From the NCBI RefSeq assembly GCF_932294415.1, contig NC_065535.1:92210862-92274861 (forward strand): a stretch of 64,000 nucleotides of DNA, read 5' to 3'. Every line of letters begins with the position of its first letter. Position 1 is the first letter of the stretch. Made by a program: the position numbers and the translations under genes. The stretch comes from Quercus robur (taxonomy: Eukaryota > Streptophyta > Magnoliopsida > Fagales > Fagaceae). Positions 1 to 64,000 of this stretch are shown in pieces. The notes under the pieces are model-generated. The model saw nothing but the letters and a program-made list of their open reading frames with translations. It was not told the origin of the DNA and did not search any database.

Positions 1-94
1 GGTGTGAGTGAGTTTTGTTCAACTGTTCCCAACTCACATGTTAAGTCTAGAGTCTGTTTTAGGGTTTTGTCACGGAATAGCCAAAGGGGGAGAT
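1..94 (+). mobile_element. 3' internal end of a Ty1/copia-type element, with polypurine tract
   Basis: This is the last part of an LTR retrotransposon whose body lies left of the window. A polypurine tract (AAAGGGGGAGA, 84-93) sits directly before the LTR, which sets plus-strand orientation. No coding sequence of the element is recognisable here. Assignment to copia rather than gypsy rests on the style of the tract and LTR only. Confidence 0.6.
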
Positions 95-1205
95 TGTAAG
101 GTTGAATTTATTCAACCATCTAATTGGCTTTATTCCGTGCCAAATTTGCTTGTAATTCAGCATTTAGTAACCCTGTACTTAGGTGGGTTTGTTGTAAGGG
201 TAGTGAGTGAGATAGAGTGAAGAATGCTCAAGAGTGTGCAAGAAAACAGAGACTCGCGGCTGGGACTCGCGGGTGGACTCGCGGCTGCAAGCCGCCAGAA
301 GCAGCACACGTGCCAAGCATGCTGGAAGATGAACAGTCATGCTAGCTGGAGCACTACAGGACAAAACAGGACAACTGGCCATACGGTTAACTCGCGACTG
401 GATCTCGCGACTTGGTCAAGCCACGAGGTCAAGCCGCGAGCCACCCCTGTTTTGTAAAACCTGACGTTTCACATTCCTCTCCCACTCCAGTATAAATACC
501 CCTTTTACCCACGATTGAAAGAGAGCTTCCAGAGAGAATTTTGAGAGAGAAACCCTAAAGAAAAACCAGATTGTTTCACCCACAATCTATACCTTAGAGT
601 CTCTTCAAATTCCCCTACTCTCTTCCTCTCCATTGTCAAATCCTTGAGAGGTTTTATACCAAACCTGATTCTCACCATTATCATCCCTGTGAGACAGTCG
701 TTTGGATTTCTGGGAAGCAGTTAGAAAGGAGCCAATCTTCATTGGTTGATGCTACGGTCTAGTAGCGGAATCTGGGAAGCTAGAAAAGAAAAAGGTTCGG
801 CGCAACCTCGTTGGAGCAAGAAGCTTGGAGGGCTTAGGTGCACTGAGTAGATTAGGCTTGGAGGGTCTATTGCTGTCCTTGTATCCCAACTGTATTTTCT
901 AGTGGATTGATTACCGCTTGGAGGGCGGCGGAGAGGTTTTTCGCCGAGGACTTCGGTTTCCTCTTCGATAACACATCGCGTGTTGTCTTTGTGTTTGCAT
1001 CTTCCTTCCTCTCTATCTTTGTCTTTATATTTATCTGCAGTGGATTTTATTTTGTTATGGCTTAGATAGTTTATAACCAATTTCATATTATAGCATGTGT
1101 TAAGTTTCCGCACACTAGTTGTTTGACACATTGCTTGAATTGGTTAAGTTGTATTTTGGGGGTCTAAACGTTCAAAGGTGTTTTGTACACGTTTTTGAAC
1201 TTTCA
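95..1205 (+). repeat. 3' LTR of the copia-type element
   Basis: The LTR starts TGTAAGG right after the polypurine tract and ends ...GAACTTTCA, giving the usual TG...CA ends and about 1.1 kb. A TATA box is at 491-498. Its U3 region repeats the core CTCGCG about five times between 250 and 440, once as the reverse CGCGAG. The sequence just beyond 1205 matches intron 1 of the LRK10L gene at 5125 onward, so the insertion hit a partial copy of that intron. The 5' half of the element is outside the window, so the target duplication cannot be checked. Confidence 0.65.
491..498 (+). promoter_or_regulatory. TATA box of the copia LTR
   Basis: TATAAATA preceded by a C-rich stretch, about 395 bp into the LTR, at the expected U3/R position. 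The following sequence (AGAGAG-rich, then AAACCCTAAAG) looks like a plant 5' leader. Confidence 0.6.
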
Positions 1206-1770
1206 TTATGTTTATTCAATTTTGGTCTCACAATGATGTTTAAACATTTATAGTTTTTTTTTGGGCATGTTTTTATTTTTTATTTTAAAAACAAGAAGTT
1301 ACGCAAGGAGGGAATCAAACCCTTTTCTGCTATCCTGTGATATATACTATCATTGAAAGATCGAACACAAGCATCTAGGACCTTGTATGTGGTTGTTTTC
1401 TGTTGTAATTTTGTCTTAGAGTTCCAAATATCTACTGCTCATGGTAGGGTCTACTATTAGAGCAAGACACACAAAATTCATGGTCTAAAAACCTAGAAAC
1501 CATGATAGAGAAAATCAAAGAGCATAAGAGAGAGGGAGAGTTTTCTTCTACTTTTATCTTTTGCATCAATTACAAAAATTACACCCCTTTATAACCCACC
1601 CCCAAGTGACATGTATATATGTTACATATGGTTAATCCATTAAATAGGTCTTGCCCACTAATGGGTGACCTGGTTGGCCAAGCTTGACCAACTTCTAACA
1701 ATCATAAATATGTATCCCCTAAAATATAGGATATTTTCACCATGGACTACCATGGTTTTGTAATATCACA
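1206..1770 (+). repeat. Direct repeat A: partial copy of LRK10L intron 1
   Basis: Collinear with 5125-5697, which lies in intron 1 of the LRK10L gene. Shared landmarks run in the same order: AAGGAGGGAATCAAACCC, TTCCAAATATCTACTGCTCA, CATAAGAGAGAGGGAGAG, CACCCCTTTATAAC and CCTAAAATATAGGATATT. Small indels separate the two copies. No first exon is found on the left (the copia LTR intervenes) and no kinase exon on the right, so this is a remnant of a tandem-duplicated LRK10L locus. Confidence 0.8.
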
Positions 1771-1939
1771 GTCTATCTAGGTTACCATCCATACCAAACC
1801 TAAGTATTTTTATATGTACCATATATTGATCAATTTATTGTAACACACAATTCAATATAGCAAAATATAGTCGCTTTGGGTTTTTTGTTGTAAACATGGG
1901 CCACTACGTCAAACCACGTTTCCATTCTCTCCTTCTACA

Positions 1940-2155
1940 CAGGGACGGATCCAGGATTTTAAGTTAGCGGTGACCGGAGTATAAAGAAAAGAAAAAAAAA
2001 AAAAAAACTCCAAATAGGCATCCATATAGTATTAAAAAATTATAAATACACAAAATCGTTGTTTCTAAATACATTAAGATGCAAAGATTTACCAACAAAG
2101 TCAAAGACAAAAACAAAAAAAAATAATGTATTTTTTTTAAATACTAGGCTGGCTA

Positions 2156-2193
<38 letters not shown>

Positions 2194-2788
2194 AAGTTAG
2201 AGTATTTATAGTGGTGGTGCTAAAAATTTTAGCTTTTAGCACCTCAAAAAGCTACTTTATCTATTTTACCACATCACTTCAAAATACACCTAATATCAAA
2301 TGTTCAATTTTTTTATTATTTCATTTAAAATAATATAAACAACTCATTAAAATAATAAAGGAAGAGAGAGAATCTGAGTTTTTTAATTGAAGGAAGAGAT
2401 AATCTTAATAAAATATTGTATTTTATTTTTAACAAATTGCTATAGTCAACTGGTATTTATATCAGTTTATTGTAGTTGCAAAAAATTTAGCTTTATCTTC
2501 TCCAATAACACATGATTTTTTGGTTCTTTAATGATAAAATAGTTTTTTTTTTTCTTTTGCTAAAATACAATCACCATTATGAATGTTTTTATTGTTTTTG
2601 TTAAATTTTTGGGTTTGAATAGTTGCTATTCGGGTGAAGTTAGTTAGACTTATTGAAGAGAAGAGGGGGCCTAAGGTTTTGGAAGGGGGCCAATTGCAAA
2701 AATGAAATATATAATAACTATATAAAAAAAAAAATTATTGACCCAGGAGGGCCTGGGCCCCCTTGGGCCTCCACTTGGTCCGTCCTTG
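1940..2788. mobile_element. Non-autonomous hAT-type element with 8-bp target duplication
   Basis: The ends are inverted copies of each other: CAGGGACGGATCC on the left and GGTCCGTCCTTG on the right. They are flanked by the 8-bp direct repeat CTTCTACA (1932-1939 and 2789-2796). Eight-base duplications and CAGGG-type ends fit the hAT superfamily. No transposase reading frame is present. The interior holds a TA microsatellite (about 2157-2188) and what looks like a second nested MITE. Confidence 0.65.
2201..2586. mobile_element. Nested MITE with imperfect inverted ends
   Basis: The left end TTATAGTGGTGGTGCTAAAA resembles the reverse complement of the right end GCTAAAATACAATCACCATT. The interior is AT-rich and non-coding. 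It lies inside the hAT-type element. The inverted repeat is imperfect and no clean target duplication was found. Confidence 0.35.
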
Positions 2789-4795
2789 CTTCTACATCAT
2801 TTTATATTCTTATTTGTATTTTAACATGAAAAATAATTTTTTCCTAAATTTGAGTGTACAAATCTAGAACACGTCCCTCCATTGCTTAAGTTAAACAAAC
2901 ATTGTTCTATGTGGTTCATTTGTAATCCTACCATGATTATGTTAAACTGGACATATTTGACATGCTACTTATTACACATCCCATGCATTGTTTTATTCTT
3001 AAAACTTTATATATTTAATAATTTTTGCATGTGATTTAAATTTGAAAAAAAAAAACTAAGATTAACCCAAGCATTCTACTTATTAGATTTTTCTCTTAAT
3101 AAGGATGTCCAAAACTCTTCGAATATCTTACTATTCTCCTGGGTGTGTGTGGTTTTACTGTCCCACACACATTAAATAATAACACAAAAGAATCTTTTGA
3201 GAATGAACCTAATATATTAAACAGAAGTTTCAAACCTAGAATCTCATGTGGCTTTAGAAATCACTAGGCTAATCACTTGAGGTTCTAATAGATTAATTGT
3301 TTTTATTCCTAAAGTAAATAGTTTAACAAATAGCAAAGTCATAGTTTTTTTTAAGAAAAAAAAAAAAAAAAAACCACAATTCAAAGCAATATAATTAAAG
3401 CAATAAAAAGAACACACTAGCAGTTCATCAAAGTTAGTTTATTGTTTTTATTTTTAACGATATCGCTCAAATGAGGGTTGGGTGAACTTTCTGTCTTGAT
3501 CACTTTAATTAAGCGAGTCTTCTATGACTTGAAATCTTTAAGCAACTTAATTATTAATTTGACATATTACAAAACAACCAGGAATACACTGTCATTAACA
3601 ATTGGTTTGACACAAAAATATGCCAGCATAGAACATACACCTAAATCCCAACAAAATGTATTTCATGTTTTATATATGGCAGGTTCACATGAGGTTCATA
3701 TTTGGTCTACGGTATCCCGTATCCCGTATCCGGGTATTCTTCTATTTTTTGTGTAATTATTAGTTTAAGTAAACCTTTAATTGCAAACTTAAAAATTTAT
3801 ATATTATATATGTAACTTATATTTTTGAGTATTTTCTTCTTTTATTTGAAAGGAAGAAAAGAGGAATATACCAAAGTTTATTTATTTAAATTTTTTTCGT
3901 ATGTAAAAATGAAAAAAGAAAGATGAACTATACCGATTAATCCGACTCGTATAAAAATTGGAAACGGATCAAAGATTTTAAAACCAATTTCGGCCCTACT
4001 CATTTTTAGCCCATACCCCACCGAATCGAATCTAAACCCGTCCAAGTCTACTGGTTTGCCAAGACTGGCTGAAAATTAACATGAGCCCTTTTAATTTGAC
4101 CAAGTCATGGTTTTAGACTTTTTAAACTTTTTTATCACTCTTACCCGCCCACGCCCACGCGGGTTTCTCACCTGACCTACAATTGAGTTTCGAGACAATT
4201 TTTTCTAGGAAAAACCTGTTGATCCACATACGGCCAAAATGAACTAAACTTGTGATTAAAGAAAAAAACGAAAACGTTAACTAATGTTATGAAAAAATAA
4301 TAAAACAATTAATTATATTGACAGTTTTTTCTATTTTCTATGAAAATAATGCTAAAATTTTTCTAATATGATTTATTAATAATTCATAACATAATTTATT
4401 AACAATTATCTTAAAAGAATTCGTTAACATAACCTAAGAAAAAACATTTGTTACACAAGTGCGGATCCACACACCGTCAAAATGAACTAAACTTGTGATG
4501 ATTTCAAACACATGACCCTGAGAATTATGTAAATTTATCATATGTTTATTAGTTTTAAGTCAGAATCATAAACGGTATATCCAAACATAAGAAAGGGGTT
4601 TTTCCTTTTTTGCTCTTTAAGACAACGTTTGCGAGGAAGTTTCGTTTGGAGACTTTTTTTAAGTTTTAAGGATTGAAAACGCGTTATATAGTCAAAGTCA
4701 AGATCACAAGGGTGGCAAATCCATGATTTACTTACATATATTTTATGCTTGCTTTTGTAACGTAATCATTATCATTATCATATTCATCTTCTTGA
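2789..4795. other. AT-rich intergenic region
   Basis: No gene is recognisable. It contains poly-A runs (3357-3373), a short CCCGTATCC repeat (about 3715-3732) and a roughly 30-bp direct repeat with core AAAATGAACTAAACTTGTGA at about 4236 and 4480. The last 150 bp should contain the promoter and leader of the LRK10L gene; no strong TATA box stands out, GTTATATAG near 4684 being the best candidate. Confidence 0.5.
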
Positions 4796-4831
4796 GAGAA
4801 TTTGGTTGAAGCTTATACCTATAGAAAAGTG

Positions 4832-7531
4832 ATGACTAGGAGCCTTCCTCCGATTCAGTTTGTTTTTGATAGTCATGGCCATTTGATTGGTGCCAAGGAT
4901 TCCCAAGTGGACTCCTATGGTGGATTCAGCAATATGGACGATGAGGCCCAGAATGTTTTCAAAAATTTCAATGATGGGGTTAGTTCCACAATGAAATGGG
5001 CTACAATAGCTTCTATTGGTAAGCTATTTGAAGTGTTTGAATCATCATGCATATATGTTCTGTTGTTGTTTACTGTTTCAGTTGTTGCGTCTAAGTCTTA
5101 ACCAAAAAAAGTTCGCAGTTTTATGTTTATATTTATTCAGTTTCAGTCTCTCAATGATGTTTCAGCTTTCAGTTTTGAAGTACTGTCAGTTCTAAAAATG
5201 TTAGTTGGCACTTAAATTGAAGTTACACAAGGAGGGAATCAAACCCTTCTCTGCTATCCTGAGATAGTATCATTGAAAGATGGAATACATGCATCTATGA
5301 CCTTGTATATGGTTGTTTTACATTGTAAATTTGCCTTAGTGTTCCAAATATCTACTGCTCATGGTGGGGTTTGCTATTAGAGAAGGCACACAAAACCCAC
5401 AGTCTAAAAACCATAATAGAGAGAATCTAAGAGCATAAGAGAGAAAGAGGGAGAGTTTTCTTCTGCCTTTTTCTTTTGCATCAACTACACAAATTACACC
5501 CCTTTATAACACACCCCCAAGTGATAGAGAGCATGTCCCTTTATATATGTTACATGGGCAGTTTATTAAATAAATAGGTCCTAACCAGTAATGGGCGACT
5601 TGGTTTGCCAAGTTCGACCAACTTCTAACAATCATAAATATGTTTTCCCCTAAAATATAGGATATTGCTAGCAAGTACTACCATGGTTTTGTAATACCAT
5701 ATGTTGTCGGGGTTTTAGCCTTTTAGTTTATCATACTTAACTTAATGTGCTCTTATGCTAAACCTAAGGTTGTTGTGGCAAGTGACAACAACACCCATAG
5801 GGAAAGAATTAAGAAAAACATTGTTTTACCTTAGAACTTATGTTTTGTGAACAAACAGAAAGCCAAACAATGATTGAAGAAGAAAGTGAGAGAACTAGAA
5901 ATGTGAGGTAGAAAGTAGAAACATATTTTTCTTCAATTATTTCTCAAGATGTGATTTGGCACTTGCTACATCATCAAATTCTGTTATAGTTAGAAGAGAC
6001 GGCTCATTAAAAAAAAAAAAAAAATACAAGGAGATAAGTATCAGAAAGTTAACTACAATGGAGCTCAATGTTTAAGGGTATACTGTAATTTTCCCTTCAT
6101 GAAAAAATACCATTACTTTTGGAAATGTTGTTACTTAGAAATTCTTACCCAAAATTAAGTTTTTCCTGAATTTGAGTGTACAAATTTGTATGGCATAATT
6201 GAATTATAATTCTCCTCCAATTTTCAGTTTCAGGTGTGGTGGTGATGGTTGCAATTGTAGCCATAGTATATGCCATTATTGATTGTTTGAGGAAGGCAGG
6301 GACTGCAATTCCAACTTATGCCAGGTTAGCCACTGCAGACACTGATAAAGCTTCAAATCCACATTCATCATCCCAAGACATCGAAAAAGAAGAAACACCA
6401 CTTTTCCCAGTACTTAGAGACTCACAAGTCGAGCATGCAACCATGGAGAGATTCCTCAGCAACATGGCAAGAGAAAAGCCCGTCAGGTTCTCACCTAAAC
6501 AACTTGCAGAATTCACAGAAAATTACTCCACCATATTGGGTTCAGGCGGTTTTGGTGTAGTCTTCAAAGGGCAATTCCCAAATGGAATGCAAGTGGCTGT
6601 CAAAGTGCTTAATGGTGAATTGAATAAGCGAGTTGAAGAGCAGTTTATGGCCGAAGTTAGCACCATGGGAAGAACCTACCATATCAACTTAGTTAGACTA
6701 TATGGTTTTTGCTTCGACCCCATGATGAGAGCACTTGTTTACGAGTGCATGGAAAATGGTAGCCTTGACAACTTCTTGTTCCGTGAGAACAGCCAAGAGA
6801 TGTTGGAATGGGAGAAGCTTTATGACATTGCAGTTGGAACTGCAAAAGGGATTGCTTATTTGCATGAGGAATGTCAACAAAGAATTATTCACTATGATAT
6901 AAAGCCAGGAAATGTACTTCTTGATAAAAATTTGAATCCAAAAGTTGCTGATTTTGGATTAGCAAAGCTTTGTAACAGAGGAAGTAGTCGCTTACTATTA
7001 ACAAATGGCAGAGGAACACCAGGATATGCTGCTCCTGAGCTCTGGAAGCCTTATCCTGTGACTCACAAGTGTGATGTTTACAGCTTCGGAATGCTGCTCT
7101 TTGAAATTGTGGGGAGGAGAAGAAATTTTGATGAGAATCAAACTGAGTCACGACAATGGCTTCCACGATGGACATGGGACATGTTTGACAATACTGAATT
7201 AGCAGTTATGATGTCACTTTGTGGGCTTGAAGAGAAGGACAAAGAAAAGGCAGAGAGGGTGATAATGGTGGCTCTGTGGTGTGTTCAGTATTCACCTGAT
7301 GACAGACCTCTAATGAGCACTGTGGTGAAGATGTTGGAGGGAAGCGTGGAAGTTACTCCACCACCTTTTCCTTTTGAGCACATGGTATCTCCTAACCCAA
7401 CTATGAACCTAGATAATGGAAGCAATGGGGGTTCGTATACTACATCAATATCATCATCAAGTGCAAACACTCTTGAGCAATCTAATTCCAAACCTGTGCA
7501 TAGAACTTTTGAGATTGAATTAGCTACTTAG
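4832..7531 (+). CDS. LRK10L-type receptor-like serine/threonine kinase (two exons)
   Basis: Exon 1 is 4832-5018 and exon 2 is 6228-7531. The intron runs from a strong GTAAGC donor to a pyrimidine-rich acceptor (TTTTCAG), phase 1, giving 496 residues. A TGA at 4793 closes the frame upstream, so ATG 4832 is the first start available. The joined exons create a hydrophobic segment (about 55-83), so this is a type I membrane kinase with a very short, cysteine-free ectodomain and no clear signal peptide. Kinase landmarks: glycine loop GSGGFG (167-172), catalytic lysine in VAVK (188), HYD loop (284-286), DFG (304-306), APE (331-333). The loop lacks the arginine of HRD, making it a non-RD kinase as usual in the LRK10L family. 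That family is tied to rust resistance and immune or ABA signalling in other plants; the role here is inferred. A longer upstream ectodomain exon cannot be excluded. Confidence 0.88.
5125..5697 (+). repeat. Direct repeat B inside LRK10L intron 1
   Basis: Partner of the repeat at 1206-1770, in the same orientation and about 3.9 kb apart. It lies entirely in intron 1, which suggests a tandem duplication of the locus followed by loss of the upstream kinase exon. A short SSR-like purine stretch (GAGAGAAAGAGGGAGAG) occurs in both copies. Confidence 0.8.
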
Positions 7532-8880
7532 TCTAAGTTACTCAGATTATGGTTGTATATTTTTCTCAAAAAAAGAAAAAAGATTATGGTTGTATATGTA
7601 TCTATATGAATGCAGATGTATAACATTCTTTAATAATGTTTACATACATGATACACGATTGCATTGTTCATGAATTGACATCAATGCCATGACATATATA
7701 CAATAAAAAGTGCTTCAAATGTTTTTTACTTGAGAAGAGATCTAAATGATAATAATAAAAATTGTTGTTAGCAGGTTCAACCCTTCCAAACCAACCAACA
7801 ATGGTTAAGGATAGTCTAATGTGGGTTTTGATTCTTTCATCTTTTTCTTTTTCCTTTTGTTAACTCTGTGATATGATGTTTAGATTCTATAATTTGACAA
7901 GAAAGAAAATTTCTTAAGTATACACAAATAGAGGATTACCAAGTTGAAGAAGGTAAATCAGAGGTGAATCTACTTTAGGAATAATAAGAATAACTCATAA
8001 TACTGCTGGCCTTTTGTGTGTGTGTGTGTGTGTATTTGTGATAAATAGAGAACTGTAAGAGGCAGATGACAGTGAAACAGTTCAGATATCATACACTAAA
8101 TTTGAGAAGACTTTGAGGCAGGGGTTGTACAAACAAAACCATGAAAGAAATTTAAATTACTGATAAAGTTCACAATGGATCTACTTAGGTACTAATCAAT
8201 AAGAAAAATATAGTCTAAACAATTTTCCACTTAATAGCATAGAGGAGGGAAATTTTGGACACAGTTTGCTTAGCAGTCATGTCATGTTCAGAAAGGCACA
8301 GATTACTTCTAACTGAGTAGAGACACAAGTTTGCTAATCTTGCTCCAGTGTTAATCCTTGAAAGATCAAATACATGCATCTATAACCTTGGCACTTAAAA
8401 ACAGATTAACAAACCATGACAGACTCATAAATTAGGGATATAAAGGTGATATATTGGGTGCTTTTTGTAGAGGCAGTGCAGGTCTGAAATCTTAGACTTT
8501 GGGGACAAAGCTCTGTAGGGAATGGGTCTCAAATATTTTGTATACAAGGTGGCTTGGGAAGCTGCTGTGTCTCACATATGATTGCGAAGAAATTCTGAAG
8601 AGAGCATCATTCAAGCCATTGAATGGGATGTGAAATCTAGAGCTGGTTGCTGCATGAAGTTTGAAGACTCTGCAGAACAGAATCCTGTGCAATCTGTGGG
8701 GGGTCCCTCTTGCTCAGTTCTAACTGGTGGAAAGAACTGATTATTAAGTGGCCTGGGGGCTCTTGCTTAGATATCTTTTATATGTTTGAATTGAATGACT
8801 AGTTCTTAATTGGGAGAACCTCCAATTTTCTGATCAATCTCATTTTTAAGATGATGGTTTGTACCTTAAAGGGGGATGTG
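7532..8880. other. Non-coding spacer downstream of the LRK10L gene
   Basis: Starts with the 3' UTR of the kinase gene (stop at 7529-7531). A TG microsatellite is at about 8014-8033. The block 8340-8410 has a short match (AAAGAT..AATACATGCATCTAT) to the intron-1 repeat at 5275, a further trace of duplication. No coding potential recognised. Confidence 0.45.
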
Positions 8881-9121
8881 ATTACAAGGAAATAAATAAT
8901 CAGATTCAAATGGCACAGTATGAATTTCTATAAAAACATAATGACAGTATCCTTGAGTTATGTACATAGACGAAAAATTAGTACACGGATCACACTCACA
9001 CACAAACGAATGCTCTCCAACCCACCTAAGTAGTGGCTAATTCAATCTCAAATTTCCTCATCACGGGAGTTGTGCCTACAAAGCTCATTTGAGAGGAATA
9101 TTCCGAATCAAGAGTGCTATT
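8881..9121 (-). pseudogene. LRK10L pseudogene, 3' end (part 1, right edge cut by gypsy insertion)
   Basis: Read on the minus strand, 9021-9121 encodes the last 30 or so residues of an LRK10L kinase (ending ..SSQMSFVGTTPVMRKFEIE plus a few residues and a stop), closely matching the tail of the gene at 33686. The lower part matches that gene's 3' UTR. The frame is cut at 9121 by the gypsy LTR and resumes at 19568. Only this tail survives; no kinase core is attached. Confidence 0.8.
9117..9121. repeat. Left target-site duplication of the gypsy element (CTATT)
   Basis: CTATT on the left against CTATC at 19568-19572 on the right. The LRK10L paralogues at this site read GCTATC, so the right copy is original and the left has one point change. 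Confidence 0.75.
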
Positions 9122-9636
9122 TGATGATGCTGAAAATATCACCAATAGGTCACACCGCACTCACGACTCAAAGCGAACCTGCACAACAAGAACAATCGAA
9201 AGAAAACCTTTAGAGAGCACCGGTGTAGTGCCGGCCAAACACTCTCCGAAGGTCAAGTTAGAATTCTTCTCACAACTCTAGGGTGCTAGAGAGGGTTAAT
9301 TATGCGTACCTTTATTCGCGAGGGTATTAGGGCTTTTATAGTAATGGAGAGTCGGCTTTTCCTTCTTGGTGTCCAAGTCTTTTCCATATGGGACTCTACT
9401 TCCAACAATCCCAAGCGTGATGGACAAGTATTTCCTTGTAGGGTGGATTTTTCACTAAGGCGGATCTTCTAGAATTCTTCTTTTATGCGAACATCCTGAT
9501 CTTCCTAGGGTTTCCTCGGATTCCAAACGTGTATACCAAATATTTTAAGTGACGCTAAGTCCTCGGCCCATGCTTAATATTGGCCCATGAGTCCGAACCC
9601 GTCAGGCCCAATGTTCCGCGATTTCTTACCACATCA
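9122..9636 (-). repeat. 3' LTR of the gypsy element (left copy)
   Basis: 515 bp, starting TGATGATG and ending CATCA on the plus strand. Its minus-strand TATA box (TATAAAA) is at 9334-9340. It also carries a CCGTC near its inner end, matching the motif enriched in the neighbouring antisense gene. Confidence 0.95.
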
Positions 9637-9653
9637 GTTGCCCCTTTCACCCT
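9637..9653 (-). promoter_or_regulatory. Polypurine tract of the gypsy element
   Basis: On the minus strand the 3' LTR is preceded by AGGGTGAAAGGGGCAAC, the purine-rich primer site for plus-strand DNA synthesis. Its position confirms the element's orientation. Confidence 0.7.
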
Positions 9654-9932
9654 ATGATCCGTCGAGTTCTTAAGTGGTCAGATCACTAGGGTGACGGTTA
9701 AATATAACTGGGCATGACGATCAAGGATTGCTAATGGTGACGGTTAAAAACTATGACGTTCCTAGATGGAACACGTTGACAGATGAAGATTCACGAAGTT
9801 GACGGCTCCTTACAGGGTACGATCCGTGGACGCGTGTTGCCAGGTTGTCACATTAATGAAGCTGGCTACGTGTCATTCTTGGATTGGATGGTGTATCGGA
9901 TCGAAGCGTCACTTCGTCTTCCGTGCATTTCT

Positions 9933-9943
9933 TATATATAAAG
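9933..9943 (+). promoter_or_regulatory. TATA box of the antisense gene
   Basis: TATATATAAAG, followed about 30 bp later by a pyrimidine-rich start region (CTCTCTTCCCTT). It sits about 300 bp inside the 3' LTR and points away from it. Upstream there are two copies of GGTGACGGTTAAA (about 9690 and 9735), which contain the motif reverse-complementary to CCGTC. A 5'-UTR intron with GTAAGT donor (10083) and TTGTAG acceptor (10219) lies between this box and the ATG. Confidence 0.65.
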
Positions 9944-10082
9944 CGTACCTCTCTTCCCTTATTTCCAATATTTTCAGCAAGAAATCGTTGTCAGAGCGGA
10001 GTCGTCAGCCTTGTCAGAGCATTCCGTTGAGAATTTATACCCGTCGGATATTTCATCCGTCAACTACTTTTCGCATTGTTTG

Positions 10083-10219
10083 GTAAGTGCTTCATTTTCG
10101 TTTTTCATCATCATCATCATTTTTTTTATGTTTCATTTTGTGTCTACATTTTTGTCAAACCTACACACCCGTCGAGAATTTTAGACCCGTCAGTCTTAGG
10201 TTTTATCGTCAATTTGTAG
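10083..10219 (+). other. 5'-UTR intron of the antisense gene
   Basis: Strong donor G|GTAAGTGC and acceptor ATTTGTAG|GAAATG, the latter three bases before the start codon. The T-rich body is typical of plant introns. Leader introns often raise expression; that role here is inferred. Confidence 0.6.
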
Positions 10220-10222
10220 GAA

Positions 10223-12372
10223 ATGTCTAGTGCGTCAAGTAACCAGTCAATGGTCCGTGACGGGACGGAATACGAGGAGGTATACCCGTCCGGTCATAAA
10301 GACCAAGAGAGTCCCGGCGAAGATAGGAGTCTATCTGCTTCTTCTTCATCCTCAACAGATGAGGATATGGAGATGGTTGAAGAAGAAGGCTCTTCTAGTG
10401 ACGACGGGGATCAAGCACTGGTACCCGTTGTTGGTGCTGGTGGACTTAGAGAGTTCATCATGCTACCAGAGTGGATGGTGCACAGATTCACATCCGTCAT
10501 CAAGGAGAGACACTTCAGTACTTTTAGGACAAACTTCCAAATTCCAGACAATATTTTCATCTGTCTACCAAATGTGTCGGAGAAGTGTTACTACGAAGGC
10601 GTAGAAGGCGTCGGAGTGTACGAGCAGATGCTGAAGGCAGGACTTCGGTTTCCGCTAAGTACACTTCATAGAGAACTTTTATATTACCTGGGATTGTCCG
10701 TCACCCAGATATCTCCAAATGCCTGGAGGGTCTTCATAGCGATGGAAATCCTCTATGGAGCAATGACGGGCAGACGTAGGAGGTTAACGGTGCGTGAATT
10801 CCTTCATTGCTACCGTCCAGATGAGATCGATAGATCAAGGGGGATGTACAGTTTTGCTAGTAGAAGCCCTTTGTTAAAGGTCATCTTTGAGACTCCCGAC
10901 TCAAATAGAGACTGAAAAAGTCGTTACTTTTTTCTAGAGGGTAACACGTGGATGAACCGTCCAGGGGAGACAGAGTACCTGCCTGTTGACACAACTTGGG
11001 GAGTTATACACCCTTCACGTATGTACTCGTCTAAATGTTATAATTCTTTCCTAACATTCTATTACAATTTCTATAACCGTCCATTTTTTTTGCAGGTAGA
11101 CGGCGTCCACAAGTTAGTGTTGAGGAATTTGGTTTCCTTGAAAAGATTTTCCAGAAGACTAAGCCGGAAGAAAGGACCTGGGCCAAGTTAGTGAATCCAA
11201 ACACAATACACTGGTATTGTGACGGTCCAGATTCTACCCGCGAGGCCATTATATACGACGAAAGAGTCCACAGACGTAAGTCCGTCAACTTTTACTTTTT
11301 TGAACTTAGCCTTCAACTTGAGGAAATATCTTCATCCGTCCTGTATTGCAGAAATGGACGACGTAAAGAGAAGGGCAATTATAAAATCGCTAGCCGTCGA
11401 GCAAAAGAAGACGGGCGAGGTTGTGGTTCCCAAGGGGCTGGGGTCGTCGGCGAAGAGGAAGCAGCTGCCCAAGTCTGACCGTCCACACAAGCAGCAGAAG
11501 GTTCCATTGGAACCCGTTGTAGGCTTGATGGCTAAGGGAGCTAAGACCGTTACCCCAGCAAAACATGGATCCGGCAAGGGCTTAATGCAGGCCCTGTCCG
11601 TCAGCCAGGAGAAGCCTCCTCCCCTTCTCCGTGACGACTCAAAGTTTGCATTGGAGAAACTTTCGTCGATAATTTCCACGGAGGATTATGAGGATCTGGG
11701 GAATCATTCGATGGAGGCAATGGGGGAGACGGGTCTGTTCGCCGTTGCACAGGTAACTCTTTTTATCCGTCAATATGTGTCCATCCACTCTTCTTAGCTT
11801 TCTGTTTAACACCCTTTTAACTTTGTTTATTTCAGTCCTTGGTTATGATGAAGGGCTTAATGGACCGCTGCCTAAACCGTGAGGCGGCTCTGGAATGTGT
11901 ACGGGCAAAAGCTGAGCAGACGAAGGAGGAGCTTGGTCAACTTCATAAGTGGAAGTCCACAATGGAGAAGAAGTTCGACCTGTCTGAGAAGACGAGGAAA
12001 GAGCTTGAACAGAGGACGGAGGAAGCTGGGAAGGCCTTGAAGGGTAAAGACGATGAGATAAAGGATTTGAGGAAAAAACTTCGTCAAGCCAAGGAGGATG
12101 CTGTCAGTGAGTATCGCGACTCTGAGGCCTTGTTGAAGGAGCTGGGGGGATCGTTCCTTCAAGGCTTCGACGATGCACTCCGTCAATTAAAAAAGGCCTA
12201 CCTTGATCTGGACGTGTCCATGATAACCGTCAGTGATCAAGATCAGACATCAGCTCTGCCCGTCGCCTCAGAAAATACGGACGACCTTTTTGGTGAAGAC
12301 GCTGTTCAGGGCGACGGAGAATCTGTCCCGTCGAAGGATGTCCAAGTTGCTGAGCCAAAGAAAGTAGATTAA
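10223..12372 (+). CDS. Antisense element gene: Transposase_28-like protein with coiled coil (interrupted by one nonsense codon)
   Basis: Four coding exons: 10223-11018, 11096-11275, 11352-11752 and 11836-12372. All introns have GT..AG ends and the phases agree throughout (1, 1, 0), giving 637 codons if codon 231 is read through. Codon 231 (10913-10915) is TGA where the family has a tryptophan (TGG) before ..KSRYFFLEG.., so this copy is truncated at 230 residues. Residues about 70-280 match the 'putative gypsy type transposon' family (Pfam Transposase_28): an acidic N-terminus, a PLSTLHRELLYYLG-type helix, an NAWRVF motif and the RYFFLEGNTW block. Next comes a lysine-rich stretch (KRKQLPKSDRPHKQQK, a plausible nuclear signal), and exon 4 encodes a long charged coiled coil. 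Function of the family is unknown. Transcription would oppose and converge on gag-pol. Extra antisense ORFs are known in Tat elements. Confidence 0.82.
10913..10915 (+). other. Nonsense codon in the antisense gene (TGA for expected TGG)
   Basis: The frame continues without further stops to the exon-1 donor at 11019, and the following residues still resemble the family, so this is a point mutation rather than a natural end. It is a G-to-A transition. Confidence 0.75.
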
Positions 12373-12539
12373 TCTTCATGTAATTTATTTTGAGAACAAT
12401 CCGTCCTCTTTTGGCTTATTAATTTATTTTCAAAACAATCCGTCCTCTTTTTTATTGTATTAAACACTTGCCTTCTGGGCTTTTTGTTGGCTTATTAATG
12501 TTTACTTTTTTATGCTTTCTATTGTTGTTTGGAACTTGT

Positions 12540-13610
12540 TTAAAAGTCCGTCCTCCTCCTCAAGGAGGGATTTTTAAGAAAAATATTCGTTTATCCGTTA
12601 TACTCCGTCCACATTGCAGACTTATTATTTTTAGTGTTGATTGATCCGTCCATTTGGATGATCCACTGTCCGGCTACGTGGATGGTCCGTCAACGTTTCA
12701 GCATCCCGTTATCTGTCCATTTTTGGACTTATAATTTTGTTTGCCGTTTTTGGTGATCCGTCCATTTTTTGGACAGATTTTCCATCAGCTTAGGGATCCG
12801 TCAATTTTGAGGGACGTTTTTATTAACTTAGTGATCCGTCCACAACATGGACTTGTAATTTTGTTCACCTCTTTGGTGATCCGTCTACTGTGTGGACAGT
12901 TTTATATCTTGTTAATGATCCGTCCACTTTGTGGACTGGTAATCATTTTCACTGTTTTGATGATTCGTCCACTTTGTGGAGAGTAAATTATAACACCGTT
13001 TAGGTGATCCGTCCACTTTGTGGATAGTTCTTTCACGCTGTTGGTGATCCGTTCACTATGTGGACTTGAGTTGAATTCGTCCATTTTGGACTTCCAATCG
13101 TCAACCTTGAGGATGGTCCGTCTGTTCGGACTATATTCGTCACCCCTGTGGGGAGATCCGTCCAACTTGCGGACTTATTTCGTCCGTCCCTTTTGGACTT
13201 TACGTCGTCATCCACGTAGGATGATCCTTCCATTTATGGTAGTGTTTTATGTCCGTCCACTTTGGACTGCATTTGTCACCTTTGTAGGGCGATCCGTCCA
13301 CTTTGTGGACTTACTTTTGTATGTGTCCCTGTGGGACTTCATGTGGTCATCCTCGTAGGATGATCCGTCCACCTTGTGGATTTTATTTTATTTCCGTCCA
13401 TTTTGTGGACTTCAAACGGCCATCCTTGTAGGATGATCCGTCCATTTTGAGTATTTTATTTTGCATCCGTCCATCTTGTGGACTTCAAGTGGGCATCCTT
13501 GTAGGATGATCGTCCATCTCGTGGATTTTAAGTGGTCATCCTTCTGGGTGATCCGTCCACCTTGTGGACTTTATTTTGTATCCGCCCATCTTGTGGGTAA
13601 TTGTAATAAC
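12540..13610. repeat. Array of short hairpins built on GATCCGTCCAC...GTGGAC between convergent genes
   Basis: About twenty degenerate copies of GATCCGTCCACTTTGTGGAC, each a small palindrome (GTCCAC/GTGGAC with a TTT or CTT loop), spaced 40-70 bp apart. From about 13190 a second hairpin, CATCCTTGTAGGATG, alternates with them, giving an 80-90 bp higher-order unit of three hairpins that repeats until 13590. The array fills the gap between the stop of the antisense gene (12372) and the stop of pol (13791). It is not a CRISPR array: units are imperfect, palindromic and interspersed, in a plant transposon. A role in termination, RNA folding or protein binding is possible. Confidence 0.85.
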
Positions 13611-13790
13611 ACATCCATGTAGAAAATCAAAATTGTATCTGATTATTATTCTTAATAGAAATGCGTAAAGGAAAAGTGCCTGCCCCCTTGGGCTTAAAAA
13701 GGCACGGCAAGATTGTATAAAAAAATAGCTAAAGAAAAACTAGTGATTAAAAAACTTAAGAAAAACTGGTTGCCGTTCGCCGTGTTATTA

Positions 13791-16700
13791 TTACTGGTAG
13801 TATTTCCTTAAATGCTCGGCATTCCATGGATGCGGCAGCTTCTCTCCGTCTGTTGTCTCCAGGTGGTAGGTTCCTTTCCTTTTCCATGACGTAACTCTAT
13901 AAGGTCCTTCCCAGTTGGGGCCGAGTTTTCCCTGTGTAGGGTCTCTAGTTGCACCCATGACCTTCCTGAGTACGAGGTCTCCTACTTGGAAGTCTCTATG
14001 TCGGACCCGGGAGTTGTACTGTTTGGCCATGCGATCCTGGTATCTAGCGATCCTTTGCTCCGCCGCCGACCTAACCTCATCTAACAGGTCTAGCTGTAGC
14101 CTCATAGTTTCGTCATTCCTGCTCTTGTCATGGTTGTGAACCTTGTAGCTTGTGAGCCCAACTTCTGCTGGGATGACCGCCTCGCTCCCGTACGTTAGTC
14201 GGAATGGCGTCTCTCCTGTTGGGGTCCTCGTCGTTGTTCTGTATGCCCATAGTATGCTCGGCAATTCTTCGGGCCATATGCTTTTTGCCCCCTTGAGCCG
14301 AGTCTTGATAATCTTTAGCAGGGATCGGTTCGTGACTTCAACCTGGCCATTAGCCTGAGGATGGGCGGGTGATGAGTAGTGGTTTTTTATTCCTAGTTGT
14401 GAGCAGAAATCCCGGAAGTGGCCGTTGTCGAACTGCCTCCCGTTATCTGAGACAAGGACTCTAGGGATACCAAACCTACATATGATGCACCGCCAGACAA
14501 AACTTCTAATGTTCTTTTCTATAATGGTGGCCAGGGTTTCCGCTTCTACCCATTTTGTGAAGTAGTCAATACCCACCACCAAGAACTTCAGCTGCCTTAC
14601 CGTCGTTGGGAAAGGTCCCATGATATCTAGTCCCCACTGAGCGAACGGCCATGGAGCCGTCATAGGGGTTAGCTCCTCAGCTGGCTGTCCAATAACATTG
14701 CTGAATCTCTGGCATTTGCCGCAGCTTTTAACGTAAGACTCGGCGTCCTTCTGCATGGTTGGCCAGTAATACCCAGCTCGTACCAGTTTGTGCACCAATG
14801 ACCTCGATCCAGAATGGTTCCCGCATATCCCTTCGTGTACTTCCCTCATTACGTAGCCTGCCTCTTCGGCACCCAGGCATCTCAGATATGGACGGGAAAA
14901 ACCTCTCTTGTACAGGATGTCTTTTATCAAGACGAACCTTGCCGCTTGGACCTTTAGCTTTCTTGCTGCCTCCTTCTCATCTGGCAGTAACCCGTCCTTC
15001 AAGTATGAAATTATCTGTGTAGTCCAGTTACTTTCGGAGCGTATCTCCTGCATGTTGCCGGGGTCTATTAGTGGAGAAAGTTGAACAAAAGAAAGTACAT
15101 TACCCAGTGTTATCATATGTTCTGCTGAAGCGGTTTTGGCTAGCCGATCGGCGAGTTCATTTTCTCCCCTGGGGATTTGGATGACCTTAGCTTCCAGCTC
15201 GTCGATTCTCGCCCTTACTTTATCAAGATATCTCTTCAACCTTTCACCCTTGCATTCATAATCTCCGTTTACTTGATTGGTCACGACTTGAGAGTTGCAG
15301 TAAACGACTACGCTTTCGGCTCCAGCGGCTTTGGCTAGGTCGAGTCCTGCCAATACCGCTTCGTATTCCGCTTCATTGTTGGTGGTGGGGAAGTCAAGAC
15401 GGACCATACATTCAATCTTGTCTCCTTCAGGTGACAGCAATACGATGCCGGCACCCCCGGCTCGCTGATTTGATGATCCGTCAGTATATATGCTCCACTG
15501 AGGGGACCCTTCTGCCCCCTTGTCTTCGTCACGAGTAAATTCTGCTATGAAGTCGGCTACGACCTGTCCTTTGATGGCTGCCCGCGGACGGTACTTAATG
15601 TCAAACTCACTTAATTCTATCGCCCACAGCATCAGTCGGCCTGCAGCTTCAGGATTACTTAATGCCCTTCGCAAGGGTTTGTCGGTCATTACATTCACGG
15701 TATGGGCTTGAAAGTAGGGCTTGAGCTTGCGAGCCGCCATGACTAATGCAAAAGCGAGTTTCTCCATAGGCGGGTATCTTTCCTCGGCACCGCGGAGTGC
15801 CCGGCTGGCGTAGTATACGGGCTTCTGTATCCTCTCCTCTTCTCTAATTAAGGCTGCGCTGACTACGACGGGGGAGACAGCCAAGTAGAGGAAGAGTTCT
15901 TCACCTTGTTGCGAGGGACTCAGTAGGGGTGGTGAAGATAGGTATGCTTTTAACTCATCAAATGCTCGCTGACACTCGTCCGTCCACTCGAAAGACTTTT
16001 TTAACGTGTGAAAAAGGGGCAAACACTTGTCCGTGGCTCTCGACACGAATCTATTCAACGCCGCTATCTTGCTGTTAAGACTTTGTACTTCTTTCACATT
16101 TCGCGGGGGGGCCATCTCTATTATGGCTCGGATCTTGTCCGGGTTAGCCTCAATCCCCCTCTGAGATACCATGAATCCTAGGAATTTTCCTACTGTTACG
16201 CCGAATGCGCACTTTTCCGGATTGAGTTTCATGTTATAGGATCGAAGCGTACCAAATGTTTCCCTAAGATCTTCCAGGTGGTCTTCCTCCTTTCGGCTCT
16301 TCACTAGCATGTCATCGACATAGACCTGGACATTCCTCCCGATTTGCTGCGCGAACATCTTGTTCATCAGTCTTTGGTATGTTGCCCCCGCGTTCTTTAG
16401 GCCGAATGGCATTACTTTGTAACAGAAGAGTCCTTGGCTGGTCACGAACGAAGTCTTCTCCTGATCGGTCTCGTGCATGCGGATTTGGTTATAACCCGAG
16501 AAAGCGTCCATGAAGCTTAGTAACTGGTGTTGAGCCGTCGAGTCTACTAGGACGTCGACCCTTGGAAGGGGATAGCTGTCTTTGGGACACGCTTTGTTAA
16601 GATCGGTGAAGTCCACGCACATCCACCACTTGCCGCTCGCTTTTTTCACCATTACTATATTCGCCAGCCAATCGGGATAGTAGACTTCCCTAATGAAGCT

Positions 16701-16865
16701 TGCCTCTTGGAGTTTGCGGACCTCTTTCGCTATTGCTTGGTCTCGTTCCGGGGCGAACACTCTCTTCTTCTGTCGGACGGGTGGAAAGGAGGGCAATACG
16801 TTCAACTTATGTACTATGACTGAGGGATCGATTCCTGGCATATCGTCATGACTCCAGGCGAACAC
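13791..16865 (-). CDS. Gypsy pol: reverse transcriptase, RNase H, second RNase H, integrase
   Basis: 1024 residues open on the minus strand, in the same frame as the protease. Reverse transcriptase occupies about 50-245 with YVDD at 182-185. A first RNase H-like region spans about 300-440. A second, archaeal-type RNase H (about 456-580) begins YTDGSSN, with acidic residues D462, E498 and D573, but the third aspartate of the YxDSQ motif is N524 (YCNSQ). Integrase: zinc finger H677, H684, C715, C718; catalytic D747, D807, E843 with 35 residues between the last two. The C-terminus ([19 protein letters not shown]) has no chromodomain. The frame is closed upstream by TAG at 16869. An R-to-W change in KWRMCVDF (here KWWMCVDF) is another likely decay lesion. 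Confidence 0.95.
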
Positions 16866-17450
16866 ATCCTAATTGCTCCTCAAGAAATTTATGAGCTTTT
16901 GACGGATTGAGGGCTTGGCAAGCGTTCCGATCTTGGTTGTTCTGTCCGGATTGGAACTGTCGAGAGTTATGTCCTCTAGCTTCTCTGTTGGTTCTGCTAC
17001 CGTTCAGTGTTCTTCTATGTTCAAGGCCCGGATTTGATCTTCCATCTCCATCATAGCTACGTAGCATTCCCGTGCGGCTACTTGACTTCCGCGTAGCTCT
17101 CCTACCCCATACTCCGTTGAAAACTTGATCATTAGGTGGTGAGTTGATGTTACCGCCTTCCACGAGTTGAGCGTAGGTCGTCCAAGGATAGCATTGTAGG
17201 CGGACGAGCAATCGACCACCAAGAATGTCACGTCCCTGGTGATTTGTTGGGGGTAATCTCCTACCGTCACTGATAACGTGACCGCGCCCAAAGGGAATAC
17301 CCGGCTCCCTCCGAAACCAACGAGCGGGGCGTTTGTCGGTATTAAGTGCTCCTTGTCAATCCTCATTTGCTGGAACGCCGGATAGTACAAGATATCGGCG
17401 GAGCTGCCGTTGTCGACCAACACCCGGTGCATGTTGCAGTCTCCTACCTA
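16866..17450 (-). pseudogene. Gypsy protease and linker, interrupted by three in-frame stops
   Basis: Minus-strand frame shared with pol. The aspartic protease has the plant-gypsy active site VDNGSSADIL and the downstream AYNAILGRPTLN motif. The frame is broken by TAG at 17448-17450 just before the protease, TGA at 17004-17006 after it, and TAG at 16869-16871 just before the pol open stretch. Sequence between the stops remains family-like, so these are point mutations. The protease would cut the gag-pol polyprotein in an intact relative. Confidence 0.85.
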
Positions 17451-17469
17451 CATGCTGACAACGAAGGCA

Positions 17470-18993
17470 TCATCGTGTGGATGGTGTAGGCGCTGTGCAT
17501 CCTCTTCTGAGAACCCGATAATGGGGCCTTCCCTCCTTGCTATCTTTGGGACGGTGCCCGTCAACTGGACATTCTGTACCATCCGGAGATATGTTTGCCG
17601 AGCCTTTTTTGATGACCCGGCCGCAGCTGTTCCTCCGATTATCATCCTTATATCCCCTAATGGGGGTCTTGGTCGCTCGTTTTCTCGGCGGAGGTGTTGT
17701 TCTTGCGGGGGTTGATCCGTTCTCTCCTTGCGGGGCTTCAATTTGCTGCTTCAAGTCGTAGCAATCGGCTGTGTCGTGACCATGGTCACGGTGGAAGCGG
17801 CAATATTTGTCTCTGGATCGCTTGTTGGGATCACTCTTCAGCTTTCCCGGAAACATCAGGGCCCCTTCGTCCTTAATCTGCATTAGGACTTGGTCTATCG
17901 GAGCGGTTAACGGGGTGAAACTTGTGAACCTCCCGCCCATGGGTTTTGGACGTCTCTCCTCCCTTCGGTCTCCCGTCCTTCCTTTCTTCCGCCCTTGGTC
18001 CTGTTGGGGGTCTTCTTGTCTGTCTCTTTTCTTGGGTCTATCTTCTCGGGCTAATAGCGCGTCTTCAGCGTTCATATATTTGGTGGCCCTGTAAAGCACC
18101 TCTGACATGGTCTTTGGGTCGTTTTTGTATAGGGAGAACAAAAACTTACCCCCCTTCAGCCCATTCGTGAATGCTGCTACCAGTATCTTGTCGTCGGCTT
18201 CGTCGATCGAGAGCGCTTCTTTGTTGAAGCGTGATATGTAGGCCCTTAACGTCTCCTCCTCTCGCTGCTTGATATTCATTAAACAAGTCGTGGACTTCTT
18301 ATACCGATGTCCTCCAATGAAGTGCGTAGTAAATTGAGCGCTTAGCTCCTTAAAGGTGCTGATGGAGTTGGGTGCTAGCCGGCTGAACCAAATCCTTGCT
18401 GCGCCCTTTAGGGTTGTAGGGAAGGCCCTGCACATAATCGCGTCTGCCACTCCCTGAAGGTGCATCAGGGTCTTGAAGGTCTCTAGGTGATCTAGAGGGT
18501 CCTTGACTCCGTCATAACTATCCATATTTGGCATGCGGAACTTACTCGGCAGGGGGAAGGAGTTGACGGTTGTCGTAAATGGCGAGTCAGTCCGGTTGAC
18601 AAGGTCGTCAAGATCACTGGACACTCGTCCCTTGAGAGCGTTCATCATTACTTCCATCTGTTCCTTCATCGCTTGCATCTCCGCGATGATGGGTGGTGGA
18701 GCCGTATCTGTTAGGGAAGGGACGCTAGTGTCCCGTCGCACTGGTCTGCTCGGGGCGTTGCTCTCCTGTGGTCCTTCATGATTTCTCCTTTCAGCACTGG
18801 TCCCTTCTTGATCTGCTCCTTGGTTATTGACCGCCGCATTTTTTTGGTTCAGCTGCTCTTCTAGGTCGTGGTTTTGTTTGGTGAGGCGCTCCACGGCTGT
18901 GGCGAGCGTCCTGACCTGTCTCTCAAGAGCAGTCGTAGGGGCCTCTTCTTCTTGAACATCGTTAGTGGTTGCCATTGAGCGAGTGAGTACCAT
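17470..18993 (-). CDS. Gypsy gag (capsid and nucleocapsid), 3' end out of frame
   Basis: Starts at ATG 18993 shortly after the 5' LTR and primer site. A coiled coil lies near residues 20-50 (LERQVRTLATAVERL), the Retrotrans_gag capsid domain near 150-300 (AFPTTLKGAARIWFSRL..), then a basic region and the zinc-binding-like motif YCRFHRDHGHDTADC. After ..DLKQQIEA (about 17745) the open frame stops resembling gag: the family-like sequence (PLGDIRMIIGG..) continues in the protease/pol frame. A small deletion near 17740 best explains the shift; programmed frameshifting is less likely because expected residues are missing. Residues past about 415 are therefore spurious. Confidence 0.9.
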   Translation of the reverse strand: MVLTRSMATTNDVQEEEAPTTALERQVRTLATAVERLTKQNHDLEEQLNQKNAAVNNQGADQEGTSAERRNHEGPQESNAPSRPVRRDTSVPSLTDTAPPPIIAEMQAMKEQMEVMMNALKGRVSSDLDDLVNRTDSPFTTTVNSFPLPSKFRMPNMDSYDGVKDPLDHLETFKTLMHLQGVADAIMCRAFPTTLKGAARIWFSRLAPNSISTFKELSAQFTTHFIGGHRYKKSTTCLMNIKQREEETLRAYISRFNKEALSIDEADDKILVAAFTNGLKGGKFLFSLYKNDPKTMSEVLYRATKYMNAEDALLAREDRPKKRDRQEDPQQDQGRKKGRTGDRREERRPKPMGGRFTSFTPLTAPIDQVLMQIKDEGALMFPGKLKSDPNKRSRDKYCRFHRDHGHDTADCYDLKQQIEAPQGENGSTPARTTPPPRKRATKTPIRGYKDDNRRNSCGRVIKKGSANISPDGTECPVDGHRPKDSKEGRPHYRVLRRGCTAPTPSTR

Positions 18994-19035
18994 GTAACTC
19001 TTTTGTCTAGGAAGCGATAATGTGCTACGTCATTC

Positions 19036-19052
19036 CCACAGACGGCGCCAAC
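19036..19052 (-). promoter_or_regulatory. Primer binding site of the gypsy element
   Basis: On the minus strand the 5' LTR is followed at once by GTTGGCGCCGTCTGTGGG. The TGGCGCCGT part matches the 3' end of plant tRNA-Asp as used by Tat/Athila-type elements. The same 16 or so bases occur after a 140-bp LTR at 38744. Confidence 0.75.
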
Positions 19053-19567
19053 TGATGATGCCGAAAATATCACCAATAGGTCACACCGCACTCACGACTC
19101 AAAGCGAACCTGCACAACAAGAACAATCGAAAGAAAACCTTTAGAGAGCAAAGGTGTGGTGCCGGCCAAATACTCTCCAAAGGTCAAGTTAGAATTCTTC
19201 TCACAACTCTAGGGTGCTAGAGAGGGTTAATTATGCGTACCTTTATTCGCGAGGGTATTAGGGCTTTTATAGTAGTGGAGAGTCGGCTTTTCCTTCTTGG
19301 TGTCCAAGTCTTTTCCATATGGGACTCTACTTCCAACAATCCCAAGCGTGATGGACAAGTATTTCCTTGTAGGGTGGATTTTTCACTAAGGCGGATCTTC
19401 TAGAATTCTTCTTTTATGCGAACATCCTAATCTTCCTAGGGTTTCCTCGGATTCCAAACGTGTATACCAAATATTTTAAGTGACGCTAAGTCCTCGACCC
19501 ATGCTTAATATTGGCCCATGAGTCCGAACCCGTCAGGCCCAATGTTCCGCGATTTCTTACCCCATCA
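19053..19567 (-). repeat. 5' LTR of the gypsy element (right copy)
   Basis: 515 bp, the same length as the left LTR and about 98% identical by eye. TATA box on the minus strand (TATAAAA) at 19265-19271. Seven of about ten differences from the left LTR are transitions. Confidence 0.95.
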
Positions 19568-19625
19568 CTATCAGTATTTGTAGGATGGGAAGGTGCATTT
19601 GTGCAAGGAGTAACAATCAACATGT
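19568..19625 (-). pseudogene. LRK10L pseudogene, part 2 (other side of the gypsy insertion)
   Basis: Minus-strand translation gives ..TPCTNAPSHPTNTD.., collinear with the region just before the C-terminal tail of the LRK10L copies at 33.7 and 43.3 kb. It starts with the target duplication CTATC (19568-19572). Homology ends near 19625, so the rest of the gene was lost before or after the insertion. Confidence 0.75.
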
Positions 19626-20680
19626 GCTGAGTTTCTACCATATGGGATACCAAAATTATTTTTGCATTATAGATTATATGCCAAATATTTGTAGCTAGAA
19701 TCCTATAAGTTGTTTAGATTTTCAGAAGGGACAAATGTTGTCAGAATCTATGACTGTAGTATCTCAATTGTTTGTCAATATCTGAACTTATGATCATCTT
19801 TATGCTTATGATGGATCTAGTACCATAGCATCACAGACAACTCAAAATTTATTATGAATATAGTTGAATGTAATATGACTATTGGTGACTAAGTCATATT
19901 ACATATCATTTGACATTTTCTTTAATACAACAAAAGAAGCACTCATTATCTTAGAAGATAATCCTTCCAATGTGTAACCTATTGGTAAGATTGAATATTG
20001 TCTTCAATTTGGGGAATCCTAATATACACTCAAAATGAGAGAGAGAGAGAGAGAGAAGTTTTGGAAGAGAGAGAAAATAGAGTGGTGGGATTGTTAAGGT
20101 TAAACTATACATTTTTTTATTATAAATTTTTTAGAGTGATTATATATCTTCCTTGATCGTACATCTCTATTAGTTTACACAGAAGAGCTGAATTAAATTT
20201 GAAAAATGAGTAGGAACGTTGGTTTGGTCAGATGAGATCACTAAATTTGGATTACAAACCGTTGTTTGAAAAGAAGTTGAAGAGTGTGTGTAGTCTAAAG
20301 GGAAGCTTGTATGGAGGAAGAAAGTTTCTAAGTGAGTCAAGTCTTGGCTTTCAAGTTTCATATACACGTAGGGGAGGAGAAAGAGAGTTTGTAAGTGGGT
20401 TAGGGTTTTGGCTTTCATCTACACATGGGAAATGATCATGCTTGGGTCATAATATGTAAGAGAAAAAGTGGGTTTGGGCTTTTAAGAAGGTTTGGTTTGA
20501 TTTGGTCTAATTTTCAATAGCAGCCCATCTTTTAGATAACAGTAAAAAAAAGTTAATGTAATCTTTTGAGTAAAAAAAAAAAAAAGGTTAATGCGAAAAG
20601 GTTAAAGAGGCTAAATGAAAAATTAGAGTGCCATTTGGCAGAACCTCATGCTTTCCCACATGAGATCTCTGCTTTTATAT
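19626..20680. other. Intergenic region with microsatellite, no gene seen
   Basis: AT-rich unique-looking sequence. A GA microsatellite is at about 20036-20056. No protein family recognised in any frame. Confidence 0.4.
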
Positions 20681-20682
20681 AT

Positions 20683-21060
20683 ACTAGTCACATACCCACG
20701 TGTTGCGTGTGATAATTTTTTTAGGATTGTCTCATTAAATATTTTATTAATACTATAATTTTAGTTATTAACAATTGCTTTTTCACTTGTTTTTAAGTTA
20801 ATAAAAACCTTAAATATACCTTTTTTTTACCTTTATACACACACATAGAGTGAATATTTACACATACCTTTAAGAAAACTCTATATATTCCACTTTTTTG
20901 GATGCGTAAAATTATAGACTACTACTGCATAATGATAGTGGCTAATTAATTTTATATATTTTTTTTAGTGATCTCATTTACAATGCTTCTTACCATTATC
21001 ATATATTTACTAACTGATGATTTGCATAACAAAAACTATAAATGAGAGGTAGCATTGTTC
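20683..21060 (-). mobile_element. Helitron-type 3' terminus and flank
   Basis: On the minus strand the sequence ends with a short hairpin (CACGCAACACGTG) followed by ..GACTAG|T, the CTAG-T ending typical of plant Helitrons. The flank shares blocks (ACCATTATCATATATTTACT, GATGATTTGCATAACA) with the copies at 23.5 and 40.2 kb. The 5' end is not defined. Confidence 0.45.
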
Positions 21061-21086
21061 ATTAGATTTTCGAAAGTAATATTGTA

Positions 21087-21129
<43 letters not shown>

Positions 21130-21719
21130 ATAAGGTTAAATGAAATGTCAAAATATGGATTTTTAAATTTTCTAACTTTAATTCTTATGTAATTTCTACT
21201 ACTATCAGAGAACATCTCTTTTTTAGTTATTATTAATATGGTTTCCATAGTTAGAGTTTGATTAGTTTTAAATTTAAATTTAGTACTATGATTGTATTTA
21301 GTTGCTGATTGTTGATTTAATTTTTTAAGTGAATTTAACGGTTTATGTTGTTACACTGTAAAGTTTTTAATGTTCTCCACACAGTAATCTCTATTTTATT
21401 TTTTACTTCTCTTTATTTTCCAATCAATGATTTCTAATTAACGTTTGGTTTTTTTTTTTTTTTGTTCTTTATCTACTCTTTATTGCTTTGTATTGGTTTT
21501 TTTCTATATAATCTCTCTCTCTCTCTCTCTCTCTCTCCATTGGCAACCTATCATTTTCCAAAATTTGATGATGATTCTATGACATTAAATATGAATTATT
21601 AGTTTTTTTTTTTTTTTAATTTAGTGTTTGTAACTTTTGTTTTGTATTTCATTCTTCATTTGATGCATTGGGTGTGAGAATGAGTGTTTCCCTAGCATTA
21701 CTCCAATAATGTGGACAAT

Positions 21720-23016
21720 TTTATTTATTTAATTTAGGCAAAATATTATATTTAAAATTTTAAAATAAAAAAGGAGTGGAAATATAAATAATTTAATGAT
21801 ATATATGGGGGATGTGGCTGAATTTAAGTATATGTTTAGATCCACGGCGCATTTTCACGTTTGCGTTTTCTGCTTTTTTTTTTTTTTCCCCCAGCATGTA
21901 TGGACAGTAACATCACATGGATTCACTGTGTAGGAGACAAAGTGCACTGTTCACGCATTGTTCACAGGTCCCACAGTACTATTCACACATTAATAAATTA
22001 TTTTGCTACAGTTTTTCCATTTTTAGTTTCAGCAAAAATAAGTTATATCCAAACGGACTTTAAATGTTAAATAAAACGATATGAGAAAAAAATAAAAATA
22101 AAATACATAACAATAAATACTAACTTATCCAAATAATTCTATGTAATATAATAATAGTACATTCTTATATACTATTTTTAATTATTTATAATGCAATATG
22201 ATAATATTTAACAATCAAAGTCATTAAAAAATTAAAAAATTAAAAAGAAACAAAACTTTATCAAGCTAAAACACAAAACTAAATCCCATCAACCAAAACA
22301 GAGTTCTAAAGAGTACAAAACTTTATCAAGCTAAAATAGAGATGCAAGAAAAGAAAAAAAAAATCACCAAAAAATTGAGGGAGAAAGAGTGGGAAATAAC
22401 CACCTTTTTGTGAGAGAAAGTTATGTAAAGAATGGAAGAGTGAATAACAAATTTATACTAAGAGGATGATAATAAAAGAAACAAAATAAAGGAAGATAAA
22501 AGGAAAGAGGAAGAGTAATATCAAGGTAGAATGTTTGGGGAGATGAAAAGGTAAAGAGAAGGAGAAAAGGTTGGAAAGTGTAAATGTTAAAAAAAAATGA
22601 GTACAATTTGATGAGCACAATTTTCTTTTATTTGAATTTAAGTAAAATATTAGATTTTTTATTTTTTAAAACAAAAAGAGAGAAAAAATATAAATAATTT
22701 AATGATAAGGAGGATGTGGTTGAATTTCAATATTGAGTAAAATAGAAAAGAAGAAAAAAAATTAAAAGATATAACAATAAACACTAAATTATTCAAATTA
22801 TATTATGTAATGGAATACTATTTTATTTTTATATACTATCTTTAATTTTTTATAATGTAATCAGATAAAATTTAACAATCAAAGAACAAAATAATAATAA
22901 TAATAACTTAAAACACAAAACTAAATCGCATCAACCTAAATTAGAGTTCTTAAAAACTCAAAAATTTATCAACCTAAAGAGGAGATGCAATAAAAAACAA
23001 AAATCCACCAAAACAT

Positions 23017-23047
<31 letters not shown>

Positions 23048-23240
23048 ACCTTTTTGTGAGAGAAAACTATGCAAAGAATGGAAAAGAGACAAGTTTATCG
23101 TAAGAGGGAAAGGATAAGAAGAGACAAATAAAAGAAGATGAAGGGAAAGATGAATAGTAATATTAAAGTGGAGGGTAGTGAGAAGATGAAAAGGTAAGGG
23201 AAGAAGAAAGGTTGAAGAAAGTGTAAATATTTAAAAAATA
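21720..23240 (+). repeat. Diverged tandem duplication (units about 21720-22620 and 22622-23240)
   Basis: The two halves share, in order, AATATAAATAATTTAATGAT, AACAATAAA(T/C)ACTAA, TTAACAATCAAAG, AAAACACAAAACTAAATC, CTTTTTGTGAGAGAAA and GGAGATGAAAAGGTAA. The first unit is longer because a MITE (about 21838-22068) sits in it. The second contains a GA microsatellite (23019-23046). Non-coding on both strands. Confidence 0.7.
21838..22068. mobile_element. MITE of the ACTGTTCA family, copy 1
   Basis: Interrupts one unit of the tandem duplication, which defines its edges roughly. The interior has the family hallmarks CACTGTTCACGCATTGTTCA and TTGCTACAGT, and the ends GATCCACGGCG and ATATCCAAACGGAC resemble inverted repeats. 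Related copies lie at about 23855-24065 and 28215-28510. Confidence 0.5.
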
Positions 23241-23481
23241 AGTGAATGCAAAAAAAATTATAGGAAAATTGGAAATAAAAAAGAAATATATATAGATGTT
23301 AAAATCGACAAAGATGAATATGTAAAGTCAATAATCTATTTTTATATATATATATATATGTAAAAAAAAGGAATAAATAATAAATAATAATTATGTGACG
23401 AATGACGTGGTGATGAGGTTGCGCAACAGGAGCTCAGCAGCAATAAATACTATGCTTCAGTTTTTAGTAAGATATAGACTA

Positions 23482-23690
23482 GTCACAGACCCACGCATTG
23501 CGTGTGATAATTTTTTAGATAAAATACTATTTTAGTCCCTCGAATTTATAAAGAGTTAAAAAAAAATTATCATATTTTTCATAATCTTGTCTGTAACGTT
23601 TTTTTACCACTATCATATATTTATTGGTTGATGATTTGCACAACATAGACATTAAATAAGAGGTAGAACTATTCATTAATTTTTTTTTAT
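23482..23690 (-). mobile_element. Helitron-type fragment, inverted relative to 40180-40395
   Basis: The minus strand ends with hairpin plus GACTAG|T. The adjoining 200 bp is the reverse complement of 40180-40395 with few changes (TTATCATATTTTTCATAATC, CATATATTTATTGGTTGATG), so both are members of one non-autonomous family. Confidence 0.55.
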
Positions 23691-23854
23691 TTCGTCACAA
23701 TTTATTCACGTGGAGAGTTATAAGTGGTGAATTTATGGATTCATATAAACTCACCACTTTTATTTCACCACCACTCATGGCTTGCCCATATAATACCGGT
23801 AATCCTGACCTAAGCCAAGTCAAGTCAAGTTAAAGGTAAGACCAGAAGGCACTA

Positions 23855-24068
23855 CGATTTGCTGAAACTGAAAACTGAAAACACTGTAGCAAAATAATTT
23901 TTTAATGGGTGAAAAATTACTGTTCACGCTGTTTTTTACTGTTCATAAGCCTAAAATCACTGTTCATGGACAATGAACAGTGACAAACATGCATCCAGGG
24001 AAAAAAAAAAAGCTGAAACGCGCAGCTTGAAAACGCAGACTTTAAAACACTATATCCAAACCTTTCCT
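23855..24068. mobile_element. MITE of the ACTGTTCA family, copy 2
   Basis: Carries GTAGCAAAATAATTTTTTAA, repeated ACTGTTCAT motifs and the end CTATATCCAAAC, as in copies 1 and 3. Ends are approximate. Confidence 0.5.
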
Positions 24069-24390
24069 ATTTCCTTTTGAAACCAGATTGTTTTTTTTTT
24101 TTTTTTTTCCTTCTCTTTTCTTTTAATTTATTTGCAACTAATCTTTCTTTGACCAGCCAGTCAACAAAGCTGTTATCCTCTAGAAAACTTAAACATAAAT
24201 AATGAAATTGTTTTTAATAAAAATAAAACTGGGTGAACATTCAAGAGTCATTCTTTGAAACTCCAAACCAAGTTTTGTCCAAAACAGCAGTCTCCACAAA
24301 CAAAACAATGTCTGCTTTTCACACTACCCGCTTGACACGAAACACTCTAAAAGGAATGAAACACTCTAGACACTGGTTTTGACTTGTGAG

Positions 24391-26344
24391 AGCATCAGCA
24401 TCAAAGAATGCTATGCTATTTTATTTTACCATCTCAAAAGACCACTTTATTACTTATACCATCCCATTTTATAATACCTCCCACATCCTAAAACTCTATT
24501 TTTATTAAAATATTATTCTTTAATCTTTCTTTATTATTTCTTTCTAACTGATACTTTTTTTCAGTTCCATTTTCCTGAGCTTTCCAACAGTTTTTTTTCC
24601 TCAGCCTCCCTCAACCTCTAGCACTGGTTCATCACATAGAACCACACACACAGACCCATCAACAGAGCCACACACACACACACACAAACCATCAAACCAG
24701 AGCCAACAACGGCCACCACACCCACCACCCAAGCCACCGATCAAAAACCCACACCGCCGATTTGAAACCCAACCGTTTGAAGCCCACTAGAGCAAACCCA
24801 TTCAAAAAAAATCATCACCGGAGCCACCATTGGAGCTACCAATGATCAATCTAACCGATCCACCCACCAATCAACAGATCCACTGTTTCAAACCCACCAT
24901 CAACCGATCCCAGCCCACCGATCCAAACCCAGCTCGCCGATCCACGATGAGAGATGAGAGAGAGGCCGTGTGAAGCTTCGTCGATTCACGACCAACAACC
25001 CACTTCAGCCACAACCCAACCACGACCCAGCCATTGACCCACGCCGTCACCCACGACCCAAACACCGGACCCACAACCCAACCACCGGACCCAACCACGA
25101 CCAACGACCCAAACACCGGACCTAACCACGACCCACAACCCCTTTAAGCACCGGTCACAGCCAAAAACCACAACCACCACTGACCCACGCCATCACCCAT
25201 GATGTAAACCTCGTCAAGAATAACGAGACCCAACAACGAAAGGGAACCCAAGATCGTTCTATGGACAGATTCAAATGGGAGACTTCGACCCGTTGTTTAT
25301 AACAAACAAGAACCTCAGTATAAGGAAGACACCACAAACGGTGGTGGAAACTCCGTTTGATAAGTCGAGATGAACGCCACGGGAATTCTCGATAAGTTCG
25401 AGTAGTTCTTCAAAGAACCAAAGAGAATAAACCTCACAAGTTTTTTTTCAAATAATATCTGAAAAACGTTTACAGACTTAGATGACTATTTAAGGGCTCC
25501 TTAAAACTTGACAGACAAGAAAATATATTCTAAAATAACTCTTAATTGATACCTAACCATATTAGGAATAAAGTTTGACCTAAAAAGCATTAAATGCACC
25601 TAAAAACAAGGAAATAAATCACCTAAACCTAGAATAACGTTTTTTAGATAGACCCAAAATATTTCATGCCAATTCTTAGCCTTGACCGGATCCTTCTAAA
25701 ACTTGAATCAAGGTGACGATTTTTTGTTGCCCACGTGGATCATGCTCAATGGGCCTCCACGAGTTTGCTTGAGCCCATAACACTTGGATGAGTCCGTTGA
25801 GTACATCCTTGAACTTCTTTGCTCGTGCTCTTGTAATCGGCCCAATTGGTACTTGAACATGATCCTTCGAAGCGGTGCCTTGATCTCCATCAACCCACGA
25901 CCCAAACACCGGACCCACAACCCAACCATGACCCAAGCACCGGACCCAACCACAACCAACGACCCAAACACCGGACCCAACCACAACCCACAACCCCTTT
26001 AAGCACCGGTCACAGCCAAAAACCACAACCACCACTGACCCACGCCATCACCCACGACCCAAACGCCAGACCCACAACCCAACCACAACCCAAACACCGG
26101 ACCCAACAGAGAAGGAAGAGAGAGAAGAGATGGTGTTTGGGTCTATAGAGAGGAGAGAGCAGAGATGGAGAAACAGAGAAGGAAGAGAGAGAAAAAAACT
26201 AAAGTTGGAGAGAGAAATCGGGGGTGGAATAAAAAATTTTGCAATAGTGGGGTTTACAATTGTTTGATGCAAGTGTTTTTGAGCCATGAAATGCCAAAAA
26301 TGCCTTAAATATGGCATTAGCATTCTTCAATGCTAATGCTTTGA
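24391..26344. mobile_element. TIR element (Mutator/hAT-like, unclassified) filled with minisatellite
   Basis: The left end GAGCATCAGCATCAAAGAAT and the reverse complement of the right end (AAAGCATTAGCATTGAAGAA) form an inverted repeat of about 28 bp. The interior is dominated by a degenerate minisatellite with core GACCCAAACACCGGACCCA (about 25010-25200 and 25885-26105), and a gypsy LTR fragment is nested in it. Reading frames here are repeat artefacts. No clear target duplication seen. Confidence 0.5.
25203..25884 (-). mobile_element. Nested Ty3/gypsy fragment: 3' end of polyprotein plus LTR
   Basis: On the minus strand, 25676-25880 encodes a stretch containing GPITRARAKKFKDVLNGLIQ, a motif found at the C-terminus of many plant gypsy polyproteins. 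It is followed by a probable LTR from about 25665 down to 25203 (ending ..GTTTACA). Minisatellite sequence flanks both sides, and the rest of the element is missing. Confidence 0.55.
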
Positions 26345-26349
26345 TGTGA

Positions 26350-26992
26350 TCGCTTTCCCACTTAGAAGTGTTTGACAAACCTAACATGCTACAGTAGTTA
26401 TAGATGATATCACAACTTTTATCATAATTTATTAATGTAAAGAGTTGTGAGCGGTGGATTTGTGGATGGTAGAAGTGTGTCTCCACATGGCTCACCATCA
26501 AACATCCACCAATCACAACTCACCACGTAGCGAGTTGTGACACAAGTTGTGTATTTTTATGTGTCCATAGCATTACCCATATTTAAAACTTGAAAGTAGA
26601 GTATTGTTGCCCTTGACTTGGTTTTGCTGGGAGAATAGAGGAGTGGGGGATAGAAAATGATGTGGGGGTGAAAAAGTAAGGAATCGAAAAAAATATTAGT
26701 TTTTTCTCATGTGTATTTTTGACCCACCATCACCCCTCCACCAACCACAACTCGCGATCACTCCTCCACCAACCACCCTCCACCAACCACAACTCGCGAT
26801 CACTCCTCCACCAACCACAATTCGCCATGTGGGTGAGTTGTGCACAAAGTTATGCACAGAGTTGTGGCACCAAAATCACTCCAAAAAAATATATCATGTT
26901 AGCGGTATATGAGTCATCTTTCTCACAGGTAGTATGTCCCACTCAGCTCTAAAAGAGAGAACTCATATATCCGTAAAGATGCATACCATTTA
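26350..26992. other. Spacer with small repeats
   Basis: Includes a palindrome-rich piece around AGTTGTGA (26405-26560, probable MITE remnant) and two to three copies of CCACCAACCACAACTCGCGA at 26727-26825. No gene recognised. Confidence 0.4.
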
Positions 26993-27694
26993 TTTTTTAA
27001 AGGCAAAACTACAATGTCGGTTTCTTAAGTTTATCATATGCGTAATTAGTCTCTCAAGTTTCAAGCGAGCATTATTAGTCTCTCAAGTTTCAAGCGAGCA
27101 TTATTAGTCCCTCAAGTTTCAAGCGAACAATGGTACTACTTATGTGGCTCACGGAACAAAGACTTGTCATTATTTTTAATATTTTGGCATTTTTTTACTG
27201 ATAAAAATTACAAAATAAATTTACAAATAAGAAATTCACGCAAAACCAGTACTTGCAATTTCACGAACCCACCCACCCACAAGAGAAAAGGGGAGAATGA
27301 CCGCCACCGGCGACAGCCCCAGACCAAAACCAAAATTAAAAAACTGTATAATTTCTTTTTTCCCAGAAAAGGTCATCACCTCAAAATTCACAAACCCAAG
27401 AAACAGTAACAACGAGAAGCCCCAGTTCTTTATAGATGATAGGATGAGAGAGTGATTTCATGACACAGAAAAAATAAGAAACAAACAGATCAAATATTTT
27501 GTTATGGCAGAAACTCCAAGACAACAGTTTTGGATGCGATTGAAGACCTGTATGCTCAAAAAGTCACCGGCCGCCTTCCTATATTACACACAAATGTTTT
27601 TAGGTTTGGTCAAACACAATCAAACCCAGTTGAGATCACAGAGAGACTTTTAAAACTGTTGTTCACACTTCCATTGTAGAGATCGAAGACCAAG

Positions 27695-28010
27695 ATGGCG
27701 TGTTTAGCGGCAGGGACAGGGGTCGTTGGTTGTTCTCACAGAGTACGAGGAGGCTCGTTGTCTTTGAGATCGGAGGCTTTGTTTTTCCGAAAGAATGAGT
27801 GGTACAGATGGGTGAGGCTAAGGGTTTGTCGGTGAAAGCGATGGCGGTGGCGCCGAAATTCAAAAGGACGCAGAGGAGAGAGAAGCATCTGACGGAGAAG
27901 ATACAGAAGAAGCCGAATAAATCGTCAGCGAAAAAGTTGTCGGAATCTGAAGAAGCTTTGACAAAGAAACGTAAAGGACGAGAGGGACAAGGAGAATGAG
28001 AAATTGAGGA
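27695..28010 (+). pseudogene. Captured gene fragment, possibly the N-terminus of a plastid-targeted protein
   Basis: ATG at 27695 opens a stretch rich in small, serine and arginine residues (MACLAAGTGVVGCSHRVRGG..), like a transit peptide. After about 35 codons the plausible reading moves to another frame (27799-27999: ..KAMAVAPKFKRTQRREKHLT.., lysine-rich, coiled-coil-like). A frameshift between the two would explain this. Base composition stands out from the AT-rich surroundings. I do not recognise the parent gene; the reading as a captured exon is inference. Confidence 0.4.
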
Positions 28011-28214
28011 TTTGTGAGAGGAAGTGAATGCGGAGAGAGAAGAGGAGCGAGAAATTGATGAGATCAAAGCCGAGGGTGAAATGCACAGATCGGAGGTTTT
28101 CGCCATTAGAGAGAAAAAGACAGAGATTCCTTGTAGAGAGAGAGAAATGAAATCTCAGAATCAGAGAGGAAACAAAGTAAAAGAAGGGGAAGAATGGGAA
28201 GGGTAAAAAGTAAA

Positions 28215-28510
28215 AACTACGGTCAGCTGAAAACTGAAAATTGAAAAATATTGTAGCAAAATAATTTTTAAATGTGAGAATAGTACCGTGGGACCCATTT
28301 TTAATGAAAAAGTTGTTGAAATATGAAATTTGTGGGTCCGTAAATAGTGCACAGTGTGCACTAATTGGTTGAAAATGGTTTGACAAGTCAAACTTTGCGG
28401 CTACTGTTCATGCACTTAGCATAAACAGTAGCTGTAACAACCCTAAAACGCGTGAAAAAAAAATGGAAAAACACAGACACAAACGCTTTCAGCCGAATCC
28501 AAACGTACTC
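28215..28510. mobile_element. MITE of the ACTGTTCA family, copy 3 (nested in the Mutator-like element)
   Basis: Shares GTAGCAAAATAATTTTTAAA, TACTGTTCATGCACT and the end GCCGAATCCAAACG with copies 1 and 2. It is nested within the 27002-28869 element, hence younger than it. Confidence 0.5.
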
Positions 28511-28869
28511 TACAAATAAAACAAAATATTGAAGAAAGGAAAAAAAAATTAATAGCAAAATGATGGAGCTGGTTTTGCAAAAGGACTAACAACTCAGTTA
28601 CTACTGAATGCATTTGCATGAATCAATAAATTTTTTTTTTTCAATGTTGTAGCTTTCTCAGCTTGCTAAACCAGCATTTTATTTTGTAATTTCTATTTAT
28701 AAAAAAATGCAATATCATTAAAAAAAATGTCAAGTTATTATTTTGTTAACCACGTAAGTAACACCACTAATGACAGTTAATAAAATAACTAATACAACTC
28801 AGTTTTAAAACTTGAGGGACTAATTGTGCACACATGATAAACTTGAGAGACCAACATTATAGTTTCGCC

Positions 28870-29220
28870 TTTTTTAAACTCTTTTTGTAATATTTATTGT
28901 TTCAATTTGAGACCAATATAACTTAATTATATTTTTTATGCAAAGCTTGAGAACAATATATTTTTAGGCAAAGTTTTCTCATGTATTACACGGGTTTCTA
29001 ACTAGTTATATATAAACGTACAAAATAAAACTATTAGATTATTTGATTACAAGTTACAACTGAAAATCCTAGACAGAAGCAAAGGATAAAAGATAGGGAT
29101 AAAAAATAGTGATGAGACATTTGAATTTAAATAAAATACAATAGTTGGAACCTAAATTGGAATTTTTATTCACGACGTGATCTGTAGAGGCATCGTGAGC
29201 TGTAAATCTAAGGCATTTAT
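28870..29220. other. Spacer with a Helitron-like 3' end
   Basis: Around 28970-29003 the sequence ACACGGGTTTCTAACTAG|T resembles a Helitron 3' terminus but its hairpin is weak. Nothing else recognised. Confidence 0.3.
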
Positions 29221-29221
29221 A

Positions 29222-29597
29222 TCAATATATATATAAAAGCAGAGACCATATGCAGGAGTGCATGAGATCTTGCCAAGTGACACTCTAATTTTGCATTGTG
29301 CATTTTTTTTTTTACTACCTCTTTCATTAAGTGTTTTTGCTGTTATGCAAAAGTTCATATTAACTTATTTTCCTGTTAGCTTATTAATGTCCCATTAATT
29401 TACTAAACTTACACCACACCTTTCTCTATTCTTCATGTCTTTTAGCACACCCACCATTTTAGTATTTTAAAAAAAGCAAAAAAATAATAATTAAGGACTA
29501 ATAATAATAACTAACCAGATAAGGCTTTGAAGAAAGATAGAGAGACACAAAAATGTTGTGAATTGTTATATAAAACGCACTGTTTCACTACATATTA

Positions 29598-29640
<43 letters not shown>

Positions 29641-29780
29641 AAGATTGACAAAACATTTGAAAGAGAGAGAAAGAGGAATCTAAGGGATCACTGCCTTTGT
29701 TATACAGGCCACCCACTACCATTAAGACATCGAAACCCCTACAGGTTTTTTTTTTTTTTTTTCCTTTTTCTTTTTAAAAT
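29222..29780 (+). mobile_element. Helitron-type 5' part, direct repeat of 32474-33036
   Basis: Begins A|TCAATATATATATAAAAGCA, the TC start of Helitrons, and stays collinear with 32474-33036 for about 530 bp at high identity (TCTTGCCAAGTGACACTCTA, TTACACCACACCTTTCTCTA, CACTGCCTTTGTTATACAGG). Homology stops soon after a T-rich run near 29770 and no matching 3' end follows. A 37-base poly-A run lies at 29600-29637. Confidence 0.55.
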
Positions 29781-31005
29781 TAGTGGCTTAAATATGATTT
29801 AGGTTTACAAATATAAACATTAACATGAGCATGAACATGAAGGTAGATTTCTATTCATTTTCTTGAAGAAAAAATATACTTACAAAAAATTCTAAACTTT
29901 ATTAAGTAAAGAAGAATCAAGTTATAGATAGCAAAATCAACAAACCAAAAATTTTAGGAGACTAAGAGGAGCCATTACTCATTTGAAACAACCCAAAATA
30001 CTCAAGGACTAAAAAAAAAACCATCCACTCCACACATCCATTGCAACTACTTTAGCTCAAGGAAAACAATATATATATATATATATATTTTTTTTTTTTT
30101 TAATTTAGAAATAATTACAATATCTATGCTAACCCCGCAACTTGAACCTTTTCTCCTTGACTCCCACAATTTGAACATTTTCTCCCTTAAATCCAAGACA
30201 CTTTGTGTATGAGGATGTGCCAATTCAGTTACATGGCCCTCAACATATATATATCTCATTCAATAAATATAGAACTTCCTTTAAAAAAAAATTAATATGT
30301 TTATCATAATTAAGGGAAATCCTAATGGGTACTTCACTTGAGCATATGTGAAAAAGGCATATACATACCACAAATGGCAAAGGAGAAAGAAAAAGTTGCT
30401 AATCCCTTTTAATATGGTTAATTGCTTTGCCTCAATTAGTCACCCAAACAACATACCGCTTATTCATTCCACAACCACAAATGACAATGCAGCATTGGCC
30501 ATCGGTAATTGCTAATCTGAAAGTATAGATTTCTTTAATAGCTCTACCTTCATTTCTTTTGGCTAATATGTCTTTACCAAATCAAAATCAAACCACAAAA
30601 ATCATATAAAATCACCAAATTAGTGTTTAAAATTATAATTAAATTTTTAAAAGAAATGTAGGCACAATTGCACAAAAATTCCATGTAACTAAGTCACACT
30701 TAGGAATATTGGACCCTTTTTCCTTTGTATAAATAGGGGGTCCCAATGGGATAAGAGGGCTAACAATTTTCTCTCCAAAACATTTATTGTAGGAACATAA
30801 AAGTTTTCCATTGTAGACTTTTCACGTTTAAAGAACATGGCTTGCCAACTAATCAACCTATAGTTTTTAGTACCTACAGCAATTTCACAACATCAAGAAC
30901 AAACTCCAGTGTATACAGTGTCAAATTCCATAGTCTCCTATTACATCAAATGAGTGTTTAATTTTTCTCACAAAGTATTGAATAGTAAAGCTTCTGGGCC
31001 ATAGT
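29781..31005. other. Intergenic region with a possible small promoter
   Basis: Mostly AT-rich non-coding DNA. At 30727-30736 TATAAATAGG is followed by a plausible leader and an ATG at about 30837 (MACQLINL then stop). A transcript could start here, but no protein is recognised and the following sequence is interrupted by the hAT element at 31006. Confidence 0.3.
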
Positions 31006-31752
31006 TAGGGGTGTGCAACGGTCGGGTTGGGTCGGGTTGAGGGGATTTTTTGACCCAACCCACCATGGTGGGTCAAAAAAAATTCAACCCAACCCAACCC
31101 ATCACATAAGTCCAACCCAACCCACATGGGTCGGGTTGGGTCGGGTTGAACTCATGGGTTTGACAAATTTTTATTATTATTATTATTAAATTGAGTAGAA
31201 AAAAAAATTAATATATTAAAAAAAACCTAAAGATTAGTATTAATGTAACTCCTTAAAGGTAAACAACACTAATGACTAAACAACAATAGTAATTTATTAG
31301 GATTTGTGTGAACTAATTGGCTTTTATATAGGATAGGAAAAACTGGCTATTTAAAAAATTTTATTAATTATATAATATATTTTATATATATATATATATA
31401 TATATTAAATTAGTATTAGTAGGAGGAACTGAGGAAATGCTGCTTTATAGTTGGTTTTTTTTTTAAATTATTAAATATAATATATATATATATATATATA
31501 TAAAAGTGCCCTACAATTGATTTAAAAAAATTATTAAATATAAAATATATTTTAAATATATATTAAATATGGGTGGGTCGGGTTGGGTTTGGTGGGTTTG
31601 TAATTTTATGACCCAAACCCAACCCGACCCACCATAAAAAAAATTTTTGTAACCCAACCCAACCCACCAAGCCTTAAAAACCGACCCAACCCGGTGGGTC
31701 GGGTTGGGTTGGGTCGGGTTTGGCGGGTCGGTGGGTTTTGTGCACACCCCTA
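31006..31752. mobile_element. hAT-type element of GGGTCGGGTT repeats, exact 8-bp target duplication
   Basis: Perfect 12-bp inverted ends (TAGGGGTGTGCA/TGCACACCCCTA) flanked by GCCATAGT on both sides (30998-31005 and 31753-31760). Just inside each end lies a block of degenerate GGGTTGGGTCGGGTT repeats in opposite orientation, so the element could form a long hairpin; the centre is AT-rich with TA microsatellites. No transposase. Same terminal family as 56231-57019. Confidence 0.85.
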
Positions 31753-32473
31753 GCCATAGTCTCAACTACAACTCTCAATCATGTTGGACTTGGATGACAC
31801 CTTTCCATAATGCATCATTATGAGATGCAGAAAAAATTTGGAGTGTACACAACGTTTAGTATGGATGGGAAGAAATTTCATCCTATTCCAATTGGTTAGG
31901 TCAATAAAGGACCTATTCCAATTTAATGATCTTGGAATTTTGTATACAAGTAATAATCAAGGAAACTTCCACCTAAAAGTCGGACTTTTGGCAAGAGAGA
32001 AAATTGATGTCTAGACAAATCAAGCCAACCAAAATGGACCATATTCTTAATTTCTTATCTTGATTTGTTCCATGTACAAGATTTACAATCAATGCTTGGT
32101 GTATAAAAGTTGAACATCTTATCTAAAGTTCATCCTTTGAAAGTTTGAGAAAAAATTCATTTAAACCAACACAATATATAAATTATAAAGGAATCAAAGA
32201 AAAATTGTCAAAAATAATGAAAATTTAATTTGTGCTTAAATTCTTATAAGGATGAACACAATAACAATATCCTTTTTTATTTATTTATTTAAATAAAGAT
32301 TAAAAAAAAAATCTATGCTTAAATTCTTATAAGAATGAACACAATAGCAATATCCTTTAAAAAAAAAAAGATAAAAAAAATCTATGCTTATTTTGTACGT
32401 ATGATAAAGTCCTATCACAACGTTTTTTTAGACTCATGCTGATTAGTGATTAGGAGTTATAAAAGAATAATCA
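31753..32473. other. Intergenic, no gene seen
   Basis: Contains two copies of a roughly 60-bp stretch around TATGCTTAAATTCTTATAAG (about 32230 and 32310). Otherwise unremarkable AT-rich DNA. Confidence 0.4.
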
Positions 32474-32474
32474 T

Positions 32475-32514
<40 letters not shown>

Positions 32515-33537
32515 AAGATCTCATGTGGGAGTACATGAGGTCTTGCCAAGTAACGCTCTAATTTTGCATTTAGCATTTTTTTTTTACCTCTTTCATTAAG
32601 TTTTTTTATTATTACCCAAAAGTTCATATTAACTTATTTTACTGTTAGCTTATTAATGTCTCATTAATTTACTAAACTTACACCACACCTTTCTCTATTC
32701 TTCATGTCTTTTAGCACACCCACCATTTTAGTATTTTTAAAAAAGCAAAAAATAATAATAATTAAAGACTAATAGTAATAACTAACCAGATAAGGCCCTG
32801 AAGAAAGATAGAGAGACACAAAAATTTTGTGGATTTTTGTATAAAACGCACTGTTTCACTATATATTACCAAAATAAATAAAAAAAACTTGAAACTGACA
32901 AAACATTTGAAAGAGAGAGAAAGAGGAATCTAAGGGGTCACCGCCTTTGTTATACAGGCCACCCACTACCATCAAGACACCGAAACCCCTATGGGCTTTT
33001 TTTTTTTTTTTTTCTTCCTTTTTCTTTTTAAAATTAGGGGTGGGTAATTTGGTTGGATAGTTTTTGTTTTGGGTATATAAGTAGAGAGAATATTTAGTGC
33101 ATAATGTAAAACCATATTCTACCATGGTTCAATTTTAAATCATCTATAAGACACATGCATACACATTTGTCCAAACCATGTCATAATGTCGCACTATCGA
33201 TAAGTGGAATACGGTCAGAGAGTTGGACAAACTTTCATTTCATGGGATGAAATATATGAACACAACACAAATTAGTTGATTTTCATGGTCTCGTTACTCT
33301 TTTGCATTTATTTTTGGTTTCATGATTAAAAAAAAAAAAAAAAAAAATCTTACCTTAAGAAGGGTACAAATATGCAATGAAGCTACTAAACTAATTTTTA
33401 ATACCTTAAAATGTATATGTTTCTTTACTCTAATTTAGCTTACTTTTTCTTTATAATATATATATACAATATTATCCAAAACCATCTTACATAAAATATT
33501 ACAAAATTATCTGTGCATTGCACGGACAACTTACTAG
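32474..33537 (+). mobile_element. Non-autonomous Helitron
   Basis: Starts A|TC followed by a TA run (about 32478-32508) and AAGCAAAGATCTCATGTGGG; ends with hairpin TGTGCATTGCACG and ..TTACTAG|T. Both ends fit Helitron rules (TC start, CTAG end, insertion between A and T, no target duplication). The first 560 bp repeats at 29222. No helicase coding sequence. Confidence 0.65.
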
Positions 33538-33685
33538 TTACAAGTAAATAAGTAATCAAATTCACATGGTACATTATGCATTTCTGTATAAAATGAGAAA
33601 TGGTATCCTTAAATCATGTACCTATGTAAAAATTAGTACACTGATCACACTTGCAGAGACTCAGTAGTGATGCCCTTCAGCTCAC

Positions 33686-35053
33686 CTAAATAGAGGCTAT
33701 TTCAATCTCATATTTCCTCATCACGGGAGTAGCGCCTACAAAGCTCATTTGAGAGGAGTATTCTGAATTAAAAGTGCTATCAGTCTGTGTTGGATGGGAA
33801 TTTGCATTATCCCAAGGATTAGCAACCAACAAGTGGTGGAATGGGTTTAAAGGTGTAGGAATCTCTACCGCTCCTTCCAACATCTTTACCACAACACTCA
33901 TCAGAGGTCTTGATTCAGGCCTATACTGAACACACCAGAAAGCTACCTTCATCATTCTCTCTGCTGTCTCTCTATGTTCCTCCTCTATCCCACAAACTAT
34001 GCTCAACTCTCCCGGTTCTCCATGTTCGAACTTTTTCCAAACTAACATTGGGAACCACTCTTGACTCTCTGGAAGACTACCATCGAGGTTCTTTCTCTTC
34101 CCTATGATTTCAAATAATAGCATCCCAAAGCTATAAACATCACACTTTTGGGTTATAGGATATGGCATCCACATTTCTGGTGCAGCATAACCAGGTGTCC
34201 CCCTTCCTCCTGTCATGGTGATATGTGTATTTTCCCTGTTAGATAGCTTTGCCAAACCGAAATCAGCTACCTTAGGCAAGAAGTTTGCATCCAAAAGAAT
34301 ATTTTCTGGTTTAATATCATAATGGATTATTCGTTGTTGACATTCTTCATGCAAGTAAGCAATCCCTTTAGCTGTCCCAACTGCAATCTCATGAAGCTTT
34401 CCAAATCCTAAGGTCTTGTTTTCACGAAACAAGTACTTGTCAAGCGAGCCGTTTCCCATGTACTCATAAACAAGTGCTCTCAGGTTCTTCTCAAAACAGA
34501 AACCATAAAGACGTACCAGATTAAAGTGATGAACCCTTCCTATTGTACTCACTTCTGCCTTGAATTGATCCTCAATTCTCTTATCAGAATTCCCATATAG
34601 AACCTTCACTGCCACTACAGATCCGTTACTAAAGATTCCCTTATAGACTGATCCAAATCCTCCTGAACCCAAAAAATTAGTGAAGTTGTCTGTTGCAATT
34701 CTGAGCTGCTGAGAGGTAAATTTGATTGGCTTCTCTCTTTCCATATCGTAGAGAAATTTATCCATGGTGAGTGTCATAAATCGTGAGTCCGGTGAGTCCG
34801 GATTGACATTGCTGCTATTCCTTTTAGAAAATCTTTGGCATACCATAACCACAATAATAATCTTTATAACAATGACTACTGCAGAAATGTAAAAATTTTA
34901 ACTCAATAAGAACCTCACAGCTTTTCAGAATTATTGGTACTAACTAATAATAATCAAAAAGTAATGAGAACACAAAGCTGGAAAAGAAACAAATAATAAA
35001 GATGGATTTAAAATCTTACCCAAGCCCACAAGAATAGCAGCTGCTTCGGACAT
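33686..35053 (-). CDS. LRK10L-type receptor-like kinase, minus strand (two exons)
   Basis: Exon 1 is 35020-35053 (MSEAAAILVGL) and exon 2 is 33686-34878; the 141-bp intron has a GTAAGA donor and CTGCAG acceptor, phase 1, giving 408 residues. Joining the exons creates a membrane segment (about 7-26) almost at the N-terminus, so the protein has practically no ectodomain. Kinase motifs: GSGGFG (82-87), VAVK lysine (103), HYD (197-199, non-RD), DFG (217-219), GYAAPE. The frame is intact to the stop. The conserved tail ..TPVMRKYEIEIAS is shared with the fragments at 9.1 and 43.3 kb. It may signal through a partner receptor or act as a short isoform; that is inference. Confidence 0.85.
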
Positions 35054-35264
35054 TATTCAGGAAATGAAATGCAGACAATGCACTCCCACAAACTCAATTG
35101 AAAGAGACGAACTTGTATGAGAAAAGAAATGATGAATTTACTTGAGTTTTATTTCAATGCATTAATCTTTGGGAAAGGCCTGTTGCGCACACAACCAACT
35201 ATAACTAAAAAGTTGAACACTGCCTTAATCTTTTACTCTATACTTTGAATATTCTGAAACTTGA

Positions 35265-35345
35265 AACCGTGTGGGGTTTGTTTACTGATATGAGAAAATG
35301 ACAAGCCTGCCTGCCAGGCAGGTCATAATATGAAGGAAAATGCTA
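35265..35345 (-). promoter_or_regulatory. Conserved upstream block of the minus-strand LRK10L copies
   Basis: The core GTGGGGTTTG..TGATATGA..AAAATGACAAGCCTGCC..GGCC..CATAATATGAA recurs upstream of the orphan exon (about 40780-40860) and the pseudogene (about 44850-44925). It lies some 200-300 bp upstream of each ATG. Position suits a promoter element, but shared ancestry alone could explain it. Confidence 0.4.
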
Positions 35346-37060
35346 GGATAGTGAGAGGATTGTGACATTCATATGGTGGCTTCCAATTGTAAAGTTTATT
35401 GTCTTCGTTGAATAAAGGGGTTGTGTTCAAATTCCGTCTTGATTCAATCTTCTGACTTCTCAACCATTATTATAGGAGAATGCTAGAGTTACCAAAAAAA
35501 AAAATTTACAAAACTTTTCACAAACTATGGTGAGTTGTTATTAATAAGTGAAAAAGTGATGTTAGTGGTGGCCCAAATAAAAACTAGTATAAATTGGCCA
35601 CAACAACAATTTGTAAAAATAGTTTGAGGAAACTATTGTAATAGCAGAAGCTCTATTAATAAATTGTTGTAGGAAAATGCCTCCTTGTAGTACTACCACA
35701 CAAGATTGATTGTGAAAAAAATATTATGGTAGAAAGATCTTTCGATGATGCTTTGGGAGGAGAGGTTTGTGTAGATATATGAGTTTTTTCATTGATAATT
35801 ATGTCACGTTGTCAGCGTAATGTTGATAAGTTCATGATATAATTACATTTTTCTGATATTATTAAAGAATTGTATTTTTTTCTAATATAAGTGATGAATT
35901 TACTTATATATGCTTCCTCTTTATGCTATTCAACACGTATAGAAGATGAACCATTTGTAAAGAGTGATAAAACAAATTTCATCTGCATTACATTATTTAC
36001 AAAATATCTTGTCTTATATGATAATTTAATGTAAAATGTATTATGTTTCCTTGAAGAAAAAAAATACTTACAAAATTTAAAACACTTTCAAATAACAAAT
36101 ATAGATAGCTTAATTTTAAACATCTAATATATTGTATCAATCATACTTTGATAGAAAATAATTCATAATTTTAAGAAATGTTTGGGACTAGCACTTATAA
36201 GTTTCGTCTATCATTTTCATTTTTCACTCAACAAAAAAACAAATCGTTAAGTTTTACTGCGCATCATGCGGATATGCAACTAGTAATTATTAATGGAGTA
36301 AAATCATACCGGCTGAAATTTGAGTATTGACCGAAATTGGTCAAAATAGATTGAAATTTTTCCCGATGTGGAATTAAAGGCTTTCTCATTCTTGTCTACT
36401 AACTAGTTTGATATTTTTCGGCCGGAATGAAATGAAATCCATGACAATGTTTTAATTCAATCACTGAAAGATTTAAAAATTGGCTTAAAACTTGTAGTTA
36501 TCCTCAAAATAATTATAAAATTGTTATAAAAGAATAAAAATTCAAAAAAAAAACTAAAAATTCAAAATTCAAAATTAGAGCCAAGCAATCAAACCGTCGT
36601 AGTGCCAACCAACACTTTATCACAGGGAGTAATTATATGTATTTCTTTTATTTTGAACTTGCATGTTGGCAAGGGATCTAGCATATTGGATTGCTTGTTA
36701 GAAAGTGGGTATAAAGTATGAAGTAGAGGCCAATCTATTCGACCAGGCAAGCTTAGGTGCTTAACTGTTTTCCACTTTTGTATGCTAACTCTAAACTTAT
36801 GGCTTGGTTATATTTAGACTTTTGAACATTGATCAAAGTTGGTTCTTGAACCTATAACTAGGTGGTAACTCCATTTTATGTTCTAACTCGAGTCAGGTGC
36901 GTATTTCTATATCTAATGTGTTCAACTGATCCACATCGGCCAATCCCCAAGAAAGCTATTCTGTTGGTAGACATGATTCATGGGCTACACCTTGGGACAC
37001 TCACACCAACTAGCTAGCCGTGGAGAGTAGCACCTGGAAGGGGTACCCATCGGCTGTAGT
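35346..37060. other. Intergenic with repeat remnants
   Basis: A Helitron-like 3' end (CGCATCATGCGGATATGCAACTAG|T) ends near 36284. AT-rich elsewhere. No coding sequence recognised. Confidence 0.35.
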
Positions 37061-37271
37061 TGTAATGACCCCACCCCACCTGTGTAGATATTGTCCGCTT
37101 TAGGGCCTCATACCCTTCACGGTTTTATTCTCCCCCAAAGCACACAACAGTGGGGAAAAAGGCCTCTACACATTGAAGGGAGGTCATTCCTTATAAACAC
37201 ATTTTCATGTGCTTCCCTAGGCAATGTGGGATTCCATGGAATGCAAGACCCCCCCTTTTTGGGTCACTACA
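37061..37271 (-). repeat. LTR-like repeat (TRIM type), minus strand
   Basis: Begins TGTAATGACC and ends GGTCACTACA. On the minus strand it is preceded by the purine tract TAAGGGGGGTGAAT, so it is a 3' LTR in that orientation. The internal piece between it and the next LTR (37272-37349) begins with TGGTATCAAAGCC on the minus strand, a tRNA-Met-type primer site. Confidence 0.5.
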
Positions 37272-37349
37272 ATTCACCCCCCTTACGGGCACACGCGTCC
37301 TCGCATGTAGGGCCCACACTTCCGGCTAGGACATGGCTTTGATACCATC

Positions 37350-37539
37350 TGTAACGACCCAAGGAAAAGCGCTAGCCACATCTGCGCTAGCCACATCTGC
37401 GCTATACCTCAAAAGGACTAGTCACAATTGAGACTCCTTGTAGTTGTTAATAAAGCCCAGTTCAACTCAGTAAATACCCGATGTGGGACTCATTACACAC
37501 CCATACACATCACACAATCAATCAAATTGGGGCATCACA
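37350..37539 (-). repeat. TRIM LTR, inverted copy
   Basis: Reverse complement of the LTRs at 37720, 37995 and 38270. It is 190 bp long because the 15-bp piece GCTAGCCACATCTGC is doubled. It adjoins a direct partial copy (37540-37619), forming a palindromic junction. Confidence 0.75.
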
Positions 37540-38448
37540 ACTACAAGGAGTCTCAATTGTGACTAGTCCTTTTGAGGTATAGCGCAGATGTGGCTAGCGC
37601 TTTTCCTTGGGTCGTTACATATGGTATCAGAGCCGGCCCAGTAATCCCATATGGGCTCAAAGACACTACCCCACAAAGTATGCCCTAACGAGGACGTTAG
37701 GGATTTAAGTGGGGGAAATTGTGATACCCCAATTTGATTAATTGTGTGATGTGTGTGGGTGTGTAATGAGTCCCACATCGGGTATTTACTGAGTTGAACT
37801 GGGTTTTATTAACAACTACAAAGAGCCTCAATTGTGACTAGTCCTTTTGAGGTATAGCGCAGATGTGGCTAGCACTTTTCCTTGGGTCGTTACATATAGT
37901 ATCAGAGCCGGCTCAGTAATCCCATGTGGGCTCCAAGACACTACCCCACAAAGTGGGCCCTAACGAGGACGTTAGGGATTTAAGTGGGGGAAATTGTGAT
38001 ACCCCAATTTGATTGATTGTGTGATGTGTGTGGGTGTGTAATGAGTCTCACATCGGGTATTTACTGAGTTGAACTGGGCTTTATTAACAACTATAAGGAG
38101 CCTCAATTGTGACTAGTCCTTTTGAGGTATAGCGCAGATGTGGCTAGCGCTTTTCCTTGGGTCGTTACATATGATATCAGAGCCGGCCCGGTAACCCCGT
38201 GTGGGCTCAGAGACACTACCTCACAAAGTGGGCCCTAACGAGGACGTTAGGGATTTAAGTGGGGGAGATTGTGATGCCCCAATTTGATTGATTGATTATG
38301 TGATGTGTGTGGGTGTGTGATGAGTCCCACATCGGGTATTTACTGGGTTGAACTGGGCTTTATTAACAACTACAAGGAGCCTCAATTGTGACTAGTCCTT
38401 TTGAGGTATAGCGCAGATGTGGCTAGCCCTTTTCCTTAGGTCGTTACA
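37540..38448 (+). mobile_element. Tandem TRIM array, 275-bp period
   Basis: A partial LTR (37540-37619) is followed by three units. Internal domains are 37620-37719, 37895-37994 and 38170-38269, each exactly 100 bp. LTRs are 37720-37894, 37995-38169 (175 bp each) and 38270-38448 (179 bp). LTRs start TGTGATACCCCAATTTGATT and end GGTCGTTACA. Each internal domain starts TAT(G/A)GTATCAGAGCC (tRNA-Met-type primer site, sometimes mutated) and ends in the purine tract GTGGGGGAAAT. No coding capacity. Sharing of LTRs between units points to unequal recombination between LTRs. Confidence 0.88.
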
Positions 38449-38449
38449 T

Positions 38450-38702
38450 CGCACGTAAAAAAGGCCTAAACAACATCATTTGTAGAGTGTGGGTTTGAAA
38501 GGCTAGGCCTTGGTCACTGAACGGTGGTTAGTCGTGGTATTCGTACAGAGTTAAACCGTGTTCGCTCGAGGAGTCTTTCTCCTTAAGGCGGTCTGGGAGG
38601 CTCTGTACGAACACCACGACTAACCACCGTCCGATGACCAAGACCTAACCTTTCAAAACCACGCTCTACAAATGATGTTGTTTGGGCATTTTTTACGTGC
38701 GA
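38450..38702. repeat. Near-perfect palindrome with arms of about 100 bp
   Basis: The left arm (38450-38550, GCACGTAAAAAAGGCCTAAA..) is the reverse complement of the right arm (about 38602-38702, ..GGGCATTTTTTACGTGC) with few mismatches, around a loop of about 50 bp. The left arm is an inverted, truncated copy of the TRIM element that follows. Confidence 0.85.
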
Positions 38703-39077
38703 ACCCAATATCATTTTGGGTTGTTACAAATTGAGTCCTTACAATTGGCGCCGTCTGTGGGAAAGGCTTGTGTGTTGGCACAGGCGATGGGTTGAGACAA
38801 TCCCCCCATCATTTCCAACAGCCGGTTGTAGTGTCCTAGCATAAAGTTCCACAAGGGGCTGGGAAAAAAGGCCAAGAACCAGAGCCTCCCAGACCGCCTC
38901 AAGGAGAAAGACTCCTCGAGCGAACACGGTTTAACTCTGTACAAACACCACGACTAACCACCGTCCGGTGACCAAAGCCTAGCCTTTTAAACCCACGCTC
39001 TACAAATGATGTTGTTTGAGCCTTTTTTACGTGCGAACCCAATATCATTTTGGGTCGTTACAAATTGAGTCCTTACA
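38604..39077 (+). mobile_element. Small TRIM with 140-bp LTRs and a Tat-type primer site
   Basis: LTRs 38604-38743 and 38938-39077, both 140 bp, start TGTAC and end CCTTACA. Directly after the first LTR stands ATTGGCGCCGTCTGTGGG, practically the primer site of the gypsy element at 19036-19052. The internal region is about 194 bp and has no coding sequence. The target duplication cannot be read because the left side is an inverted partial copy. Confidence 0.75.
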
Positions 39078-39777
39078 GATACATTAATTTTTTTTTTTTT
39101 TGCCACATTTAAACCACGCAAACTTAATAATTTTATATTATGTGTTCGCATCGTCTCTACTTCTTCTTCTTCTTCTTCTTCCTTTTCTTCTCAAAAATAT
39201 TATGTATTATCTTTAAAGGATGCCAACAATATTGATCTTATGGGAAAAGTTACATAAAATATTGAGAAAAAAATGTTTTATATTACAATCTACTAAAAAT
39301 GTTTTACACATTCATCTATTTTAATTTAGATTTTCTTCCCCAAAATAAAATTAATTTAGATATTTATAAGTAAACAATGAAATAATGATACATGAATAAT
39401 AATAAAAAAACAATATCTATACATATTTATCTTGTACGGTTGTAACTTTACATATACTTTTGCATTTATATATTCATCTACTTTAATTTAGATGTTTATA
39501 ACTTAATAATGAAATCTATAAACAAGGTAATTAAAACAATCATATTTCTACAATTCAAAAGGTCACAATTTCTTTTTTCAAAAAAAAGCCTTTTACATTT
39601 CCTTGGAATTATTTTTAAAATTTTTTTATAAAACCTTTAACATACCACTAACCTAACCACTTCATACATTAAAAAAAATTAAGGCTCATTATTACTTCCG
39701 TTAATATATTATGGATATCTTAATTGATTGAGACCAAACTAGAAAAATGTCTTTCATATTTCCTTGAAAATTCGGGG

Positions 39778-39811
<34 letters not shown>

Positions 39812-40179
39812 GACATACCACTAGCATAACTACATCTATAACTATTTAAGCCATCCATGATATCTATTTCTTATTGATAACCATAAAATTTACAACTAGC
39901 AAGGGAACATACAAAGTAATAAAGAATAAATGAAGGAAGAAAAAAAGAAATGAAATCAAACGTCAATTAATAACTGTTATTTGGAAAATAAAAAAGTGGT
40001 AAAGAGGAGTAAGAAATAAAATAGAGATGGCTATATAGAGGATATTAAAAACTTTATAGTGCAATAAAATCAACAATTAAATATAATAATACAAAATTTA
40101 AACTTAAAACTAATCAAACTCTAACTAGGGAAATTTTATTTATATATATAATCATAATCTTCATACACCATGACTTAAA
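39078..40179. other. AT-rich spacer
   Basis: Contains a CTT microsatellite (about 39160-39182) and a 29-base poly-A run (39779-39807). No gene recognised. Confidence 0.4.
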
Positions 40180-40394
40180 AAAAATTATTAAATAGTTCTA
40201 CCTCTTATTTAATGTCTATTTTATACAAATCATCAACCAATAAATATATGATAATGGAAAAAAATGTTATAGATAAGATTATGAAAAATATGATAAAACT
40301 ATTTTTTTTTTAACTCTTTATAAAGTCTAGGGATTAAAATAGTATTTTATCTAAAAAATTATCACGGACAATGCGCAGGTCTGCGACTAGTTAT
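40180..40394 (+). mobile_element. Helitron-type 3' terminus abutting an LRK10L intron
   Basis: Ends ACAATGCGCAGGTCTGCGACTAG|T and is the reverse complement of 23482-23690. Sequence homologous to the LRK10L upstream intron (TTATTGGTAATAATAATAAAC..) begins at the next bases, so the element's edge coincides with the truncation of the kinase copy. Confidence 0.6.
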
Positions 40395-40395
40395 T

Positions 40396-43141
40396 GGTAA
40401 TAATAATAAACAAAAAGTAATGAGAAAATAAAGCTGGGAAAGAAACAAATAATAAAGATGGATTTAGAATCTTACTCAAGGTCACAACAACAGCAACTGT
40501 TGCTGTTGTTGTATCTACAGGCCCTCCATTGCTTGCAGTACTGGACATTATTCCGGAAGTGAAATACAAACACTTAAAACACATGAAAGAGATGAACTTC
40601 TAAGAAAAAAAATGGTGAATACATGGTATGTACAACATCAAGTTTACAACAAAAGAGAGAACATCATATCCTGATTTCTACAAAACTTCCAAAATGAGAG
40701 CCGTGTTTTGACCAATAAGTCTTATTCCCATGCATTAATCTTTTTTTCTTTACTATGAATATACTTGAAAGTTGAAACTATGTGGGGTTTGCTTAATGAT
40801 ATGATAAAATGACAAGCCTGCCTGCCGGCCTGGCCATAATATGAATATATAACTCAGAGGATTATGACATTCTCAAAAGAATAATCCAACCAAGGGCCAT
40901 GGTATGCACCACTAATATTGAATTTTCTAGGACATCGTATGCAACGGGGTTTGAAGAAGCAGACATAACTTGCCCTCTTTCAGGAAATAGCAGAAATCCT
41001 ATAGATTTTAAATGTAAACGAATGTGACTAATGATTATAAAATGAAAGGGAAATCATCCAATTTAGTGATAAAATAATGTGGAATGTATGGTGAAACAAA
41101 ATATTCTGAATCTACATAGTGCTTGAATACAAGGAACATGGTGGGTTCCAAACTTCCAATTAGTTGTAAAGTCTCTCGTCATACCATGGGTTCCAGTTGT
41201 AAATTTTCTTATTGTTAAATAAAATAGGTGTGTTCAAATTCCGTCTTGATTTTAAACTTCTCAACAATTATTATTATAAGTCGTCAATGCTTCATTAAAA
41301 GAATCACTGTCTTGATCTCATATTGTTTCTGGATGTCAGTCTTGACAGGGAACAAAGGCATATCCGTCCATAGGATAGGATCAATACAATTCGTCACTGT
41401 CAGGATTTCAACTTTGGCCTTAACATCACAGCATCATTCGTCCAAGGTCTCATCTCTGTGTTATTAGTTAGCAATTAAGTCTCTGCCACTTCTTTATGTT
41501 ATTCACCTAGTACAAGCCAACAGATAGTAATTTCCCCAGCTTAATTTTGTAGACCTAGCATTTCTCTTATTTCTTTCAATGTTATGTAGTTTGTCTCACT
41601 TATTAAACACTTTTTGAGTATGAAGCCAATTGCAATGAGCTATTCTACAAGCAAAACAATTTTCACAAAATTTTTCACAATAGTTACATTAGCAGGTTCT
41701 TATTGGTTCTCATCTGGACCTACAACTAACATTACTTTATCATCTATCATTAACAACTTGCCACCTCAACAGTTTTCACTTGTGATTTGGAATGGGTTTG
41801 CTATTCAAAAGTGACACTTTCTGCCTATCTGCTTTTGTTTTGAAGTCAAGAAGTGCTATAGTTCTCTTAGTTGAAATTTCTAGAACTATAAGGGAGTCCT
41901 TAAATTTGAAAACTTAAAAACTAAAACTAAAGTTTGGAGCTTGGTCTCTGTAAATCCAAAATTTAAAGCATTATTTGCTTTAATTTGAGCTTTCAATTAA
42001 AACTCTATATTGCACAAACTTTACTGCTAAAGCTCTACTTGCTACAGTGAACACTTTGTCTACTTGTCGGCACTGCACTCCGCTTTTGAGAAGATAATGT
42101 GACTGGTTTCTTAAACAAGTCTATAATCATAAACATCATTCATTTATATCCAACCAAAATTAGGCGATTCCATATAGTTTTATTGTCTTTTGCCCACCCT
42201 GCTCTCCGCACTTTTTGGAATCAAGAGAAACATTCTGAACAACCAATTACATTTACCGCTGCCTATATTGGTCAACCAGCTCAATTATAGCATGGCTACA
42301 TGCTTGAAAGCATCTTCCACATCAGAAGTTTGGCTCGAAGGGAAAAAAATGAAATGAGATTACATGCCTCATGGACACATCCAAGTTCAGTTAGCTGCTG
42401 CACTAGGAGAGAATCACATTAACCAGATCCCAGATGTTTTTAAGATCCTTTACGAATTCAATGCACTTTGCTATTCCATACATAGGTATATGGATATAGT
42501 ATACTCAACAGGAAAGTCTGCAGATACTTCCACTTCCAACAAATTCTGCAATACAAAAACATTTCCAAGTTCAAGAACCTCCAATAAACATTTCCAGTAA
42601 AACAGAAACTAAAATAAAATATTAAGTTACCATCCAACAAGGATTTTACACACTGTACTTTGCTTGATATATCTTTAGCTTTTGCATCCCTTTTTCCCTG
42701 AAGTATTGAAATTCAAAATGTTTTACAAGGTAATAGAATAAAAGGAATTGAAAATAGAAGAAATTGCAATAAAGACCATTTAAGTGAAATATTATCATGT
42801 TATTTAGGTTTACCTATCAAAAAAAAATCATGTTATTTAGGTTATACATTTTCCAATGCAGCTTGAAAGTTCACATGCATGATTTCAACAAGAAAACTGG
42901 TTGTTTCTTTGATACTAGCATAATTGCTCTTAAAAAAGTGGAGGAACGCGTGTCACCATCTATATTGAATCTGAGTTATGTTTTTTATCTGACCAGCTCA
43001 ATGGAGATCAGAAAGTGTGTTAGAAATATGGATGAATTTTTATTACAGAAAAAAATTAGCATTGCAGGGCAATTTCTTTTTCTATTGTAAACTTATACAC
43101 AAAGCTAGTGGGAACCAAGGACCTTGCGCTCCCCACTCTTA
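40396..43141. repeat. Segmental duplication, copy A
   Basis: Collinear with about 44490-48029: LRK10L leader and promoter block, then shared intergenic pieces (CATCATTCGTCCAAGGTCTC, CAGTTAGCTGCTGCACTAGG, CTGACCAGCTCAATGG) in the same order. Copy A ends at 43141 in ..CCACTCTTAC, where the pseudogene's 3' flank begins. Copy B carries extra insertions at about 45541-46850. Confidence 0.75.
40476..40548 (-). pseudogene. Orphan first exon of an LRK10L gene
   Basis: ATG at 40548 opens MSSTASNGGPVDTTTATVAV.., ending at a good GTAAGA donor in phase 1, as in the sister genes. The leader (ACATTATTCCGGAAGTGAAATAC) and intron match those of 33.7 and 43.1 kb. The kinase exon is missing: a Helitron terminus lies 81 bp downstream in the intron. 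It could splice to a distant exon only by skipping the TRIM cluster, which seems unlikely. Confidence 0.75.
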
Positions 43142-44607
43142 CCAAGTAATCAAATTCAAATAGCACATTATGTATATATTTTTTTTTAATTTGAAAAAAA
43201 GAAGGTATCCTTGAATGTACATATGTAAAAGATTAGTACACTGATCAAACTCACACACACACACAGACTGATGCTCTTCACTCACCCAAGTAGAGGCCAT
43301 TTCAATCTCATACTTCCTCATCACAGGAGTAGCACATACAGAGCTCATTTGAGAGTAGTATTCTGAATTATAATTGCTATCCGTCTGTGTTGGATGGAAA
43401 GGTGCATTAGTGCAAGAAGTAACAACCAACTTGTGCTGGAATGGATTAAAGGATTTAGGAATCTCTACTGCTCCTTCCAACATCTTCACCACAACACTCA
43501 TCAAAGGTCTCGATTCAGGCCTATACTGCACACACCAGAAAGCTACCTTGATCATTCGCTCTGCTGTCTCCATATATTTCTCCTCTATCCCACAAACTAT
43601 GCTCAACTCTCGCAGTTCTCCACATTCAAACTTTTTCCAAACCCACCTTGGGAACCACTCTGGGCTCTTTGGAAGACTGTCACCATGGTTCTTTATCTTC
43701 CCAATGATTTCAAATAATAGCATCCCAAAGCTGTATGCATCACACTTTTGGGTTATAGGATATGGCATCCACATTTCTGGTGCAGCATAACCAGGTGTCC
43801 CCCTTTCTTCTGTCATGGTGACATGTGAATTTTCCCAGTTACAGAGCTTGGCCAAACTGAAATCAGCTACCTTAGGAAAGAAGTTTGCATCCAAAAGAAT
43901 ATTTCCTGGCTTAATATCATAATGGATTATTTGTTGTTGACATTCTTCATGCAAATAAGCAATCCCTCTGGCTGTCCCAATTGCAATCTCATGAAGCTTT
44001 TCAAATCCTAAGATGTTTTCACAGAATTAGTACTTGTCAAGCGAGGCAGTTTCCATGTACTCATAAACAAGAGCTCTCAGGTGCTTCTCAAAACTGAAAC
44101 CATAAAGACGTACAAGATTAAAGTGATGAACTCCTCCAATTGTACTCACTTCTGCCTTGAACTGTTCCTCAATTCTCTTTCAGAATTCCCATTTAGAAGT
44201 TTCACTGCCACTATGTCTCCATTACTAAAGATCCCCTTATAGACTGCCCCAAATCCTCCTGAACCCAACAAATTAGTGAAGTTGTTTGTTGCAATTCTGA
44301 GCTGCAGAGAGGTAAATCTGATTGGCTTCTCTCTTTCCATATTGTTGAGAAATTTATCCATGGTGGTGAATGTTATAAATCGTGAGTCTGGACTAACATT
44401 GTTGCCAACAAACAATTTTAGGCATGCCACAACGAAAGAAACAAATGTTATAAAGATGGCTGCAGTGTTAAAGAACTTAATAAGAACCACACTGCTGTTC
44501 AGAATTATTTTTAAAAATAATGAACAAAAAAAAGTTGGAAAAGAAATAAATTTAAAGGATGGATTTAAAATCTTACCGAAGCCCAGAAGAAGTTCTGTTG
44601 GGGACAT
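43142..44607 (-). pseudogene. LRK10L receptor kinase pseudogene
   Basis: Exon 1 is 44577-44607 (MSPTELLLGF), phase 1; exon 2 starts 44459 after CTGCAG and begins with a membrane segment. Decay: one base lost at about 44179 relative to the 33.7-kb gene, shifting the frame after ..LLNGN; a further small insertion near 44048 and a TAA near 44030 in the kinase N-lobe; DFG changed to DFS; and the normal TAG changed to TGG, so the tail (..MRKYEIEMAST) runs on about 45 residues. A long open piece (43139-43954) still encodes the C-lobe with HYDIKPGN and GYAAPE. The short intron happens to be open, so exon 1 and exon 2 also read through unspliced. Confidence 0.88.
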
Positions 44608-45540
44608 TATTCAGGAAATGAAATACAGACTTAAAACTATCCCCACAAACTCTATAGTCTATGGCATGTGAAAGAGATGAACTTATAAGTAAAAAATGGG
44701 GAATAGATGATTGGTACAACATCAAGTTCGCAACAAAAGAGAGAATAGCACATCTTGAATTCAATGAAACTTCCAAAATGAGAGCCATGTTTTGACCAAT
44801 ATTCCTAGTTCAATTCATTAATCCTTCCGTTCCTACTATGAATATACTTGAATCCATGTGGGGCTTGCTTATTGATATGGTAAAATGACAAGCCTGCCGG
44901 CCTGGCCATAACATGAACAAATAAGTCCTAAGACTATGACATTGCAAAGGAAGCAGACATGTATAATTTGTCCTCTTTCAGGCACCAGCAGTAATCCTGT
45001 AAGTTTTATAATGTAAACGAATGCGACTACTGATTATAAAATCATCAAAATTAGTGATAAAACAATGTCAAATGCATGGTGAAAAAAAAAATCCGAATCT
45101 ACATAGTTCTTGAATACAAGGAAGAAGCACTAAGTCGCGTAGATGTTGCCACAAAATCCATGCCTAGATTATGCTGGTGAATCTTTGTCGCATGTAGATT
45201 CATCAAACCCTCCGCTCTTGATTCAAACTTCTCAAAAATTATTATTAGTCATCAATTCTTCCTTAAAAAGAGTCACTGTCTTGATCTCATACTCTTAACC
45301 ACATCATTCGTCCAAGTTCCCATTTTTGTGTTATTATTTGGCCATTAATTCTCTGCCACTTATTTATGTTATTCACCAAGTACAACCAACAGATCTAGCA
45401 ACTTCCCGGGCTTAATTTTGTAAGACCTTTAGTTTTTGGTCAAGCTTATTTGCTTAAAAGATGAGACAAAACAGAAACTTTAGCAAATAAATTGGCTTAT
45501 CTCAAATAAGCTAGCCAAATGCTTACCAAAATTCTTTAGT

Positions 45541-45925
45541 ATCCATTTGGTTGGGATGATTTAGGAGAGGATAGAAAATGGAGAGAATAAAATTGGTGGG
45601 GTGGAAAAAATAAGGTTTTTGGTTGTTTGGTTTAGAGGTGAAAATGGGGGTAGATTTTGGTGGGGCTTAGGTGTTTTCTCCTTGGCCCACCAAAAATCAA
45701 TCTCTCTTATTTGAGAAGAAAATGGAGGAAGGGGGTAGAAGGAAAATGATTCATTTACATCCTTTTCTTTTGTATTTTTTTTTTTTTCTTTTTGAATCAA
45801 ACGATAGTTTTTAGGACATGAGAGTAAATTTATACCAATTACATTTTTCATTTTTTGCCAACAAAACAAAGGAAATTTACATCCTTCCACATTTCCATTC
45901 TCCCAACTAAACACACATGGTAGAA
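45541..45925. mobile_element. MITE-like insertion specific to copy B
   Basis: The left end CCATTTGGTTGGGATGAT and the reverse complement of the right end (GTGTTTAGTTGGGAGAATGG) are similar, and the piece is missing from copy A. Exact ends and target duplication are unclear. Confidence 0.4.
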
Positions 45926-47727
45926 AATAAATCTCTTCTATCCTACTAGTTTTTACCCTCCCAATTACAATTGTCATGTTATCCATATGTGGTTTAGGAC
46001 GGATTCGTTTTGCCTACTTGTTTTAATAGTGGAGAAAAGTGGGAGTTTATTAATTTTTGTAACTCCCTTATCGGCCAAATTTTAAAAAAATAAATATTTT
46101 GATTTTGTCCCCTAAAGTTTAAATTTTTAATTAAGACCCCTAACATTTCATAGGGATTGGAAACAAAGTCCTTCAATCCATGACCAATGTTGATGGGTTT
46201 GTTAAGTGCCGTTAAGTGCCAAATAAGCACCAATAACACACTTTTTTTTTAACAACCCACTTTCCTTGAGATGATGACACGTCAGAGGGAGATATCACCA
46301 TTTGAAAAGGGCATGATCTCTCAAAATACCAAAATCACTCTGTGAACGAGAAAACAATGCTGTGCTGATACACACGAAGCTTCTAGGTAAAAAAATCAAG
46401 GCATAAGAGAGGAGAATCGACAAAAGCTAAGGGAGAGGAAGATGATGAAAAAGATAAAAAGAAAAGAGAAAAAGACACCCTTCTACCCCTTTAAAGCTAA
46501 AGATTCGATCTTGGTTGACAAAATGCCATATTTGATACCAGTCAAACCACACAGACAAAACAAATCCATCCCAAACCATGGGTGGAAAAACTGTAATTAT
46601 CCCTAAATTAAACCATGTCAATTTTATTTCAACTGCAATGATCAATCATGTCTCCCATTCTTCCTAAAAACATGTCACATAGTCCAAAGGCAAACCTTTA
46701 AACTGCAATTCCCTAAAGCCTTCACTTCAGCCAAAATCCAATCACTCTCGACATTCACAATAAGCCACAAGCATAAATTCCCTCTTGAACTGCTGTGAAT
46801 TCACATGAACCAAACAATGTGACAACTTGTTGATCGCAATCCAGTATTTTGCAGATGAAAATGGAAATTGTTTTCTTAATCTAGTCTACAATCATTGACA
46901 TCATTCATTTATGTATCCATCCATCATTTATGCCCACCCTGCTCTCCACACCTTTTTAAATTAAGAGAAATATTCTGATTCTGAGTAACCTAATTACATT
47001 AACCATCACCTATATCAGTTCAATAATAATATGGCTACATGCTTAAAAGGCCCTCCCACAATCGGAAGTTACAAATAATTGCTTTTACTAAAATACAATA
47101 CAAATTCAAAACACATTAACAGTTCCAAGGTACACAAGCCAAAAACTTGACAAACTAAATTAGGTAACAGTTCAATGCAGTACATGAATAAAAAGTTTGG
47201 CTAAAAAAAAAAGATATTACATGCCTCAGGCCATCACACAACCAAGTTCAGTTAGCTGCTGTACTAGAAGAGAGAATCGCATTAACCAGATCACAAATGT
47301 TGATCAAAGGATCGTTTACAAATTTGATGCAATTCTGCTATTCCATAGATAGGTATATAGATATAGTATACTCAAAAGTAGAGTCTGCAGACACTTCCAC
47401 TTCCAATAAATTCTGCATAACAAAAACATTTCAGAGTTCAAGAACCTCCAATAAAAATTCTAGTAAAAGCAGAAATTAAAAATCAAATATTAAGTTACCA
47501 GCCAACAAGCATTTTACACACTCTGTATTTTGCTAGATAAATCTTTAGCTTTTGCATCCCCCTTTTCCTGCAGTAGTGAATTTCAAAATGTTTTACATGG
47601 TAAAGGAATGATAGGAGCTGAATACAAGAAACTGCAATAAAGACCATGTAATTGAAAATCTATCATGAAAGCTAGGTTAGACATTATCCATTGCAGCATA
47701 AAAGTTCACATGCATTATTCCACACCC

Positions 47728-47757
47728 CAAAAAAAAAAAAAAAAAAAAAAAAAAAAA
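47728..47757 (+). repeat. Poly-A run
   Basis: About 30 A in a row, interrupting duplication copy B. Similar runs at 57747-57773 and 58869-58898 could be retroposon tails, but no body is recognisable. Confidence 0.6.
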
Positions 47758-48029
47758 CAAGACAAAAAACTAGTTGGTTCTTTTTTATAGTCAAGTACAA
47801 CAACAGAGTTGGGCAGATTTGAAAAGGCTCTTGGCAAACTAGTTGTTTCTTTGATATTAGCATAGTTGCTTTAAATCGAGTTGAGGAACACATGCCACTG
47901 TCTACATTGAATCTCAGTCATGTTTTTATCTGACCAGCTCAATGGCAATCCCTTTTTTCTTTTTCTATTGGTAAGTTATATGGGGACCTAGATGGAACCA
48001 AGGACCTTACCCTCCCCATTCTTACAAGG

Positions 48030-50798
48030 GCAGGAAGTAGCTATACCAGGGCAATTCCTGTACCACAGGGGAGCAACTTCGCAGAGAAATGCCAAACAAT
48101 TCTACTTGGGGTAGCATTTTCACTTTATTTGCAAGGTCTAATTCATCCAAACAGGCAAACCAGATTCAAAAATAACAGTCCTACCTTAAAACAGAGAGAA
48201 ACATGACGCAATGCTGTGACTGTCTGTCCTTAACCAGTGTTTACTAAATTTTAACCCAAAAAGCAGTTACATACTTAATATTATGGTCCTATATCAAGTT
48301 TATTTTATTTTAACCCAGTAACCAGTCATGCACTGAATATTATGGCCTTATCTAGGATGCACAGATACTCCATTTTTGCTCACATACCCATATCCGATAC
48401 GTATTGTACCAATATCATACTGGATACCTCTAAGATACACACCCAATCAAATTTTTTTTTAAAAGTGCCAATACATCTAGGATGCATCTGTGATACGACT
48501 TAGATACCATTGTAACCCAATCCCGATAGTCAGAGATAGCCCAAACTTGTAAGAATTTTTATTTATATGCTTCATATATTGGTTTCAATGTTGAATACTT
48601 ATCTAGTTATCTTTATTTACTCTTTTGGATCTTGATTTGTATTCTACACAGCATTTAATGGTTATGGATTCACTTTATCATCCATTATTGCTTTTAAATT
48701 GATATATGCTTAACAATATATATAAAATATATCTAATAAGTGATTAATACACATATCCCCAACGTATTGTACCCTAAGTTTTTCAAAAATTGTTGTATCC
48801 TCATACCCGTACCCATATTGTACTTGTACCCATATCTGTACCCATGTGTCTTAGTGCCTTATATCAGAGTCCATACTAAGCAAAGGAAGGAGCTGAAGAC
48901 CCCTTCCTAATAATCTCATTATATGAATGGGAGTTGCATTCAGTGGGATCATATTTGTAGGTAGTACTGCAAGTAGAAACTGATAGACAAGAATATGAGG
49001 TCTATGATAGTAAGCAAAGGAAAGAGCCACAAACCCCTTCCTAATACACCACATTGAGGCTTTTAATACATCATGACGTCAGAAAACCTAGTTTCACCTA
49101 AGCTGCACAATTCAATCAGTAAGAGACATTCTTTGTTATCCCTCAACTCATGTTGCCGCTTAGCCAGGATTAGTGAAATTATTGCTAAATCAATGGAATT
49201 CTGCCGCTTAGACAGTATTGGTGAAAATATTGGTAAATCAATTGTATTCACATATAATGAAATCACATATCACTTATCAGGCAATAGAAACTTGCAAACA
49301 AGAGGATGAGGTCACTAATATTGGGGAAGAACAAGAATCAGGATATCCAAGTTCAACCACACAAGTAGAGCATAGTCCTACTAAATTTCTGAGTAGCATG
49401 CTAACCTATTAAAAGGATATTCCATATCTAAGATACACCTACTGCAAGTAATTTCATAAGCAACTTAGCCCTATGGCAGATGTAATTTAATACCATGCTA
49501 TATATTTTAAATGAACAGAAAACTTGATGAATCTAAATTGTTCAATTTATTAAGGAATCACAAATCAATTGTGTGTATGCTTGGTTACTACACCACCTAC
49601 AAGCTTAAGTTTTTGAGCTGGATGCTTTAAGATGGTATCAGAGCATGGTTTATTTGTTCTTAGACTACATGCGCCAGGCCTATTAGTCTTTGCTTGAAAC
49701 TAAAAACCCCATATCCTTCTAATTTGAAACTAAAAACCCCTGTACTTCGAGAAATGTCCAAATTGACCCTTTGGTCATCATTCAATTAGTTTAATTGACA
49801 GAAATACTATCACATCACATGACAATAATTTCATAAAAAATTAAAATTTAATAACAGAGAAAAAGGTTCTAAAATCCATTTCAATTTTTGTTCTTCTTCT
49901 ACTCTCTCTCTCTCGCTCCTCAGCAGCCAGTAAATTACATAACATAGCACACACAAAATTCAAAAACCAATGGGCAGGGCAAGGTTGGTGAAAAAGGGCT
50001 CACAAGTAATCATTGAGGTTTCTTTATTTTTTTTAAATGAAGGATTAAAATCCCAAGGTGGCGGTGGTATTGAATGGATCACTTGGCTGGCATTCATGGG
50101 CTTTGGGTAGACAATTCGGGATGGCGGATATGGCTTGGGGCAGTATGGGTTCTTGGGGTTGTCAGATTGCAGTAGTTTCATATCTAAGAATCAGGATATC
50201 CAAGTTCAACCAAACAAGCAAAGCATGGCTGTCCAACTAAATTTCTGAATGACAGCATGCTACCCTATTAAATGGATATTTCAGATCTAAGATACAGTTG
50301 GACCACTCAACTTACTGGCTTAAGTTTTTGAGTTGGATGCTTTAAGATGGTATCAGATAATGGTTTATTTACTCTTGGAATCTGTGCACCAGGCCTGTTT
50401 GTCTTTGTTTTGGTTGGGTAATAGGACCCGTTTGTCTTCATTTTGGTTTATATTGGGCCTAGTCAACCTAGATGTAAGAGGGAGTTTTCGGGTTAAATGC
50501 TTTAAGCCTTTAACAGAACTAACTTTCTAAAATCACAACAAAAGAAATCAAAGAATAATGAATACGTTCCAATTTTTTTTTTAAGTTTAATCTTGATCAA
50601 TGATGTAGCAAAGGCACAATGGAACAATATAATCATTGCAAAGTAATAATTGCTTATAAGCTACTCCCCATCTACCTTCAACGGTCAATATCAACATATT
50701 GTACCCAACCAAACCATTCCACTAAAGCTGCTAAAATTCAGAGAACCAAAGTCATAAGAAATACTCAGTGCACATTTACTTCAAAATCAAGTGCTTAC
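48030..50798. other. Intergenic or intronic region with direct repeats
   Basis: Two direct repeats, about 49330-49690 and 50190-50420, share AGGATATCCAAGTTCAACCA, TTTTTGAG(C/T)TGGATGCTTTA and GATGGTATCAGA (tRNA-Met-like), suggesting remnants of a small LTR-type element. Part of this region may be intron of the gene at 50799-51682 if that gene has further 3' exons. Confidence 0.4.
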
Positions 50799-51682
50799 CA
50801 ATCCCTTGCTCTCATAATAATCATCTAGTGCCCATTGATACTTGGACTGGTTCAACCCAAACCACCGCGCCAAATGGTCATCCAAACTTGAATGTGCTGC
50901 ATAATACCCAAATAATAATAATAATAATAAAAATTGTCCGGTTACAAAGAAAACATAAACAACAATATCATTACTAACCAAAAAACACTAAATCACATAA
51001 TTTCATTACAAAGCATTTGAGAAAAAACAAAATCCTCCACCAAACCCAGCCCCCAACAACCAATTCCCACTTAGACTATCCTACCAACTTCAGCTTTCAT
51101 AGATACACCAACATGTCAACAACAACCACCAAGCCTTAGTCCCAAACATTTTATCTATCCTTTTCCGCCATTCTATTCTATCCAAAAGTCATAAATGACA
51201 TGTTTATTTTTACTATTTCTATTAATCTTATTTCTCCTCCATTTTCTCAGTAAGTACTTAAAAAAATTTAGTTAAATTATATGTTTTTTCCATTAACAAA
51301 TGAGCATAAAGCACACATTTTTGCAACTGGGTTTTTCATATTCCTTCTCATTTCACCCAAAAACCAAAGAATCATAAAAGAAATCCACAAAAACTGAGCC
51401 AAAACTGAAAAAAACCCACATACCATTTTGGACCTTGGTGACAGCATTCTTGAAGAAACCAACAACAGAGTCATTGGAATTTGGGGATTGAAGAGACTTA
51501 GTGAACTGTTGCGGCGGAGGCTGCACCGGCGGCGGCGGAGGAACCACGATCTTCTTGGGTGAATCGAAGACAGGTTGCTGAAAAGGCTTTGGGGAAGGAG
51601 TGGATGGCGGGGTCATGAACACAGTGTATGGTCCAATTTTGCCGATCATCGGAGGAGGCGTTGAGTCTCTGTTGATAGCCAT
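50799..51682 (-). CDS. Short conserved plant protein of unknown function (at least two exons)
   Basis: Exon 1 starts at ATG 51682 and ends at a GTATGT donor near 51420 (..FFKNAVTKVQN, phase 1). Exon 2 is 50799-50896, after a T-rich tract and TATGCAG, encoding AHSSLDDHLARWFGLNQSKY and ..DDYYESKGL, ending at a GTAAGC donor. The reading is supported by matching phases and by my memory of similar small plant proteins that start MAINR..TPPPMIGKIGPYTV. The N-terminal half is proline-rich (PPPPPVQPPPQQF), the C-terminal half a compact charged segment. No signal peptide or membrane segment. A third exon is expected to the left but was not found; reading through the donor adds only VST and a stop. Function unknown. 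Confidence 0.75.
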
Positions 51683-51727
51683 TGAGGAGTGAAGAGAAGA
51701 AGAACAAGAGTGAAGTGAAAGACAGTG

Positions 51728-51815
51728 AAGACTAGAGAGAGAGAGAGACAGAGAGAGACAGAGAGACAGAGAGTGAAGCTAAAGAGTAAAGAAAAAAGTT
51801 GGAGAGAGAGAGAGA
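51728..51815. repeat. GA-rich microsatellite in the promoter or leader of the 51.7-kb gene
   Basis: (GAGA)n with CAGA interruptions, immediately upstream of the minus-strand ATG at 51682. CT-rich leaders are common in plant genes; GAGA-binding factors could act here. Confidence 0.6.
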
Positions 51816-51839
51816 GTGTGTGTTTGCACGCAACCAGAT

Positions 51840-54800
51840 CTTTGTCTTTGGAAGATTTACTTCTTCTTTTTTTCCTTTTCTTTTTTTTTTTTTTCTTTTT
51901 AAGGACTAAGAATCGGTAATTTTCTTACTATAATGTCAATGCCAAGTGTGCTTTTGGCATGGTTTAAAATTTTAGTTTATTTTTATTATTATTTATAAAT
52001 TTTATTGTACTTATTAGTACTATTTATGAGTTTCATTATATTATTTTAACTAACTTTTAACTTTATTTATAATACTTTTTATAAAAAATTTTCAATTTTA
52101 ACTAAATAAATTATTTCTAAATAGACACAAAGTATGGACATAAATCTTTTGTTTAATGTGTCTATGTTTTTTAAAATTTTACTATTAGTCTCTAAAATCT
52201 AACCCATGAACACTTTTGGAGAAGAGGATTTTCTAAGTTTCAAATCCTATTCATTTCGTCCATTTTTTTTTTTTTAATCTTATTGCGTATGATAACTTTT
52301 AAATGTTATAAAAATCAGTACATTTTAAATTTATAAAATTTAATCTGAACCATAAAATTGATGAAATAAGACTTGAAATGGAGAGCTTCATTTCATAAAG
52401 AGTAAAAACAATTATTTTAAGAGACTTAAAAAGATCATTTTAAATTTTAGGGATTAAAATCGATCATGAACATAAATACCAACCTTGTGTTTACTAAGGA
52501 AAAGAAAAAAGAAAAAAAGGCATGTATGTAGCATGCTATAGTTGGTTAAAAATAGAGCGGTGAAACAGAAGAATATGATTCATGTGATAACATGTGTGTC
52601 TGGCTTGGAATGTTGTGTGGGGACTAAAGATGTTTTGGCAGTTGGCAACTTTGGGCATTTGTTTTTTACTCGATTTATGTTGTACTTGAAAACTTGGGTA
52701 AGTTTGGCCTGCACTTTGGAGTGTTGCGGTGGAATGTTAACCATTAACTAGTAGTACTGTAATGGTAACGTCTAGAAGTTCAAAACTTCAAAATGGAAAC
52801 CAAAACAACAACATTCACTACCCTATTGCTATTTTCCAATATTTCATGTTTATGTTAACAAAGATCATGAAAATTCAGCCAAAAAATAAAAAGATAAAAA
52901 GTTAACAACATACAACGCTATTGCTATTTTCCAATATTTCATGTTTGTGTTAACAAAGATCATGAAAATTCAGCCAAAAAATGATAATAAATACATAAAA
53001 ATTTGTTGGTCCTGGATTTTGCCTCAAATAGAAGTTCACACAATCACACTACCAAATTTAATAGGATCTTAAGTGTAAATTTGAAGAAAATAAAGTTTGG
53101 AGAGAAACCTTTCAAATTCTTAATATATTTTTTTTATTAGATGTAAATTTTAAAAATGTAACTATTTAATTGCATGTTCTTATTATATCCTTCATGCTTG
53201 CAAAATTTCAAAAAAATCAAAGATCAATATTTATGTCATCAATCAAATATTTAAATTTCAAATTTTTGTAGTCTAAAATTATGCATAAAAAATAAGTTTA
53301 TTGATCGAATAGTAAATAACATCCGATTTGAACGAAATTTGAAATACGTGTTAAGAACATAAAGAACATGCAATCTGACGGTTAGATTTTCAAAATTCAT
53401 ATATTACAAAAAGACATAAGAACAGTTTGAAAGATTTCTCTAATTTGGAGAGAAATCTTGCCCAAAAAAAATTTTCTTTACTTGATCTAGTATCATATCA
53501 CTTACAATAAAATATTCCTAAAATAGATTGTAGAAGAGTATCATCAATGATCATATCAAAACCCTAAAATCCAATAAAATAATCCTAAAATAGATTGCAG
53601 AAGAGTATCATCAATGATCATATCAATCCCTAAAATCCGTGACATGCTCAATATAAGTCCAAAAGAAAGTCTTCTAAAAAAAATAAAAGTCCAAAAGTAA
53701 GTCTTCGCAAATTCTATCGTCAAAACTTTCGGTTAAGATGTATTTAGATCAACCATAGGACTAGTGAATTGAATGTATGTCAATTTTTCTAGGATCAAGC
53801 CAAGAGTTGGTTTGTGACTAAAGATCATGTAACTCGAAGCTAATTCAATAATTCAAATGGTATAGATCTATAGAAACCAAAAGCCACGGACTTTAGAACT
53901 TATTCTTTATTTTTTGTCTCACATCATTCATAAAACAAGATTTGGAATTTCCTAATATTTCATTATTAAAAAACTATTAAAATTTGAAGTTTATTTTTGT
54001 TGTTCAACGACTTTTACAACCTTCTTATGAGAAAAAAGTCTAATCTAAAACAAGTACCCTTTCAATTTGAATGAGAATTCAATGGTCTTCGTTTGACCGA
54101 CTTTAAAGTCTCGATCATTCAAACAATTACTTCAAGTGTTTTGATGGGAGTTTTTGCAAAAAATTTATTTTTTATAGCAATCTTGAGAAAAATCTAATAA
54201 CACAACAAAATCTCACAACATTTTCACAACAATCTTGTTTTGAGTTATGGTGGGTTCAGATAAAATATATATATTTTTTATTTTATCTCATTTTATTTGG
54301 ACCTTTGATGGGCTAACAACTCATATTATCGTAAAAATGCTGTAAGATTTTGTTCTACCTAAAAAATAAAAAAGGAAAAAAAAAACCACATACACACACT
54401 CACAAGATTGCTCAGTGCCTTTATAGCTTTTCGAATTTTATTGTAAGCCCTCTTCCCTTCTCTCCAAAATTCTTTGTATCTTTCAAGCTTATTTTCTTGA
54501 GAGTTCTTGTTGTTCTGGCTTTGATTTTAATGTTTTAATATTCTCTTGATTCAAAGAACTTTTGAGAGATTCAAACCATATCCAAAACACTCTTTTCTAT
54601 TTAAGTATGATGATCATACTTAAGATTTTTTATAGTGTGATTTTTTTTTCTCTACTTCTTTTTTCCGATAATTTGATAGTTACCATATGAGAGAGAGGAT
54701 TTGAACCTAAATGTCTTCGTTAAAAACACCAAGAAATGTCCACTAGTTGATACTAAATATGGTTGTGTTTTCTTGGCATAAAGAGTTCGTGACACACACA

Positions 54801-55561
54801 TACCAAGAAATGTCCACTAGTTGATACTAAATATGGTTGTGTTTTCTTGGCATAAAGAGTTTGTGACACACACATAGATAGTAATTTTCATGGTGTTATT
54901 TGAAGAATGCACTTGTTGAAGACAAAGCTTGGGTTGCTTGAAGTTTCTACTTTTAACAGGGACGTAACCATGTACAAGCTGAGAGGGGCTGTGGCTCCCC
55001 CCAATTTTTTTTTAAAATATTAAATAGTAGGTATATATTTAAGATTTTAGAAAATAAGTCCAAAAAAAATTATATTTGCCCCCCTCGACTTCGAATCCTA
55101 ATTCCATCCCTGGCTTTTAACATTATAGAAAATATTTTATGCTTTTAAAAAGTAGAAAATGTTTTCTATCCTATTGAACTTTTTTTTTTTTTTTTTGGTT
55201 AACCATAATAGATTAAATGTTTTTTCCTCCATACCAAACACCATGGATGAGAGTGTGATCCTCTATGCTAAATAGAAACAATAGAGTGCTAGTTGTGATC
55301 CTCTTTTATGCTATATAGATTGAACTCAAGAGTATTTTCTATGGATAAACAGCCGTGGCTCTATCATCAATCCCCATTTTTTATGGGTTTTATTTTCGAT
55401 ATTAAGTTAAGGATGAGAGCATCCTTAAGCTCTATTATTGAACATGTTTGGATAACTACATTGGATGGTTGGTCCCAATTTATAATGCCAAGGAGAAGAT
55501 GTATGACAAGCCCAAGCTCAAGCAATAATTGACAAGAGAGGAATTCCAATTTGCAAAACAA
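51840..55561. other. Intergenic region with small tandem duplications
   Basis: No gene recognised. Tandem repeats: period 95 at 52823-52981 (TATTGCTATTTTCCAATATT), about 65-70 bp at 53500-53637 (AGAAGAGTATCATCAATGAT), and period 74 at 54729-54876. A degenerate AGGGACG..CATCCCTGG element remnant lies at about 54957-55115. Confidence 0.5.
54729..54876 (+). repeat. Two-copy 74-bp tandem duplication
   Basis: Units 54729-54802 and 54803-54876 differ at one base (TTCGTG/TTTGTG), so the duplication is recent. Non-coding. Confidence 0.85.
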
Positions 55562-57744
55562 GGAGTTGTTTGGGTGAAAAAAAAATGCTTACTCATCACT
55601 CAAATATCATCACTCATCACTCTATAACTCATTTCCTATAACTCAATAATCCCCAAATATTTCCAAAACCCGGTTTGGCACCTAAAACTTAGTTTTGTTT
55701 TCAACTTTAAAAACTCAAAAACGTGGAACCCACCCTCTGACCATGCTACCATTGTTCCACAGGTATGTCTTCTACTTTATTCTCTTTTTTTTAATAAATA
55801 AAAAATTGACTCTTTCTGCCAATGTCTTCTTCTTTGAGAGTGGCCACAATGTAGGTGAGAGTTTTTTTTTTTTGGCGAAAACACTATTTTGGTCTTTACA
55901 TTTTAGGGTCACAATCAATTTGGTCCCACATTTTTAAGAACAGTCAATTTGGAACTTACAGTAAATTTGATCCCTGTTATTTTCAACTTACAATTAATTT
56001 GGTCCCTGCCGTTAAATCACTAACGAAAAATGCCTACGTGACAAACCATTAACACAGTTGGCAGGTCTAATATTAAAAAATTAAATGAAATACTGACTTG
56101 TCTTAATTTCAATAGCCAACTCAGCACTTAGTTGGCAAATAAAAGCCACGTCAACGCTTAAATTTTTTTTTTCTTTTATTGTACGAATTCCTTTCCTTAG
56201 AAATTAGAATATGCCACATCCCATCTAAGTTAGGAGTGTGCACAAACCGATCGGCGCCGACCCAACCGACTGGCGCCGACAATATTGCACCGCCGTTGGA
56301 GCCGACCGATGGAGCTGAGGCCGGTGAACGGAGGGGAACCCCAGTTCTAACGCCGGTGCGGTATAGAAGTCAGAACGCAAGTCTGAAGCCGATTCAAAAA
56401 ACCGAACCGACCGATAAAAAAATAAAAAAAGAAAACGACGACGTTTTGTGCACAACCCTAACCCTAACTCCCAGTTATAAATTTGTTATTTTCTCAGTCT
56501 TCCTCCTTAACTCTCTCAGTCTTTGTTTTGCCTCTAGGCTTTGCTGGGCAATGGCTCTCCTTGAGTCATTGTTTGACGTGTCTCTCTATCATCGCCTCAT
56601 CAGTCACCAGCTGACCGCCTCGCTACCACCAGCCACTCCATCAATAACTACATGTCTCCACTCTCCATCTCTCACCTTGTCGTTTTAAAGATTCTCTCTC
56701 TCACTTTGAGTCCAACTGTCCAAGTCCATCTGTGAACTCTGATCTATCTAACATTTTTTGTTCTTGGCATTTTTCAGCAATTTGATTTTTGGCATTTGTG
56801 ATGTTTTTAGTTTTTACTTTTGTGTTTGTGTTGTTTGAAAAAAAAAAATGTTTCAAACCAACCAAACCGATTAAACCAACCGCAAAAACCGCATTGCTAT
56901 ATGTCAGAAAACCAACCCTAAGCGGTATGCATCGGTTCTAATTATGAGAAAACCGAACTCTATCGGTTCGGTAATAAATTTGGCAAAACATTGAGCCGAC
57001 TGAACCGCGCACACCCCTAATCTAAGCTTATCTTGTTTTTCCTTCATACATTTTTCTTTTATCTTGATTTTCCTTCATCTCATCTCTAAGCTTATCTCTC
57101 TCTCATTAATCTTTTGTTCCCTCTGATTCATGGCTGAAGAAGCCAAATCCCATATTCATACAAAACCCGAAATCCAAATCCACTAGGCCCAGCTTCTCCA
57201 AACCTAGATGATCGACCACGACTTCTTCGACGTCTCCAATTAGTGGTCTCGATATGGGTTTTGAGCTCCACGCCATACAAAGCGATTGGTTGGTGAACCA
57301 TTTTGTGGTCGGGTTCGAAAAGCTAAAGGGAATAAGGGATTAGGTATGTTTTTTGAGCTCAGAGTCTGCGTTGCTATATTCTTCTTCGATGACCCCTCCA
57401 CTTCCATGGCAATGTGGGTTTGCTTTTCAAAGATTTCTCATTGTGTCTATGTCTTTGGGTCTCCATTACACTAGGCTTGACTTCGGGTTTGTTTGTGTTA
57501 AGTGATCAAAGTTGAAAAATGGGTATTTTTAACATGCACTTGCAAGTTGGCATAATGGCACTGGCATTTAAGCTCTGTAGTGGATTTGTGGTGCTAGACG
57601 ATTGGGTTGTAGTAAACCAATCCACCATAGCAGATCCGACCATTCACACCACCAACACCTTCAACACCATAACAAATTACATTATAAAGCTTAGAAAGAA
57701 TTAAAAGAGGGAAAAAAAGAGAAGAAAAAAGATCGTGAGAAGTG

Positions 57745-57776
<32 letters not shown>

Positions 57777-58098
57777 CAAAATGTGTAGCCGTCGGTGGAG
57801 TGTTGGAGAGAGCAAAAGGTCTGAGGTAGATTTGACTACTCTTTGACCGTGGCTCCCTCAAATATGTGTGTATTTACCAAAATGTCATAATAACTCAATT
57901 TCCATAACTCAAAAACACCCAAAAATTGTTTTCAGTTTTGCTAACTCACCACTCAAAAACAGGAGAATTAAATTATGAAAACAAAAATTAAAAACACAGC
58001 CAAACAGACTTTCTCTCCGTGGGACCCACCAATTTTGAGTTATGAGTGATAAAAACAGAGTAATAAATGATGAAAACTTGCAAATCCAAATAGCCTCC
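55562..58098. mobile_element. Mutator-like TIR element carrying nested hAT element and gene-like DNA
   Basis: The left 150 bp (GGAGTTGTTTGGGTGA.., CATCACTC.., TATAACTCA, then GTGGAACCCACC) matches the reverse complement of the right 180 bp (GGAGGCTATTTGGATTTG.., TATCACTCATAACTC, GGTGGGTCCCA). The long imperfect TIR suits a Mutator-like element. No target duplication could be confirmed. Gene-like DNA at about 57120-57480 includes ATGGCTGAAGAAGCCAAATC, closed by stops in all frames. Confidence 0.5.
56231..57019. mobile_element. hAT-type element of ACCGA repeats with captured promoter-like segment
   Basis: Ends TAGGAGTGTGCAC and GCGCACACCCCTA, flanked by ATCTAAGT (56223-56230) and ATCTAAGC (57020-57027), an 8-bp duplication with one change. 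Same terminal family as 31006-31752, but the subterminal repeats are AACCGACCGA-like. The middle (about 56440-56850) is not repeat: it holds AACCCTAACCCTAA (56455-56468), a TATAAA-like box at about 56475 and C/T-rich leader-like sequence with an ATG at about 56551. Confidence 0.7.
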
Positions 58099-58254
58099 AA
58101 GCATCTAGATATACTAGTGACAACCTTTGAGGGCAATACCAGAGTCAAGAATTTTACCCTTCAATTGTCTATCACAAATTATGAGACGATTAACAATGGA
58201 GGATGGTGAAACATTTTGTGAGTTCTATGCTACTTAGTGATATTATTAACTCTC

Positions 58255-58525
58255 TTTTTACAGTAGGTGAGCCCATGCCTGAGCATAGGGTAGTGAAAAA
58301 GATTTGAGATCTCTTCCTAGGAGATTTAAACCTAAGATTATGACCATTAAGGAGTCCAAGAACTTAGATGAAATTGAATTGTCTAAACTTATAGTCCCTC
58401 TTCAAACATATGAACTCAACTTAGAGGAGTCTATGAAAGAGAGGCTTTGCCTTTAAATCCACTAAGATTGAGTTTAGTAAATCAGAGGAAAATGGAGAGG
58501 TGATGAGAAGCAACTTGGCTACTTT
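58255..58525 (+). pseudogene. Retrotransposon gag remnant (copia/UBN2 type)
   Basis: Allowing two frameshifts, the plus strand encodes pieces such as RSLPRRFKPKIMTIKESKNL and ELSKLIVPLQTYELNLEE, typical of the gag-polypeptide (UBN2) domain of Ty1/copia elements. A 'KKI' followed by TGA marks the first break. No LTRs recognised around it. Confidence 0.65.
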
Positions 58526-58867
58526 GTAAGAAGTTCAGAAAGAATACCTAAATCCAATGAAAAACCAGCAAAGATGGCAATGACTCCAAACAGGACGAAG
58601 TGCTCAATTGCTTTATACGCATTAAAAAAAAAAGTTTATAAAAGATACTCCAGGAGCAGGATCTTACACAAAATTGTATTCTTCATGAAGCGCACATGGG
58701 ATGGGATCCACCACTCGTATGGGAGGTGTGAACATTACTCCATGAGTGATTAATGATTTCGCGTAAAGAAGTGACATAAAATGAAAATCTCCTCCCAAAA
58801 AACAAATCTTACAGAGGAAGGAAACAATTGTCAAAAACGTTTCAAGTAATTAAAGAAAAAATTATAT

Positions 58868-58902
<35 letters not shown>

Positions 58903-59640
58903 GTAAGCTAAACAAGCAAAGGTAAAGGCAGCAAATGAAGAAACCACGTCCCCTTGGGGCTGGAAAAATATAGTTACTTATAAAAAGAGAACATTATCAT
59001 AAACAGTGCACGGTCAGAAAAACTTGATCTGGTCACATTGTGCACCAACATGTACCGCAAAGATGGGGGGCGTGGCTTCTTCATGGTCCTGCCTCATGAC
59101 CTTGCTTCTCTTGTGTGTGTATATTTTGAACTGGAAGACAAGTTTCAGTGAGCAGAGCAGAACAGAGTTTTCATTACATATAAGAGAGTAAAGCAGCACT
59201 GATACTATAAACATGCACCTTTCTCCTTTTTTTTTGCACCAGATTACAGAACCCAAACTAAAGCAACACGTGGGTGGAACAAGATACTAAACCTACATAT
59301 ATAAAACCTACCTGTCTACCAAATACTACTAATAACCTAAAAAGAAGAATAATTCATTGTGCATGCTAAAGAGGAAAGTCTCACACAAACCTCACAAGAA
59401 GAAACACGTTCTCAAGTCACCATCGAAACTCATTAGTTTATCCCAAGCCAGAACAACCCCACACAAGAAAATGCATTATGAACAACCACCTAAAGATGAG
59501 TCCTGACTAGAGCAACGTTTTTATCAAGAGTTATTAGCGACCAAAACAACATACTGTGCAGACTGATTCCTTGGAATGTTTTCACATCTTGCAGTTGAAG
59601 GCTCCTAGTGCCCCTTTTCAACAGCTTATTATTGTCCAGA
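58526..59640. other. Spacer and probable 3' UTR of the ZEITLUPE-like gene
   Basis: A poly-A run at 58869-58898. The last 300-400 bp before 59641 probably belong to the 3' UTR of the minus-strand gene. No other gene recognised. Confidence 0.4.
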
Positions 59641-61350
<1,710 letters not shown>

Positions 61351-61558
61351 TTACAAGCCCAGAGGGAGAGAGAGAGAGAGAGAGGCAGAGCAAATATTCC
61401 TGAAACTTAATCCACCAAAGTTCAGCAACTACCCTAAAAATGTAAACACCAAGCTTCAGCAAACAAATGTAATCCTTTATTTGCCAAGGCATAAACTGTA
61501 AAAACCACAGATCTGTACATTGTTCATGATATAAAACAGTTCATAACAATTACTAGGA

Positions 61559-61885
61559 GGCACACATGCAAAGTCCAATTTTTTTTGGTTGCAAGGTGAT
61601 AGTTAGAATTTATTCACTTGACAGATTGACAAAAGGATAGAATCTTTTAAGTACCTCATACACATTAACAAACCATTATGTTGCACAAGCTGCTTTCGAG
61701 TAGCATTTATTTCAACCCTAGCAGGCACACATGCATTAATGCAATGTTTTTTGGTTGCATGGTGATAATTAGAATTAATTCACATGACAAAAGGATAGAA
61801 TCTTTTAAGTGCTTCATAAACACTAACAAACCATTATGATGTACTAGCTGCTTTCAAGCAGCATTTGCTTCAACATGAGCATGCA
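61559..61885 (+). repeat. Two-copy tandem repeat of about 165 bp in the ZTL intron
   Basis: Both units contain GGCACACATGCA, TTTTTTGGTTGCA, GACAAAAGGATAGAATCTTT, AACAAACCATTATG and AGCTGCTTTC in order; a third partial GCACACATGCA follows at about 61883. Confidence 0.8.
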
Positions 61886-63329
61886 CACATGCAGATATGC
61901 ATACAAATCTGAAAGTAAACCATATGTAACAGGCAAACCACCACGGATAAATGGATGGTGGTAGGTATGGAAATATGGTGGCAATAACTATACGTGAAGT
62001 ATACCATGTATACCAGATAGAGAAATTTGAAAACATAAATAGATGGAGGTACCAATGGTGATATGATTGTGATAATGGCATGGTGGTGATGGGGTGACTG
62101 GCCATGGTGACAACATGAGGATTAAGGTGAATGTATCCTACAGACATTTTTTTTAGTTATCATCCACCTGTGTGGTACCATTTGAGTTAGAGCTCATTGG
62201 GTATCTTATTACCAAAAACACTACAACAGCAGCAGCAGTAAAAAAGTCTCATTTTTACATGGAAATACTAATACAATGGATTAATTATCTAAATCTGAGT
62301 GGGCATAAAAACATTGGGAATGGATAAGTAGTTATGTACATCCTATCTCAGACCCTACTCTTGCCAACCATAACTTCCCTAAGTACCTCAATAAGCGAAG
62401 TATGAAGGTATTCATAATTGCAAAAACTTTGGCAGTGGGGTGAAAGAGACTCTAACTTTCAACCTCAGAATTACAACACTACATAGTTGCTAAACATAGA
62501 TAGTGAACGCTGTCCAATGTCCACCAAAGCTTTGATTAGAAAAGGGAACATTGATCATGTGCTTCAAAAGGATTTGAGACCATTGAATGATACCCTAAAA
62601 TGTTTCCTAGAGCTTGCCATATGAGCAACTGTATGGATCTTAAATTTAACAGTGTAATACCAAATAAATTAGAGAGAAAAAATTATGCATCCCTTGTAAT
62701 CAACCATTCAGTAACAACTTGATCTATTTATACATCTGTATAGAGGTGAATTTTTTTTTTTTTGGTAAATTTTATTCAAACAAAAATCTCTACAAACGTG
62801 AATGACTACACAAAAGTCACCATCATCCAACTAACATGCTTGAAATGAACTAAGAAATGCTGGATTTAGTTTGTTCCAAGATCTTTGCAATGTCAGTCTG
62901 GAATTTAGGAGTAATTTCCTGTAATTTACAATTACCATTTCCGGCCAAAACAGCCAAACATTACTCTTCTGCTACTTCTCCCCTAATTCAAGGCAACAAT
63001 GCTCATAACCACAACGATGATTTTCAATGGACAGAATAACACCAATTTTGAAGTCACATACACAGAGCGACAAAGAAAAAGGACTAACAATGAATGCATC
63101 CACAGTATCTTCAAAGTTCAAACCAAAGTTTTGTAATAGTTTTGCTCTTCAAGTCCAAATCGACTGAAGTATAGTACTTTGAACACCAGTCCTCCAATAA
63201 TGCTTGACATCACATATAAGCAAAAAAAATAGTGGAATCTTAATGTAAATTAACACATTATTCAAGGGAAAGGATGATATTACCTTATTAAACAATTAAA
63301 ATAAAAGCTGTAGGGCATTTGTGATGTGC

Positions 63330-63600
63330 ACCCTAAAGTTTGAAATTCAGCAATGAACACCCTAATTCAAAATTGATTTGCAATGTTCACCCAATCATCC
63401 AAATCAATGTCTAAATTGACAGATTAGTGGGCAACTATCCACCCTAAACTACAGAAATTCTGCAATTAACACTCTAATTTGAAATTAACCTACCCACTAA
63501 TATGATAATTTAAACACTAACTTGGAAGGCAAGTGGACATTGCAAATTAAATTCGAATTAGGGTGTTGATTGCAAAATTTTGTAGTTTGGAGTATATATT
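63330..63600. mobile_element. Hairpin-forming MITE in the ZTL intron
   Basis: The left part (CACCCTAAAGTTTGAAATTC.., AACACCCTAATTC.., GCAATGTTCACC) is the reverse complement, with mismatches, of the right part (GTGGACATTGCAAATT.., GAATTAGGGTGTTGATTGCA, TGTAGTTTGGAGT). Arms are about 65 bp. A second internal copy of ACCCTAAACTACAGAAATTC is present. Confidence 0.55.
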
Positions 63601-64000
63601 GAAACTACCACCGTAGTTTTAGGGTAGATACATCATTCTCCTGAAGAGAAGAAGTTTGGATGATCTACCATATTTTCTTACATAATCCAATGATGGTAAG
63701 GACAAGAAATGTCCCCGTCTTGACTAAATGTATAGAAGCAACAATACTTATTAGTTTAAATGTCCCCATCTTGACTAAATGTATATGCTACAGTATAATT
63801 AGTAAAATCCCCGTTCTTTGTCAACTTCCATCTCATACAATCATATCTTCTTCTTTGTAATTAGTGTTTTTTTTTTATGTTTTTGCTTTTCCATCTTTTT
63901 TTGTACTTTTGATATGCTAATGCTACTTTGCATTTAGCAGTTTTTTGATTTTACATGTTTCTTACCTATCAAAAAAAGAAGAAGAAACAAAAAGGATCTA

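Follow-up and report, generated by a model that had tools for sequence, protein, structure and literature searches.

A Retand-type LTR retrotransposon in the genome of Quercus robur carries, on the strand opposite gag-pol, a gene split by four introns. Substitution patterns among its copies argue for strong purifying selection acting on the antisense protein, and the surrounding DNA is dense in a short word, YCGTC, which we regard as a candidate site for a protein acting on element DNA. The reading we put forward, a little short of even confidence, is that of a spliced Retand accessory gene with a TATA promoter, whose nuclear protein binds the element's own YCGTC word and either counteracts silencing of the element or activates it. 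The window analyzed here is a stretch of 64,000 nt of the assembly GCF_932294415.1 (NC_065535.1, positions 92,210,862-92,274,861) from a genome of 785.7 Mb.

The whole element occupies positions 9122-19567 of the window. The antisense gene sits on the plus strand, between pol and the 3' LTR, and had correctly been called as lying opposite gag-pol in the original prediction, gag and pol both being on the minus strand. The element comprises the following parts:

9122..9636, minus strand: 3' LTR, 98.06% identical to 19053-19567 over 515 nt
9637..9655, minus strand: polypurine-tract-like stretch adjoining the 3' LTR, read from sequence, its role assigned by analogy
12373..13790, plus strand: 3' non-coding region separating the antisense stop from the end of pol, a degenerate array
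13791..16868, minus strand: pol (RT, two RNase H domains, integrase), from ORF and Pfam
17470..19029, minus strand: gag (Retrotrans_gag, E 2.3e-17)
19053..19567, minus strand: 5' LTR, pair of 9122-9636

The two LTRs (515 nt each) differ by 7 transitions and 3 transversions (K2P 0.0197) and are bordered by TSD-like flanks, CTATT at 9117-9121 and CTATC at 19568-19572, with 4/5 bases equal. A 169-aa frame between gag and pol had no match in the Pfam scan. Within the 3' non-coding region, array units hold CCGTC together with palindromic arms, and tandem rows with periods of 20-139 are found at 12828-13573. The two RNase H domains in pol presumably fit the wider Tat clade. The LTR (515 bp), internal (9416 bp) and pol-3'LTR (4154 bp, 9637-13790) lengths all fall inside the Retand ranges given in PMC11963269, which for the pol-3'LTR stretch go from 2,933 to 6,566 bp. 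An antisense Transposase_28 (TRP28) gene between pol and the 3' LTR is a Retand feature, and it is present here. Taken on this anatomy and on the antisense gene, the element is most likely a Retand-type Ty3/gypsy (non-chromovirus).

The antisense gene of the window copy is organized as follows:

9933..9941, plus strand: TATA box, TATATATAA, promoter of the antisense gene, beside the 3' LTR
10083..10219, plus strand: leader (5' UTR) intron, GT..AG
10223..11018, plus strand: coding exon 1, with the Transposase_28 domain, interrupted by a TGA at 10913-10915
10619..10732, plus strand: Transposase_28 (PF04195) match, residues 133-170, E 4.8e-5, 23.9 bits
11019..11095, plus strand: intron, phase 1, GT..AG
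11096..11275, plus strand: coding exon 2, with the lowest dN/dS of all segments
11276..11351, plus strand: intron, phase 1, GT..AG
11352..11752, plus strand: coding exon 3, with basic stretches read by eye and a possible nuclear localisation signal
11753..11835, plus strand: intron, phase 0, GT..AG
11836..12372, plus strand: coding exon 4, with the stop at 12370-12372 and a probable coiled coil

The coding exons (796+180+401+537 nt) join in a single frame of 637 codons plus the stop, and GC content is 29-38% in introns and 46-54% in exons. The four coding exons had been predicted with fully consistent phases. They do join in one frame, but the TGA at 10913-10915 is in frame and had been overlooked; because codon 231 is thus a stop, the window copy of the gene is broken.

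The proposed resemblance of the protein to the Transposase_28 family holds for the family of copies and is weak in the window copy alone, whose 23.9 bits lie under the Pfam curated cut-off for PF04195 (26.2 bits). When exon-1 domains were taken from the Quercus robur genome, 38/39 matched PF04195 at E <= 0.1. Transposase_28 and one stray match were all that a Pfam scan of antisense domains returned. No significant fold match was obtained for the Transposase_28 domain, winged-helix DNA-binding folds included, and the domain model itself is too poor to support a claim on its fold. Exon 4 gave weak Pfam matches to assorted families (E 0.02 to 0.87), several of which we take to be coiled-coil proteins, and probably encodes a coiled coil.

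To collect relatives, we searched the genome with the DNA of the antisense gene, scoring 40 of 797 first-look candidates. The best 30 of the 41 matches listed, window included, form family A, with identities of 77-100% along almost the entire gene. The start ATG is present in 30/30 copies and the TATA[TA]A of the promoter also in 30/30, compared to 24/1521 other 46-nt stretches. Donor GT is found in 30, 30, 29, and 30 of the 30 copies for the leader, second, third, and fourth intron respectively, and acceptor AG in 29/30 at each of the four. Hence the TATA box and the four GT..AG introns that had been predicted from the window alone are conserved features, and the conservation of splice sites, TATA and ATG across copies also lends support, at the sequence level, to the view of the gene as an independent transcription unit. 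At least one in-frame stop interrupts the joined frame in 27/30 copies, that of the window included. Many stops are confined to single copies while some recur: codon 231, for example, is a stop in 6/30 (TAG in 5, TGA in 1). Distinct indels are divisible by three in 7/25 cases in exons and in 11/70 in non-coding sequence, with no clear frame-keeping signal, as expected from copies that decay after insertion.

The original prediction had pointed to dN/dS among family members as informative. Over the 435 pairs of family A, mean dN/dS falls from 0.283 in the closest sixth to 0.102 in the most distant sixth, and a regression gives dN = 0.081 dS + 0.031. Differences in the 150 most distant pairs amount to 0.122, 0.100, and 0.367 at codon positions 1, 2, and 3, to 0.024 at splice dinucleotides, and in non-coding sequence to 0.354 (introns), 0.341 (leader), and 0.353 (promoter). 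For the 212 pairs whose non-coding DNA diverges by more than 0.30, the difference at fourfold sites is 0.361. These figures suggest that the drift of introns approximates that of synonymous sites, whereas the protein and its splice sites are held. By segment, dN/dS is lowest in exon 2, at 0.052 over the 150 most distant pairs, and is 0.084 in the exon-1 domain, 0.095 in exon 3, and 0.121 in exon 4; in the first 75 codons it reaches 0.379, partly because dS is low there (0.318).

More distant relatives were recovered with a PF04195 search of the genome, in which 150 of 4149 candidates were scored, all of them above the cut-off. By nucleotide similarity, the best 30 loci group into family B (22), family C (7), and one further locus, L013. 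Four longer loci of families B and C match the window protein at 25-33%. In family B, donors are GT in 22, 21, 22, and 22 of 22 copies (leader, 2, 3, 4) and acceptors AG in 21, 19, 20, and 21 of 22. The intron phases, 1, 1, and 0, are the same in family A and in one B copy. Since the introns of family B sit at the same places, the four-intron structure is older than the split between A and B. In one family C copy, for which introns 2-4 were checked, all three also have GT..AG borders.

The DNA around the gene is rich in YCGTC. Between pol and the 3' LTR (9637-13790), CCGTC occurs 43 times, versus 3.5 expected from dinucleotides, and in the 3' non-coding region YCGTC is found 29 times on both strands, versus 4.3 expected. 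To compare regions and families, we computed z-scores for CCGTC plus TCGTC counted on both strands, using 200 dinucleotide shuffles. In family A these are 6.1 for the promoter, 10.5 for the gene, 12.5 for the 3' region (12373..13790), and 2.4 for pol. Two family B copies gave 3.9 and 6.0 (promoter), 8.2 and 8.4 (gene), 11.1 and 11.3 (3' region), and 6.2 and 7.5 (pol), and two family C copies 9.3 and 7.2 (gene), 9.7 and 15.6 (3' region), and 10.6 and 8.1 (pol). Controls were mostly close to zero: 0.9 and 0.6 for host DNA of the window (the long stretch with 30 shuffles), 3.0 (L061, 1-3000), -0.8, -1.5, and -0.1 for flanks, and 0.1, -1.0, and -1.4 for three copia stretches. Family C pol carries the word at the density of the antisense gene, which does not sit easily with our reading.

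The word also takes a family-specific form. In 30/30 family A copies the pentamer with the strongest enrichment is CCGTC, and TCGTC is the commoner form in families B and C. YCGTC in either form ranks first in 30/30 A copies, 22/22 B copies, 3/7 C copies, and also in L013; it is within the top three in 7/7 of family C, where the remaining four copies have CGTCC first, part of TCGTCC. Among control loci it ranks first in 1/22 and within the top three in 2/22. Hexamer counts (CCGTCC 702 and CCGTCA 592 in A, TCGTCA 234 in B, TCGTCC 115 in C) give the forms CCGTC[CA], TCGTCA, and TCGTCC for A, B, and C respectively. The density of NCGTCN is 16.8, 11.4, and 12.4 per kb in A, B, and C, compared to 1.3 in host DNA of the window. 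Genome-wide, close-range triplets of CCGTC, in any sequence, number 4751 + 4612, versus 835 + 833 for the reversed word CTGCC; for CCTGC there are 591 + 586 triplet clusters, and for its reverse CGTCC, a pentamer overlapping the motif, 4020 + 3853. With host, flank, and copia DNA as controls, YCGTC might mark a clade wider than the TRP28 carriers.

The distribution of the word within elements is not homogeneous. Family A introns hold 216 CCGTC and one GACGG, and the 3' non-coding region of the window element 22 and 0; such one-strandedness is odd for a duplex-DNA site. In one B copy, the 381 nt of introns contain two word matches. Each LTR of the window element has a single CCGTC, and this sits poorly with an anti-silencing role, LTRs being by analogy the drivers of gag-pol.

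Enrichment of a word in coding DNA could simply reflect codon usage. We compared observed counts with synonymous-codon shuffles. Family A exons hold 22 CCGTC/GACGG vs 6.7 (0/2000 shuffles as high), and the exons of a B copy 26 YCGTC vs 12.5 (0/2000), so codon usage does not explain the word in the antisense gene. In pol the results vary among families. CCGTC/GACGG in family A is above shuffles in pol (12 vs 5.4, 1/2000) and near them in gag (6 vs 4.9, 709/2000), and for YCGTC no excess beyond codon usage was seen in family A pol (19 vs 16.4, 234/1000) or gag (11 vs 10.1, 431/1000). For YCGTC, the counts are 15 vs 10.9 (38/1000) and 13 vs 9.7 (63/1000) in B pol, and 35 vs 13.2 (0/1000) in C pol. 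Neither does the word arise from CpG content alone, because YCGTC accounts for 13-19% of the CpG contexts of the three families versus 3.1% in the host. In non-coding DNA of family A the word is conserved in place at 51%, other CG pentamers at 31%, and the rest at 17% (212/435 pairs). Under a stricter ranking CCGTC comes 8th of 155 pentamers (p = 0.03 vs other CG pentamers), and we consider in-place conservation as supportive of the word, not decisive.

From these data we propose the following course of events. The antisense gene would be transcribed from a TATA promoter of its own, next to the 3' LTR, and then spliced. We infer that introns can persist in an element copied through RNA because their splice sites belong to the strand opposite the genomic RNA, so that copying of the gag-pol RNA leaves them in place. 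The protein may enter the nucleus through its basic segment, as suggested by the reported nuclear location of GENE23 of Grande (PMC7264820). There, the Transposase_28 domain would bind the family's own candidate word, and the coiled coil would link bound copies of the protein. By analogy with VANC, binding at many sites of the element could shield it and its close relatives from silencing, or activate it.

Other explanations have to be weighed against this self-directed protein. The accessory protein might be real and act elsewhere -for instance in cDNA nuclear import or integration-, YCGTC being instead the target of a host factor that promotes element expression, such as a TGACG-type bZIP. 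The site of these factors matches CGTCA, and the CGTCA of family B is indeed the reverse complement of TGACG; besides, selection on a protein leaves its binding target unspecified, and pre-integration or retroviral-accessory roles have been proposed in a review (PMC7264820). But the letters of the word differ by family, and in family A it is concentrated over the antisense gene and 3' region, not in the LTRs, and we consider this alternative rather unlikely. We find it more improbable still that the word has nothing to do with the protein, having arisen as tandem repeats grew or serving as part of an RNA structure in the 3' region. The degenerate 3' array of family A folds strongly as RNA whichever strand is taken (z -8.6 and -9.8, 20 shuffles each), and this, together with the one-strand bias in introns and 3' region, makes an RNA role of the word possible in A. 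Yet exons and promoter carry the word at a similar density, on both strands and above codon shuffles, one B array folds at z -1.6 only (8/100 shuffles being as good), and two C copies have it in both orientations in their 3' regions.

The antisense RNA itself could also be the effector, pairing with gag-pol RNA and regulating it, with coding as a secondary role. It overlaps the 3' part of the genomic RNA, and regulation of this kind has been proposed (PMC7264820). We nevertheless favor a function of the protein over antisense-RNA control, because dN/dS is close to 0.10 in distant pairs, whereas the divergence of introns, leader, and promoter is comparable to that of fourfold sites; conserved splice sites likewise speak for selection on a spliced protein product, and we judge the RNA reading to be quite improbable. 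Finally, the exons could be chance ORFs or a dead relic, functionless in every copy. The stops in 27/30 copies and exon indels lacking a clear multiple-of-three excess would fit a relic, but selection and intron conservation across lineages contradict it, and many of the stops are copy-specific -although some recur-, as expected for post-insertion decay. We give this last explanation hardly any credit.

Genes of this kind have precedents. Extra antisense ORFs in Tat elements had been mentioned in the original prediction, rightly: Retand Transposase_28 ORFs are published (PMC11963269). That study found antisense TRP28 ORFs in all but two of 63 Retand clusters, the two exceptions being from Helianthus, predicted TRP28 to bind DNA, and stated its function to be unknown (Vicient 2025, PMC11963269). 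The gene in the window resembles them in position, antisense orientation, Transposase_28 domain, and tandem arrays near pol. Those ORFs were listed by ORF Finder; the four-intron gene, the dN/dS estimates, and the family-specific word are what we add. The term "intron" is absent from the main text of PMC11963269, and "splic" occurs there in the reference list alone. Another relative is gene23 of the maize element Grande (Gomez-Orte 2013), also antisense in the 3' region with its own promoter upstream, whose product is reported to be nuclear (PMC7264820, PMC11963269), while for the protein described here a nuclear location is inferred. As for HBZ of HTLV-type viruses, named in PMC11963269, it is likewise antisense and a regulator that acts in the nucleus; the HBZ-type antisense promoter is inside the 3' LTR (PMC7264820), whereas here it is outside.

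VANDALs are DNA transposons, and it is in one of them that the closest functional analogy is found. VANC binds a short motif that recurs across VANDAL21, in its non-coding DNA as well as in introns and tandem repeats; the motifs differ between related families, and VANC and motif coevolve with tandem repeats (PMC5735166). The likeness consists of an element-encoded protein under selection and a short motif of family-specific form that is enriched in non-coding DNA and arrays of the element itself; unlike in VANDAL21, the word here is dense in exons as well. By analogy, the antisense system may therefore work like VANC, and we do not class it as a VANC member. The same analogy was raised in sunflower for extra ORFs of LTR elements (Tork, Athila, and a Tekay ORF), along with the idea that such ORFs may influence the methylation of their own elements (PMC12844716), in the available text of which neither TRP28 nor a family-specific word is named.

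A review had earlier called for attention to spliced antisense transcripts (PMC7264820). In the open-access PMC literature we did not find the conserved four-intron structure, the selection estimate, or the family-specific YCGTC, although splicing of gene23 may be in print (Gomez-Orte 2013). Because of their intron structure, such genes would be caught by ORF-based surveys only as fragments. A broader and more doubtful proposal is that of self-recognition in Retand elements, in which the TRP28 protein binds the family-specific YCGTC and shields its family, as a second, independent VANC-like invention with coevolution of protein and word. A candidate word that is specific to each family offers a direct test: whether each TRP28 protein binds the word of its own family. 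If true, sequence-specific anti-silencing would extend beyond VANDAL-type DNA transposons to a widespread lineage of plant LTR elements.

Synonymous transversions are nearly absent from the first 50 codons of the antisense coding frame (10223-10372): among distant copies of the gene they occur at 0.012 per fourfold site, compared to 0.166 over all codons, and because of this scarcity the stretch may overlap an element acting at the nucleotide level. Further along the same exon, at the codon equivalent to 10913-10915, six of the 30 aligned genomic copies carry a stop, which comes in two forms. The recurrence of this stop at equivalent positions perhaps marks a hot spot of decay, or else a readthrough site.

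Besides the element, the window contains the following features:

6203-7531, 33686-34897 and 43139-44610: three genes or gene fragments with DNA-level similarity to one another, which we take to encode receptor-like kinases
37384-39036: direct repeats of 275 nt that have inverted arms of 155-157 nt, outside the element
59641-61350, minus strand: a long frame whose product presumably resembles ADAGIO/ZEITLUPE-type F-box/kelch proteins

Within the degenerate array lying 3' of the antisense gene, palindromic units (GTCCAC..GTGGAC) adjoin the CCGTC word at 12590-13600, and this region folds far more strongly than its shuffles on both strands (20 shuffles per strand). Across the whole source genome, counting all locations, we found 9,363 clusters of three CCGTC, 5.6 times the count for the reversed word, CTGCC.
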